64,000 nucleotides of DNA, from positions 26,348,165-26,412,164 of the forward strand of contig OX424564.1 of the NCBI GenBank assembly GCA_949152475.1, given 5' to 3'. The notes under the pieces were generated by a model, which did not search any database, was not told the DNA's origin, and was given only the letters and a program-made list of their open reading frames with translations. Below, one piece after another: positions 1-64,000 of this stretch. Within the stretch, counting starts at the first letter, position 1, and each line of letters starts with the position of its first letter. The position numbers and the translations under genes were made by a program. This stretch comes from Terebella lapidaria (lineage: Eukaryota; Annelida; Polychaeta; Terebellida; Terebellidae).

Positions 1-813
1 GAGGGCGCTCGATCTCTTTTGGCAGACATGTTAAATTTAATTCGTTTTCTTGGTCTCCATCTTTCTTCTCTTTGTATCTTGTCATCAGGATGGTAACTGC
101 TTTCTTCTGACCCATTTTCACTCTCTATGCCAGAAGGTGCTCGATGTCTCTTGGCCGACCTGTGAAATTTTGTTCGTTTCCTTGCCCTTCTGATAGCCCT
201 CCCTTGTCCTTCTGATAGTCCGGTATCGTCACTTGCCTGGCAATCTTCCTCCTGGTCACATTCCGACACCCCAGAACGTCGCTACCCTGGGAGTCTATCT
301 CTTGGCCTTCTGATAGTCCGGTATGGTCACTTGCCTCGCAATCTTCCTCCTGGTCACATTCCGACACTCCAGAACGATCGCTTCCCTGGGAGTCTATCTC
401 TTGGCCTTCTGATAGTCCGGTATGGTCACTTGCCTGGCAATCCTCCTCCTGGTCACATTCCGACACTCCAGAACGGTTGCTTCCCTGGGAGTCTATCTCT
501 TGGCCTTCTGATAGTCCGGTATCGCAACTTGCCTGGCAATCCTCCTCCTGGTCACATTCCGACACTCCAGAACGGTCGCTTCCCTGGGAGCCTATCTCTT
601 GGCCTTCTGATAGTCCGGTATCGTCACTTGCCTGGCAATCCTCCTCCTGGTCACATTCCGACACTCCAGAATGGTCGCTTCCCTGGGCGTCTATCTCTTG
701 GCCATCTGATAGTCCGGTATGGTCACTTGCCTCGCAATCCTCCTCCTGGTCACATTCCGACACTCCGGAATGGTCGTCTTGTAGTTTGTCACTATCATGT
801 TCTGGTGTCTGGA
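1..813 (-). CDS. Last visible exon of a minus-strand repeat-exon gene (acidic repeat protein, partial)
   Basis: I do not recognise the family. On the minus strand a good acceptor (TTCTGTTAACAG) precedes an exon that opens in phase 1 with VQTPEHDSDKLQDD, the same opening as the upstream exon array (VQTPD or VHTPD). It then runs into about six copies of a 33-residue acidic repeat rich in D, E, S, G and Q, with core GVSECDQEEDC and GLSEGQEI. Near position 278 one base is missing relative to the other repeat units (CGTCGC where the others have CGATCGC or CGGTCGC). Read literally, the frame shifts there and stops at about 125. The original frame stays open from about 277 to the window edge and encodes a basic tail with two related modules, RKRTKFHRSAKRHRAP and RKRIKFNMSAKRDRAP. 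I infer that the true product is acidic repeats followed by a basic, possibly nuclear, tail. The gene is incomplete at this edge. Confidence 0.55.
200..795. repeat. 99-bp coding minisatellite, about 6 units
   Basis: The shared phrase CTTGGCC(T/A)TCTG recurs at 301, 400, 499, 598 and 697, an exact 99-bp period (33 codons), so copy-number change keeps the reading frame. Units differ by a few substitutions, and the most 3' unit (gene sense) carries the one-base deletion near 278. Confidence 0.9.
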
Positions 814-1372
814 CTGTTAACAGAAACACACAAACTTCACATTTCCCGCATTAAATTCAACTGAATTTACGAAGTCCAGAATTAATTCCAATTTAGAGCT
901 ATTTTTCTACGCATAGTCAAGAATCTGAACCACAAAACAAGTGTAGCGATTTTACGATTGATTGATGGTTATTTGGTGCCGTGGGTGGTTGGTTGTGTTG
1001 TTGTTGTTATTTTCTCTCGTTGTGTTTATTTTTCGTATAGTCTTTTTGTAGTACCTCTCGTCTCTGTGTCCGAACGCTATAGACAATTAATGGTGAGACG
1101 TCCGCAATTCCATAGTATTTCTCTGGTTAGAGAAAAGTGCTGAAGACATATTAATTCAGAGACACGGGTTTTATTACCAAATACGACAAGTTACTCACTC
1201 ACAAAATATATGAAATGTTTCCCCAAATTACACAGTGACCAGATTTAGACTAAGTCACCGGGCTTTACAATACTAAGAGGTTACACCGGGTCCAGGTTTA
1301 GACTAAGACCCTGCTTTTAACGTTAGGCATCAGAACTAGCGTCAGTCTCTTCCTACGCGAAGTCCATGCAGA
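814..1372. other. Intron-like AT-rich sequence
   Basis: The first 150 bases resemble the intron part of the exon-duplication unit seen at 2.7-4.1 kb (GCATAGTC.AGAATC..AACCACAAAAC). The rest has no exon, ORF or repeat that I can support. Confidence 0.5.
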
Positions 1373-2345
1373 GGTGAAGGTTCCCTGGCTCCGCAATTCT
1401 TCCGTCTCCGGAGGTAGGTACTTGCGAAGTCTGTCCCGCCGTCTTCCGCGGAGGTGTCGCCGGTGCGGAGGTCCTCACTTCTGCGGAGGTCCTCTGTCTC
1501 TGCGGAGGTCTTCCGCACTGCGGAGGTCCTCTCTCTGCGGAGGTCTTCCGCGCTGCGGAGGTTCCGTGGCTCCGCAGAGGTCCCTCGTCCTTGCGGAGGG
1601 TCCTCCGCACGTCTGCTTCACCTCCCTCTTCCGCGGGTGCGGAGGGTCGTCGCCTGCGGAGACTGGGTGTCTCCGCACGTCAGGAAATTTCCCTCGCCAC
1701 CTCCGCGAGTGCGGAGTATCGTCAGAGACTTCCTTCACAAGTCCGCGGCTGCGGAGGTTCGTCTATTGCGGAGACGGAGTGTCTCCGCACATCAGGGGAC
1801 GTCCCTCACAGGTCCACGGGTTGCGGAGGTTCACCAGAGACTTCCCTCACGCTTGCACCACTGTGCAAGAAGAGATCGCCGCCTTGCCGTCAGCTGTAAG
1901 TCAAGAGGGCCGGGGTTCATATATTGAAGGGACGTTGGACCGGATTCATACGATTGACATCATCTGGGACCCACACCCTTCCCTGTAACATTTCCCATAC
2001 ATGGAGTCTGGGGCTCCGCACTGCGGAGGTCAAGATGTGCGGAGGTACGGAAAACTCTAAGTCCTCTCCCTCGCCTGTCCAAGGAGGACAGGACCGTCTC
2101 AGGGTGATGTGTCTCCTCTGGTACCTTGCCCCGACTGACTCCCAGAGAGCTGTGGCTGCCTCCTTATATTGGGCTCTCCACCGGAAGCTGTTCTGCGCAT
2201 GTGCATGCCTGGTCTTCCGCAAGCACGTGGCTGATCCTCCGCAAGCACGTGGCCGATCCTCCGCATGCACGTGGTCGAACCTCCGCAAGAACGTGATCAC
2301 TCCTCCGCGGGTGGTTTTGCGGAGGAGGACGGTGGTTTTGTGAGT
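1373..2345. repeat. GC-rich island built of GCGGAGG / CCTCCGC words
   Basis: The sequence switches abruptly from AT-rich to GC-rich and is filled with the 7-mer GCGGAGG and its complement in both orientations, in irregular spacing. It sits in the intron between the exon array and the repeat exon. ORFs on both strands here are repeat-derived. It could be an unclassified mobile element, since its base composition is unlike its neighbours, but I see no clear terminal repeats. Confidence 0.6.
2214..2314. repeat. 22-bp tandem repeat with E-box palindromes
   Basis: Units begin at 2214, 2236, 2258 and 2280, with a partial at 2302. Each starts C(C/T)TCCGCA and three contain CACGTG, the canonical bHLH E-box core. 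Whether any factor binds is unknown. Confidence 0.8.
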
Positions 2346-2401
2346 TCGTTATACAAGCATTAATTAAATTACACATAGTTCGGACTGCGCTGGACGGTCA
2401 C

Positions 2402-2495
2402 CTTCTTGTGGTTTGTTGTTGAATTTCTGAACTGCGGCGAATGGTACGGGCTGTGCTGGAGGGTAAGTTGATACACCGTCATTGACAGAGCCTCG
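2402..2495 (-). pseudogene. Truncated copy of the array exon
   Basis: The 3' half of the array exon is recognisable (ending AAACCACAAGAAG before a GTGACC donor), but the 5' half with the VQTPD coding start and its acceptor is missing. It probably cannot be spliced in as a normal exon. Confidence 0.6.
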
Positions 2496-2529
2496 GTCGC
2501 ACATAGTTCAGACTGTGACAGACAATCAC

Positions 2530-2673
2530 CTTGTTGTGTTTCGAGTTTCTGGCCTGCCCCGGACGGTATGGGCTGCGCCGGTCCGTCTGTTGGCGATTGG
2601 TCATTGTTGGAGGCTCTGTTCTCTGTCGAGCAGCCCCCTTGTGGCTCGTCACAGCCAGGATCTGGTGTTTGGA
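2530..2673 (-). CDS. Array exon A (phase 1-1, 48 codons)
   Basis: Minus strand: acceptor CTTTTTTACAG, donor CAACAAG/GTGATT. The frame is open, beginning VQTPDPGCDEPQGGCSTE and ending SGAGQKLETQQ. Both boundaries are phase 1, so inclusion or skipping keeps the frame. Most similar to exon B. Confidence 0.65.
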
Positions 2674-2835
2674 CTGTAAAAAAGATGTAAAAAAATGTAA
2701 TAAATTCAACACGAACACAATATCCCTATTTAATCACACTTCAGAGCCCATTGTCTCTGCACATAGTTCAAAATTCAAACCACAAAACCTGCAGGCAATA
2801 AATCACATGTCGTTCAGACTGTGACAGACAGTCAC

Positions 2836-2985
2836 CTTCTTGTGGTTTGTTGTTGAGTTTCTGGCCTGCACCAGACGGCAAGGTCTGCGCCAGTCTGTCA
2901 GTTGGTGAATGATCATAGTCGGATGCTCTGTGCTCTGTCGAGCAGCCCCCTCGTGTCTCATCACATTCAGAATCTGGTGTTTGGA
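2836..2985 (-). CDS. Array exon B (phase 1-1, 50 codons)
   Basis: Open frame with VQTPDSECDETRGGCSTEHR near the start and a C-terminal SGAGQKLNNKPQE. Donor GAAG/GTGACT. Acidic, Cys-containing, no recognised domain. Confidence 0.65.
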
Positions 2986-3137
2986 CTGTTTCAACAAAAG
3001 AAAAAACGTATTTCAACAGAAACACAATATATATATTTAATCACTCTTCAGAGCTGTTGTCTCTGCACATAGTTCAAAATTCAAACCACAAAACTTGCAG
3101 GCAATAAATCATACATGGTTCAGACTATGACCGTCAC

Positions 3138-3287
3138 TTTGTTGTTGTTTGTTGTCGAGTTCCAGGCCCGTTGCAGAAGGTACGGGCTGCGTCAGCTCAT
3201 CAACTGGTGGTTTGTCATCGTTGGAGGCCCTGTGCTCTGTCAAGCAGTCCCCTTGTGTATCGTCACACCCAGGATCTGGTGTATGGA
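3138..3287 (-). CDS. Array exon C (phase 1-1, 50 codons)
   Basis: Begins VHTPDPGCDDTQGDCLTE and ends ATGLELDNKQQQ. The donor is AAA/GTGACG, weaker than the AAG/GTGACT of its neighbours. The frame is open and the length is a multiple of three. Confidence 0.6.
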
Positions 3288-3458
3288 CTGTATTTTAAAA
3301 AAAAAAATATTAAAACGTGATATATTGAACAGAATCACTATGTCCTTATTTAATTTCACTTCCTACGCTGTTTTCTTCGCATACTGTAGTTCAATATTCA
3401 AGCCACAAAACCTGTATGCAATAAATCACACATGGTTCAGACTATGACAGACAGTCAC

Positions 3459-3605
3459 CTTGTTGTTTGTTGTCGAATTCCTGGCCTGCTCCAGGCGGCA
3501 AGGGCTGCGCCAACTCGTCAACTGGTGGATTGTCATTGTCGGAAGCTCTGTGCTCTGTCAAGCAGTCCCCTTGTGTATCGTCACACTCAGAATCTGGTGT
3601 ATGGA
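3459..3605 (-). CDS. Array exon D (phase 1-1, 49 codons)
   Basis: Begins VHTPDSECDDTQGDCLTE and ends PGAGQEFDNKQQ. Acceptor (T)AAAAAACAG, donor CAAG/GTGACT. Closest relative is exon E. Confidence 0.65.
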
Positions 3606-3777
3606 CTGTTTTTTAAAGAAAAAACACATGAAAACGTGATATATTGAACGGAATCACTATGTCCTTATTTAATTTCACTTCAACCCCTGTTTTCTTCACA
3701 TACTGTAGTTCAATATTCACGCCACAAAACCTGTATGTAATAAATCACACATGGTTCAGACTATGACAGACAGTCAC

Positions 3778-3924
3778 CTTGTTGTTTGTTGTCGAGGTCC
3801 TGGCCTGTTCCAGGCGGCAAGGGCTGCGCCAGCTCGTCAACTGGTGGATTGTCATTGTCGGAAGCCCTGTGCTCTGTCAAGCAGTCCCCTCGTGTATTGC
3901 CACAGTCAGGATCTGGTGTATGGA
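3778..3924 (-). CDS. Array exon E (open, but acceptor AG mutated to AA)
   Basis: The coding part is intact (VHTPDPDCGNTRGDCLTE to TGQDLDNKQQ, 147 bp, phase 1-1). The acceptor dinucleotide present in all intact siblings (CAG/TCC) reads CAA/TCC here, a single C-to-T change on the plus strand at about 3925-3926. It is probably skipped, or uses a cryptic site. Skipping would keep the frame. Confidence 0.5.
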
Positions 3925-4083
3925 TTGTTTATAAAAAAAACACACATGAAAACGTGATATTGAACAGAATCACTATGTCCTTATTTAATTTCACTTCAGA
4001 ACCGCTGTTTTCTGCACATACTGTAGTTCAATATTCAAGCCAAAAAACTTGCAATCACACATGGTTCAGACTATGACCGTCAC

Positions 4084-4230
4084 CTTGTTGCTTGTTGTCG
4101 AGTTCCTGGCCTGTTGCAGAAGGTACGGGCTGCGTAAGCTCATCAACTAGTGGATTGTCATTGTGAGAGGCCCTGTGTTCTGTCGAGCAGTCCCCTTGCA
4201 GCTCGTCACAGCTATGATCTGGTGTGTGGA
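4084..4230 (-). CDS. Array exon F (phase 1-1, 49 codons)
   Basis: Begins VHTPDHSCDELQGDCSTE and ends ATGQELDNKQQ. Acceptor TTTTGTTAAAACAG, donor CAAG/GTGACG. The gap to the next upstream exon is longer (about 0.9 kb) than the 150-170 bp introns within the array. Confidence 0.65.
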
Positions 4231-4260
4231 CTGTTTTAACAAAAGCACATAAAAATGTGA

Positions 4261-5034
4261 CGTCGTGTTTAAATTCAAGAGAATCACAAGGTCCATATTG
4301 ATTCGATACTTTTTGGTCGCCAAAAACCGCGTGTATACCCTTGAGGCCCTATCATCCCTGTTGGCCAATATATGTTAAATCAGAAGGAATATCACTGCTT
4401 TGGTGTTGGTACCAGTTGGAATTGGTAATGATTCAAGCCTTTTTATTCCACGCAGTAATACTCGTAACAACTGAACTATTTGTAAACTTATTCCTTACTG
4501 AATATTCTCCAGAGAAGCTTGTCACAACATAGGAATAAGAAATCCAATCCCTAACATTACAAGTGTAGAATATGAAATCCAATCCCTAACATCTACATCT
4601 ACATTAGCTGATAATGAATGTTTCAACTGTGGTAATATGTTACCAATATCAACTGATCGATATTATGACTACATGTATAAAACCATCAGCTCTATACGTG
4701 GACACACATTCAGATGTTTTTTTGGTTTTGAAATTGCAAAAACAGGATGATCACACACCTCAAACTTTGTTTCAATATGTTGACTCATGAACTCACAATA
4801 GGTTTCGTGTCTAAGCACTGCTCAACATGCCTATTCCATAGCTTTGTCCCTATGGCAACAAAAATCGATAAGTATCATGCTCTTACCATAAGACATGAAT
4901 GATTTTATAGGAATCAGTTCAGATTTGCAACCTTTAGAGTGCTCACAAGAAAATTTTTACTCTAGACGCGGCGACGCGACGATCGCATATCCATACTATT
5001 CACAGAACTTTGTTCGGGGGATATAATTACACTT
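4261..5034. other. Intron or intergenic, nothing supported
   Basis: AT-rich sequence without a recognisable exon. It separates exon G from the compact part of the array. Confidence 0.4.
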
Positions 5035-5127
5035 TTGAGTTATTTTTTCCACGCATAGTTCAATATTTAAACCATAGAACACGAGGGCAATGAATCACAC
5101 ATGATACAGATTGAGCCAGAAAGTCAC

Positions 5128-5262
5128 CTTGTTCTGGCTTGCTGTTGGGCTTCTGGCCTGCAAAGGACGGCACGAAGTGCACCGGCCGGTCAGTTGTTGT
5201 ACTATTGTTGTTGCAGCCTCTAAATTCTTGTGCTCGAGGTTCTTCGCAGTCGCCCCGATGTA
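5128..5262 (-). CDS. Array exon G (diverged upstream copy, 45 codons)
   Basis: A more diverged member: acceptor TTTGACTCCCAG, donor AACAAG/GTGACT, open phase 1-1 frame starting VHRGDCEEPRAQEF and ending AGQKPNSKPEQ. The flanking intron at 5035-5125 also matches the duplication unit. I could not find exons further upstream, so the gene's 5' end is unresolved. Confidence 0.5.
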
Positions 5263-6600
5263 CTGGGAGTCAAAGAACACAGCAAGATTAATGTAATCCA
5301 TTCAAATTCAACAGAATACACAGAAATCATAGTAAATTCCACTTTAAATCGGTCTTTTTATCTGCATAATTATTTGCATATATAAGGCCATAAAAATTTT
5401 AGGGCATACTTTCTGGCATCAAAACATTATTTTCAGCATTACTAAATCATAACGATGAGACTTGCTCCATTGAATGACAGGGACAATACTTTTTTTACAC
5501 TTACAAGCCCAGCTGAAGTCATTTTCGAATGCTTTTCTGGTTTCTAGTTTCCTTTTCAGCATATCTGCAATACACATGAAGAAACGAATATTAAGACATA
5601 CATTTAATCAGTCAGAAATATTTCGAAACCATATTCTGAAAGTCCTGATAATGAAACACTGTTGTCAGGACACTTTGATATATTATTTGTTTGCGTAACA
5701 TGAATGCTTAGGATGATCACGATGATATTTTTTTCATTAATCAAAACAAACAAGGTGAAACTAAATAAAAACAGTAACATCGCCATAATTTGAGATATCA
5801 AGTGAAACACATGTGCAGAATATACATAGCATACTGGAAAGTCTACTGTTTTTCTCAGAATGTACTAACCTAATTCAAGTTCAAATCGAAGCGATGTTAC
5901 TCATTGCATATAATGAAGTCAATCAGAACCAACAACTTAATTCTAAAATTGTACCTCTGCCTTTCTCAAAAAAAGAAAGGTTTTTTGTGTTCCAACTGAG
6001 TGTATTTGAAGCTTTTACTGTAAAACTGTTGTAGGGCAGTGAAATAACAATATAATATTAAAAATAGCTTTATGTGATAAAACCAATATATCATTCGTAA
6101 AGTATACTCTAGGTACCCAAGAAAAACATTTACTTGAACTCACTTTGCATCGTCCGACTTGCAGTAGACTGTGACAGTATCAGCTGATCTTTCTTTCACT
6201 TCCACTGGCCAGAATATGTTTCGGAGCCCAGGGAGGCGACTCCAGATTAATAAATCTGAGAAAGGATAGATACCATGTATCACCAGTAAATGACGTAAAT
6301 CTCCTCGATCAACCTGAACTTTATTGTGTCAGTGTCATTTCAGCAATATATCAATTCTCACAGCAGTAGCAAATATTTTACACCCACTGTGGTTTAACGA
6401 TTATGATTTGATTGCCCGGTATTGTTATGCCTGGCTTGGACCAGTGTTTTTAACTGAATTGCATACTGCAGCACACTTACCACTTTTCCCATCCATGATA
6501 AAGATATCTGAAATAAACCAAACTCCTAATTAATAATCTTAAATCTAAAAAAATTTCAAAATACTGGACATAAAACGTTACACATTTTCAATAAATCCAA
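5263..6600. other. AT-rich non-coding stretch
   Basis: Only short random frames. I see no conserved motif, repeat or splice chain. Confidence 0.4.
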
Positions 6601-6611
6601 GTAACCTCGAA

Positions 6612-7700
6612 CATCATGGACACAAGTTGGTCTGTACTGTGGTCATTTTACACCCCAGACTCATGGACACTGGACCCCACACATCATGATGGACACAAGT
6701 CAGTCTGTACTGGGTTTATTACACCCCAGACCCATGGACACTGGACCCCACACATCACGGAAACAAGTCAGTCTTACTGGGGTCATTACACCCCAGACTC
6801 ATGGACACTGGACCCCACACATCATGGACACAAGTCAGTCTGTACTGGGGTCATTACACACCAGACCCATGACCACTGGACCCCACACATCATGGACACA
6901 AGTCAGTCTGTACGTCCGTCATTAAACCCCAGACTCATGGACACTGGACCCCACACATCATGGACACAAGTCAGTCTGTACTGGGGTCATTACATCCCAG
7001 ACTCATGGACACTGAACCCCACACATCATGGACACAAGTCAGTCTTACTGGGGTCATTACATCCCAGACTCATGGACACTGGACCCCACACATCATGGAC
7101 ACAAGTCAGTCTTACTGGGGTCATTACACCCCAGACTCATGGACACTGGACCCCACACATCATGGACACAAGTCAGTCTTACTGGGGTCATTACATCCCA
7201 GACTCATGGACACTGAACCCCACACATCATGGACACGAGTCAGTCTGTACTGGGGTCAGTACACTCCAGACCCATGGACACACTGGACTCCACACATCAT
7301 AGACACAAGTCAGTCTGTACTGGGGTCATTACACCTCAGACTCTTGGACAACGAACCCCACACATCATGGACACGTTGGTCTGTACTGGAGTCATTACAC
7401 CCCAGAATCATGGACACTGGACCCCACACATCATGGACACAAGTCAGTCTGTATTTTTGGGGTCATTACACCCCAGACTCGTGGACACTGGACCAGAAGC
7501 ATCATGGACACGTCGGTCTGTACTGGGGTCATTACATCCCAGACCCATGGACACTGGACCCCACACATCTGAACACATGTCAGCCTGTACTGGGGTTAAT
7601 TACATCCCAGACTCATGGACAGTGAACCCCACACATCATGGAAACAAAGTCAGCCTGAACTGGGGTCATTACACCCCAGATTTATGGACAATGAACCCCA
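6612..7700. repeat. 68-bp minisatellite, about 16 units
   Basis: Units start with ATCATGGACACAAGTCAG and contain GGGGTCATTACA and CATGGACACTGGACCCC. Consecutive starts at 6821, 6889, 6957, 7025 and 7092 give 67-68 bp spacing. The array decays after about 7560. Long overlapping ORFs here in two or three frames are repeat artefacts. Confidence 0.92.
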
Positions 7701-7759
7701 CGTATCATGGATATAGTTCAGTCGGCATTTCTATCAGCTACACTTTAGTCACCCGGGGA

Positions 7760-9119
7760 TAAATCTCCCCAGAGTTATGGATAAGGAATCCCACACATCT
7801 TGACTGGAGGAATTGCTTGAAAGTTTCAAGATGTCACAAAAATGGGGCATGTTTAATACATATCTGCAATTGCCAGTTGGCAGCACTGTTTTTTTAGGGT
7901 AAACATGACGTCACTATTATGTTTTTCTGACGTTATCAATATAACGTAATTTAACTGCCATCATTCACGTCATTGTTTTTTTACGCTTTTTGTTAAGTGA
8001 TTCGGCGCCAAAAATTAATTCCAATTACAATGCTGCCACCTGTTGAATGTGTATACGACAAGTCCCATTGGCATGGCAGTGTATTCCAAATAGAGTTGTC
8101 TGATTGTTCCCTAAACGTTCCTCCTGTGAATACTAGTAGGTGATCATTGAAGGAACCTGATAACAAAAATATGCCACGAAATGCCAGTATTGTTTGAACT
8201 TTTCCCAAATCTTTTTCTATTAAATTTTTTGATTTACTTTCTTCCATCTGACATTAAACAGGTCTACATATCAACTCATGTATCACGATCCAGTCTAGAT
8301 TGGCTTAGCCTAAGAAATATGCTGGCAAACACGCTTGTAAAATATAGATTTTACTGTGCACAGCGCTGCTATGCTGTACATCGCTGTGCAGACTCGATGG
8401 CTGGCAGCTAGCCGGAAAAAGTCACTCATGTGTTTGGGGCATGTTCATCATTCAATGCATCCCAAAGTGTGCTGTGACTCTGTTGCAGCTACCTTGTAGT
8501 GACATTGCCACAGTTTTAGTTATGCGATTTCAATTGGAAAATTCATACAAAGAACGTTTTCTTCATTTTCACATGTATTTTGAGTTTTTGTCGACATCAG
8601 ATTCTGTCATGTTTATTCGTTAGGCCTACAGCACTGTTCACAGGAAATCTACTGTACAGCAATTAATTTTAGCTGATATGTAATTTCACAGATTCGTCAT
8701 TCCCAATTATGCATCGACATTAAAATAGGCGAAATGGATGCCTACCACTAATAGTGTCAATATAGCTAAACGTTATTAGATCTAATTGACACTACTTTGT
8801 GGACTTTTGCGCTTTTTTCTCATTTTTTTTAAACAGACTCATACTACAGATACTTTAAGTCTAACCCCAACGGTTTTACAATAGATATATTTGAATCTAA
8901 CTTCTACTAAATTTCGATTTTGATCTGGTAAATCTATCCTCCCTCTGCCAAAAAATTGTCATTCATAATTATAATGGATCTAGATCTACAGGTCTTTATT
9001 GTGTGGCGTTCTACTAACGGCCACAAATGCTAGCCCCTGTCATCACCAGATCTAATCATAAAGTAACGATCAACTGATCATGCCATCTGTCCTAGATTCA
9101 ACACATCTAAAAAATTCGC
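7760..9119. other. AT-rich intergenic, nothing supported
   Basis: Short frames only. TAGATCTA-type words are common near 8.75-9.05 kb but form no clear structure. Confidence 0.4.
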
Positions 9120-9535
9120 TATAGTCGGCGTCTGTGAGCGGTGTTTTTTTTTCGCGATTATTCCGTCAAATATTCGTATATTGGTAGGAGTGTTATTTTA
9201 TACTCGCCTAATAGGGTATATATTTTCGGAGAGATTGGTGGGTAAACAAAAAAGTTTGCCCATTTGGCCTATATATAACGAAATAGGAAAACGTCAAAAC
9301 GTTATCTATAGAAATGCTACGGCGATCATGGGTGGTCCACGGCCGATTTCACCAGATTTTTACTATGGACGAGATAGGCCAACCTTTTTGCTTCGCATCC
9401 AATCTTCTCGAAAATGCATCCTTAGTTAGGCGGTCATAAGATAACATACCCGTCTAAATTCCATCGGATTATCTCAAATATTGACTGAGTAATCGCCGAA
9501 AAACCACCGCTCACAGACCAATGACGCCGACTATA
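9120..9535. mobile_element. MITE with TATAGTCGGCGTC termini
   Basis: The left end TATAGTCGGCGTC..TGTGAGCGGTG is repeated inverted at the right end, where CACCGCTCACAG and GACGCCGACTATA are visible. Inner arms also pair (CGCGATTA near 9154 with TAATCGCCG near 9490). About 416 bp, no coding capacity. The TA-flanked ends suggest a Tc1/mariner-type MITE, but the target duplication is not certain. Confidence 0.75.
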
Positions 9536-10358
9536 AGTATAACCCGAGTCCCGACTCACAGTTACACTCAGAACAAAAACTAGAACTGCTGATACGAAGG
9601 TTGGATATCAGTCTTGATTGATGATCGAACGGTTAGGTTTCATTTGCATTTGCATTGCAAGGCCTGAAAACACTGTTGGCGAATTTTACAATGCGGCGAA
9701 TTTAGGACGGGACGGTTGGCCAGACATGCACACTGATGCGTGGTCGCCATCTTGTGCTGATTTGAATCAACGGCGCCGCCGGGAGGCGAGACTAACTGTC
9801 CAACTTCGCAACCGCATTACGCAAATATTCTGGCTGATTAAACCGATTGCACTAACGATCAGTTCAGCTGGAACCAAAAAAACACTGCAGAGACATGATT
9901 AAATTGAGGAAGATTCTACTTACGTTCGACTCGGCAAAATTTCAATCCGCGCCCTTCCTCAAGAATTTCAGTCACGTGATCAAGGTCAGCGCATCTAATT
10001 AACCCATTTATAATAGGTCATTTCGAAATGGATAGCTTTCTGGTGGTAGTTAGAATGTGCTTAAAACATAAATAGTCCATTTGATGAATAAACTGATCAA
10101 TTTGTGCAACAGTATTGCTCTATCGCACGAATATAACGAACGAAGCCCGTGAAAATAGAGGCTATGGAGGTTTGAGATTAACAACCGACAATTCGGTTGT
10201 CGCTCGATAACGCATTCTTTTCTGATAAAATATACTCTATGGTTTCGTAGCTGCTTTATTTCAATGTGAAATAGAAAACAACAGCAATTCTTGGTTGTGC
10301 GAAGTATTGTTCTTCTCACGTGTTAAATTTCCTATCTCCAGCGAAGCCCTTTATCCCC
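9536..10358. other. Intergenic, one unassigned ORF region
   Basis: A 94-codon frame at 9618-9902 matches nothing I know and has no splice context. I see nothing else supportable. Confidence 0.3.
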
Positions 10359-10413
10359 AAAATAGCCCCTAAACACACTTTTACTCATAAAAAGTGGGTT
10401 TAGGGGCTATTTT
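10359..10413. repeat. Short near-perfect hairpin
   Basis: AAAATAGCCCCTAAAC pairs with GTTTAGGGGCTATTTT, with further pairing of ACTTTT and AAAAGT around a very small loop. CCCCTAAACCC recurs at 10430 and in the repeat at 34.3 kb. Confidence 0.8.
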
Positions 10414-11360
10414 CAGCTTTTTTGAAGCCCCTAAACCCCGGAAATTGGGGCGGACAGACGGACACGCCAATCTAATAGGCGGGTTGGTTGCACGCAACCC
10501 GCCCAAAAAGCAATATTCGTTCCGCGCCGGTGTACCTGCCACATTCCACTGGTGCTGCTAACATTGGTCGGGCAGTAACAGCAGTTAGCCGGATATTCAT
10601 CTGATGCTGACATCTCTTGACGTGTTGTATTACCGCATCATGTGTTAGAGTGAGGTTCTGTGTCTTCATTGTCATGTGAAACATGTCTGTAGTTCATTCA
10701 CAGTACTTATTGTCCGAGTTGGGCATAACATCGCGACAACAAACAATTCTACATCTATTAATGCAGATATGCTGCTGCTAGTGCAGGTATCAGGCAATCC
10801 TGGTGCTTAATGTACGAGGACCAGGAGCTGCTCTTGCCACTTCTTGCCATATCCACAAAACTGGCTTCTCGTGTCGCATCCTGGGATGTCATGGTATGTG
10901 ACATAGTTGTTCAATACTTATTGTGGTAATTATTGACGCACAACATGAACGGGTATCCACTTTGGCTTCTTCTATCAGTAAAAGCACATCATTTCTCCTA
11001 CAGCGGACCTCAAGTCGCCCACTCCACTGTTTGCAGCATCTTCAACTTGGAAGCTGGACAGAATATGCGTCAGTGATATGCCGTGTCTTCATAGCTTTTG
11101 CTGTTCTAAGAGCTCTGGGACAACTTTTGATGCCCTAACCAGGATATCTATCAAAGCAGACATCAATCGTCTTGCACATTATTGTAAAGTACCGAAACCC
11201 AGCACTACAAAAGACGTCAAAAAGATATCCATATGTGCTTGTCATTGACATCCCCAACTTCCTGACACATGAATTAATATCCGTTCCATTGTCAATGGTG
11301 AAGTCTGAACGGACGCTCATTGTCAGAGACTAATCAGCCCTGTCACACATCACTCGTGAT

Positions 11361-11910
11361 GCATACATATCTACAGAGCTACTCTCTAGTGATGGGCAGA
11401 CGTGTGTGATAATTGATGGGATGACACTGGTTCAGAGCATAGGAATACCACCTACAGCAAGTACATGTAGATTTGGAGATCTGGCTAACATACATCCTTT
11501 GTAATATTGTGTTTCGGTATTTCACACAAGTTTGCAAAAAAGTTGATGTCGTCTTTATTAGATATCCTGGACACAGTATCAAAGGTTGTACTCGACGTCG
11601 TAGAATTCCAAAAGCTAGGAAGATTCGACGTATTATTGACTCATGTTCTGTACAGCTCCCAGAATTTTCAAATTATTTCAATAGCCTGGTTGATGATAAG
11701 AAGAACCCAAAACGATTTTGATCAAAAGAGCTGTTCCAATGTGCTAGATATCTCATTGATGGACCGGAACTGTCTGTTGCTTTTGGTTGCGAGAATCTTG
11801 AGTTCACCCAATCTTCAGTTTCTTGTAGGTTGCATCCCATGTTCTTCAAACGAAGAGGCAGACTTGCATGATTCTGCATACTGCAGATGCCATAGTAAAG
11901 GCATCTGTCT
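11361..11910 (+). pseudogene. Frameshifted relic of an 'EEAD..LHTAD' multi-copy family
   Basis: Read across three frames, the segments occur in a sensible order: VIIDGMTLVQ and FGDLA, then KVDVVFIRYPGHSIKG, then LSVAFGCENLEF, then SSNEEAD followed one frame over by CMILHTADA. I recall this motif order from abundant uncharacterised proteins in invertebrate and fish genomes, where EEADTR..LHA is typical, but I cannot name the domain. At least three frame breaks make it a pseudogene. Confidence 0.45.
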
Positions 11911-11992
11911 CAGGAGAGGCACTAGGGCGTGGGTTGGGTTGGGATATAAGGATCACCCCCACATCCGTGTGCCTCTCCTAAGACAAATGCCT
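11899..11992. repeat. Hairpin inside the inverted duplication
   Basis: GGCATCTGTCTCAGGAGAGG pairs with CCTCTCCTAAGACAAATGCC around a loop of roughly 50 bases. Confidence 0.75.
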
Positions 11993-12619
11993 GTGACAGA
12001 TGATGCGAACAGGAGTGAGACAAGTTGTAGTCCACTGTAGGGACACTGATATCCTTGAACTGCTAACACCACCAAACGGCAGATGAAATGTCTATGGATG
12101 TAAGTGAACAGAAGAAGCCAGTGTGGATACCCGTTCATGTTGTGCGTCAATAACTATCACAATAAGTATTGAACAACTACATGTATGTCACATACCATGC
12201 CATCACAGGATGCGACAAGAGAACCCAGTTTTGTGGGTATGGCAAGAAGTGGCAAGAGCAGCTCTTGGTCCTCGTATCTGATACCAGTACTAGCAGCAGC
12301 ATATCTGCATTGATAGATGTAGAATAGTTTGTTGTCAAGATGTAATGCTCAACTCCGACAGTAAACACTGTGAATGAACTATGAGCAGACAGGAATCAAA
12401 TGACAATGAAGACACAGAAGCTCACTCTAAAACACGATGCGCTAATACAGCACGTCAAGAGATGTCAGCATCAGATGAGTATCTGACTGAATAATGTAAT
12501 TGCCCAACCGATGTTAGCAGCACCGGTGGAATGTGGCTGGTACACGGGCGAGGATGAATAAATATCGCTGTTTTGTCGCTGTTTTGTTGATCACCAATCC
12601 AGCCCAGCAGTGTGTGTCA

Positions 12620-13343
12620 GACTTCTCACCTGTGGATGAAAGGCCAGGAGATGTTATTCTACCCGATGAACCTACTACAAACACAACGTGCGAAGCTCAC
12701 TGGGATGTGGATGCGTTCAGGAATGCTTGATCCCATATCAGACACAACCAGATGAGAACATGGATGATGATGACCATATCATGCACAACTTCTAGTTCAT
12801 GTTGAATTATCTACAATAACAAAGCACCGAATGTTGGAGTCATGGAACATTTGTATTAAATATTCTGTATATGAAAGATTTTATGAAGAATTGGTATGGT
12901 TGAGCACTTTTTAGTTTCAGGGATTATACAAGATCATGTTACCTGGATTTTTGCAGTGTTGGAATTATTTACATAATCAGTCGATTTTATGGAGTTTTGC
13001 ACATGAAATGGTAAAAAATGTGTACTTTTACTATCAACGAGTAAAGAATACATAAAATGTTGTATTTCTTGATAGGATATGTTTTTTTGGAAAATTCTGA
13101 TACCAAGCCTGACCGTGTATGGTGATTTTTGGTATGGTCACACTGAATTCTCTGATAAAATTGAGCAGGCCGAAAAGTGCCCCTACCACGATATAAAAAA
13201 AACTGCTGTATTTTCTTCCCGCACATAATTGATATACTACAATCACCCTAGAATGATGTATTTGGGATCCCTAAACCCAGAAAACATGGTTGTGGGTATA
13301 AACAAGAGGTGGTGAACGAACTCAGAATTTAGAGGAGATACGG
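12620..13343. other. AT-rich intergenic
   Basis: No supported coding or repeat feature. Confidence 0.35.
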
Positions 13344-13577
13344 ATTTTGGCTGCCAGTCTATCTCCGGATATGAATCCAAATGAACACCTTTGAGACAAT
13401 TTGGATCGCCGTGTACGCCAGCGTATTCCACTGCCAGTAACAGTTGCTGCTCTCCGTACTGCGCTCTTGGAAGAATGGCAAGCGATTCCAGTGGACGAAA
13501 TAAACACACTTATCATGTCTATGCCACGACGAGTGCAAGCTCTCATGAATGCAAACGGAGGGCATACAAGATACTGA
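13344..13577 (+). pseudogene. Tc1/mariner transposase C-terminus (relic)
   Basis: The frame reads ILAASLSPDMNPNEHL, a stop, then DNLDRRVRQRIPLP, ALLEEWQAIP and ends NANGGHTRY before TGA. SPD.NP.EHLWD is the block around the third catalytic acidic residue of Tc1-like transposases, and NANGGHTRY is their usual C-terminus. The Trp of HLWD is now TGA. The N-terminal DNA-binding part and the first two catalytic acids are absent upstream, and no terminal inverted repeats were found. Confidence 0.85.
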
Positions 13578-14479
13578 CATTTCGATTCAGTTACTAAGTT
13601 ATTCTTTCACATGTCGGATATTTTCGCATTGTTCCTTTTCTTCATTCATTTCCAATATCATACAAAGTGATTTCACCCAATAGATTATGAAACATTCATA
13701 ACAATATTGAAAAAAACAATTGTTGCGTTTTTGATGCCTCTTAGTGTACATGTACGTATCAGTTAGATATCAATATACGTATCAATTATAGATATAAATT
13801 TTTCCCGTTAAGTCATCAACATATGTATCATACCAGATAGCTTATATGCTCAGAATGATAACGTATTCGCAGAGAACTCAGGGCCCCATTTGATTCAATG
13901 GAGTTGGTGAACCATAAGCTTAGATTTTTCATGAATCACCACGAGTGAGGATTATTTTTGTTCAGTATACAAATAGGTGACAGAAGCTAGTAGGCGTTTT
14001 CTAATTGTTCGGACACATCCAGTCAGCTATGCACACACATAAGCCATATGTAATCAAATAGAACCTTTGTAAATATCTGATCCGCAAGCGCCAATATGTC
14101 TTCCACGGAATAGTATCTTCCAAAACAAATATATTCTGTTCTCCTTCATGGCCTGTGATGTTTTCGTGCAGTAGTTTTCGGTAATATATACTTATGATAG
14201 ATTAAACAAATTTTCTCGAATATATGTATTATTATTGTTATTAAAACGATTGCATCATCACAAAACATAGGCCCTACTGTACCGAATATAGGAATCGTGA
14301 CAAACAAGAAAATGCAGCTATCTCGAGAGTCGACATTAGAGCTCGAGCACATCGTCAGCACCACGACAGCTGAATGTATCCTATTCAACAATACACCCCC
14401 CCCCCCCACCCTGTAAAATTGCTACCACATCCTCCCCAACATTATTCTAGTTCATTCCCGTATATTATGATGAAAGCAT
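13578..14479. other. AT-rich intergenic with a poly-C run
   Basis: Contains a C homopolymer near 14396-14407. No coding feature supported. Confidence 0.35.
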
Positions 14480-15145
14480 ATGTCTACTTCATTCATATTC
14501 CTAATAAGTTAACATTTATTCTGAACGGATACGCCTGCTAAAATGATATTGAACCTCACTGAAATATCTTTAACAATATTGGAAACTATAAGGAATATCT
14601 GCATATGATATCATGATATAGCCAGATATATGCCTACTGGGTTAATTAAAAAGCCAGTTTGAAAAAAAAAAGGCTTCGCAAACCCAGCATGCAACACCTT
14701 GTCTGGTGATAAAATATGTAAATGTATGTAAACATGTCAAATTATGATAAATGTATTCATAACACCGAAGAATGCCAAACGCAAGCTTACATGTATGCAT
14801 GCACGAATTGCTGAACAGAAAATTGTGTGTTCAAAATATGCGTCATCGTGGTAAAATTTGCTTTGCATTCTGGGAACGTCAATTTCCATCGGCTCGGCCA
14901 TTTTGATGTTTTCAAAGCGATCTGAGCATTTTACGTATATTTGTTTAACCTAACACATCGATTTATGCATTATACATCTATGGAATATTCAGAGTTTACC
15001 ATCAATTCGAGAGATTATATGTCAAGGACGAAGACAATTCTCATTTGAAGTAGGTGTCTAAACGTTTAGATGCCAAAACGGGCGTCGAAAGGTGGCACGA
15101 AACCTCCATAATAAAGTCATGCAACGCCTCCAACGCTCTAATGTA
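14480..15145 (-). repeat. Dispersed repeat, copy 1 (inverse of 34.3-35.0 kb)
   Basis: Shares long stretches with the reverse complement of 34310-35010: ATTCTGGGAACGTCAATTTC with the adjoining ATCGGCTCGGCCATTTTG, the ATGTCAAGGACGAAGA.AAT block, and the ATACGCCTGCT..AATGATAT block. Non-coding, family unknown. Confidence 0.75.
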
Positions 15146-16397
15146 AAAAATTAGGCCAAGGGCCGAAGATAGGTTACCGGACAATGTTTAATATTTTAGA
15201 TGTTAGCCAGGTCACTGGTTAAATTCAAGGTCAAAAGAATATTCAGCATATATAATATTAAGCATATATCATGTCCACAGTTAATTGCTAAGCTGTAAAT
15301 TCAATTATCAGAGAGATATTAGCAATTTTGTGCTGTGGCCTCGAAATAAAGGCAAAGGTCAAATTCAAGGTCATCAAAATATTCAGTGTATATCATTTTC
15401 TATATGTCCACAATTGATTCCCAAGCCCATACAGTCAATAGAGGAGCAAGATATGAGCTAGTTTGTCCTTGGACCTTGAAAATGAGGTCAGAAGTCAAAT
15501 TCAAGGTCACGAGAATATTCAGCATATATCATTTCCTATGTCCACAATTGATTCCTAAGCTGTAAAATCGATAATAAGTGAGATATTAACCATTTTGTCC
15601 TGTGACCTTGAAAATGAGGTCAAAGGTCAAATAACTGATTCCTGAGCTGTAAAGTCGATAACAAGCGAGATATTAGCCATTTTGTCTTATGACCTTGAAA
15701 ATGGGGTCAAAGGTCAAATTTAAGGTCATCAGAATATTCAGCATATAACATTTCCCATATGTCCACAATTGATTCCTAAGCTGTAGAGTCGATAATAAGC
15801 GAGATATAAGCCATTTTGTGCTCTGACCTTGAAACTGATATTAGAGGTCAAATTCAAGGTCACGAGAATATTCAGCGTATATCATTTCCTATATGTCCAC
15901 AATTGATTCCTAGTCTCTAATTTCAATATTAAGTGAGATATTAGGCATAATGTGTCCCATTATAGAGCATAGGAGAATTTAACATGGGAAAGTCCCATTT
16001 GGGCCGAGTTTAGGCCAAAATGGCCCACTTCGAGCGATTCAAGCGCAACGAAATTTATAGACATCATAGGAGTACATATGAGGAGTGTTATGTATCAAAA
16101 AGAAAAAAGTTACTGAACAGATTTTGAGAAAATGGCTGCCGAATTCCAAAATCAGGCATTTTTCGTCGGAAACGGTCGCCATTTTGAAAAAAATGCGAAA
16201 ATCAAAAAACTAAAAAATACCTCCTTCTTGAATTATTTTTAAGTATTTTTGTACAAAATTTCAGAAAAATTCGCCCGTAAACAAAAGAAAAAAATGTGGA
16301 CGACGACGACGGACGACGACGACGACGGACGACGGACGACGGACGACGGACGCAACGCCATGCCAATAGGTTATCGGACCATACGTCCGGTAACCTA
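15146..16397 (-). repeat. 'GGTAACC' dispersed element with internal repeats
   Basis: The left end carries GGCCAAGGGC..AAGATAGGTTACCGG. The right end is AATAGGTTATCGGACC..ACGTCCGGTAACCT, preceded by a GAC/ACG trinucleotide-rich tract and the words GGACGCAACGCCATG. Inside are several copies of a roughly 110-130 bp unit containing AATTCAAGGTCA, ATATTCAGCATATATCA, CACAATTGATTCC and GTAAAATCGATAATAAG. The same family recurs at 21.9, 30.7, 31.7, 38.0, 43.6, 45.9 and 51.9 kb. No coding capacity. Confidence 0.85.
15225..15862. promoter_or_regulatory. Cluster of nuclear-receptor-type half-sites (predicted)
   Basis: TCAAGGTCA, the consensus bound by NR5A/ERR monomers, occurs at 15225, 15365, 15501 and 15854. 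Direct repeats with one spacer occur at 15617-15629 (AGGTCAAAGGTCA) and 15704-15716 (GGGTCAAAGGTCA). These match the DR1 consensus of RXR/HNF4-type receptors. Binding is inferred only from sequence, inside a repeat. Confidence 0.35.
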
Positions 16398-16652
16398 AAA
16401 AAGGGGTCAGAGTATTAACAGAAGATCAGTCATGGGGAACTGACAGAAGAATTCGTCTGTCCAAAGATTATTGCCTCCGTGGTTCGTCATATTTATATTT
16501 AGAACTCGCTGTCCCATCTGAAGTAAATTTTTTCTTATCATGTTGTATTCTGTCTGAATTTCTGCCTATGAAGAAGAAAGAAGCGATGGGTTGAATGTAG
16601 ATAAGTAAGTACACCAACAAAATGCATAATGCTAAACATCTGTTTGACACAG

Positions 16653-16897
16653 AGGCAGCTGGGATCACGAAAGTATGGACATCACTCATGCTGGACGGCG
16701 ACGACTGGACACCATACTGGGAACAGTCGGGTATTGTGGGCGTTAATAGCAACGAATGGGGCGGTAATTTTGGAGGTCAACCAGGCAACGCCGTGGGCGA
16801 GTACTGTGTGTTTTACACGAATGCCTGGGATGGTGGTAGCTGGAAGCTGTACGACCACACTTGTAGGGTTAAATATCCGTTCATCTGTGAGATTTGA
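16653..16897 (+). CDS. C-type lectin-like domain, terminal exon
   Basis: An acceptor (CTGTTTGACACAG) precedes an open frame ending in TGA. It has the C-terminal half of a C-type lectin fold: W..L..DGDDWTPYW, then W....GGQPGN..GE.CVF, then GSWKLYDHTCRVKYPFICEI. The two C-terminal fold cysteines are present (CVF and HTC, with the final PFICE). The usual calcium-site EPN or QPD plus WND motifs are not intact: QPG is seen and WND is replaced by WKLYD. Sugar binding is therefore uncertain. The first half of the domain is not found upstream, so this is either the last exon of a gene with distant exons or a fragment. Confidence 0.75.
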
Positions 16898-17558
16898 ATT
16901 ACCTTTCAATCGACACAAGTTGGTTCATGTTATTATTGTTGCTATTACACGCATACGGATGAACTAGTGTCATTGCTGGCAAAGTCGGCCCTAGTAAATA
17001 GTACTGCTCCGTATTACTACTCGTCCATTGGGAACATACATTTAATCCGTTTTGCACCTTTCACTCCTTATTGATTAACGCTACTGCCTTGGGATGCATG
17101 CAATATCTTTGTTTTTGTGCAACACAACTAATGCAAGAAGTGTGCTCAATGATTTTGACGATTACAATTGTCCGAGTTGTCTTTTCATCCGTTTTGTTAC
17201 ACATTTTTTACCAGTTTTGTACACAAACTATCGAATTGTATCCATCAAACCCGAATGTAAAAAAATGCCCAAATCACGCTTAAAAGTCCACATCGAGTAC
17301 ATTTTCCAGTTTGTATGTGCATATATAGTCAAGTTGAGAGAGAATAATCAGTGATATACCATGATGTACGTGGAATTGTCAGTCTATATCCAGAGGACTG
17401 GTTATAGTCATTAAATTTGATGTGAGAACGTCTTGTTCAGTTAATTTAGCATATTAAATATGAAATGTAGTTTTCAAAAAATATTGACTGATTTCGGACG
17501 CAATTGCTTGGGCTGCAAATCCGTACCTCCAAGACATCAATAACTCGGTAGTCATTCG
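16898..17558. other. Probable 3' UTR and intergenic sequence
   Basis: Follows the lectin stop codon. AT-rich, no coding feature. Confidence 0.35.
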
Positions 17559-17774
17559 TACGGTGGCTCATTAGGCCCAAAAAAAGTATTATGTTTCTGG
17601 TTAGGCGCGCGCGTCAGATTTAACCTCGCGCATATATAACTCTTTTTTTAAAAAACCAAAAAAAAATCGCGGTTATCACTTTTTGAGAGGTGAAATTCTT
17701 CTTTTTTTTTTTAGTAAATTGACACCCGTACACCGATTTTCGGGAGATAATGATCGAGTAAAAGATTTCTAGTC

Positions 17775-17900
17775 AAAACGTACCCAAACCATAACGTACC
17801 TAGCTGAATCGTACCCAACCAAAACGTACCCAAACGAAAACGTATCCAATTTTACCAGAACGTACCCAGTTTAATTGGTCAAAACGTACCCAGTATTTTT
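17775..17900 (-). repeat. ACGTACCC tandem array (left arm)
   Basis: About eight degenerate units containing CAAAACGTACCCA at roughly 15-22 bp spacing. Inverted counterpart at 20163-20290. Confidence 0.85.
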
Positions 17901-18657
17901 CCGGATTATTTATATTAGTCAGATCATGCCTCTCGCTCTCAACCAAACTCTGGTACTTTGATATACACATTGAAAGTATTTTGTAATACTAAGTATCTGA
18001 CATATTTACTATTAGTTTGCACAACTCTACGAATATATGAGCAATAATATTCGAGTGTACACGTTTACAACCCAAAATATCGTAGACTATTATGGTTATG
18101 AAAATTTTAGATGAACCATCGCATTTGAAGGAGTAAATAAAATCGAGCATAGCTGCCAGTTAACTGGCCGAGCACAACAATCAGGACTGATGCACAAAGT
18201 GCATGGGACCGGGTGTCGTGATGGGAAGTATCCCTTTCCTCGACACTGATACCCGCCGGCAGCTGTCCCACACACGTGCCAGACTATTGGGCAAAAATTT
18301 AAATAAAACACAAGAAACTTTCGTTTATCATTTTCCGATCTTTAATATTGAGGTTGCGCCTGATGCGTATCAATGCGTTCAACTTTCTTGACCCCTTTGT
18401 GCACAAATTTTCCACATGCCTATGGAATGTCAGTATATCGTCAATCGAAACTCCTAATAACCTAGTCTATATTGACTAGCTAAGTTTGTCAATTACTTGT
18501 CACATGCTAGCACATTACCAGAAATTAGAAGAAACCTTCACTAAATATATTATACACTGTATAACAATTTAATAGCTGGCGATCATCTCGCGGGACTTAC
18601 TGACATTCCATATCACTGGGTGGGAGCTTGCCCATGATTCGTGACGAGTCAACTCGG

Positions 18658-18849
18658 TTAAAATCTTTCTTCGCAGGGGCATCTGAGAGCCCATGCGACA
18701 AAAGATATCAGCAGCTTGTGTGGCATACTGTCAAACGCACGAGACAGGTCGGCCAAACCTGCACCTAACTTACGTATCTGCTGTTGTCGAGATTTTGTTT
18801 CCGATAATTTTAACAAAACTGATTGGCATCTGTTCTTTGCTGTGATCAC
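18658..18849 (-). pseudogene. LINE reverse transcriptase fragment
   Basis: The minus-strand frame contains CQSVLLKLSE and GAGLADLSRAFDSMPHKLLI. The second block matches the conserved LDLSKAFD..PH..LL region of non-LTR retrotransposon reverse transcriptases (motif A, catalytic Asp). Only about 60 codons remain and no endonuclease or other RT motifs are nearby. The clade looks Jockey/CR1-like, but this is too short to assign. Confidence 0.7.
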
Positions 18850-20162
18850 CCTCTGCCGGCATCAAGGCAGTCACAATGGTGTTCTGGGTGCGGCGTACGT
18901 GGGGGGATTCCGTTATAACGGAAGACAGTTAGGGTCGTCCACGACTCGGATAAGTATATGTAGATACCTAGCTATTATAAGTAATGGTAATTATCTAATA
19001 TAATATTTCAAACACAATTCACTGTATCAAATATGTGTAGCTCAATTTTCATACACGTTAATCAAGATTAGATCCTCGTGTATAGACAGATCTCTGGCGC
19101 ATTATCTCTTGTGTTTCATGACTGATGTAATGATGACCAGAGCCCTGCTATGTGGACTCCCGTTGCCTCCAGATGTACTTCCTGGACCAGACAGTGTACA
19201 CAGACACAACGACGACCGACAGACGATACCCAGAGGATGACATCACTTCTCAGCATGGCGCCTTATCACCCAGAATCCAGGATACGCCCGCTTTTGTTAC
19301 AAGCTGCTCGTTAACACACGAGTAGAACCAACCAGGCCGACCACCTGCTTCCCATGGACAAACAAGTGAACTACATGTAGAGACCCTAATCAAATACAAT
19401 CCGGATATACCTTGTGATGGTGATCATTAATTGCACAGTGGGGATCATCCCTATGTCCTGGGACGTCATTGGTGTATTTGAATTTGCTATTCATTCCTAT
19501 TGACTCGAGTGTATGAGCTATTTTATCTTATCTTGTTAGTATACTGTATGTGGGGGTTCGGCGTCAGTTGGGTCAGACTGGACCATGACCAATGATTGGT
19601 GGTTCAATATTGTCTAGCGCCGCCCTGTCCTCGTGTCAGGGCCGCCAGGGTTCTACGATTTGAATCACCCTGAGGCTGTCTATGGTCGCTCCTCCCCTAA
19701 CTTGCGATCGAGTAAGCACTGTGTGCATCAAGTATCGATGCTGATTTGTTGACAGATATAATTTTATATAACTATATAATTATGTACACATGCACATGTT
19801 TCAATCTGGTTAAATCTGAAAACATTCTATCCGAAATAATGAATATGCAGCCCACGAAAGCAGGCTGAAAGTCACTGAACTTTGAACAACATTAAATAAT
19901 TACACACGATTGAAAGTCCGCAAAACTGAACGTAATCGGACCAGTGAAAAAAACATCGATCATTAGATCAGGCTTTCGAGCGCACTTTTGTTTTGATATT
20001 ACGATCGAGCGCTCGAATTTCCGAGCGCAATGGTTTGATTGAGATAGATATAACACGATATATATAATCGACAACCCATACAAATGTTGGACCATTATGG
20101 GTATTTATTGTAATATAATCAGAAGGAAATTTGGGCAACCAGTTTTATTGACAACCTTAAAT

Positions 20163-20290
20163 AACCGGGTACGTTTTGACCAATCAAACTGGGTACGTTT
20201 CAGTAAAAAATGGTTACGTTTTGGTTTGGGTACGTTTTGGTTGGGTACGATTCGGTTGGGTACGTTTTGACATGGGTACGTTTTGACCTG
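20163..20290 (+). repeat. GGGTACGTTTTG tandem array (right arm)
   Basis: Seven units, several at 15-16 bp spacing, the inverse of the left-arm array. Confidence 0.85.
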
Positions 20291-20404
20291 TTACCGAGTA
20301 AAATAGTCCCGAGTGTGTTTGACATTGCAGAACTTGGTGTATGGCTGGCCAAACAGGGCAAATTCATCCGGGTCGCTAATCTGCTGCCAATTTTAGGCGA
20401 AATT

Positions 20405-20935
20405 TCCAACCCATCTATATTTATCACCTCACAATATTCACCGAGTTTATAATATTCACCCCATCTATATTTATCACCTCATAATTTTCACCACGTTTAT
20501 AATTTCCACCCCATCTATAATTATCACCTCACAATATTCACCGAGTTGGAAATATCCACCGGGTGAAAATTATGAGGTGATAATTTTAGACGGGGTGGAA
20601 ATTAAAAACGGGGTGATAATTCTGAGGTGATAATCATGAACGGGGTGGAAATTATAAATGGGGTGAAAATTGTGAGGAGATAATTATAAACGGGGTGGAA
20701 ATTATGAACGCGATGATAATTCCGAGATGATAATTATGAATGGGATGGAAATTATGAACGGGATGAAAATTGTGAGGTGATAATTATAAACGGGGTGGAA
20801 ATTATAAACGCGGTGTTAATTCTGAGGTGATAATTATGAACGGGGTTGGAAATTATAAACTGGGTGAAAATTGTGAGGTGGTAATTATAAATGGGATGAG
20901 AAATACACGAACGTAATTGGCGGTAATGAGCCACC
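20405..20935. repeat. 'CACCCCGTTTATAATT' satellite, small inverted block
   Basis: The first part reads CACC..TTTATAATTATCACCTC and the second part (from about 20555) reads the complement, GAGGTGATAATTATAAACGGGGTGG. The same unit forms the arms of the 29.1-30.4 kb element. Confidence 0.9.
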
Positions 20936-20938
20936 GTG

Positions 20939-21944
20939 CAGTCGGTATGTGATTAGGTAGTTCTGTTCTTGTACCGATTTCACAGGAGGTAGAAAATCAG
21001 AACCTGCCCATAGCATCGAAATTATCACAACCGACTACATACATGTATGTTTTTTAATAGTTTACTGTATTACTAATTTTCTCGTGTGTGGATGTTCAAG
21101 ATTCAAGTTTACCGTCGGAATGAATTGAGATATGAACATTATGTGATCATGAATATTCATCAGATATCAGTTTTAAAAATGGCTATTATTATTAAGCGCC
21201 TTCCACGGTATCAGGACATAGTTTTTAACTAAGATGGACAATATTTGTTACCCTTTTTATTCGTTCCGCCGGGGCCGTACAGTTTGTTATTATATTATTT
21301 TAGTAGAATTGGCACTCTGTATTATGTATGACTACGTATTGCTGTGTATTGTTATTGCTAAAATACCGTACTGATATTGTTATTATATTATATTTATCAT
21401 CATACTATAGCACTATAATTTCTAAGGTTTTTGGATGTATTCGTATTGGATAATTTGAAATACTGTGTATTACGTATTTGGATAAAATATTTGGTCGGGC
21501 TTTATTTCTATTTCAAAATGTTGTATTATAAGTGTGTCTGGTTGTATTGTTGGCAATAGATTGATACTTAAAGTGTGCTTTGTCCAGATAAATTCATTGT
21601 CAGAGCAAATTCCGTCATTGAGGTTGACATTTGCCATTCATTGGATTGTTTTTACCAGAGATACATTCATGCACTTTGATTTATGTGCCTTGATAAATAA
21701 ACCTATATGCATGTGCAGCTAATGTATCGTAGCCTTAGCGATCAAAATCACCCACCATGGACTCTATGCGCGACATACATGTGACAACACGGCCACTACA
21801 TGACAAGATACAGCTAGCATACATGCGCCACCTTCTATATTCGGCAGAAACTACATACACGCCCCATTCTAGGCCCACCATCGTCGTAGTATTAAGTTAG
21901 TTACCAGCCTTAGAGACAACATGTCTTGAATGCGGGATTCATCC
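20939..21944. other. Intergenic, includes a degenerate repeat
   Basis: TTTGGTCGGGCTTTATTTCT near 21490 matches 25420, marking a second, diverged copy of the sequence around the 25.5-kb hairpin. No genes seen. Confidence 0.4.
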
Positions 21945-22915
21945 ATTTTTCTGACGGGTGAATCTTTCTGAAATATTGCACAAAAATGCCTAAGAATATT
22001 TTGAAAAGGGTATTTTTTTTTTATTTTCGCATTTATAAAAAAATGGTGGCTATTTTTGACGAAAAACAGCCAATTTCTAACTTTTGAGGCCATTTTCTCA
22101 AAAACTGTTCAGAGATTTTTGAGATTTTTGTTTCGAAAGATTGCCCCCATATACCTCTGTGATGTGTATAAGGTTTGTTGCCCCTGAATTGCTGGTCTGC
22201 GTGTAGCGTCCATTTTCATTTTCTAGACGGGTCCCAAATGAGATTTCCCATGTCAAATTCTCCTATCCTCAAAACTGGGACACATTATGCCTAATAAATT
22301 CCTATATTATAGATCAGGAATCAATTGTGGACACATAGGAAATGATATATGCCGAATAGTGTCATAACCTTGATTTTGACCTCTGGCCTCATTTTCAAGG
22401 TCAGAGCACAAAATGGCTAATATCTCGCTTATTATCGACTTTACATGTAGCTTAGGAATCAATTGTGCACATATAGTAAATCATATACGTCGAATATTCT
22501 GATGATCTTGAATTTGACCTTTGACCTCAATTTCAAGATCAAAGCACAAAACTGCTAATATCTCGCTTATCATCGACTTGACAGCTTAGGAATCATTGTG
22601 GACATATGATATATGCTGAAAGTTTTCTTGACATTGAATTTGACCTCTGACCCTGCTTTCAAGTCTATTATCAACTATATAGCTCATGAATCAATTGTGA
22701 ACAGATAGAAAATGGCATATGCCGAATATTCTCAAGACCTTGAAGTTGACCAATGACCTTATTTTCAAGGTCAGAACACGAAATGGCTAATATCTCACTC
22801 ATTATCGACTTTACAGCTTACAAATCAATTGTGGGAATATAAAAAATGTCAGACTTTGAGAGCCTAGCATTGTAAATTTTTGCGGTAACCTTTCTTAGCC
22901 CTTGGACTAATTTTG
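21945..22915 (+). repeat. 'GGTAACC' dispersed element, 5'-truncated copy
   Basis: Contains TTTTTGACGAAAAACAGCC, several TTGACCTCTGACC..TTTTCAAGGTCA units and the end GGTAACCTTTCTTAGCCCTTGG. Orientation is opposite to the 15.1-kb copy. The GGACC/TCCGATAACC end is missing. Confidence 0.8.
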
Positions 22916-23689
22916 TACGAGCAATACTGTAGATCGGGACTGTTTAAGATCTAGGCGTACGAATCTGGGAGTGTGAGGGCATTGGATACGTCGCCTAAAA
23001 ATACTGAACTGAGCGTCGGAGTCTGTTCATCGCACAACGCTCCAAGAAAACCACTAGCGATGAGGCCTGATATCTGCCCCTGAAAATTATCCTAGACATG
23101 TTTGTTGAGGTCATACTACGTCTTGTGGGTTTGGTTGTCAGGTAAACAACTATTTTACAGCCCGGATTGGATCGGAGTTCGAATACTGTATTGTAACAGT
23201 GATGAGAAATAAATACGTTTCGATCAATATGATTCAACGGTTTCGACGAACACCAAACATGGCGAGATGTTTAGTTCTGAAAGATGTTAAGTAATGGACA
23301 TACTCTGCATGCCAGATTCTATAGCAAAATATCCGAGACGATACGCCAATATAGTAAGTTCTTCAATTCGGTGGCTCTGGCGCTTATGTCACTGATGACG
23401 TCACTGCAGATCCCACCACAGGACATTATACTGTCAACTACCAATAATTATCCAACCGAAGAAGGGGAATGTTTGTCATGTTTACCATATTGTTCAGCTG
23501 GTTATTAGGTTTATTATGCTAATACTACAGTTGTGCGGCGATTCGATTATTACAGAACATGTACATTAATACATTCGACATGAGACGACGTTTGGTTATG
23601 AACGAGTCGTTTCCATCCAGTCAAGTATTCTGACAGCATAGAAGCTCTCACGAACAAAACACACAGTGAAATGAGTCAAGATATTAGTT
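22916..23689. other. Intergenic, nothing supported
   Basis: A 74-codon frame at 23284-23508 has no recognised similarity. Confidence 0.35.
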
Positions 23690-24061
23690 GTCTTGCGGAA
23701 ATCTTAATAGAATGATCATATGCATTTCGGCACAATTCACTTCTCGAACCAATATGCGAATGATTATCAGAGGGTTTTTTGACAGTATGGGTTTTTGGGC
23801 TCATTCAATAATATGCATGAAGAATCACTTTAGAACTTGCTCCAAGAGCACGAAAGAAGTTATCTTGCAATAACTTGTCAGATACCATATGTTGTATCAT
23901 TTAGGGGGTGGGGTCAAGAGGCGCCCCTTTTTAAATCCAGAGAAAGACAGATTAATAAAGAAAAACAAATCAGTGATGAAACTGTGATCTGGGTCAATCT
24001 CACAACTGGGTTTCCTCTTTTCTGAAATTCTGTAACTGCCTTTGGTTACCTAATTTTTCAC
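23690..24061 (+). repeat. Duplicated segment, copy 1, left part
   Basis: Near-identical to 31096-31456 (AATATGCGAATGATTATCAG, GAGGCGCCCCTTTTTAAATC and TTTGGTTACCTAATTTTTCAC). It is cut here by the 5-kb element and resumes at 29061. Confidence 0.9.
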
Positions 24062-25464
24062 GGCTTGGCGGAAAAGGTGCGTCGCGCAAGTACTTCGCGC
24101 CGCGCGTCGCGTCGCGCCAACTACGTATCATTTGAATAGGCCTACGTGAATAGTATTATTCGCCGAGTACTAGATTCTAGATTTAGGCCTTGCCTGATTT
24201 TATGTCCATTATAGCCTATGTTGCTTCGGGTTTAATTGAAAATGCAGCACAGATGTGGACCTGGCTGAATCAATGAGTTCATTCACTTGAACACTTCATC
24301 AATCTCTATCTATGATATAATATACGAAATCGGCTCCGAGCTTCCGAAATTTGTGTTGACGGCTTTTGTACAAAAGTAACTGGTAACCATTCATCCCATC
24401 TCCTCGTGCAGCCGGTGGCAGCAGCTGGTCAACGCGTACACGGCACTTCGTACATACGGATGACATCGCGAGGCTTCAAATATTCGGCGAAGGTGAAGCG
24501 AAAGTAGGCCTAGAAATGGAATCAAGTTTCCTTATCCCGCTATCTGGCCAGGGATGTGAAGGGGATTCGAAAGTATGAAATTCAAATTTTCATGTGTACC
24601 CTGTCATAAACGAGGGGCTTAGCTCCATCCCCCCCCCCCCCCCCTTCAACCCACCCACATTGTGGTACAGCTGTGCTTAATTCAATCACTGTGTTTAGCC
24701 GCCAGAGAGAAAACAGTGTGATAATAATTTTAATTGATATAGATCTATCACCATTACCAAGTAATGCATTTCACAATGTGTGAATTACGTAGGGCCACAC
24801 TGAATATACATAAAATACGCACATATATATATTCATTGAGAAATATTTTTTGTATTCAACAGAATTTGAACAGAAATTAGTTTTGAGACAAATAAAATGA
24901 TTGAAAATGTGAAGGACTTAATCCCGTTCAGAAGATGTCTTGATTAGTTTGACACATTCTCAGTACTGGTATGCAATTAAATAAATATCTATATATTGCT
25001 GCGTTACAACTTTCAGAAGGAGTTTCCTCTTCTTCTCTTTCTCTTTCTTGGCATTTCTAAATATTGTGTTGATGTGATTAGTATTTTCTTGTGAAAAATA
25101 AATAAATTCAATTTATAATTTCGGTGTTCGACGGAGTTAAAAACTAAATGTACTCCCAACAGATAAATGATATAATAGTCGTCGTCTTTCAATGGAATGC
25201 CCTGGTAGATATGGGAGTGGGGGAGGGGGGGGGGGAGGCTTGACTCTTCTCTCGCACAAAATATACGCAGAGCCTGATACATGTTTGTTTTGAATTTCTA
25301 AATTGGTTTAATAAGTTGTTGAGCAGATGTGCACTTACTCCATCTGGTGTACAGTAGAAACAAATATAATTACACACTGGCTGCTCCTGATGACGCCAGT
25401 GTGGCTTCAGATATTAATGTTTGGTCGGGCTTTGTTTCTATTCTGAAGGTGTTTGATGTAAGGT

Positions 25465-25625
25465 TTTTATTGGTATCATCCAAATCTGGCTATAAGCGGT
25501 AATAGGTTGATAGATATATTACACTTAATAATGATGACATCTACTCGACCCACTCAGGGGGCTAATGTAAGTATCAACCTATCACGAACAACCCAACCAG
25601 ATTTTGATGATGACAATAAAAAACT
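25465..25625. repeat. Hairpin MITE
   Basis: TTTTTATTGGTATCATC..AAATCTGG on the left pairs with CCAGATTTTGATGATGACAATAAAAA on the right, with an inner TAGGTTGATA/TATCAACCTA pair. Confidence 0.7.
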
Positions 25626-26059
25626 TTAATAAAAACTCTTAGTTAATTCATACAAACGACAAGATTCTGATTTTTTTAGCTTTTATTATCAACTGAAATG
25701 TATGTATGTTTTTTATATGAATAATTATGGAGTTCACCATGCTGAGCATAGTATTGCTCAGATAATTACAACTTGTCCTCCTCTGTTGCTAATGCGCATG
25801 TAGACCTACAAGTATATCGCAGAGGCACACAAAACCAATATACACAATACCAGGGACAACTTTCACGCCAATAACATATTTTACTGTTGTTATTGTGTGT
25901 GCGTGCAATGTTGCAATGTATTGCTTGATCGTTTCTCCAGCGATATTGCAATAAATAAATAAAAATAAATAAATGAATTTTTAAATACATTTACTCAACT
26001 TGACCTGATTATCAATCTGCATGATTTCCAAATCGTTATTCATTATAAACCTACATAGG

Positions 26060-27886
26060 TACGGTGGCTTATTTCCGCCAAGTTCAATTTTTCAATTAAG
26101 AGTTTGCCCTTTTTAAATAAGCAATTTACTTTTTCATTTAGCAATTTGCACAAAATAATTTCGATTTTAGTTTTGCTATTTATGAATTTACTTTTTGGGA
26201 ATTAACAATTTGCCTTTTTTAATTTGCAATTTTCTTTTTTATTTAGCAATTTATGCAAAATAATTTCGAATTTAGTTTTTACATTTATGAATTTACTTTC
26301 TCAGAATTAACAATTTGCTTTTTTTATTTTGCAATTTACTTTTTTCTATTTATGAATTTACCTTTTTCAGAATTCACAATTTGCCTTTTTTAATTTGCAA
26401 TTTACTTTTTTTATTTAGCAGTTTGCACAAAATAATTTCGAATTCAGTTTTTCCATTTATGAATTTACTTTTGTGGAATTACCAATTTGCCCGTTTTAAT
26501 TTGCAATTTACTTTTTCTATTTACGAATTTACTTTTTCGGAATTAACAATTTGCTTTTTTAAATTTGCAATATACTTTTTGCTATTTACGAATTTACTTT
26601 CCTATTTAACAATTTGCACAAAATAATTTCGAATTTCGTTTTTTTATTTATGATTTTACTTTTTCGGAATTAACAATTTGCCCCTTTTAATTTGCAATTT
26701 AGTTTTTTATTTAACAATTTGCAAAAAATAATTTCCAATTTAGTTTTTCTATTTATGAATTTACTTTTCTGGAATTAACAATTTGCCTTTTTTAATTTGC
26801 AATTTACTTTTTTATTTAACAATTTGCACAAAATAATTTCGAATTTAGCCTTTCTATTTATGAATTTACTTTTTCGGAATTAACAATTTGCCTTTTTCAA
26901 TTTGCAATTTGCTTTTTTCTTATTTATGAATTTACCTTTTGTCGAATAAACAATTTACCTTCTTTAATTTACAATTTACTTTTTTATTTATCAATTTGCA
27001 AAAAATATTTTCGAATTTCCCTTTTCTATTTATGAATTTACTTTTGTGAATCACGTGACTGCGAGCCTCGCGATAGAGAAGAGCGGCTTCTGGCAAAATG
27101 TGGTCGTTCCTTCATGGTAACAACCACGAAATTTCAGCATGCGGATCTTTATGGGTCATTTTCCTTGTTTCTGGCGTACCACTGTCGTACATGCCAATGA
27201 CGCGAATAGCGACGGTAAATTCTCTGGTGTATTCTTGTGGGACACGTCAATGACGCCAATAGCGACAGTAAATTTTCTCGCGCACTACGGTCACTCACGC
27301 CAATGACGCCAATGGCGACATACCGCCGCTATTGGTGTCATTGATGTTAGCGAGAGTAGTATGCCAGATACTTTACCGTCAATATTGGCGTCATTGGCGT
27401 GATCCACAGTGGTACGCCAGAAAATTTACCGTCGCTATTAGCGTCATTGTCATGTCCCATAATATTAGGCCTGAAACTTTACCGTTGCTATTGGCGTCAC
27501 TGGCATTCGGGCTGATATGGAAATCGGGGAAAATGTCGCGTAAGTTACCATAAAGGGGTAAGCCAAATTGTTGAATAAAAAGTAAATTGCAAATCAAAAA
27601 AGGCAAATTGTTAATTCTGAAAAAGTAAATTCATAAATAGAAAATAGCAAATTGCAAATTGAAAAAGGCAAATTGTTAAGTCTGAAAAAGTAAATTCATA
27701 AATACAAAAAGTAAATTGCAAATTACAAAACGCAAATTGGTAATTCCAGAAAAGTAAATTCATAAATACAAAAACTAAAATCCAAATTATTTTGTGCAAA
27801 TTGCTAAATAAAAAAGTAAATTGCAAATTAAAAAAGGCAAACTCTTAATTGAAAAAAAGTTAACTTGGCGGAAATAAGCCACCGTA
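26060..27886. mobile_element. Foldback element with TACGGTGGCTTATTTCCGCC ends, 6-bp TSD
   Basis: Starts TACGGTGGCTTATTTCCGCC and ends with its exact inverse. CATAGG flanks both sides (26054-26059 and 27887-27892). The left arm is a degenerate tandem array of words such as TTTGCAATTTACTTTTT, TATGAATTTAC and GGAATTAACAATTTGCC. The right arm is the inverted, shorter array. The core at 27050-27550 contains inverted GACGCCAATAGCGACGGTAAA units and no ORF of note. Confidence 0.85.
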
Positions 27887-27950
27887 CATAGGCCCTAAGT
27901 ATGGTCTCAGAACTCATTTTTAACACACGAAAAAGGACATCGCACTGATG

Positions 27951-28135
27951 ATGGTTGCTAAGGGCGTAACTCACAGCCTAAAACTGTAATAAAAGTCCTC
28001 ATAACTTTGGAACTAATTATGATAATTGCACGCCGTAAAAACCACAATGATCAATTATCTTTATTTATTTATCTCGTACAAAGCTTTATAAAACCAGTTC
28101 TGCTTTAGGCTGTGAGTTACGCTCTTAGCAACCAT
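27951..28135. mobile_element. Short MITE with ATGGTTGCTAAG ends
   Basis: ATGGTTGCTAAGGGCGTAAC, continuing TCACAGCCTAAA, is mirrored by TTTAGGCTGTGAGTTACGCT, continuing CTTAGCAACCAT. Terminal repeats are about 32 bp around roughly 120 bp of unique sequence. No clear target duplication. Confidence 0.75.
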
Positions 28136-29088
28136 GGTTGCTAGAGGCAGTATCAAAGGAATGGTTGCTATGCTGGTGTACCACTCTATAATCATGGTAT
28201 AAATTTATATAGCTACATCTTCCGATAATATACATTTGTGATACCATACAAATCAACGTCAGAATGACACTCTTAATCACTAATTAAAATCAGTATCCCG
28301 GTGTGACGTCATGAATACTAATTATAATAGCTAATGAGGCAAAATATCAAAGTGAAAATATGGCCTATATTGCCCACAAAAAGTTTCATGTTTCGATAAC
28401 TAATGAAGATAAATCGATTTTGTAAAAAAAGAATCTGTTTATTTCAATGTGTTCTTCAATATAAAATATAAAATTCGAACATCTATTTTGACTTTACTTA
28501 GGCTTTATCGTGAACAATTATTGTAGTATTACTAAACGCTTTGCCCATAATGCAATCCTTTTGTAATACAGTACAGTATTCCCATACAGTATTCGTCGGT
28601 TGAATTACCACTATAGTTTTCACTCATTTCGCTTCGTCTTGCTTTCGTCTTTACCCCCAAGAGATTCCGAAGATGATCACCAGCCAAAAAATACAAACCG
28701 CAATTTACCAGAACTCTGTGTATACTAGTTTTAGTTTTGGTTTCATTTCGTACCTTCGCTTCGTCTTCGCCTGCACCAGTGTACTTCGCCCACTAGACAA
28801 AGCTAATCGCCAGATAGGCTAAGGTCACAGAAGAATCATTTTCGGTTCTTCTCTCCACACTGTATATTTTATGATTTTGCCAAAGTTCTATGTGCACTCT
28901 TGTACACGTCTTTGTCGGTGTAGACAGCCGTTTTATTATGAACTTCGTGCGTGGACTCTAGCCAAAGTTGCCAAACTTAATGTCTGCCATGTGGTGAACT
29001 TGTACCTAAAATCTGCTAGTTGGCGCGACGCGCGGCGCGACGCGCTTTTTCGGCCAAGCCATTTTTCACCAGGTATCCATGGCATTGG

Positions 29089-30428
29089 TACGGTGGCTCA
29101 TTACCGCCAATTACGTTCGCGTATTTCTCACCCCATTTATAATTACCACCTCATAATATTCACCGCGTTTATAATTTCCACCCCGTTTATAATTATCACC
29201 TCACAATTTTCACCCCGTTTATAATTTACACCCCGTTCATAATTATCACCTCAGAATTACCACCGCGTTTATAATTTCCACCCCGTTTATAATTATCACC
29301 TCAGAATTTTCACCCCGTTTATAATTTACACCCCGTTCATAATTATCACCTCAGAATTACCACCGCGTTTATAATTTCCACCCCGTTTATAATTATCACC
29401 TCACAATTTTCACCCCGTTTATAATTTACACCCCGTTCATAATTATCACCTCAGAATTACCACCGCGTTTATAATTTCCACCCTGTTTATAATTATCACC
29501 TCACAATTTTCACCCCGTTTATAATTTACACCCCGTTCATAATTATCACCTCAGAATTACCACCGCGTTTATAATTTCCACCCCGTTTATAATTATCACC
29601 TCAGAATTTTCACCCCATTTATAATTTACACCCCGTTTATAATTATCACCTCAGTGAAAATTGTGAGGTGATAATTAGAGATGGGGTGGATATTATAAAC
29701 TCGGTGAATATTGTGAGGTGATAATTATAGACGGGGTGGAAATTATGAATGCGGTGATATTTCTGAGGTGATAATTATAGATGGGGTGGATATTATGAAC
29801 TCGGTGAATATTGTGAGGTGATAAATATAGATGGGGTGGAAATTATGAACGCGGTGATAATTCTGAGGTGATAATTATAGATGGGGTGGATATTTTAAAC
29901 TCGGTGAATATTGTGAGGTGATAATTATAGACGGGGTGGAAATTATGAATGCGGTGATAATTCTGAGGTGGTAATTATAGATGGGGTGGATATTATAAAC
30001 TCGGTGAATATTGTGAGGTGATAATTATAGACGGGGTGGAAATTATAAACGCGGTGATAATACTGAGGTGATAATTATAGATGGGGTGGATATTATAAAC
30101 TCGGTGAATATTGTGAGGTGATAATTATAGACGGGGTGGAAATTATAAACGCGGTGATAATACTGAGGTGATAATTATAGACGGGGTGGAAATTATAAAC
30201 GCGGTGAATATTGTGAGGTGAAAATTATAGACGGGGTGGAAATTATAAACGCGGTGGTAATTCTGAGGTGATAAATATAGACGGGGTGGAAATTATAAAC
30301 GGGGTGAAAATTGTGAGGTGATAATTATGACCGGGGTGGAAATTATAAACGCGGTGAATATTGTGAGGTGATAATTATAGACGAGGTGAGAAATGCACGA
30401 ATATAATTGGCGGTAAAGAGCCACCGTA
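29089..30428. mobile_element. Foldback element with TACGGTGGCTCATTACCGCC ends, 6-bp TSD
   Basis: The left end TACGGTGGCTCATTACCGCC is mirrored by GGCGGTAAAGAGCCACCGTA. CATTGG occurs immediately outside both ends (29083-29088 and 30429-30434). The arms are tandem arrays of a roughly 45-bp unit (CACC(C/G)CGTTTATAATT and ATTATCACCTCA). They run forward to about 29655 and inverted from there to the right end, so nearly the whole element is one long imperfect hairpin. The tandem copy at 31470-31475 has a single CATTGG and no insert. No coding capacity. Confidence 0.9.
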
Positions 30429-30434
30429 CATTGG

Positions 30435-31090
30435 GGATACTGACGACAGGTCCTCTCACACAGGTTTTTGTTGTTGGTTCAAACCAACGAATACTGTGCC
30501 CAGGTGCCCCTACCTTTATGAAATAATGATAAGATCCTTTCGAAGAACATTTCAGCATCAGCACTTCATATCAGGTCGAACATAATGACTCGAAATGGTG
30601 AACATGAATAAATCCTTACACAAAAAACTGTCATGCTACATACATGTAAGTTATAGGCATCGGTGGTGGTGACAACAAAGTGTTTTTAGGTAACTGGACC
30701 TTTGGTCCGATAACCTATTGACGTGGCGTTGCGTCCGTCGTCGTCGTCCGTCATCGTCCGTCGTCGTCGTCGTCGTCCGTCTACATTTTATCTCTAAAGT
30801 TTACAATCGAATCTTACTGGATTTTTGCACAAAAATATCGAAAATGATTTCAACAAGGAGATATACGTTATTTTTTTTATTTTCACAATTATTTCGAAAT
30901 AGCTCTCATTTTTGACGAAAAACGGCCAATTTTGGATTTTGACGGCCGTTTTCTCAAAATTTGTTCAGTAACTTTTTTCCGATTGACGCATAACACTCCT
31001 CATATATACCACTGTGATGTGTAAAAGTTTCGTTGCCCTCGAATCGCTCGAAGTGGGCCATTTTGGCCCAAACTCGGCCCAAATGGGACT
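30435..31090 (+). repeat. Duplicated segment, copy 1, right part
   Basis: Continues the 23690-24061 segment after the two insertions (GGATACTGACGACAGGTCCT..). It includes a GGTAACTGGACCTTTGGTCC element start at about 30690 and ends at the tandem-duplication junction near 31091, where GGGACTTT runs into AATAGAATG. Confidence 0.85.
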
Positions 31091-31095
31091 TTTTT

Positions 31096-32110
31096 TTAAT
31101 AGAATGTTTATATGCATTTCAGCACAATTCACTCCTCGAACCAATATGCGAATGATTATCAGAGGGTTTTTTGACAGTATGAGTTTTTGGGCTCCTTTAA
31201 TAATATGCATGAAGAATCACTTTAGAACTTGCTCCAAGAGCACGAAAGAAGTTATCTTGCAATAATTTGTTGTCGGATACCATATGTTGTATCATTTAGG
31301 GGGTGGGGTCAAGAGGCGCCCCTTTTTAAATCCAGAGAAAAACAGATTAATAAAGGAAAACAAATCAGTGATGAATCTGTGATCTGGGTCAATCTCCCAA
31401 CTGGGTTTCCTCTTTTCTGAAATTCTGTAACTGCCTTTGGTTACCTAATTTTTCACCAGGTATCCATGGCATTGGAGATACTGACGACAGGTCCTCTCAC
31501 ACAGGTTTTTGTTGTTGGTTCAAACCAACGAATACTGTGCCCAGGTGCCCCTACCTTTATGAAATAATGATAAGATAGTCCTTTCGAAGAACATTTCAGC
31601 ATCAGCACTTCATATCAGGTCGAACATAATGACTCGAAATGGTGAACATGAATAAATCCTTACATAAAAAACTGCCATGCTACATACATGTAAGTTATAG
31701 GCATCTGTGGTGGTGACAACAAAGTGTTTTTAGGTAACCGGACCTTTGGTCCGATAACCTATTGACGTGGCGTTGCGTCCGTCGTCGTCGTCCGTCGTCG
31801 TCGTCCGTCTACATTTTATCTTTAAAGTTTACGATTGAATCTTACTGGATTTTTGCACAAAAATATCGAAAATGATTTCAACAAGGATATATACTTTATT
31901 TTTTTTATTTTCACAATTATTTCGAAATAGCTCTTATTTTTGACGAAAAACGTCCAATTTTGGATTTTGACGGCCGTTTTCTCAAAATCTGTTCAGTAAC
32001 TTTTTTCCGATTGACGCATAACACTCCTCATATATACCACTGTGATGTGTAAAAGTTTCGTTGTCCTCGAATCGCTCGAAGTGGGCCATTTTGGCCCAAA
32101 CTCGGCCCAA
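31096..32110 (+). repeat. Duplicated segment, copy 2 (uninterrupted)
   Basis: Full-length sister of copy 1 with neither insertion. At 31449-31475 it reads straight through both target sites. Confidence 0.9.
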
Positions 32111-32408
32111 ATGGGACTTTCCCATGTTAAATTCTCCCATGCTTTATAATGGGACACATTGCGCCTGACATCTTAGGAAATGATATATTATGCTGAATTT
32201 TCTCGTTACCTTGAATTTGACCTATGACCTCATTTTCGAAGTCAGAACACAAAATAGCCAATATCTTGATTATTATCAACTTTACAACTTAATAATCAAT
32301 CGTGAACATTTAGGAAATTGTATATACTAGTATGCTGAATATTTCCGGCAATATCTCCTGATTCTTTAGTAAACTTTAAAGATAATTCAGCAAAGGGCCG
32401 GTAACCTT
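31731..32408 (+). repeat. 'GGTAACC' dispersed element, complete ends
   Basis: Begins AGGTAACCGGACCTTTGGTC and ends AAAGGGCCGGTAACCTT. It contains GTCGTCGTCC repeats, TTTTTGACGAAAAACG and a single TTGAATTTGACCTATGACC unit. Confidence 0.8.
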
Positions 32409-32938
32409 AAAACCGCTAAGTGTTTATTATGCCAATGTCCATTGGAGGCGCGGATCTGTGAAGAGTGCCACACCATACAGTAATATCCTCGAAGTGATGT
32501 GCAAAAATCGACCAATCATCATTACAAGTGACGCATCTCTTCCACCCCCCCCCCCCCCCCACAAAAAAAAACCTCAGAAAGTCAAATAGTTTTTTTTTCT
32601 CGAGGATACATGTTATGACATAGGTAATGGAAACCAATTATTGCTCTGTGAATTAGTAATGTACATGTGTGCAGCACATGCCTTCCGCACCACATGTGAA
32701 TCAAGAAAATGCATCTAAATGTTGAAACATCAGAAAGTATATTATAACGCCGAGCAAATCAGTATAAACACCGAAATTTAAGAGGTACATGTGTTTGACA
32801 AAATCCTCTATAACTATTCCACTAGAGTATGTCTCTGTCATCTATTGCATATATTTACCAATGTTGTGATCATACATCATATGAATGGGCGTCCTGTACA
32901 ACCTGAATACCAACATGGTCTTCCAAATCGCCGTTGTG
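32409..32938. other. Intergenic with a poly-C tract
   Basis: A long C run lies at about 32545-32560. No gene supported. Confidence 0.35.
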
Positions 32939-35900
32939 TATGGAAGCATAGGCCCGTCAAAATTCAATATTTACGTCGCGTCATAATTATATTTAGGTAA
33001 CGACCTAAATATTTAGGGTCACACCTTTAATTCATTTAGGTAACAACCTAAATATTTACGTCCTGACGCAAATTGATTTAGGTCGCGACGTAAGTATTAA
33101 CGTCGCGACGTAAGTCGATTTAGGTAACGACCTCAAATCACATCTCGATGTAGAGTCGCGTTGTAAATCAGAACCGTCGAGTCGTAAATGAATTAGGTCG
33201 TTACCTAAATAGAATTACAACTGGACGTTATTATTTATGTCGTTACCTAAATCAACTTTCGTCGAGACCTAAATAATTGCGTTGTGTATCTAAATACCGA
33301 TGAGACGTAATTCGTCAAGCCGTAATTCACAGCCGTCAAGCCGTAAGTCAACCAATGAGATCGTCGAGGCGTAAATCAACCAATAAAATACATGCACACA
33401 AACCACGTGCTCCTTTTCTCATGTGGCATAAAGTTTCGTCGCTGACAAGCTCAACGGCAAACATCATGGACGATTCATCAGACGAATTCGAGCCCCACTG
33501 GATATGACGGTGCATATATGACGGTGTCATATTTGTGAAAAATTATAGGGCAGAATCAGATTACACCCGCCAATTGATAATAATTGCCTCCCATATCCCT
33601 ATCTGCAGTCCTTTGTACAAAATGCATCATTGCACTCCGATTGAAAGCCGAAAATGGCCAGTTTGAGCCATTTTGGCTCATTTGCACGAACTGACCCATT
33701 TCGAGCGATTCAGGGGCAACAAAACTTGGGGTCTGAAATGCAGTTCTCTGTGAAATTTGACACCGCAAAAAAGTGCATCTCATACATGTGCCCCCAAAAT
33801 GCTGTCAACCTATATTTAAATGTGTATTTCTGAGTTTGTAATAGAAATAGCTCTCAAAAGATACAAGACACTATCGAGTGGTGTTACAAGCCATGTTGAA
33901 AATTTAACATGTATTTCCCGACCTAAGATTTCTTATATATAAGAACACACATGACACTGATGACACTGATGACCTCTTATATGCATGTATCATAAATCAT
34001 TATCTGTCAAATTTTAGTGAAATCTTTCTCGCCATATTTCCCAAGAAAGTTTTTTTAAATAAGTTAAAATCTAAATCATCTTACAAACTGACATATTATA
34101 TACGTGGACCCATCTCCATTTTAATAACAAAAAGAAAAAAAGGAGGGTCACCGTGCCCGATTTTCCCGGAAAATTTAGCGCAACATATACAAATGGGCCC
34201 AAAATTGCACAAAAAGGCAAAAAAATACGTCATTTTCCTCTAGTTTTATAGTTGCAATCAAAGTTGCCAAGAAAACTTGCACGGTGACCCCCTATTTTCT
34301 TTTTGACATTAGAGCGTTGGGGCAAAGCCCCTAAACCCTCTACACTACATGTCTGTGTGCTGACTTTTTGATGGAGGTTTCATGCTAACCTATCGACGAC
34401 GGCCTGGCATGTAAACGTTTGGATACCTACTTCAAATGAGGATTTTCTTCGTCCTTGACATAAAATCTCTCGAATTAATGGGAAACTATTCTATTCCACA
34501 GATATATCAAGCATGAATCGATGTGCTAGGTTTGAGAAAATTACGTAAAATGTTCAAATTATCTAAAAACGTCCCAAAATGGCGGAGCCGATGGAAATTG
34601 ACGTTCCCAGAATGCAAAGCAAATTTTACCACAATCACGCGTATTTTGGAACACAATTTCTGTTCAGCAATTCGTGCATGCATACATATGCATGTGGGCA
34701 TCTGCGTGTGGACATTTTTGGCGTTATGAAGTAAACACAACGATTCGTTCGCGATGCCACGGCTACATTTACCGTAATTTGACGCATTTTATAACTTGAC
34801 AATTAAGCTGGTGTTCTGTGCTGGATTGCGAAATCTTTTTATTCTTAACTGGTATTTTAATTGGCCCAGTAAAGGCATGTGTTAGGCTATACCTGATGAT
34901 ATCAGATGCAGATATTCCTCATAATTTCCAATGTTTTGAGGATATTTTAATGAGGTTCCATATCATTTCAGCAGGCGTATCTGTTCCATTGATCGATTTT
35001 AAAATAAATGTTTACTTATATGTAATATGAATGAAGTAGGCCATGTTTTTTTATCCTAGTATACGGAAATGAATTGGAATCATGTAGGGGATAAAATGAT
35101 GGCTTCTTCTTTTTTTTTTGGGGGGGGGGGGTAACGTTGTGTAAGATACATTCAGCTGTCGTGGTGTTGATGATGTGCCCAAGCTCTAATGTCGTATTCC
35201 GCAGTTTGCTGCATTTTCTTGTTGTCATTAAAATGGGGATTGGTTCGTGCATAAAATACGTCAGTTTGGGGAGATTATTCGCATTTCTACTGATTTAAAA
35301 AAAAACTTCCGATGGAAAAATAGCGAAACAATCACTAAAATTTGACAGATAATGACTTGTGATATATACATATAATGGAGGAATCCATCTAAAAATTATT
35401 CTTGGTGATCGGAGTTATGTGTGTCAGATGTGTGTTCTTATATGTCAGGAGTGTTAGGTCATGGAATGTATTTTTATTTTTCACCCCTTTCCTAGATCTA
35501 CTTCACTTCAGTAGCGAACCACTTAGGCTACTATTGAAATATGTGTGGGGGGGGGGGGGGTAAAAATAAAAGAACGTTATGATGTGTCGGGCTGTGTACT
35601 GAGCTTTGAGTGCATGGATGGTAGCCATTACTATGCCTGGGATAAATAGTTACGGCTAATGGATGGGGACAAAATTCCGGGAAATATAGGCCTATACAAT
35701 ATGTCACCTTGTGTCATGAACGTGAAGTCGGAAACACAAACGCGATTCTGCGTTTTAAGGAAAACCATAATATTTTACAGTGAAGCCTAAAACTCAGAAC
35801 TACAAATGTAGGTGGTTTGTGTGCATGTATTTGATTTGTTGATTTACGCCTCGACGATCCCATTGGTTGACTTACGGCTTGACGGCTGTGAATTACGGCT

Positions 35901-36279
35901 TGACGAATTACGTCTCAACGGTATTTAGATACATGACGCAATTATTTAGGTCTCCATGAAAGTTGATTTAGGTAACGACGTAAATAATAACGTCGTGTCG
36001 TAATTCTATTTAGGTAATGACCTATTTCATTTACGACTCGATGGTTCTGATTTACAACGCGACTCTACATCAGAATGTGGTTTAAGGTCGTTACCTAAAT
36101 CGACTTACGTCGCGACGTTAATACTTACGTCGTGACCTAATTAAATTTGCGTCCGGACATAAATATTTAGGTTGTTACCTAAATGAATTAAGGGTGTGAC
36201 CCTAAATATTTCGGTCGTTACCTAAATATAATTACGACGCGACGTAAATATTGAATTTTGACGGGCCTATGCTTCCATA
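32939..36279. mobile_element. 3.34-kb foldback element, TATGGAAGC ends, 6-bp TSD
   Basis: The left end TATGGAAGCATAGGCCCGTC is matched by an inverted copy ending at 36279. GTTGTG flanks both sides (32933-32938 and 36280-36285). Terminal arms are about 430-450 bp and made of variants of TTTAGGTAACGACCTAAAT and ACGTCGCGACGTAA, which are themselves near-palindromic. The middle holds a copy of the 14.5-kb dispersed repeat and poly-G tracts. No transposase was found. Confidence 0.85.
34310..35010 (+). repeat. Dispersed repeat, copy 2
   Basis: Inverted relative to the 14480-15145 copy. Includes AATGGCGGAGCCGATGG, ATTCTGGGAACG-complement and GCAGGCGTATC blocks. It lies inside the 3.34-kb foldback element. 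Confidence 0.75.
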
Positions 36280-37950
36280 GTTGTGAACCAGAAATGGAAC
36301 AGAGCCTTCGGCCGAGAAGCACTGGCAAATGACATGGGAAATCGAACATACTGTGTCTGGTAAAAAAATAAACATGTCTAGAACCATTAGTAAGTGCACC
36401 TTGCTAAAAGGCGTCTCAGGTATCGTGTGCCAGAACCAAACAACAGAAACGAGAGCCAATTAATAATATTTGGATGGAATAATCCTGACTTTATATTATC
36501 TCCCTCGTTTCTTGTACATTTGTACTTGAATTGCCGTTTCACAGTATAAGCTCCATCCTATGCAATCAGTTTGGGATGCATCTATAAAAAGAATATAATG
36601 CGTAAGCGGGTATACATGTTATGGTGGAAAGCATGAAATGAATGCAACTGTATTTTATGTTATATTTTCACTAGCTGTGTTCATTGCGTTATGGTGGATT
36701 TCATCGTTATCTAGTTGACAAGTACATCAAATATATGACAAATCTACAGCAAGAATTCGTTATACTAATTTTCTCTAGGATTTAAGACGGGTGCCACATG
36801 TGGGGCAGAATATGCTCACTCTTTCCGGAACACCTGATTTCAACTTCTGGTTCTTCAAGTTCCATAGCGTTTTCTCGATTTAGCCTGACAATGGAATTTC
36901 ACAATTGATAACGGACTCGGTTTTGTTCGCTCGGAATACTTTATGCTATTGTTCTATTGTATCCATGTTTATCGTACAACTCACATGTTTTCAAAGGTGA
37001 GTTTTCAACAGAGTGCAATGGAACAAATATCACTGGCAATAATTGTATGAGCTCATTTGAACATGATTTGCATTGACCTGAATATTGCATCGTTGTCACG
37101 GATAAGCTGCATCAATTGGTTGCTGAATGATAATATTGTTTTCTGGCTGTGCCAACTTGATATTTGATCTTATCATATGTCTCATCATTGCGTTCCTATC
37201 TTATTCAATGTCATTTGGCGAGTGCAATAAATATCCATATTGCATTGTTGGTTTTATTGCACTGGCCAGAACTCGTTGCTATGACGTCACTCATTGTGAG
37301 GTCACTCATTGTCTCTTTTGTGTTGGAAAATGTTATTGTACACATACAATAAACCAAATACTACATTGTACTGGAATTTATTTCTCACTTGGTTCATCCC
37401 AGTACAATGCAGTATTTGGTTAATGTAGTGACATATTGAACAGACAAAGAAGGCAAAATGTTTATTGAATGACACATCCGACATCAGTATCAGTGGGCAT
37501 GTTTCAACAAGTACAAATTGAATATGATATGATAATTTATGACAGACTAGTTACAATCTAATCAGTTTATAGCAATACAGTCGACACAAAACGCATCAAT
37601 CTGGTGAAGAACAGAAAAATCCTGTGCAATGTCAAGCATCACTCTGACAGAGATCGAGTTGTGAGAATGAATAAATTATTACTCAAGTGAAAACATGCAT
37701 ACACCTGATGAATGAAAGTTAATCATTCCAGTGAATTGCAGATGTACAGATCTATCTGTGTTTCGGTAATTTTTATATCACCTACATAGGAATTGTTTCG
37801 TGTGAGACTATGAATATAATCGAACTTTGTCCAAATTATTGTAAATTTGTTGTATTAGTGACAAATTGGTTGTGTAATACTGCTCTGGATGGCAGTTGTT
37901 GATCTCATTCGAATAGAGACTAGAGAAAACTGAATATGCTACTTTTTTTA
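36280..37950. other. Intergenic, nothing coding supported
   Basis: AT-rich. Holds the small hairpin at 37350-37422 only. Confidence 0.35.
37350..37422. repeat. Hairpin, AACCAAATACTACATTGTAC
   Basis: TAAACCAAATACTACATTGT, then ACTGG, pairs with CCAGTACAATGCAGTATTTG, then GTTA, around a loop of about 22 bases. Confidence 0.75.
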
Positions 37951-38110
37951 GGTTACTGGACCTATGCTTCGATAACCTATCGCAATGGCGTTGCGTCCGT
38001 CCGTCATCCATCGTTCGCTACATTTTTATCTTTAAAGAACCTTTCTGAAATTTTACACAAAAATGTTTCAAGAGGGGGTATTTTTAATTTTCTGATTTTC
38101 GCATAAGAAT
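37951..38110 (+). repeat. 'GGTAACC' element fragment
   Basis: GGTTACTGGACCTATGCTTC, then GATAACCTAT..GGCGTTGCGTCC, marks the conserved start. The rest is lost. Confidence 0.7.
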
Positions 38111-39027
38111 ATAACCAATATGAACAGTGAAATTAAATCGCATCAGCAACTCTCATTTCAATACATTTGAGTCGTTGCGAATCACTATTTTGGTGAAATA
38201 TTTTGGACAATATCCCAAGTTTCCAAACAGGTTTTGTTTTGCATCGCATTATATACTTGTACATCTATACCTCCGTGAGATGTACATGTACACTGTGACA
38301 TGTTTTGGTGCGACATGTCAAAAAAAAAGGTTTGTCTGTAGTTGTGAAATCAGGAACATTCAAGACATATCTGTAAAATTATTGTGACAACACATGGGTA
38401 TACATGTACACCCAGTTATGAATGAGGCGATATGTACACATGTTTACTATACCTCAAGCGAAAATGCCGTGATGTAATTGGTCAATCGCCACTGAACAAT
38501 TTTACGTACTAGTTCACGTTCCTGGAAATCAATCACCCGCCGTGCAGTAGTTTGATTTCCTATACCTCAGGCGAAAACACCATCATGTTACTCGCCATGC
38601 AGTAGTTTGATATACCTCATCGTTTCTTACCTTTTGTAATGCAATTACTACCATCGGCCAAAAAACATTACGACACTCAGCTTCGCCTCGTGTGGTAATG
38701 TTCCTGCTTCGGGTAGTAATTCCACGTACCTGCAGAGCAACACTACCATATTTGTATAATACTTCAACGTTAGGCCTGAAGACAATTAATATTCTGTTTC
38801 TCGTCTTCCTATTTTTTTTTCAAAATTGGGTAGGGAGGGACTTTCATTTCATTTTTATTTCGCAAATAATACCGCCCTCAGCTCATGAGAAAATTGGGTA
38901 GGGAGGCACTTTTTATTTATCATTTTTGGCGGAACGACATTTTACACTTGAAAAAAAAAACACAAGTGCATTCAAGCCCAAACAAATCAAGCCGTTATAA
39001 TTGAAATCATGTGTACATGATTTTATA
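38111..39027. other. Intergenic with short direct repeats
   Basis: AAATTGGGTAGGGAGG occurs twice (about 38824 and 38891) and TATACCTCA.GCGAAAA twice (about 38450 and 38560). No gene. Confidence 0.45.
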
Positions 39028-39150
39028 GGGTTATTGCACAATATGGGGTTTTATGCCCGAGGGCCAAGTCTTTGAGAAGCCCGACGCGAAGCGGAGGGCT
39101 TCTTGAAGACTTGGCCCGAGGGCATGACACCCCATATTGTGCAATAACCC
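39028..39150. repeat. Long near-perfect palindrome
   Basis: GGGTTATTGCACAATATGGG at the left is mirrored at the right end. Inner blocks GCCCGAGGGCCAAGTCTT and GAAGCCC also pair, giving a stem of about 54 bp around GACGCGAAGCGG. Very different in composition from its AT-rich flanks. Confidence 0.85.
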
Positions 39151-39199
39151 GTTTATCATATGCCAGTGGATGTCGGGGACATTTTAGTATGTTTCAAAT

Positions 39200-39779
39200 G
39201 ACTGAATCATATCCGATGAGAAAGAAATAAGCAAGAAATACATCTTTTATTCACACGTTTATTCGATTCACATGCCATTTCAGCGTTCCAAGAGCATCAG
39301 CGTAAAACGTAAATTGGCGGCAAAAACGTCAAACATAATGGAATCGGGCCAAGAGAGCGACCATGTGCTTTTGTTTACCCTTCAAAATAATGACGTTTTC
39401 TTGAACTGGAAGCTGCCCGGGCAAGTGTGGAATTTACAGCCCGCCGGGCAGAAGTTTGTTATTGGAAGAATAGGCACAGCTATTGAAAAACAATATACAT
39501 AGAAATGGTGTATTTTCAGGTCTAAGTTTGTTGACAGTAATTTAAATTACGTACCTATTAATACATGGTTAATTTCATAACGGACCGGTTATCGGGACCA
39601 AGTGGCAAATAACGGACCGAGCGGCAGCGAGGTCTGTTATGACTCTGTTATGACAGACTCTGTTATGTTACGAGGTCTGTTATGTTATGTCTGTCCGTCT
39701 CCCTCCGAGACGGGAGGGTTAGTCAGGGGGAGGTGCATGATACAAGTACAACCATGGATCCACCCACCTCAGACTCCAT
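39200..39779. other. Intergenic, unassigned ORF
   Basis: A 76-codon frame at 39272-39502 is not recognised. TCTGTTATG is repeated several times at 39634-39690. Confidence 0.3.
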
Positions 39780-40376
39780 CCCCCACCCTATGCAGGTGTC
39801 CTAGGGCCATTGAGTACTCCACCCCCCCCCCCCCCTACCCCAGCCCATTCAGGTGTCCTGGGACTCAATCCCCCCACCCTACCCCACCCCATGCAGGTGT
39901 CCTGGGAATCCCCCCCCCCACCCCACTCCACCCCATGCAGGTGTCCTGGGACTCCACCCCCCACCCCACCCCACCCCACCCCATGCAGGTTTCCTAGGAC
40001 TCCACCCACCCCACCCCACTCCACCCCATGCAGGTGTCCTGGGACTCCACCCCCCACCCCACCCCACCCCACCCCATGCAGGTTTCCTAGGACTCCACCC
40101 ACCCCACCCCCACCCCACCCCACACCATGCAGGTGTCCTGGGACTCCACCCCCCACCCCACCCCACCCCACCCCATGCAGGTTTCCTAGGACTCCATCGC
40201 ACTCCCACCCCACCCCATGCAGGTGTCCTGGGACTCTCCCCCTGCCTCATAACCCAACCTCACCCCATGCAGGTGTCCTGGGACTCTATCGCACCCCCAC
40301 CCCACCCCACCCCATGCAGGTGTCCTGGGACTACCCCCTCCATCCCTACCCTACCCCATGCAGGTGTCCTGGGGGG
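39780..40376. repeat. C-rich minisatellite, about 60-bp units
   Basis: Units carry CCCCATGCAGGT(G/T)TCCT and GGGACTCCA or AGGACTCCA plus a variable (CCCCA)n tract. GTGTCCTGGG and TTTCCTAGG units alternate, making a dimeric period of about 120 bp. The ends carry long C and G homopolymers. ORFs here are artefacts. Confidence 0.9.
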
Positions 40377-40643
40377 GGGGGGATGGAGGGCGGGGCAGTC
40401 TGGATGGAGGACCAGTCATTGTGTACAGTCTTGTATTCAGGGTTATGTATTACTGCAGGGCATATATAAGGTGGTATTTTCACATCCATTAGTTCAAATA
40501 TATTCATATGTTTGTTATGATGCCAGATTCTGACAGATGCTTTATCTACCTGTTCATTATATGAGAAACCTTGAGTATCAATCATAATGTGACAAACAAA
40601 CTTGCCCAGGGTGACATAATTGAATTTTTTTGTGTAATTTCAG

Positions 40644-43600
40644 GTGATTCTGATTCCCTGTATGATGACGAGGATTATGAGCCACAGCAAGATGTGGAAA
40701 CAGATTCACATGATTCAGAGTCCTCAAGTTCAGGTATGCATGGTACATTTACTATTATAACACCACAGGTATTTGGTACTCTTACCCTGGATATACCAGT
40801 TATGTTCAGAATCATGTACATTGTACATATTATAGTATCTGCTTATACCTTGTCTTTGTTTTCTTTTTTTTCAATTTTTCACCATGCAGTCATAAATAAA
40901 TTTTATTCAGCACCTCCACCATTTTGGATTTGGGGAGCAAATGTAGGATAAAGTGCCACTCTGGGCAAATGTGGACATGGCCAATCAGTGCGATGGTCTG
41001 TGCACCATGTGACCAGTTTTGTAACAATCACAGCCTGTGTCTCGGGTTGTCCACATTCTTTTTACATGCAACCCAGATTTTGGGGTTTTTTTTTCAGGCG
41101 CGATGGCCGAGTGGTTGGTTACCAGGTTACATAAGAGCCATAACCGAACCAAGAGCCATAACCGGCATGGGTTCGATCAGACGATCATAATTGTTGGGGG
41201 ATTTTCTCCCTGCTTGCACACTTGGCAGTGTTCCCTTGACTCAAATGTCACGTAAAATGGCGGCCCTTAATTAACAAAATCGCGGTCCCTCTAAAAAATG
41301 TTGTGAAGGGCTGTGAAAGTCCCCTCGGAGAACGGGATGTACCCTGGTAGTGACCACTCTCAGGAGACCAAATTCCAAATTGTGAAACGCTTCGTTAATG
41401 TTGACAAAGTGCTATATACATGATATAAGGACCAATTATTGTTTTGAGCAAAATGTAGTCCCCAAATATCTTGTGTTGAACTGTACTTTAATGTCACCTG
41501 CTTTGTACTTATCATTTTTTGATTCTCCTTCCTACAGATGAGATGGCTGGTAGTAATCATGGTAATGCGCCTGATGTGCCGAAGGCATCAACCAAAAGTA
41601 AGGAGAGGAGTAAGTTATTTTCCATTTAGTTTTGTGATTCTATTTGAGTAGGATGCTGGGTGGGGTGCTCATAAATGTTGAGCAAAAGACAATATCAATT
41701 TTGTATGGATTTCAATGATGTTATGTTTGATTACTGGTACATTCCTGGTCATTCCATCTAACCAGACTGACTTTTCTGGAAGAATGAGTGAACTTCAGTC
41801 GATTTTGTCAAATCTTCAGGGAATTTTTAGCTATTTATCATCATCTTGCTCAGGGATCGGAAAAAATGACTTACATTATGTACATGTAGAGGGCAAGAAT
41901 TGTATAATATATCTAGCTGTGTTTAAATTTGTTTTGCAAAAACTTTCCTCATATTACATTTCTTAGCGGAATAAAGATCATGAAATACCCAAATTAGTCC
42001 TGTGATCCGATTAGGCCTAGTGCCCAACATTTAACATTGGAGTAGATTGCCAACTTTTTCAATTTTCAAGATAGAAGTATAAAATTTGGTGAAAAAATAT
42101 GTTTTTGTGCCAAATGGATGCATATAAAATTTCAAATTGATACGACCACCCTAAAAGAAGTTATCGCCAAAAATCATATGAGGTTTTGTGTTGAACTTGA
42201 GTATATGAGGTCCGCGCTTTCTGTCACATACCCTAGCATTGGAAGGCCTAATCGCGATCACTGCCACCTGGCGAATATGTCGCTGATTACTCATTTCGTA
42301 GTGCTGCCACCTGGCGAGTTGTAAGTTTTGGCAGCTGACAAGTTGATTTCGTTCGTTGTTTCAATCGAAATTTTGATCGTAAATTTGACTGTTCGAACTA
42401 AACGAGTCAATTTGAAAATTATTTTCTTGAATAATTTTTGGTGTTCGAATTATTAGAGTGTTCGAACTAATTGAATAAATACGGTACAACATTGTGTGAA
42501 AATCACTGAATCCATGTATTCTCAAAATAACATTTGTGTGAATCGTGGTAGTCCTAGAATCGAAAATAAATTTTCTTGGCAACACAAAGCAAATCCTTAT
42601 GGCAGGTAATAAGGTGCGGCCTTGATATATCACTACTTCTGTGACCAATCTTCAGATGTTTAGTGCCCAAGGATACCAGCATTATATAAGTACATTATGA
42701 TGAGCCTCTTTCATAACGCTCATCATGCAGAGCTCGAACTCGATGTCATGATTGCTGTATTGGTCCTAATAGTGGCACGCACCATAATAGTAGAGCACCC
42801 CCTTTCTCCCAAATTTTTTTTCAATTTTTGTGACCTTTCTGGTGGAATCTTAATGTTCCATTGCACACATAGCACATTTATTACTTGAATCATGATGAAG
42901 CAGATTTAACTATCCCTTCTCAAATTTGACCAAGTTTGACCTCAATTTTGCACGTGTTGCTGCAGGAGTTTTGGCTCATGGTGCTACCAACTCGGTACAT
43001 AATATGTGTAAGTTGGTCTATGTACACTGTATGCCTGTAAAACAGCTTAGGTCTGTATTGTGAGAACATACATGAAAGCGAATCATATTTTTGGTGTGAA
43101 AAAATATGATTTGTGATCTTGAATTTGAAGTGCCGGTAAACTACATCATGTTTGGTGCGACATGTATATGTACTTGATGTTGCAGTGCTCAATAATATCT
43201 ACTTTTTTGTTTGTTAGACAAGTGTACTCGCAGGAAGAAACGTTGCCCCGAATGTGACATATTTGTGTTCCACATTCCGCGCCATCTACGGGCCGTGCAC
43301 GACTATGACTTATCGTCAAGCACTCTGTACGGCAAGGACCGTTCCAAGTTAAAGTCATATCCCGTTCCTAGGTGCTCATTTAGATGTCAGAGACTCGACA
43401 AGCATTTGAGGCGAAAGCATAAAATGACAAAGGAAGAACAGAAACTCTATTCAAAAATTGCGAAGAGAATGGCAAAACAGGTACTTCTATTCATTATACA
43501 GTGATGAAAAAGCACAGTTTGTACATCTTATTATGTACATTAAATGTGCTAACCTGTATTGCGGATATGTAATCGAATAACCTATTGCTGTGACATTGTG

Positions 43601-46600
43601 TTTGTCGTCGTTGTCTGTTATCCTACTAGATTTTTATCTTTAATATTTACAGCCGAATCTTCTTGAAATTTTTTTACCGAAAAGTATTTCAAAAGAGAGG
43701 TTTTTTGGTTCTTTATATTTGCATTTTTTTTCCAAAATGGCAGCCATTTTTGATGAAAAACAGCCAATCTGTTGGCCCAGCTTTCATAAACTGTCTGATC
43801 AGTTTTTTTTTCTTCGAAAGAGTCCTTTCATTTACCTTTGTGATATTCATAGTAAGTTTCCTTTTCCTTGAATTGCCTGTCTGTGCATGGTGGCCATTTT
43901 GATTCTCGTTTGGAAATTGAGTTACTGACCATGCGTTTCCATGCAAAAACAAACTGTTGTACTCTTCTCAAAAACTATACCATCTGTTTTGAGATTTTTT
44001 TCTCTTCAGAACAAGCAATTAAGGGTTCTTGATGTTTTAGTAAGGATGGAGACTGGAGAGCCCTGAGATGCTCGTTAGTCCCATGAAGGTCTGCTATGCA
44101 CAAATTGACATATGGGGCTATACCACTCTTAAATAGGGCTAATGTTTGTATTACAAGCATATAGGAAGTCATATATGGTGCATCTATTGGTGACCTTCAA
44201 CTTGACCTCAGATAGCCTTGGAGGCTGACTCTCAGGGTCATGCCTGACATGTGAGTGGGCCTATAATGACAGAGTGCTTGTACTGAGCATGTGTTCGAAT
44301 TATGAACATATAGGAAGTCTTATAACTTACCTAATTGGTGGCCTTTGAATATGACCTCTGACGACCTTGAGTGCTCGATATCAAGGCTGAAGTGATATGT
44401 GTAAATTTACCTCTGAGGCTAAAACTCGTATTAAAAGCATATAGGAAGCTGTGTATTACAAATCAATCGAGGAACTTGGACTTGAGCTTCAGATGATTTT
44501 GAAGGCTGAATATCGGCCGCTGCAGACAAAATGGTTGAGCTTAACTGACGTTATGTATTGTATTACAGGCATATTTAGCATATAATGGTGTCTCTTTCGA
44601 TGAGCCTGAAGTTGATCAATGTGACCTTGACTGGTGAATTTCAAGGTTATACATGCAAAGGTTGAAACTAAAATTGAACGGTAACCTATCTTAGCTCTCA
44701 ATCTAATTTTTGTTGTTGTTAAATGACAGAACCGTCCACGGAAAAGGCGATCGCAGACTCGAGGTAAGCTTTTTATCGCAACTGTTCGGGCCTATTACTG
44801 TTCAGAGTGCATTTTTGTGGAGTCATACTTCGCATTGAAAAATGTTGTATGTTGTTCTGTCTCTCTGTTCGTGAAGCTGACCAGTCGGGACCAAGTAGCA
44901 GTGGGGATGTCAGATCAAAAACACCATGTCTGGAGGAAAAAGTGCTTAACAGTTTCTGTAGTTAACATCATAAAAATACCTGGCTTTTATTTTCAAGAAA
45001 GCATATGAGTCTCGCACTGAAAAATGTTGTATGTTGTTCTGTTTCTTCGTTTGTGAAGCTGACCAGTCGGGACCAAGTAGCAGTGGGGATGTCAGGTCAA
45101 AAACACCACGTCTGGAGGGAAAAAGTGCTTAACAGTTTCTGTAGTCAACATCATAAAAATACCTGGCTTTTATTTTCAAGAAAGCATATGAGTCTCGCAC
45201 TGAAAAATGTTGTATGTTGTTCTGTTTCTTTGTTTGTGAAGCTGACCAGTCGGGACCAAGTAGCAGTGGGGATGTCAGGTCAAAAACACCACGTCTGGAG
45301 GAAATAGGTGCTTAACAGTTTCTGTAGTCAACATCATAAAAATACCTGGCTTTTATTTTCAAGAAAGCATATGAGTCTCGCACTGAAAAATGTTGTATGT
45401 TGTTCTGTTTCTTTGTTTGTGAAGCTGACCAGTCGGGACCAAGTAGCAGTGGGGATGTCAGGTCAAAAACACCACGTCTGGAGGAAAAAGGTGCTTAACA
45501 GCTTCTGTAGTCAACACTGTAAAAAATATGGTATTTCAAAAAATCTGCTGATAAGTCATTTGGCAGTAACTTTGTGAATGATAATTCCTACATGTAAATT
45601 TTGCTTTGAACCTGATGTGTCTTGATTCACACTCTAACTGCAATCTTCAAATCAGGGATCTGCCGCTTGGAAAACAAAGGTACATGTATAAAGTTTCATT
45701 CATGCTTTGTTCATAGGCTTTCATTTATTGCAGATATTCAAGATAACAATTCTTCACCACAGACTTACTCCTCGCCACAGACATTGGCAACTATCGCCAA
45801 GTTGAAAGAAGGTAAAACATCAGAAATGATGTCTTTGGTGGATTCTTTTCAACTGCACAGTACAGAAAAACTTTTGTCTTGTTTTTCGATTAACTGACCT
45901 CTGGTCCGATATCTTATTGGCATGGTAATGCATAAGTCTGTGTATCTGTCCATCCATCGCCATTGTCCACATTTTGATATTTAATGTTTACCAGCGTTTT
46001 TATTTATTTATTTTTTTATTTTTGCGAAAAAAAGTACCCAAAATCAACCCCTGCGGCAAAACGCTTCCAACGTATATAGGATTTCTGATACGTAACATAT
46101 TTTGGTGACCTCGAACAGCATATGAATCGAGAGAGAGCTCAAAATGACTGTATGATGAGCATATCGGAAATCAGATGGTCACTGTATTATATGACTACAT
46201 TTTGCAGAGCGAATGAAGTGTTTTCTTACAGGAAGTCTTATTTCTCGGGGTCCATTTACATACTGTCAGAATGGAGCATGAGGAATACAGATTAGTTTTT
46301 ACAGACATGGAAATCTTATTCTAGAGAGGTCCTGTTTTACAGGGAGCACTGTGTGGTCGATCTTTAGGTTGTGTTGAAATTGACCTCGGATGACCTTGAG
46401 TATCAAATATCGAGGTGACATGTCTGACCTGAAAGTAAATATTGGCCTTCACAGACAATAGGCTTGTAGATAGAGTTTGAAAATGTTTTATGAGCTTGCA
46501 AAGCTTTTTTGTGTGACCTTGAAATTAGCCCCCAAGAATACCATTGTGTTCCCCACAAAATGGTCTTAAAAAACCTACATAGTAAATTTCTTGGTAACCT

Positions 46601-49600
46601 TTCTAGCCCTTGTGTTAACTTCAATCACTTTTTGTATGATTAAAGACCCGTCAATATTGTCTTTCAGAGGCGAAACATATCTCATTCATAAAATGGCTGC
46701 AGTCCCTCTCCGGTGGTCGAAAGACCCTGAAAGATTCAAAGCAAATAAGTGCTATGGTTTTGGCTGTCCAAAGTGCTGTTGATCCCAATTTTCAGAAAAG
46801 ATTTGGGGAATACAACAGATGCATTGAAACAGATTTCATTGAGATTAACCAGAGCAAACTTTCAGGCCTCCACCATCAAAAATCATCTACTCAGCCTTAA
46901 AAAGTTTGGGAATTTCTTGGTACTAAATGGTTATCCAGACATCAGTAAATCTGAGCAGGAAACTTTGGAGAGACAAATAGATCTCTGGAACACTGCGCTG
47001 ACAAAGGACATCAAAGTTCGCACAGTTGAGAAAGGAGCCAAAGACAAAGGTTCTGTATTATAGATAACAGTTGTTTTAACTGTTTTTACTGAAGTTATAG
47101 TTTTCGTACAATTACAGAAGCATGCTGGTTCCTGAAGCATAAAACATGTGGATGAAGCTTAACATTTGTTTCTTTTTCACAACATGATAATATCTGCTAA
47201 TATTTTTTTTCAACAGCTGAGATAATATCTCCTGAGCTCATAAAGTCATATGACACCTGCGCAAATGCCAGAAAGGCTGTGAGTTATTTAGGAAATTTAC
47301 CTGCTCTCACGGTTGAATCCCATACCAGGGTTCGTAATTATCTGATAGTTCAGTTGGTAGTTAGCAACGCAACAAGGCCAGGGGGTATTGTCAACCTGAC
47401 AGTTCAACAAGTAAAGGATGCGGTCTTCATATCAAATGAAGGAATGCACGTTGTGAAGGTTAATTTGTGGTTACATGAACATTCTTGTTCCTTTGTTGTT
47501 CATTGTTGTGTTTATCTCTTTATGTCCGTGCTATACATGTATGATACTATTTTCTAATCATAAAGTACTTGCTTGTACATGGCATAAGTTCCCATATATA
47601 CATGTACATTTATCCCCCTAAAATATTAATATCCATGATGTCGTATTGAAATGCTATTCGACTTGGTAACAAATTTGATGTGAATATAACTTTGATGTGA
47701 ATATAATTTCTGGAAAAAAATTCAGTGTTTGTTTTTGGCAGATCCCTATGCACAAGACTGCCACAACCCATAATGCACTGGAGCTGGGGATGAGCAGAGT
47801 ACTCTACAGCATGGTATTGTCATATATTGCGTTTCGGAGTGAGATTGTTCAAGGAAACTCATCAGAAGACAAGGTACATTGAGAGGAACCTTCTCTTAGG
47901 CAAACACACATAGCCATGAACCGTAATTCTATACAGTGGATCCTGTGTTAAAGACCACCTGGTTTGAGAGACCACCCTGTGTTTTAAGACCGCTACACTT
48001 GGTCCCAAGTGGCCTTTTATCATGTAAATGAACCTGTCATGAGAGACCACCTGTCATTTGAGACCACCTTTTTGGGGTCCCTTGGGTGGTCTCAAAACAC
48101 AGGATCCACTGTACCTATATAATCAAATTGAGAGGTGAAAATACACAACAGAGTAGTAACATTTACCGTACATTAGGTATCTAGTTACTTTTTCCTTTAG
48201 GTTTTCGTGTCGTGGACTGGGAAACCCCTCCAGCAGTCAGAGGTGGCAAACATTTTGACAGTCGAGTTATGTTCAGTGGGATACAAGTTTCGAGCAACCT
48301 GCACCAAACTGCGCAAGCTGACTGTTACTCTGGTGTGTATAGTTTGCAATAAAATTCAAAGCTGCTTTAGGTTATCTCGGTTCAATTGCATTCGAAGACA
48401 TACTGTTTTACATCTTTTCAGATATCAAGCCATCTTGGCGAAGAGGCGTCAAATCTGGCCAAATTTATGAAACACAGGGATGCTACTCAGAAGAGAATAT
48501 ATGATCTGAGTGTGAGTGAGCAGAGATCAGCTCGCATGTCGAATATCGTGGCACAGAATGATGATGAGAGGCGACTTCATCTCGGAGCAAGATGTACAGA
48601 GTGCCAGTGAAGGTGAATATATTACATACTTTCTTGATCGACTTTTCTCCTGCCATTCACAACAAACTTTAAAAGCAGGAGCTCTTGGTAACCATCAGTG
48701 TTGATTTTGAACAGTGAAAAAAAATAGAACATACAAGTTTTTTTTCAACACATCCAGATGCCAACAGAAGAGAAGTTGTTGCTCCACATGAGAATCAACG
48801 TCAGCAGCCCAGAAGTGTTAGGGAGGAAACTCGGTCACCAGTTTTTTGTGAAGGTATTGTACAGCCTTTAAGTTACCGGTAAACATAACTTCATAGTTGT
48901 CATTGTTGATCCCTCCTGTTGAGTATGCAATTTCATTTTGCACACATATATGCAGATAACAGAACAAGTGATTCGCACCAGTCTGGGAATGCTGCACCAA
49001 GTGATTATTTAGTCTTGCATGCAGGTATAATATGGTTACTTCAATTAGTGTTTAGCAAATTGTCACTGAATAATCATCCATTCATCAATTCAGATAGTAA
49101 TTATATGAATGACTATATGTCGATGGTAAAAATCAATAACAAAAAATAAAATATGAACATCTTCTGTAATAATTGTAGCATTTTTCTGGTTAGTAGAGGG
49201 AAGAAGCACAACTCGATTCTGTGAAGCTGAAGACCAACAAGGTGCATGTTCCTCTGCCTGTCCTACAGGTATGGAGTTTTTGAATGCACATATATAATAC
49301 AATATCATTGTGGGCTAAATGTCAGGGTAGCTAAGTATACCAATAAACGAGAAAGTAACATAAATTTTATTTCCATTTTCTACCAGCAGATGGGAGGACT
49401 GACGAAGACCAGTCGAATGATGCTGGAGATGCTCGTCGTTCCCCTTTCTGTCTTGGGGGTAGAGTGTTCAATTTATCAATCTCCAGCACCTATTTGTGAT
49501 AACTTGTTTTGATAAACATATCGGTGTATTTTTTCCTGTAATCTCTTTTTTCGGCGTAAGTTTTTCTTTGGTGTTAGAAGATGTGGCACTAGTTCCTATC

Positions 49601-50443
49601 TCGATTTTTTTTCTGTAAATTTTCCTGGATTTTTTATTGAATAATTTTTTTTTCTTTTGTTCACCAGTAATCTACAAAACACTTGTTCGAATGTTTTTCC
49701 TGAAATTGGTATTTTTGTTTTCTACAGCCACCAATGTTACCAATGCTGTAATGCTCATGAGCAAGCAAGGGCAGCTGGCCAAATTCATGGACGAAGCCAA
49801 AGGTTATGACCTAGACGGATGGTCCGAGGCACTCCAAGACCCTATCGCCAAGGAGAATGTTGGGTGTGGCCGGTACCTTAATGAGGATGCTGTCATGGAG
49901 GTTGTGATTGGGCAACTGGTCCACGAGAAACTAACACAGAGGGAAAAACTTCGAACTTGTCAACTTGTTATACATCACCTCGGTATGTGAACATGCTGTG
50001 AGAAGTTGTTCTTTTTTTCTTCCATTGTTTTGCAGGAATCTTCATGCTCATATATTTTTTTCAGTAAGAGTACTGAGGAACAAGGAGGGTTCTTGTTCGC
50101 AGAAGTCCTCCAGCCATGCTGATTCTACGGTACGCATATTTGGATTACAACAGTGTCACTATATTTTATTCTTTATATCACCAAGTTAAACTACTATACT
50201 GCTCCCTTTCGATGATTGGTTTGGATAAGAACAACTATTATAAAGCATGGCGTTCATATGCCGTTTGACTTTGCCATCCCTTTTTCATTCTGAACTTGTG
50301 CATTCTGTTCAAAATGACATGTCACGGTTATTGCTCTCCAGGTGCCCACCAAGAAGTCACGGAGAATGTACCCTGTGGAATTAAAAGAAAAGCTTATTCA
50401 TGTAAAACGTAGCTTCGGCAAAACGAAAATTACGAAAATGTGA
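40644..50443 (+). CDS. Intron-rich zinc-finger tyrosine recombinase (Crypton-like), 21 exons seen
   Basis: Exons, all bounded by AG and GT: 40644-40733, 41538-41609, 43218-43480, 44730-44763, 44877-44941, 45059-45124, 45242-45307, 45425-45490, 45734-45811, 46668-47049, 47217-47458, 47742-47873, 48201-48332, 48422-48612, 48758-48853, 48956-49024, 49194-49268, 49390-49458, 49728-49982, 50065-50129, 50342-50443 (TGA). Junction phases agree except where three exons differ by one base (44877, 46668 and 48422). Product order: acidic Ser-rich start, C2H2 finger, basic linker, repeated exon, recombinase core-binding and catalytic domains, Ser/Gln-rich linkers, then a C-terminal helical region. Such enzymes break and rejoin DNA through a tyrosine. 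Domesticated Crypton relatives are known in animals. The start codon lies upstream and was not found. It may be a host gene, an old Crypton with acquired introns, or a decaying copy. Confidence 0.75.
41098..41185 (+). mobile_element. tRNA-derived SINE fragment
   Basis: TGGCCGAGTGG at 41104-41114 is a Leu/Ser-tRNA-type A box and GGTTCGATCA at 41170-41179 is a B-box-like match. The arms do not fold into a proper tRNA and AGAGCCATAACCG is duplicated inside, so it is not a working tRNA gene. It lies in intron 1 of the recombinase gene. Confidence 0.55.
43218..43480 (+). CDS. Exon 3: C2H2-type zinc-finger exon
   Basis: KCTRRKKRCPECDIFVF leads into a finger C-x2-C-x9-H-x4-H (CPEC..RHLRAVH). About 45 residues on, a second, compressed pair C-x3-C-x5-H-x4-H is seen (CSFRC..KHLRRKH). 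The exon ends KIAKRMAKQ in phase 0. I infer DNA binding N-terminal to the recombinase. Confidence 0.75.
43577..44713 (+). repeat. 'GGTAACC' dispersed element in intron 3
   Basis: GAATAACCTATTGCTGTGAC start, TTTTTGATGAAAAACAGCC core, a diverged series of TTGACCT-containing units, end GGTAACCTATCTTAGCTCTC. Confidence 0.75.
44820..45530 (+). repeat. Four tandem copies of a 183-bp exon-containing unit
   Basis: CTGACCAGTCGGGACC recurs at 44877, 45059, 45242 and 45425. Each unit has a T-rich tract, acceptor GTGAAG, an exon translating to ADQSGPSSSGDVRSKTPRLE, and a donor before GTGCTTAAC. Copies 2-4 are 66 bp and phase 1-1. Copy 1 is 65 bp and would break the frame. Confidence 0.85.
45893..46617 (+). 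repeat. 'GGTAACC' dispersed element in intron 9
   Basis: Starts ACTGACCTCTGGTCCGATAT, ends GGTAACCTTTCTAGCCCTTG. Abuts the core-binding-domain exon. Confidence 0.75.
46668..47049 (+). CDS. Exon 10: recombinase core-binding (SAM-like) domain
   Basis: Opens AKHISFIKWLQSLSGGRKTL and later reads LKQISLRLTRANFQASTIKN and LLSLKKFGNFLVLNGY, the helical arm-binding domain pattern of tyrosine recombinases. These two halves are in different frames. The exon is 382 bp, one base over the 2+3n+1 expected from its neighbours, so there is one extra base near 46780-46800. Confidence 0.75.
47217..47458 (+). CDS. Exon 11: catalytic domain, first arginine
   Basis: AEIISPELIKSYDTCANARK to GMHVVK. The block LIVQLVVSNATRPGGIVNLT fits the box I region, with Arg of ATRPG as the first catalytic arginine (cf. 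the G.R..E/G..L pattern). Ends in phase 0. Confidence 0.75.
47742..47873 (+). CDS. Exon 12: catalytic lysine segment
   Basis: IPMHKTATTHNALELGMSRV. HKT sits where the beta-hairpin lysine of tyrosine recombinases is expected. Phase 0-0, 44 codons. Confidence 0.65.
47932..48113. mobile_element. 182-bp MITE in intron 12
   Basis: Perfect 18-bp terminal inverted repeats, TACAGTGGATCCTGTGTT and inverse. The inside has repeated GAGACCACC words. TA at both edges is consistent with a Tc1/mariner-type target. Confidence 0.85.
48201..48332 (+). CDS. Exon 13: box II, second arginine
   Basis: VFVSWTGKPLQQSEVANILT, then CTKLRKLTVTL. TKLRKLTVT corresponds to the HxLRHTxAT box. The Arg is kept and the usual His is replaced by Thr. 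Phase 0-0, 44 codons. Confidence 0.7.
48422..48612 (+). CDS. Exon 14: H/W and nucleophile tyrosine
   Basis: LAKFMKHRDATQKRIYDLSV fits the C-terminal recombinase block: His of MKHR and Tyr of RIYDL as the proposed nucleophile. The exon is 191 bp, one base longer than the phase chain allows. Read in one frame it stops at TGA just before the donor. One frame over, FISEQDVQSASEG leads into the donor in the expected phase 1. The extra base lies near 48570-48585. Confidence 0.7.
49728..49982 (+). CDS. Exon 19: C-terminal helical region
   Basis: Largest downstream exon, open for 84 codons: ATNVTNAVMLMSKQGQLAKF through WSEALQDPIAKENVGCGRYL to LVIHHLG. No recognised domain. The predicted helices and amphipathic spacing could be an interaction domain. 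Phase 1-1. Confidence 0.65.
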
Positions 50444-51876
50444 TTGTCCAGTATGTTCGCAGGAATGCGATATTTCACAAGGAAATGTCCACGCATCACA
50501 ATTTACCATTGTATGACAAAAAACTGCTACAAAAAATCACAGATGCCGTTCGCAATGCATGAATTCAAACTGTTAACCGAAAGAAGGAATTATTTGGTTT
50601 CTGTTCCAAGTCTGTTTGTATTGCTTGTGATGTATACATGCATAAACTCACTGAATGATAACATGAGTGGTAACCAACTCGGCACATGTCAGATTTCTTT
50701 ATGAACTGTGTTATGAATAGTCACAAATAAGTAGTTACGGTGTGCGTGTTTAAGTGAAACCTTGTACATGTTTCAGATTTAAAGTTTGTTCAAATATGTA
50801 GTGTATTATTTGAATGTTAAAGGAACAATTTCGTTCATAACAAATGCTTATGATGTTCACATACGAGATTCCATTTGATTCCATTTAACTGTGTGAGAAC
50901 TGTGTTGTTAGAATAACCAGTATCGGGTGTATAAATGAAGCAATCTGTAGGCTTCAGACGTGAATTAAAAGTTAATATTCTTTATTGTGAAATAAGGACC
51001 ATGTTTTTTGTAATGTTTATTACAATGTTTTGTCTTGTTCGAAAATTTGGTGAAAGTTGAAAAAATAAATTTATAGACAAATATTATGTTCATTCAATTG
51101 TGATGAACAACGATATCAATTAAGTAATTGACATAAAACACTTATACACACTTATACACTGATAACACCTATGAACACACTTATTACTTATGTAATAAAA
51201 TTTAGTATCCTAATCTTTTATTACTATTTCTGATGACATTGCTGCTGTTGAGCATTATGATCAATATTCTCTCAGACTTCCAACAGCCCTCGCCTACATG
51301 TACCGTCCACGAGTGAGAGCACACAAGGGCTGGTATACATGTAGATATTTCAAAAGCATTGCATAACTCAGTACGCATGATACAATGGATATATGATGCA
51401 GAACACAGTTCAAGTAACCATTTAGTTCAATATGCACCAATGATTTCAAATATTGTACAAAAATGATGCAGCCACCTATCAATCGATGCATATCCAGAGG
51501 CAGAAAACCTGTCATGATGTATCTTTCATAAGGAACAGACAGACACGAAACAGCCGATTGATTGGATTTATTGTATGCAATATAAAATACCGATATTAAA
51601 GGCAACACGTCAATTGACATAAAATACAGAGACATATCAAATGACGTTAAAATAATACAGAATAACACCAGAAAGCAGTAACCGGCTATTTGCATGCATG
51701 TATTTCACAATTATGGCCTATTTCAATAAGGAGAAGACTTATTATGTTACAAATATTATGGATAAATTATGTACTGGTATAGTTCCCTGGTACATGTTGA
51801 TGTTTAATCATTGCAATGTATGATCATATGCTCTCCAGATAGAGGTTTTATTCACGAACTCACTCGTCATCTGTCG
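50444..51876. other. 3' UTR and intergenic
   Basis: Follows the recombinase stop codon. Candidate poly(A) signals are ATTAAA near 50965 and AATAAA at 51064-51069. A 133-codon hydrophobic minus-strand frame at 51294-51695 was not accepted as a gene. Confidence 0.45.
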
Positions 51877-52510
51877 TTTGTCGTCCGCCTGAGTCTGTGA
51901 CATTTTTTTGGCCTGGTGAATTTTCCTATGAAATTGTCAAAACATACCTTGGCCCACTATTTATAGACGTTTTTGGAAATTCTTCTTTTGATTGATTCGG
52001 CTGTTTCGTGGCCACTGTGAATTCACTGCCAAAAATGGCCAATTTGACACAATTTCAAATTTTAAAAAAAATTAAATAATTGATTTGACATTCATAATTT
52101 GCCATTCATAATTTGCATAAAGATGGTAGACATTGAATCGCTCGAACAGCCTGAAATGTAGGCCCAAAATGGGCCGACATGCACAAATTGGCCTCTGGGG
52201 ACAGAACACTTGCAAAGTATAGGTTTGTATTTTGTATGTTTATATTGTTTGAACATATAGGAGGCCATATATGGTGCATCATTTGGCGAAGAAATTGACC
52301 TCGAATGACCTTGAGTGGTGAACCCCAAGGTTTCTCCTGACATGAAATGTGTAAATTTGCCTATGTTGACACTAATCTTGTAGATAAAGCCCAGGAATGT
52401 ATTATGAGCATATATGTATAGTAATTTACGTATGATAGATCTGTTGGTGAACTCAAACTTGACCTCGAATGATATTGAGCGGTGAAACTCCACCGAGCGA
52501 ATTACGTAAA
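51877..52510 (+). repeat. 'GGTAACC' element, degenerate copy
   Basis: CGTCATCTGTCGTTTGTCGT, ATGGCCAATTTGACAC, ATATAGGAGGCCATATATGG and TTGACCTCGAATGACCTTGA units are recognisable. Both ends are worn. Confidence 0.6.
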
Positions 52511-54399
52511 CCTAAAAAAGAACGACGTTATGACGTTTTTATGCAGTAAATTTCAATCGGGGACATTATGATATACAGGAGGGCGGGAAAGGCAAATTAA
52601 ACGCTGATGAAAGGGCCACATGCCTATACTTAGCGATGCCTTGCAGATGCGTTATCTGCATTATTAACTCGTAAACAATATAAGCACATACTCTTTCTGC
52701 AATATAAATATGAAATTTACCAATATATTATTTTCATCGTTATATAAATAAAACTTTATCATGGCTATTGCAGATTTGCCGTGTATGCTCTCATTTGTGT
52801 TGTGTCGCCTATGATTTTTGTCCACGTGTTCAGTTTTTTTTAAATGAATCCTTCGGCAGTGAAAGAATAATTTGATAAAATAGAACATATGTTGCTTGAA
52901 TTATTGATTTATATTTTTATTAGGACACAACGGTACATCAATCATGAACACATACGGCATCGATGTAGTTGAAATCTTCAACCTCTCCATGTGGTAGGAG
53001 AATATTCCCGTGAAGGTTACTTCGTGATGCACTTGAAGTAGAAATCATTAGGGTCTTTATGGTTACTTTTACACACACATCTGAATAGTTGTAGTTTATC
53101 ATTTTCATTTGTGATGAATACCACGGAGGGTCAAAGTTACGTTCATTCCGATCGTCCTTTCAGCATTAAAGAGTAGTACGAATACAGGCCATTATCTCGG
53201 AAACTAAGTCGGTGACCCCTTTTTTTATTTCTGTTTTGACTCTATACATTATTCTCGACACTTTGTAAATATTTTAAGAAATTCTATCGAGCGGTTTTTT
53301 CGTAGCGTTAAAAAACAGTGCGAAAGAGGCAGCGAAAATAAACGTTATTTGGCCCGTTCATTTACACTCAAGTTGTGGTTCATCCCTGGGACATTATGTG
53401 CCACGGTTGCCTAACTTATCAGTAATTTTTACTCCAAATAAAACATAATCATTACTACACTAACAACACCAGTCTGTGATTATCTGCATACGCAATTCCA
53501 AATAGTTTCACTTCCCCGTTACAATATTGACATGCATGTCACACAGGGTCGAAATTACGTGCACTTTTAGTGAGTTCGGCTGCGTTCAAGTACATCACAA
53601 GATCAGGCGGTTATCTCAGAAACTAATTTTTAAAAAAAGAAACATTTAGATTTGGACTCCACATATGTTGATATGGGGTACGGCAAAGTTTAAGAGAAAT
53701 CTATCGATGAAAAATTTTTCGTCGATATAGTACCAATTGTCTTTAACAAGAACTCAACATGAACACATTTAACATAAATTGGCCTCTGCGACCAAGTGAT
53801 GACATATGAACCTTATGGTTGTATCAGGGTCATATGCATGCAGGGAATCATATGTGCTGGGTCAGTTGATGACCGGGAACTTGACCTCAGACTACTTCCA
53901 GTATTATTATAGCTCAATATCATGCTAAGTTTTACCACGATTTCTACCATTCGGTACATAACATGATATTGGTTTTAGACTGCATTTCTGTGCAACATTT
54001 CTTATAATTGGACCTTTTCAACACTTTCAATCGAGACCTATCACTCTGCTGCAGATATTATACATTTAATTTCAAACATATATTTTTTAGAGCCAACACA
54101 GCAATTAATTTGGCAAGTTTTGCTTTCAGAAATGTTTTTGTGTTTTCCGCACTCAATTTATATGGGCTTGAGCTTTCATTACTACCCAGTAGCTTATGTA
54201 TTTAGTGTTTCATATATCCACAAATGAGAACCCTACTTCACTGGAGCGTCAAATATATACACTTTCGAAGACGCATCTGATATTTTGTTATGCCAATCCT
54301 GTAAACATGTATCTGAATATCTCATGTATATTCATGGCGCTTCCTTTGTCTTTGGTGTGCTCCAAAATGACTTCTCGTTTCCACATCTGAAAAACGAGA
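52511..54399. other. Intergenic, includes a diverged direct repeat
   Basis: Segments 53090-53340 and 53505-53760 share an order of words (AGGGTC.AA.TTACGT, GG..TTATCTC.GAAACTAA, AA.TCTATCGA) and look like an old tandem duplication. No genes were supported. Confidence 0.4.
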
Positions 54400-54419
54400 A
54401 GGTATTCTACGACACAAGC

Positions 54420-57400
54420 GAGGAATACTGGAGTGGTACAAGGGAAGTGCGGTATGTACAGGGTAGATGGGAAGTGTACGGAGGAGAGCGCAAGATATAC
54501 AGGATAGATGGAAGGGGTACAGGGTGAGTGCGGCATGTACATTGTACATGGAAGTTGTATGGGATAAGAGGAAGGTGTAAAATGTAGTTGGAAGGTGTAC
54601 AGGGTAGGCACGGCATCTACATGGTATATGGAAGGTTTATAGGGTAGGTGGAAGGAGTATAGGGTAGGTGGAAGGTGTACAAGGTAGGTACGGCATCTAC
54701 ATGGTATATAGAAGGTCTATAGGGTAGGTGGAAGGAGTACAGGGAAGGTGGAAATGTGTACAGGGTAGGTAGAAGGTGTACAGGGTAGGCACGGCATCTA
54801 CATGGTATATAGAAGGTTAATAGGGTAGGTGGAAGGAGTACAGGGTAGGTGGAAGGTGTACAGGGTAGGTAGAAGGTGTACAGGGTAGGCATGGCATCTA
54901 CATGGTATATTGAAGGTTTATAGGGTAGGTGGAAAGTGTACATTGTAGGTGGAAGGTGTACAGGGTAGACACGGCATCTACATGGTAAATAGAAGGTTAA
55001 TAGGGTAGGTGGAAGGAGTACAGGGTAGGTGGAAGGTGTACAGGGTAGGTAGAAGGTGTACAGGGTAGGCATGGCATCTACATGGTATATTGAAGGTTTA
55101 TAGGGTAGGTGGAAAGTGTACATTGTAGGTGGAAGGTGTACAGAAGGTACATGGTATATAGAAGGTTAATAGGGTAGGTGGAAGGTGTACAGGGTAGGCA
55201 CGGCATCTACATGGTATATTGAAGGTTTATAGGGTAGGTGGAAAGTGTACATTGTAGGTGGAAGGTGTACAGGGTAGACACGGCATATACATGGTATATA
55301 GAAGGTTTATAGGGTAGGTGGAAAGTGTACAGGGTAGTTGGAAGGTGTACAGGGTAGGCACGGCATCTACATGGTATATTGAAGGTTTATAGGGTAGGTG
55401 GAAAATGTACACGGTAGGTGGAAGGTGTACAGGGTAGGCACGGCATCTACATGGTATATGGAAGGTTTATAGGGTAGGTGTAAAGTGTACAGGGTAGGTG
55501 GACGGTGTACATGGTAGGTGCGGTATGTACATGATATATTGAAGGTGTGTGGGGTAGGTGGACGGCTTACAGGGTAGATGCGGAATGTACATGGTATATT
55601 GAAGGTGTGTAGGTGCGGGATGTACATGGTATATTGAAGGTGTGTAGGGTAGGTGGACGGTTTACAGGGTAGGTGCGGGATGTACATGGTATATTGAAGG
55701 TGTGTAGGGTAGGTGGACGGTTTACAGGGTATGTGCGGGATGTACATGGTATATTGAAGGTGTGTAGGGTAGGTGGACGGTTTACAGGGTAGGTGCGGGA
55801 TGTAAATGGTATATTGAAGGTGTGTAGGGTAGGTGGACAGTGTACAGGGTAGGTGGGGGATGTACGTGGTATATTGAAGGTGTGTAGGGTAGGTGGACGG
55901 TGTACAGGTTGTGTGCGGGATGTACATGGTATATTGAAGGTGTGTAGGGTAGGTGGACGGTGTACACGGTAGGTGCGGGATGTAAATGTTATATTGAAGG
56001 TGTGTACGGTAGGTGGACGGTGTACAGGGTAGGTGCGGGATATACATGGTACATTAAAGGTGTGTAGGGTAAGTGGACGGTTTACAGGGTAGGTGCGGGA
56101 TGTACATGGTTTATTGAAGGTGTGTGGGGGTAGGTGGACGGCTTACAGGGTAGGTGCGGGATGTACATGGTATATTGAAGGTGTGTGGGGGTAGGTGGAC
56201 GGCTTACAGGGTAGGTGCGGGATGTACGTGGTATATTGAAGGTGTGTAGGGTAGGTGGACGGTGTACAGGGTAGGTGCGGGATGTACATGGTATATTGAA
56301 GGTGTGTAGGATAGATGGACGGTGTACAGGGTAGGTGAGGGATGTACGTGGTATATTGAAGGTGTGTAAGGTAGGTGGACGGTGTACAGGTTATGTGCGG
56401 GATGTACATGGTATATTGAAGGTGTGTAGGGTAGGTGGACGGTGTACACGGTAGGTGCGGGATGTACATGGTATATTGAAGGTGTGTAGGGTAGGTGGAC
56501 GGCTTACAGGGTAGGTGCGAGATGTACATGGTATATTGAAGGTGTGTAGGGTAGGTGGACGGTTTACAGGGTAGGTGCGGGATGTACATGGTATATTGAA
56601 GGTGTGTAGGGTAGGTGGACGGTGTACAGGGTAGGTGCGGGATGTACATGGTATATTGAAGGTGTGTGGGGTAGGTGGACGGCTTACAGGGTAGGTGCGG
56701 GATGTACATGGTATATTGAAGGTGTGTAGGGTAGGTGGATGGTGTACAGGGTAGGTGCGGGATGTAAATGGTATATTGAAGGTGTGTAGGGTAGGTGGAC
56801 GGTGTACAGGGTAGGTGCGGGATGTAAATGGTATATTGAAGGTGTGTAGGGTAGGTGGACGGTGTACAGGGTAGGTGCGGGATGTACATGGTATATTAAA
56901 GGTGTGTAGGGTAAGTGGACCTTTTACAGGGTAGATGCGGGATGTACATGGTATATTGAAGGTGTGTGGGGTAGGTGGACGGTTACAGGGTAGGTGCAGG
57001 ATGTACATGGTATACTGAAGGTGTGTGGGGGTAGGTGGACGGCTTACAGGGTAGGTGCGGGATGTACATGGTATATTGAAGGTGTGTAGGGTAGGTGGAC
57101 GGCTTACAGGGTAGGTGCGGGATGTACATGGTATATTGAAGGTGTGTAGGGTAGGTGGACGGCTTACAGGGTAGGTGCGGGATGTACATGGTATATTGAA
57201 GGTGTGTAGGGTAGGTGGACGGCTTACAGGGTAGGTGCGGGATGTACATGGTTTATTGAAGGTGTGTAGGGTAGGTGGACGGCTTACAGGGTAGGTGCGG
57301 GATGTACATGGTATATTGAAGGTGTGTAGGGTAAGTGGAAGATTTACAGGGTAGATGCGGGATGTACATGGTATATTGAAGGTGTGTAGGGTACTAGGTG

Positions 57401-60400
57401 GACGGCTTACAGGGTAGGTGCGGGATGTACATGGCATATTGAAGGTGTGTGGGGTAGTTGGACGGCTTACAGGGTAGGTGTGGGATGTACATGGTATATT
57501 GAAGGTGTGTAGGGTAGGTGGACGGTTTACAGGGTAGGTGCCGGATGTACGTGGTATATTGAAGGTGTGTAGGGTAGGTGGACGGTGTACAGGGTAGGTG
57601 CGGGATGTACATGGTATATTGAAGGTGTGTAGGATAGATGGACGGTGTACAGGGTAGGTGAGGGATGTACGTGGTATATTGAAGGTGTGTGAGGTAGGTG
57701 GACGGTGTACAGGTTATGTGCGGGATGTACATGGTATATTGAAGGTGTGTAGGGTAGGTGGACGGTGTACACGGTAGGTGCGGGATGTACATGGTATATT
57801 GAAGGTGTGTAGGGTAGGAGGACGGCTTACAGGGTAGGTGCGAGATGTACATGGTATATTGAAGGTGTGTAGGGTAGGTGGACGGTTTACAGGGTAGGTG
57901 CGGGATGTACATGGTATATTGAAGGTGTGTAGGGTAGGTGGACGGTGTACAGGGTAGGTGCGGGATGTACATGGTATATTGAAGGTGTGTGGGGTAGGTG
58001 GACGGCTTACAGGGTAGGTGCGGGATGTACATGGTATATTGAAGGTGTGTAGGGTAGGTGGATGGTGTACAGGGTAGGTGCGGGATGTAAATGGTATATT
58101 GAAGGTGTGTAGGGTAGGTGGACGGTGTACAGGGTAGGTGCGGGATGTAAATGGTATATTGAAGGTGTGTAGGGTAGGTGGACGGTGTACAGGGTAGGTG
58201 CGGGATGTACATGGTATATTAAAGGTGTGTAGGGTAAGTGGACCTTTTACAGGGTAGATGCGGGATGTACATGGTATATTGAAGGTGTGTGGGGTAGGTG
58301 GACGGTTACAGGGTAGGTGCAGGATGTACATGGTATACTGAAGGTGTGTGGGGGTAGGTGGACGACTTACAGGGTAGGTGCGGGATGTACATGGTATATT
58401 GAAGGTGTGTAGGGTAGGTGGACGGCTTACAGGGTAGGTGCGGGATGTACATGGTATATTGAAGGTGTGTAGGGTAGGTGGACGGCTTACAGGGTAGGTG
58501 CGGGATGTACATGGTATATTGAAGGTGTGTAGGGTAGGTGGACGGCTTACAGGGTAGGTGCGGGATGTACATGGTTTATTGAAGGTGTGTAGGGTAGGTG
58601 GACGGCTTACAGGGTAGGTGCGGGATGTACATGGTATATTGAAGGTGTGTAGGGTAAGTGGAAGATTTACAGGGTAGATGCGGGATGTACATGGTATATT
58701 GAAGGTGTGTAGGGTACTAGGTGGACGGCTTACAGGGTAGGTGCGGGATGTACATGGCATATTGAAGGTGTGTGGGGTAGTTGGACGGCTTACAGGGTAG
58801 GTGTGGGATGTACATGGTATATTGAAGGTGTGTAGGGTAGGTGGACGGTTTACAGGGTAGGTGCCGGATGTACGTGGTATATTGAAGGTGTGCAGGGTAG
58901 GTGGACGGTGTACAGGGTAGGTGCGGGATGTACATGGTATATTGAAGGTGTGTAGGATAGATGGACGGTGTACAGGGTAGGTGAGGGATGTACGTGGTAT
59001 ATTGAAGGTGTGTAAGGTAGGTGGACGGTGTACAGGTTATGTGCGGGATGTACATGGTATATTGAAGGTGTGTAGGGTAGGTGGACGGTGTACACGGTAG
59101 GTGCGGGATGTACATGGTATATTGAAGGTGTGTAGGGTAGGTGGACGGCTTACAGGGTAGGTGCGAGATGTACATGGTATATTGAAGGTGTGTAGAGTAG
59201 GTGGACGGTTTACAGGGTAGGTGCGGGATGTACATGGTATATTGAAGGTGTGTAGGGTAGGTGGACGGTGTACAGGGTAGGTGCGGGATGTACATGGTAT
59301 ATTGAAGGTGTGTGGGGTAGGTGGACGGCTTACAGGGTAGGTGCGGGATGTACATGGTATATTGAAGGTGTGTAGGGTAGGTGGATGGTGTACAGGGTAG
59401 GTGCGGGATGTAAATGGTATATTGAAGGTGTGTAGGGTAGGTGGACGGTGTACAGGGTAGGTGCGGGATGTACACGGTATATTAAAGGTGTGTAGGGTAA
59501 GTGGACCTTTTACAGGGTAGATGCGGGATGTACATGGTATATTGAAGGTGTGTGGGGGTAGGTGGACGGCTTACAGGGTAGGTGCAGGATGTACATGGTA
59601 TACTGAAGGTGTGTGGGGGTAGGTGGACGGCTTACAGGGTAGGTGCGGGATGTACATGGTATATTGAAGGTGTGTAGGGTAGGTGGACGGCTTACAGGGT
59701 AGGTGCGGGATATACATGGTATATTGAAGGTGTGTAGGGTAGGTGGACGGCTTACAGGGTAGGTGCGGGATGTACATGGTATATTGAAGGTGTGTAGGGT
59801 AAGTGGACGGCTTACAGGGTAGATGCGGGATGTACATGGTATATTGAAGGTGTGTGGGGTAGGTGGACGGTTTACAGGGTAGGTGCGGGATGTACATGGC
59901 ATATTGAAGGTGTGTGGGGTAGGTGGACGGCTTACAGGGTAGGTGCGGGATGTACATGGTATATTGAAGGTGTGTAGGGTAGGTGGACGGTTCACAGGGT
60001 AGGTGCGGGATGTACGTGGTATATTGAAGGTGTGTAGGGTAGGTGGACGGCTTACAGGGTAGGTGCGGGATGTACATGGTTTATTGAAGGTGTGTAGGGT
60101 AGGTGGACGGCTTACAGGGTAGGTGCGGGATGTACATGGTATATTGAAGGTGTGTAGGGTAAGTGGAAGATTTACAGGGTAGATGCGGGATGTACATGGT
60201 ATATTGAAGGTGTGTAGGGTACTAGGTGGACGGCTTACAGGGTAGGTGCGGGATGTACATGGCATATTGAAGGTGTGTGGGGTAGTTGGACGGCTTACAG
60301 GGTAGGTGTGGGATGTACATGGTATATTGAAGGTGTGTAGGGTAGGTGGACGGTTTACAGGGTAGGTGCCGGATGTACGTGGTATATTGAAGGTGTGTAG

Positions 60401-63110
60401 GGTAGGTGGACGGTGTACAGGGTAGGTGCGGGATGTACATGGTATATTGAAGGTGTGTAGGATAGATGGACGGTGTACAGGGTAGGTGAGGGATGTACAT
60501 GGTATATTGAAGGTGTGTAGGGTAAGTGGAAGATTTACAGGGTAGATGCGGGATGTACATGGTATATTGAAGGTGTGTAGGGTACTAGGTGGACGGCTTA
60601 CAGGGTAGGTGCGGGATGTACATGGCATATTGAAGGTGTGTGGGGTAGTTGGACGGCTTACAGGGTAGGTGTGGGATGTACATGGTATATTGAAGGTGTG
60701 TAGGGTAGGTGGACGGTTTACAGGGTAGGTGCCGGATGTACGTGGTATATTGAAGGTGTGTAGGGTAGGTGGACGGTGTACAGGGTAGGTGCGGGATGTA
60801 CATGGTATATTGAAGGTGTGTAGGATAGATGGACGGTGTACAGGGTAGGTGAGGGATGTACGTGGTATATTGAAGGTGTGTAAGGTAGGTGGACGGTGTA
60901 CAGGTTATGTGCGGGATGTACATGGTATATTGAAGGTGTGTAGGGTAGGTGGACGGTGTACACGGTAGGTGCGGGATGTACATGGTATATTGAAGGTGTG
61001 TAGGGTAGGTGGACGGCTTACAGGGTAGGTGCGAGATGTACATGGTATATTGAAGGTGTGTAGAGTAGGTGGACGGTTTACAGGGTAGGTGCGGGATGTA
61101 CATGGTATATTGAAGGTGTGTAGGGTAGGTGGACGGTGTACAGGGTAGGTGCGGGATGTACATGGTATATTGAAGGTGTGTGGGGTAGGTGGACGGCTTA
61201 CAGGGTAGGTGCGGGATGTACATGGTATATTGAAGGTGTGTAGGGTAGGTGGATGGTGTACAGGGTAGGTGCGGGATGTAAATGGTATATTGAAGGTGTG
61301 TAGGGTAGGTGGACGGTGTACAGGGTAGGTGCGGGATGTACACGGTATATTAAAGGTGTGTAGGGTAAGTGGACCTTTTACAGGGTAGATGCGGGATGTA
61401 CATGGTATATTGAAGGTGTGTGGGGGTAGGTGGACGGCTTACAGGGTAGGTGCAGGATGTACATGGTATACTGAAGGTGTGTGGGGGTAGGTGGACGGCT
61501 TACAGGGTAGGTGCGGGATGTACATGGTATATTGAAGGTGTGTAGGGTAGGTGGACGGCTTACAGGGTAGGTGCGGGATATACATGGTATATTGAAGGTG
61601 TGTAGGGTAGGTGGACGGCTTACAGGGTAGGTGCGGGATGTACATGGTATATTGAAGGTGTGTAGGGTAAGTGGACGGCTTACAGGGTAGATGCGGGATG
61701 TACATGGTATATTGAAGGTGTGTGGGGTAGGTGGACGGTTTACAGGGTAGGTGCGGGATGTACATGGCATATTGAAGGTGTGTGGGGTAGGTGGACGGCT
61801 TACAGGGTAGGTGCGGGATGTACATGGTATATTGAAGGTGTGTGGGGTAGGTGGACGGTTCACAGGGTAGGTGCGGGATGTACGTGGTATATCGAAGGTG
61901 TGTAGGGTAGGTGGACGGTGTACAGGGTAGGTGCCGTATGTACATGGTATAAGTAAATTAAAGTAAGTAAAGTGTTTTTTTATTATAGTGTCATCCCTAT
62001 TGAAAGGGCCAGCCACAATTGGGCTTATGAGACACTTTGTTCTCTTGTGCAGCTTTACCCCGATTCCTATCCTATATGCCAGGCGCCCGGCAGGGAGGCA
62101 ATCGGTAACCATTCTATAACTAGCTGGCGGCTCACCAACCGGCCACATCAGAACAAGCCCCTGGCGAGGCTCGAACCTTCGACCTCCAGCACCAGTGGCG
62201 GACGCCTTACCCCTAGACCACTGGTTCGGAAGGTGTGTGGGGGTAGGTGGACGGCTTACAGGGTGGGTGCGGGATGTACATGGTATATTGAAGGTGTGTA
62301 GGATAGGTGGACGGTGTACAGGGTAGGTGAGGGATGTACGTGGTATATTGAAGGTGTGTAGGGTACGTGGACGGTGTACACGGTAGGTGCGGGATGTACA
62401 TGGTATATTGAAGGTGTGTAGGGTAGGTGGACGGCTTACAGGGTAGGTGCGGGATGTACATGGCATATTGAAGGTGTGTGGGGTAGGTGGACAGCTTACA
62501 GGGTTGGTGCGGGATGTACATGATATATTGAAGGTGTGTAGGGTAGGTGGACGGTTTACAGGGTAGGTGTGGGTTGTACGTGGTATATTGAAGGTGTGTA
62601 GGGTAGGTGGACGGTGTACAGGGTAGGTGCGGGATGTACATGGTATATGGAAGGTGTGTAGGGTAGGTGGACGGCTTATAGTGTAGGTGCGGGATGTACA
62701 TGGTATATTGAAGGTGTGTGGGGTAGGTGGACGGCTTACGGGTAGGTGCGGGATGTACATGGTATATTGAAGGTGTGTAGGGTAGGTGGACGGCTTACAG
62801 GGTAGGTGCGGGATGTACATGGTATATTGAAGGTGTGTGGGGTAGGTGGACGGCTTACGGGTAGGTGCGGGATGTACATGGTATATTGAAGGTGTGTAGG
62901 GTAGGTGGACGGTGTACAGGGTAGGTGCGGGATGTACATGGTATATTGAAGGTGTGTAGGGTAGGTGGACGGCTTACAGGGTAGGTGCGGGATGTACATG
63001 GTATATTGAAGGTGTGTGGGGTAGGTGGACGATTTACAGGGTAGGTGTTGGATGTACATGGTATATTGAAGGTGTGGGGTAGTTGGGAGGTATACAGGGT
63101 AGATGGAAGG
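54420..63110. repeat. 60-bp-unit minisatellite, about 8.7 kb, with higher-order duplications
   Basis: The basic unit includes GGGATGTACATGGTATATTG, AAGGTGTGTAGGGTAGGTGG and ACGG(T/C)(T/G)TACAGGGTAGGTGC. Edge units (54.4-55.5 kb) are more diverged, the centre is highly uniform. A rare variant GTACTAGGTG occurs at 57391, 58714, 60219 and 60582. Its spacings (1323, 1505 and 363) reveal block duplications. All three minus-strand frames are open for hundreds of codons because the unit is 60 bp and stop-free, which is not evidence of coding. Confidence 0.95.
61951..62228 (-). mobile_element. tRNA-derived SINE inserted in the minisatellite
   Basis: On the minus strand, A box TGGTCTAGGGG (plus 62210-62220) and B box GGTTCGAGCC (plus 62168-62177) are correctly spaced at the 5' head. 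A body of about 150 bp with GGCTGGCCCTTTCAATAGGG follows, then an A/T-rich tail of TTTACTTAC-type repeats. Satellite sequence flanks both sides. I cannot define a clear target duplication. A minus-strand satellite frame runs through it by chance. Confidence 0.85.
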
Positions 63111-63164
63111 TGTATAGAGAGGAGAGAGGAAGATTCTGCTGGGGACACAGTTACAAAGTATATA

Positions 63165-63425
63165 TATATGGAGAAGTTACACAGTCCATATACGGAGAAG
63201 TTACACAGTCCATATAGGGAGCAGTCGTTTTTTTCCGAGAGTTACAAAGTCCAAGTTCGGGGTTACATGGGCCATTTTACATTGTTACCAAGTCCAAAAA
63301 AATGTTACATAGTCCAATATGTTGGTTACAGTGTCCATAGTGGGTTACACCGTCCATATTCACAAGGTTACGGAGTCCATTCTGAAAGTTACACAGTCCA
63401 AAGGTTGGGTACATAGTCCACTTTT
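63165..63425. repeat. GTTACANAGTCC tandem array, about 21-bp units
   Basis: About eleven degenerate units begin GTTAC(A/C)(C/A/T)AGTCCA and are 20-27 bp apart, directly after the large minisatellite. Confidence 0.8.
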
Positions 63426-63447
63426 GGGTGCCAATAAAGAAGGTCCG

Positions 63448-63477
63448 CATCATCATCATCATCATCATCATCATCAT
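63448..63477. repeat. (CAT)10 microsatellite
   Basis: Ten uninterrupted CAT triplets. Confidence 0.95.
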
Positions 63478-63622
63478 GTTCACAATACAGTGCGCTAAAA
63501 CGATTAAATATGTACAAGTCATCGGGACATGTTTTTTCATTATTGAACATATTAAAAGAGGCTACCATAACACTACCAGGAATAGTACGTTTAAAATCGG
63601 CTTCAGATTCTTCGCCAGAGAC

Positions 63623-64000
63623 CTAATAATGACAAAACTTTGATTTATGGCCGTACTGCAGACAAGAGTTGCACTGTACTTTCTGGCGATGCCCACATTG
63701 CTCCTTAGTATGTCCAGGCTCAGCACAGTTCCAACATCGTATCTGGTTGGCGCGAGATGTATTGGTGGGTCGATTGTCATGGTCCAGTGGTGGCCGGCGC
63801 TGTTGATCCTGGGTTTTGTACGGATGGCGGCGATATCCAGGACGATGTGTTGTGTGGGTGGGTCGATGTTGTCTGTTGAACCCATCATGATAGCGTCGCG
63901 TGTTCTTGATCTGCTGTTCTGGCATGGTGACAGCACAGAGTTGTAGGCTTGACATCAGCTTTTTGGTTCCGTGAGTAGATAAGTGGACCCCATCGTACAC
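63623..64000 (-). CDS. SGNH-hydrolase end plus two CCHC zinc knuckles (partial)
   Basis: The minus-strand frame enters from the window edge. It starts YDGVHLSTHGTKKLMSSL, which fits the C-terminal D-x-x-H block of SGNH/GDSL-type hydrolases. A His/Arg/Pro-rich linker follows, then two knuckles: CWNCAEPGHTKEQC (C-x2-C-x4-H-x4-C) and CNSCLQYGHKSKFC, ending CHY and stop. I recall this combination from multi-copy proteins near retroelements in marine invertebrates. Nucleic-acid binding is inferred from the knuckles. The 5' part, including the catalytic Ser block, is outside the window. Confidence 0.75.
   Translation of the reverse strand: MYDGVHLSTHGTKKLMSSLQLCAVTMPEQQIKNTRRYHDGFNRQHRPTHTTHRPGYRRHPYKTQDQQRRPPLDHDNRPTNTSRANQIRCWNCAEPGHTKEQCGHRQKVQCNSCLQYGHKSKFCHY

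Follow-up and report, generated by a model that had tools for sequence, protein, structure and literature searches.

The analysed stretch of Terebella lapidaria DNA (GCA_949152475.1, contig OX424564.1, 26,348,165-26,412,164, forward strand; 64,000 nt, the window) contains at 40644-50443 an intron-rich gene that an initial annotation took for a tyrosine recombinase captured from a Crypton, and it raises the question of whether such a gene has been domesticated or belongs to an element that moves. The exons are real but their reading has changed: with a probability of roughly 0.8, the best explanation is that the window holds a dead, 5'-truncated copy of a ~25-kb DNA transposon. The transposon's only recognised gene encodes a tyrosine recombinase (more than 20 exons, two N-terminal fingers), and this enzyme would move the element in the form of a circle.

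Exon structure of the recombinase gene

All 21 segments of the gene are preceded by AG and 20 of the 21 are followed by GT, the last being closed by a stop codon, and most are in phase 1, in agreement with the borders and phases first reported. Border scoring in sister copies covered exons 1-4 and 9-21, leaving aside the tandem exons 5-8, and the borders of these 17 exons are conserved wherever the exon is complete; C5b is truncated within the first exon. Exons 5-8 each correspond to one copy of a 183-bp tandem repeat, present as five units in the sister copy C3a, and the donor they usually have, GTGCTT, is a weak one. The exon at 40644 is not the first coding exon: an ATG exon (MAESDCA, phase 1) lies further upstream in all three sister copies examined, within the left part that is absent from the window copy. 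The window copy has private frame-breaking indels in exons 10 and 14 and in the last exon. None of them occurs in the four sister copies in which these exons are present, and because all four are open there, neither a small hidden intron nor a programmed shift was accepted as the cause. The original gene model is confirmed in part; in the sisters its last exon continues to the equivalent of 50561. The natural exons of C13a and C3a join into an open frame of 826 codons, including the extra 5' exon, whereas in C14a the finger exon contains a stop.

Table 1. Features of the element copy in the window (positions are those of the window).
Feature	Position	Strand	Basis
Element copy, 5'-truncated	~39707..63443	+	sequence common to sister copies begins at ~39707; right end located at 63443
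C-rich minisatellite, 48/93-bp units, element 5' part	39816..40373	.	Tandem Repeats Finder; also in C13a, C14a, C3a
Exon 1 of earlier model, second coding exon; acidic stretch	40644..40733	+	splice borders, sister copies
Exon 2	41538..41609	+	splice borders, sister copies
Exon 3, two Cys/His finger-like motifs (CPEC..H..H; CSFRC..H..H)	43218..43480	+	aligned with fingers of relative L051
Exon 4, basic linker	44730..44763	+	splice borders, sister copies
183-bp tandem repeat with optional exons 5-8 (44877-44941, 45059-45124, 45242-45307, 45425-45490)	44830..45516	+	
Exon 9	45734..45811	+	splice borders, sister copies
Exon 10, core-binding part; frame broken in window copy, open in C13a	46668..47049	+	
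Exon 11, catalytic Arg in ATRPG	47217..47458	+	splice borders, sister copies, relative comparison
Exon 12, catalytic Lys in HKT	47742..47873	+	splice borders, sister copies, relative comparison
Exon 13, catalytic Arg in TKLRK (T-x-x-R instead of H-x-x-R)	48201..48332	+	
Exon 14, His (MKHR) and nucleophile Tyr (RIYDL); frame broken downstream of both in window copy	48422..48612	+	
Exons 15-18 (48758-48853, 48956-49024, 49197-49268, 49390-49458), low-complexity linker	48758..49458	+	
Exons 19 and 20 (49728-49982, 50065-50129), C-terminal region, no Pfam match	49728..50129	+	
Last exon; frame broken in window copy, in sisters open to equivalent of 50561	50342..50561	+	
G-rich satellite, 60/180-bp units, within element	54455..63102	+	repeat analysis of window
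Right terminal inverted-repeat arm ATAAAGAAGG	63434..63443	+	end comparison among copies
Boundary hexamer TCCGCA, candidate donor-derived coupling sequence	63444..63449	+	recurs at 5/15 ends
(CAT)10 microsatellite, right flank of insertion	63448..63477	+	repeat analysis of window

Domains and catalytic residues

The spliced product combines two Cys/His fingers with a tyrosine-recombinase domain that shows the residues R-K-(T)-R-H-Y, and it aligns across the splice junctions with uninterrupted relatives encoded in the same genome. In the alignment with one of these, L051, the positions of R, K, R, H and Y match. The finger, core-binding and catalytic parts are present, as are the five residues where they were originally placed, and the description of the gene as rich in introns, with a finger and a visible catalytic set in its tyrosine recombinase, is supported. 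The His of the H-x-x-R motif is Thr in the window product and His in L051, a replacement that, judged from the sequence, may lower activity.

The Pfam profile Phage_integrase matched the window core, with X at one frame break (E 5.8e-5, 23.4 bits), and the whole product of C13a (E 1.7e-4, 21.8 bits), both scores falling short of the curated (gathering) cut-off of 27.1 bits; the integrase profile phrog_216 matched with E 2.2e-4, and NCBIfam matches to XerC/XerA were weak and far under their cut-offs. No match to the Crypton profile DUF3504 (PF12012) was obtained at E <= 1 in the Pfam search with the window core and the C13a product; as a positive control, the profile has at least 149 matches in the same genome (150 of the 229 candidates scored), and the ten element loci, compared by eye with the 149 matches listed, overlap none of them. 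CryptonA was rejected on the absent DUF3504 match, and the name Crypton fails in its strict sense, although a Crypton-like life style, recombinase-only and by way of a circle, does fit. None of the Pfam finger models matched the window product. The first PDB sequence search returned no match and the second four weak ones (best E 0.15), none named a recombinase, and the predicted structure of L051, with a mean pLDDT of 39, was useless for fold comparison. No relatives were found in the viral contigs scanned.

Copies in the genome and their ends

About ten copies of the ~25-kb element, introns included, were found genome-wide on many contigs. Across 21,342 aligned bases, the closest pair shows 4 mismatches and 2 gap openings, an identity of 99.95% over 21.3 kb that takes in the introns. 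Introns are present in all copies examined, which argues against a spliced RNA intermediate. The G-rich satellite behaves as a component of the element: among the matches listed, all fall within its copies.

The ends were defined on 6 left and 9 right ends (n=15) and form a perfect 10-bp inverted repeat, CCTTCTTTAT...ATAAAGAAGG, of which the left arm is absent from the 5'-truncated window copy. Every complete copy has these identical exact ends and different flanks. Probes of the left 406 bp and the right 371 bp gave strong matches at element copies only, the other right-end matches being short and weak. When the flanks of one copy were joined, the empty target was recovered, at 40 of 40 scored places, with four examples aligned; the left flank of C207 as a lone probe revealed only that this flank is a repeat. 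Long near-identical stretches might also be segmental duplications or assembly duplicates, and one copy does adjoin an assembly gap while another sits on an unplaced contig, but the exact ends shared by all complete copies, their different flanks and the recovered empty target make this very improbable. Domestication of a captured Crypton gene, which would be in keeping with the intron-rich structure and the added N- and C-terminal regions, is barely credible, given that the near-identical copies, about ten in number, share their ends yet sit at different sites, that the window copy is broken and that DUF3504 does not match the product; a captured single gene was rejected on the multiple copies, the common ends and the empty site, and the word 'captured' gives way to a multi-copy element cleanly inserted in ATC-rich repeats.

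A hexamer adjoins the arms, and it reads TCNNCA at 13 of the 15 ends. ATCATC lies within 30 bp of 14 ends, the fifteenth having ATC followed by ATT repeats, and GATGAT is near none of the 15; the background figure for comparison is 250 of 38,920 positions, taken over the window's first 39 kb. The two boundary hexamers are unequal in four of the six complete copies and equal in C3 and C207, and TCCGCA recurs at unrelated loci. At the right ends of C3 and C14 there are additional ATC units ahead of CGC or TGC, and the circle model leaves them unexplained.

The perfect terminal inverted repeat, and the identical hexamers on both sides of C3 and C207, would suit cut-and-paste by a DDE transposase with a 6-bp duplication, the tyrosine recombinase being cargo. 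This reading is unlikely, since the hexamers of the remaining complete copies differ and one hexamer recurs at unrelated loci, and it was rejected as the main reading on the unequal hexamers, where identical duplications at both ends would be expected and only 2/6 complete copies have equal hexamers. Nor was a transposase domain, or any other Pfam match, present in the 10 frames scanned, the longer ones of the 24 between gene and satellite, and no viral genes were recognised in the parts of the element scanned.

A proposed route of transposition

Judging from the copies and their ends, the transposon most likely spread as a circle via its own recombinase, and the circular intermediate is suggested by the boundary hexamers. 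The host would splice the transcript into an enzyme of ~830-910 residues, which would bind the 10-bp arms at both ends and excise the element as a circle, whose joint, ATAAAGAAGG-hexamer-CCTTCTTTAT, would have the layout of a tyrosine-recombinase site. Strand exchange with an ATC-rich target, which the fingers may find, would then involve this short core (4 to 6 bp), and a new insertion could thereby carry the donor hexamer at one end and the target hexamer at the other, and host replication would raise the copy number. In Tn916, the 6-bp coupling sequence derives from the donor (PMC11838328); by analogy, the unequal hexamers and the recurrent TCCGCA may reflect a donor-derived hexamer at one end, and the mechanism could resemble that of Tn916, with no claim of kinship. 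Circular excision of Cryptons has likewise been proposed by analogy with prokaryotic elements, as described in PMC3212892. The same source gives the expected layout of a tyrosine-recombinase site as 11-13-bp inverted repeats with a 6-8-bp spacer; the 10-bp arms fall short of the textbook 11-13 bp, and this counts against the model.

The recombinase need not itself serve the ends: the element might be a non-autonomous passenger of another genomic tyrosine recombinase, with the intron-rich gene riding along, perhaps with a host role, and the genome does encode other finger-type relatives with long open frames besides its DUF3504 matches. We regard this as distinctly unlikely, given that the recombinase is the sole recognised gene, is open in two sister copies, and that the end probes match strongly only at the element itself. 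Purifying selection was sought in the codon differences between sister copies (synonymous/nonsynonymous 1/6, 1/3 and 0/5) and no sign of it was seen; nonsynonymous changes are not depleted, on counts that are too few, and this too counts against the model. Exons diverge less than the remainder (Fisher p 0.049, 0.099 and 0.008), in three comparisons of copy pairs that are not independent.

On the transposon reading, a DNA element with an enzyme gene of more than 20 introns nonetheless spreads, and with such a gene its movement should depend on host splicing; an intron-rich recombinase gene therefore need not be a domesticated one. In animal Cryptons both the ends and the recombination sites are poorly defined. 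The near-identical copies of the annelid element supply its exact ends together with an empty target and a candidate 26-bp site, which makes it possible to test directly how an animal element with a tyrosine recombinase is excised and integrated.

Relation to known tyrosine-recombinase elements

Cryptons, in their animal groups CryptonA and CryptonI, are likewise DNA elements encoding a tyrosine recombinase (PMC3212892). In the account of Kojima and Jurka, neither terminal repeats nor a C-terminal domain was found in animal Cryptons (PMC3212892); the present element differs from these in its terminal inverted repeats, here of 10 bp where CryptonA has none, its C-terminal region, fingers, more than 20 exons and ~25 kb, and in lacking a DUF3504 match. 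The Tn916 family, as described in PMC11838328, is bacterial and conjugative, with AT-rich targets and no introns, unlike the annelid element; Tn916 itself measures 18 kb (PMC6431247).

The recombinases of crustacean endogenous nimaviruses likewise have C2H2 zinc-binding and SAM-like N-terminal parts and insert in microsatellite-type repeats, and in two of the viruses the recombinase gene is multi-exon, as in the annelid; unlike the annelid recombinase, they belong to viral genomes of large size, with (TAACC)n as the target of the telomere-type group (PMC10871703). The likeness is one of architecture and target type only, as taken from the description in that source. There is in our view an even chance that the element represents a separate superfamily of animal DNA transposons, in which finger-bearing, intron-rich tyrosine recombinases would move elements of at least 25 kb as circles into ATC-rich microsatellites, by way of 10-bp inverted arms and a coupling hexamer derived from the donor, and would depend on host splicing in each round, possibly as a non-viral counterpart of the nimavirus recombinases.

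The Starships of fungi are also described as large elements of eukaryotes, and their classification is based on the tyrosine recombinase, but they carry many accessory genes, whereas the annelid element consists mainly of introns and satellites. DIRS and Ngaro elements encode a tyrosine recombinase that, according to PMC3212892, is likewise without a DUF3504 match; they are retrotransposons, whereas the annelid element retains its introns.

Copies of the element and the state of the window copy

The window holds a broken copy of a recombinase transposon that is young, rich in introns and present in multiple copies, and whose ends can be read unusually well. We searched the genome (761.6 Mb, 438 contigs) with an intron piece, which gave eight full-length matches including the window itself (95-100%, on six contigs) plus a two-piece match at a ninth locus, on C6, and with exon 11, which has nine near-identical copies; combined, the searches give ten loci, on contigs C3, C5 (three), C6, C9, C11 (the window), C13, C14 and C207. 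Five sister copies were compared with the window over a 40 kb region around each, and the gene, introns and satellite are common to them except where a copy is incomplete. A large internal part is missing from C5b, an assembly gap adjoins C5c on the left, and C13a and C5c show 4 mismatches and 2 gap openings over 21,342 aligned bases.

The initial annotation had proposed a captured, intron-rich Crypton with 21 exons, an observation that is largely right and an interpretation that is half right. All 21 segments were rebuilt from the sequence, with AG preceding 21/21 and GT following 20/21, but three change frame internally, and the first cannot be the first coding exon because it is entered in phase 1. 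Four of the 21 are parts of one 183-bp tandem repeat. The frame breaks are absent from all four sisters holding exons 10, 14 and 21, and the borders of 17 scored exons are conserved in sisters for every complete exon. The window copy is missing the element's left part and also carries two private insertions; the smaller resembles, by eye, a small Tc1/mariner-type derivative. In C13a, C14a and C3a, the left part holds an in-phase ATG exon; with natural exons unaltered and without the optional tandem exons, C13a and C3a give 826 codons with no internal stops, and C14a, joined the same way, is interrupted by a single stop within its finger exon. As judged from these frames, the window copy is dead and some sisters are open.

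Features of the element, its copies and its relatives
Feature	Location	Left hexamer	Right hexamer	Detail
21-segment gene model	window 40644-50443
Segments with frame change	window 46668-47049, 48422-48612, last segment
Intron piece used as query	window 44000-44500
Private insertion, 546 bp	window 41939-42484			intron after exon 2
Private insertion, 174 bp	window 47935-48108			inverted ends CAGTGGATCCTGTGTT / AACACAGGATCCACTG, TA dinucleotides outside
Satellite	window 54455-63102			60/180-bp units, strongly G-skewed
Uninterrupted relative	C10:389138-389650			query 29-201, E 2.2e-12, stops 0, three junctions spanned
Uninterrupted relative	C8:28300504-28300983			query 2-163, E 1.0e-15, two junctions spanned
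Distant relatives	C14:20410365-20413126, C17:26628082, C5:19160832-19163364			matches in separate pieces <=2.5 kb apart
Boundary	C13 and C5d	TCATCA	TCCGCA
Boundary	C6	TCCGCA	TCCCCC
Boundary	C14	TCACCA	TCATCA
Boundary	C3	TCATCA	TCATCA
Boundary	C207	TCAACA	TCAACA
Boundary	window and C5b		TCCGCA
Boundary	C5c		TCTCCC

Splicing and catalytic residues

Spliced exons 11-14, used as a query, found uninterrupted relatives in the same genome, and the C13a product, once spliced, can be aligned to the C10 frame (L051) over residues 55 to 552, a span that takes in the fingers; identity is 24%, and the E-value holds for two sequences only. The predicted splicing of the recombinase gene is thus supported by homology. 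The distant relatives perhaps represent further intron-bearing recombinase families. Divergence between sisters is 0.16-0.28% in exons versus 0.40-0.66% in the rest (Fisher p 0.008-0.099); nonsynonymous changes between them are not depleted, and the lower exon divergence is therefore no demonstration of selection.

Alignment with relatives places the catalytic Arg (ATRPG), Lys (HKT), Arg (TKLRK), His (MKHR) and Tyr (RIYDL) where they had been assigned by eye. The H-x-x-R position is His in L051 and Thr in the element's product, which matches Pfam Phage_integrase with E 5.8e-5 or 1.7e-4, under the curated cut-off.

Ends and target

Six left and nine right ends were found. The element starts with CCTTCTTTATGCG and ends with CCAATAAAGAAGG, a perfect 10-bp inverted repeat, adjoined by a hexamer. 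ATCATC lies within 30 bp of 14 of the 15 ends, the fifteenth (C13 right) having ATC then ATT repeats, and GATGAT is found at 0/15, so insertion orientation is constant. As background, across the window's first 39 kb ATCATC lies <=30 bp downstream at 250 of 38,920 positions and on both sides at none. The C3 and C14 right ends (L046, L049) carry extra ATC units, then CGC or TGC, before the microsatellite; the proposed model gives no explanation for these units.

Joined with a single TCAACA, the C207 flanks match a dispersed repeat over the junction at 40/40 scored places (87-93% identity; 40 of 2,390 candidates scored), so this ~25.6 kb copy entered cleanly, the empty site being an empty relative of the target and not an empty allele. 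Three example sites (C15, C3, C14) align without gaps at the join, and a fourth (C12) has 3 extra bases within the variable ATC stretch. The landing repeat (L041 left flank, L053-L056) has an ATC-rich stretch, and the C3 flanks look, by eye, like the same family.

If a DDE enzyme had inserted the element, the duplications at its two ends should be equal, whereas the hexamers are unequal in four of the six complete copies, which speaks against such an enzyme. In Tn916, six bases at the end are described as coming from the donor, and the element's unequal hexamers with one recurring hexamer follow the Tn916 pattern as outlined there (PMC11838328).

Relation to known recombinases

CryptonA recombinases are described as matching DUF3504, and animal Cryptons as having no terminal repeats, by Kojima and Jurka (PMC3212892). 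By the DUF3504 test, CryptonA was rejected: the element's recombinase product has no match, and none of the ten loci is among the matches listed for the genome. These CryptonA-type matches number at least 149, many in stop-free frames of 300-430 codons, and are read as a separate, abundant Crypton population. The element's way of working is probably that of a Crypton. Recombinases of nimaviruses, as portrayed in PMC10871703, have the same C2H2 plus SAM-like layout and also target repeats. A literature search (subscription papers and Repbase outside its scope) recognised no report, for any animal, of a tyrosine-recombinase transposon that is both intron-rich and bounded by inverted repeats.

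Other content of the element

Between gene and satellite lie 24 open frames of >=48 codons, the ten longest without a Pfam match at E <= 0.1. The satellite gave 333 matches (38 of 206 candidates scored), all, among the matches listed, inside copies of the element. On its minus strand some copies have very long, chance-like open frames, because the unit length is divisible by three.
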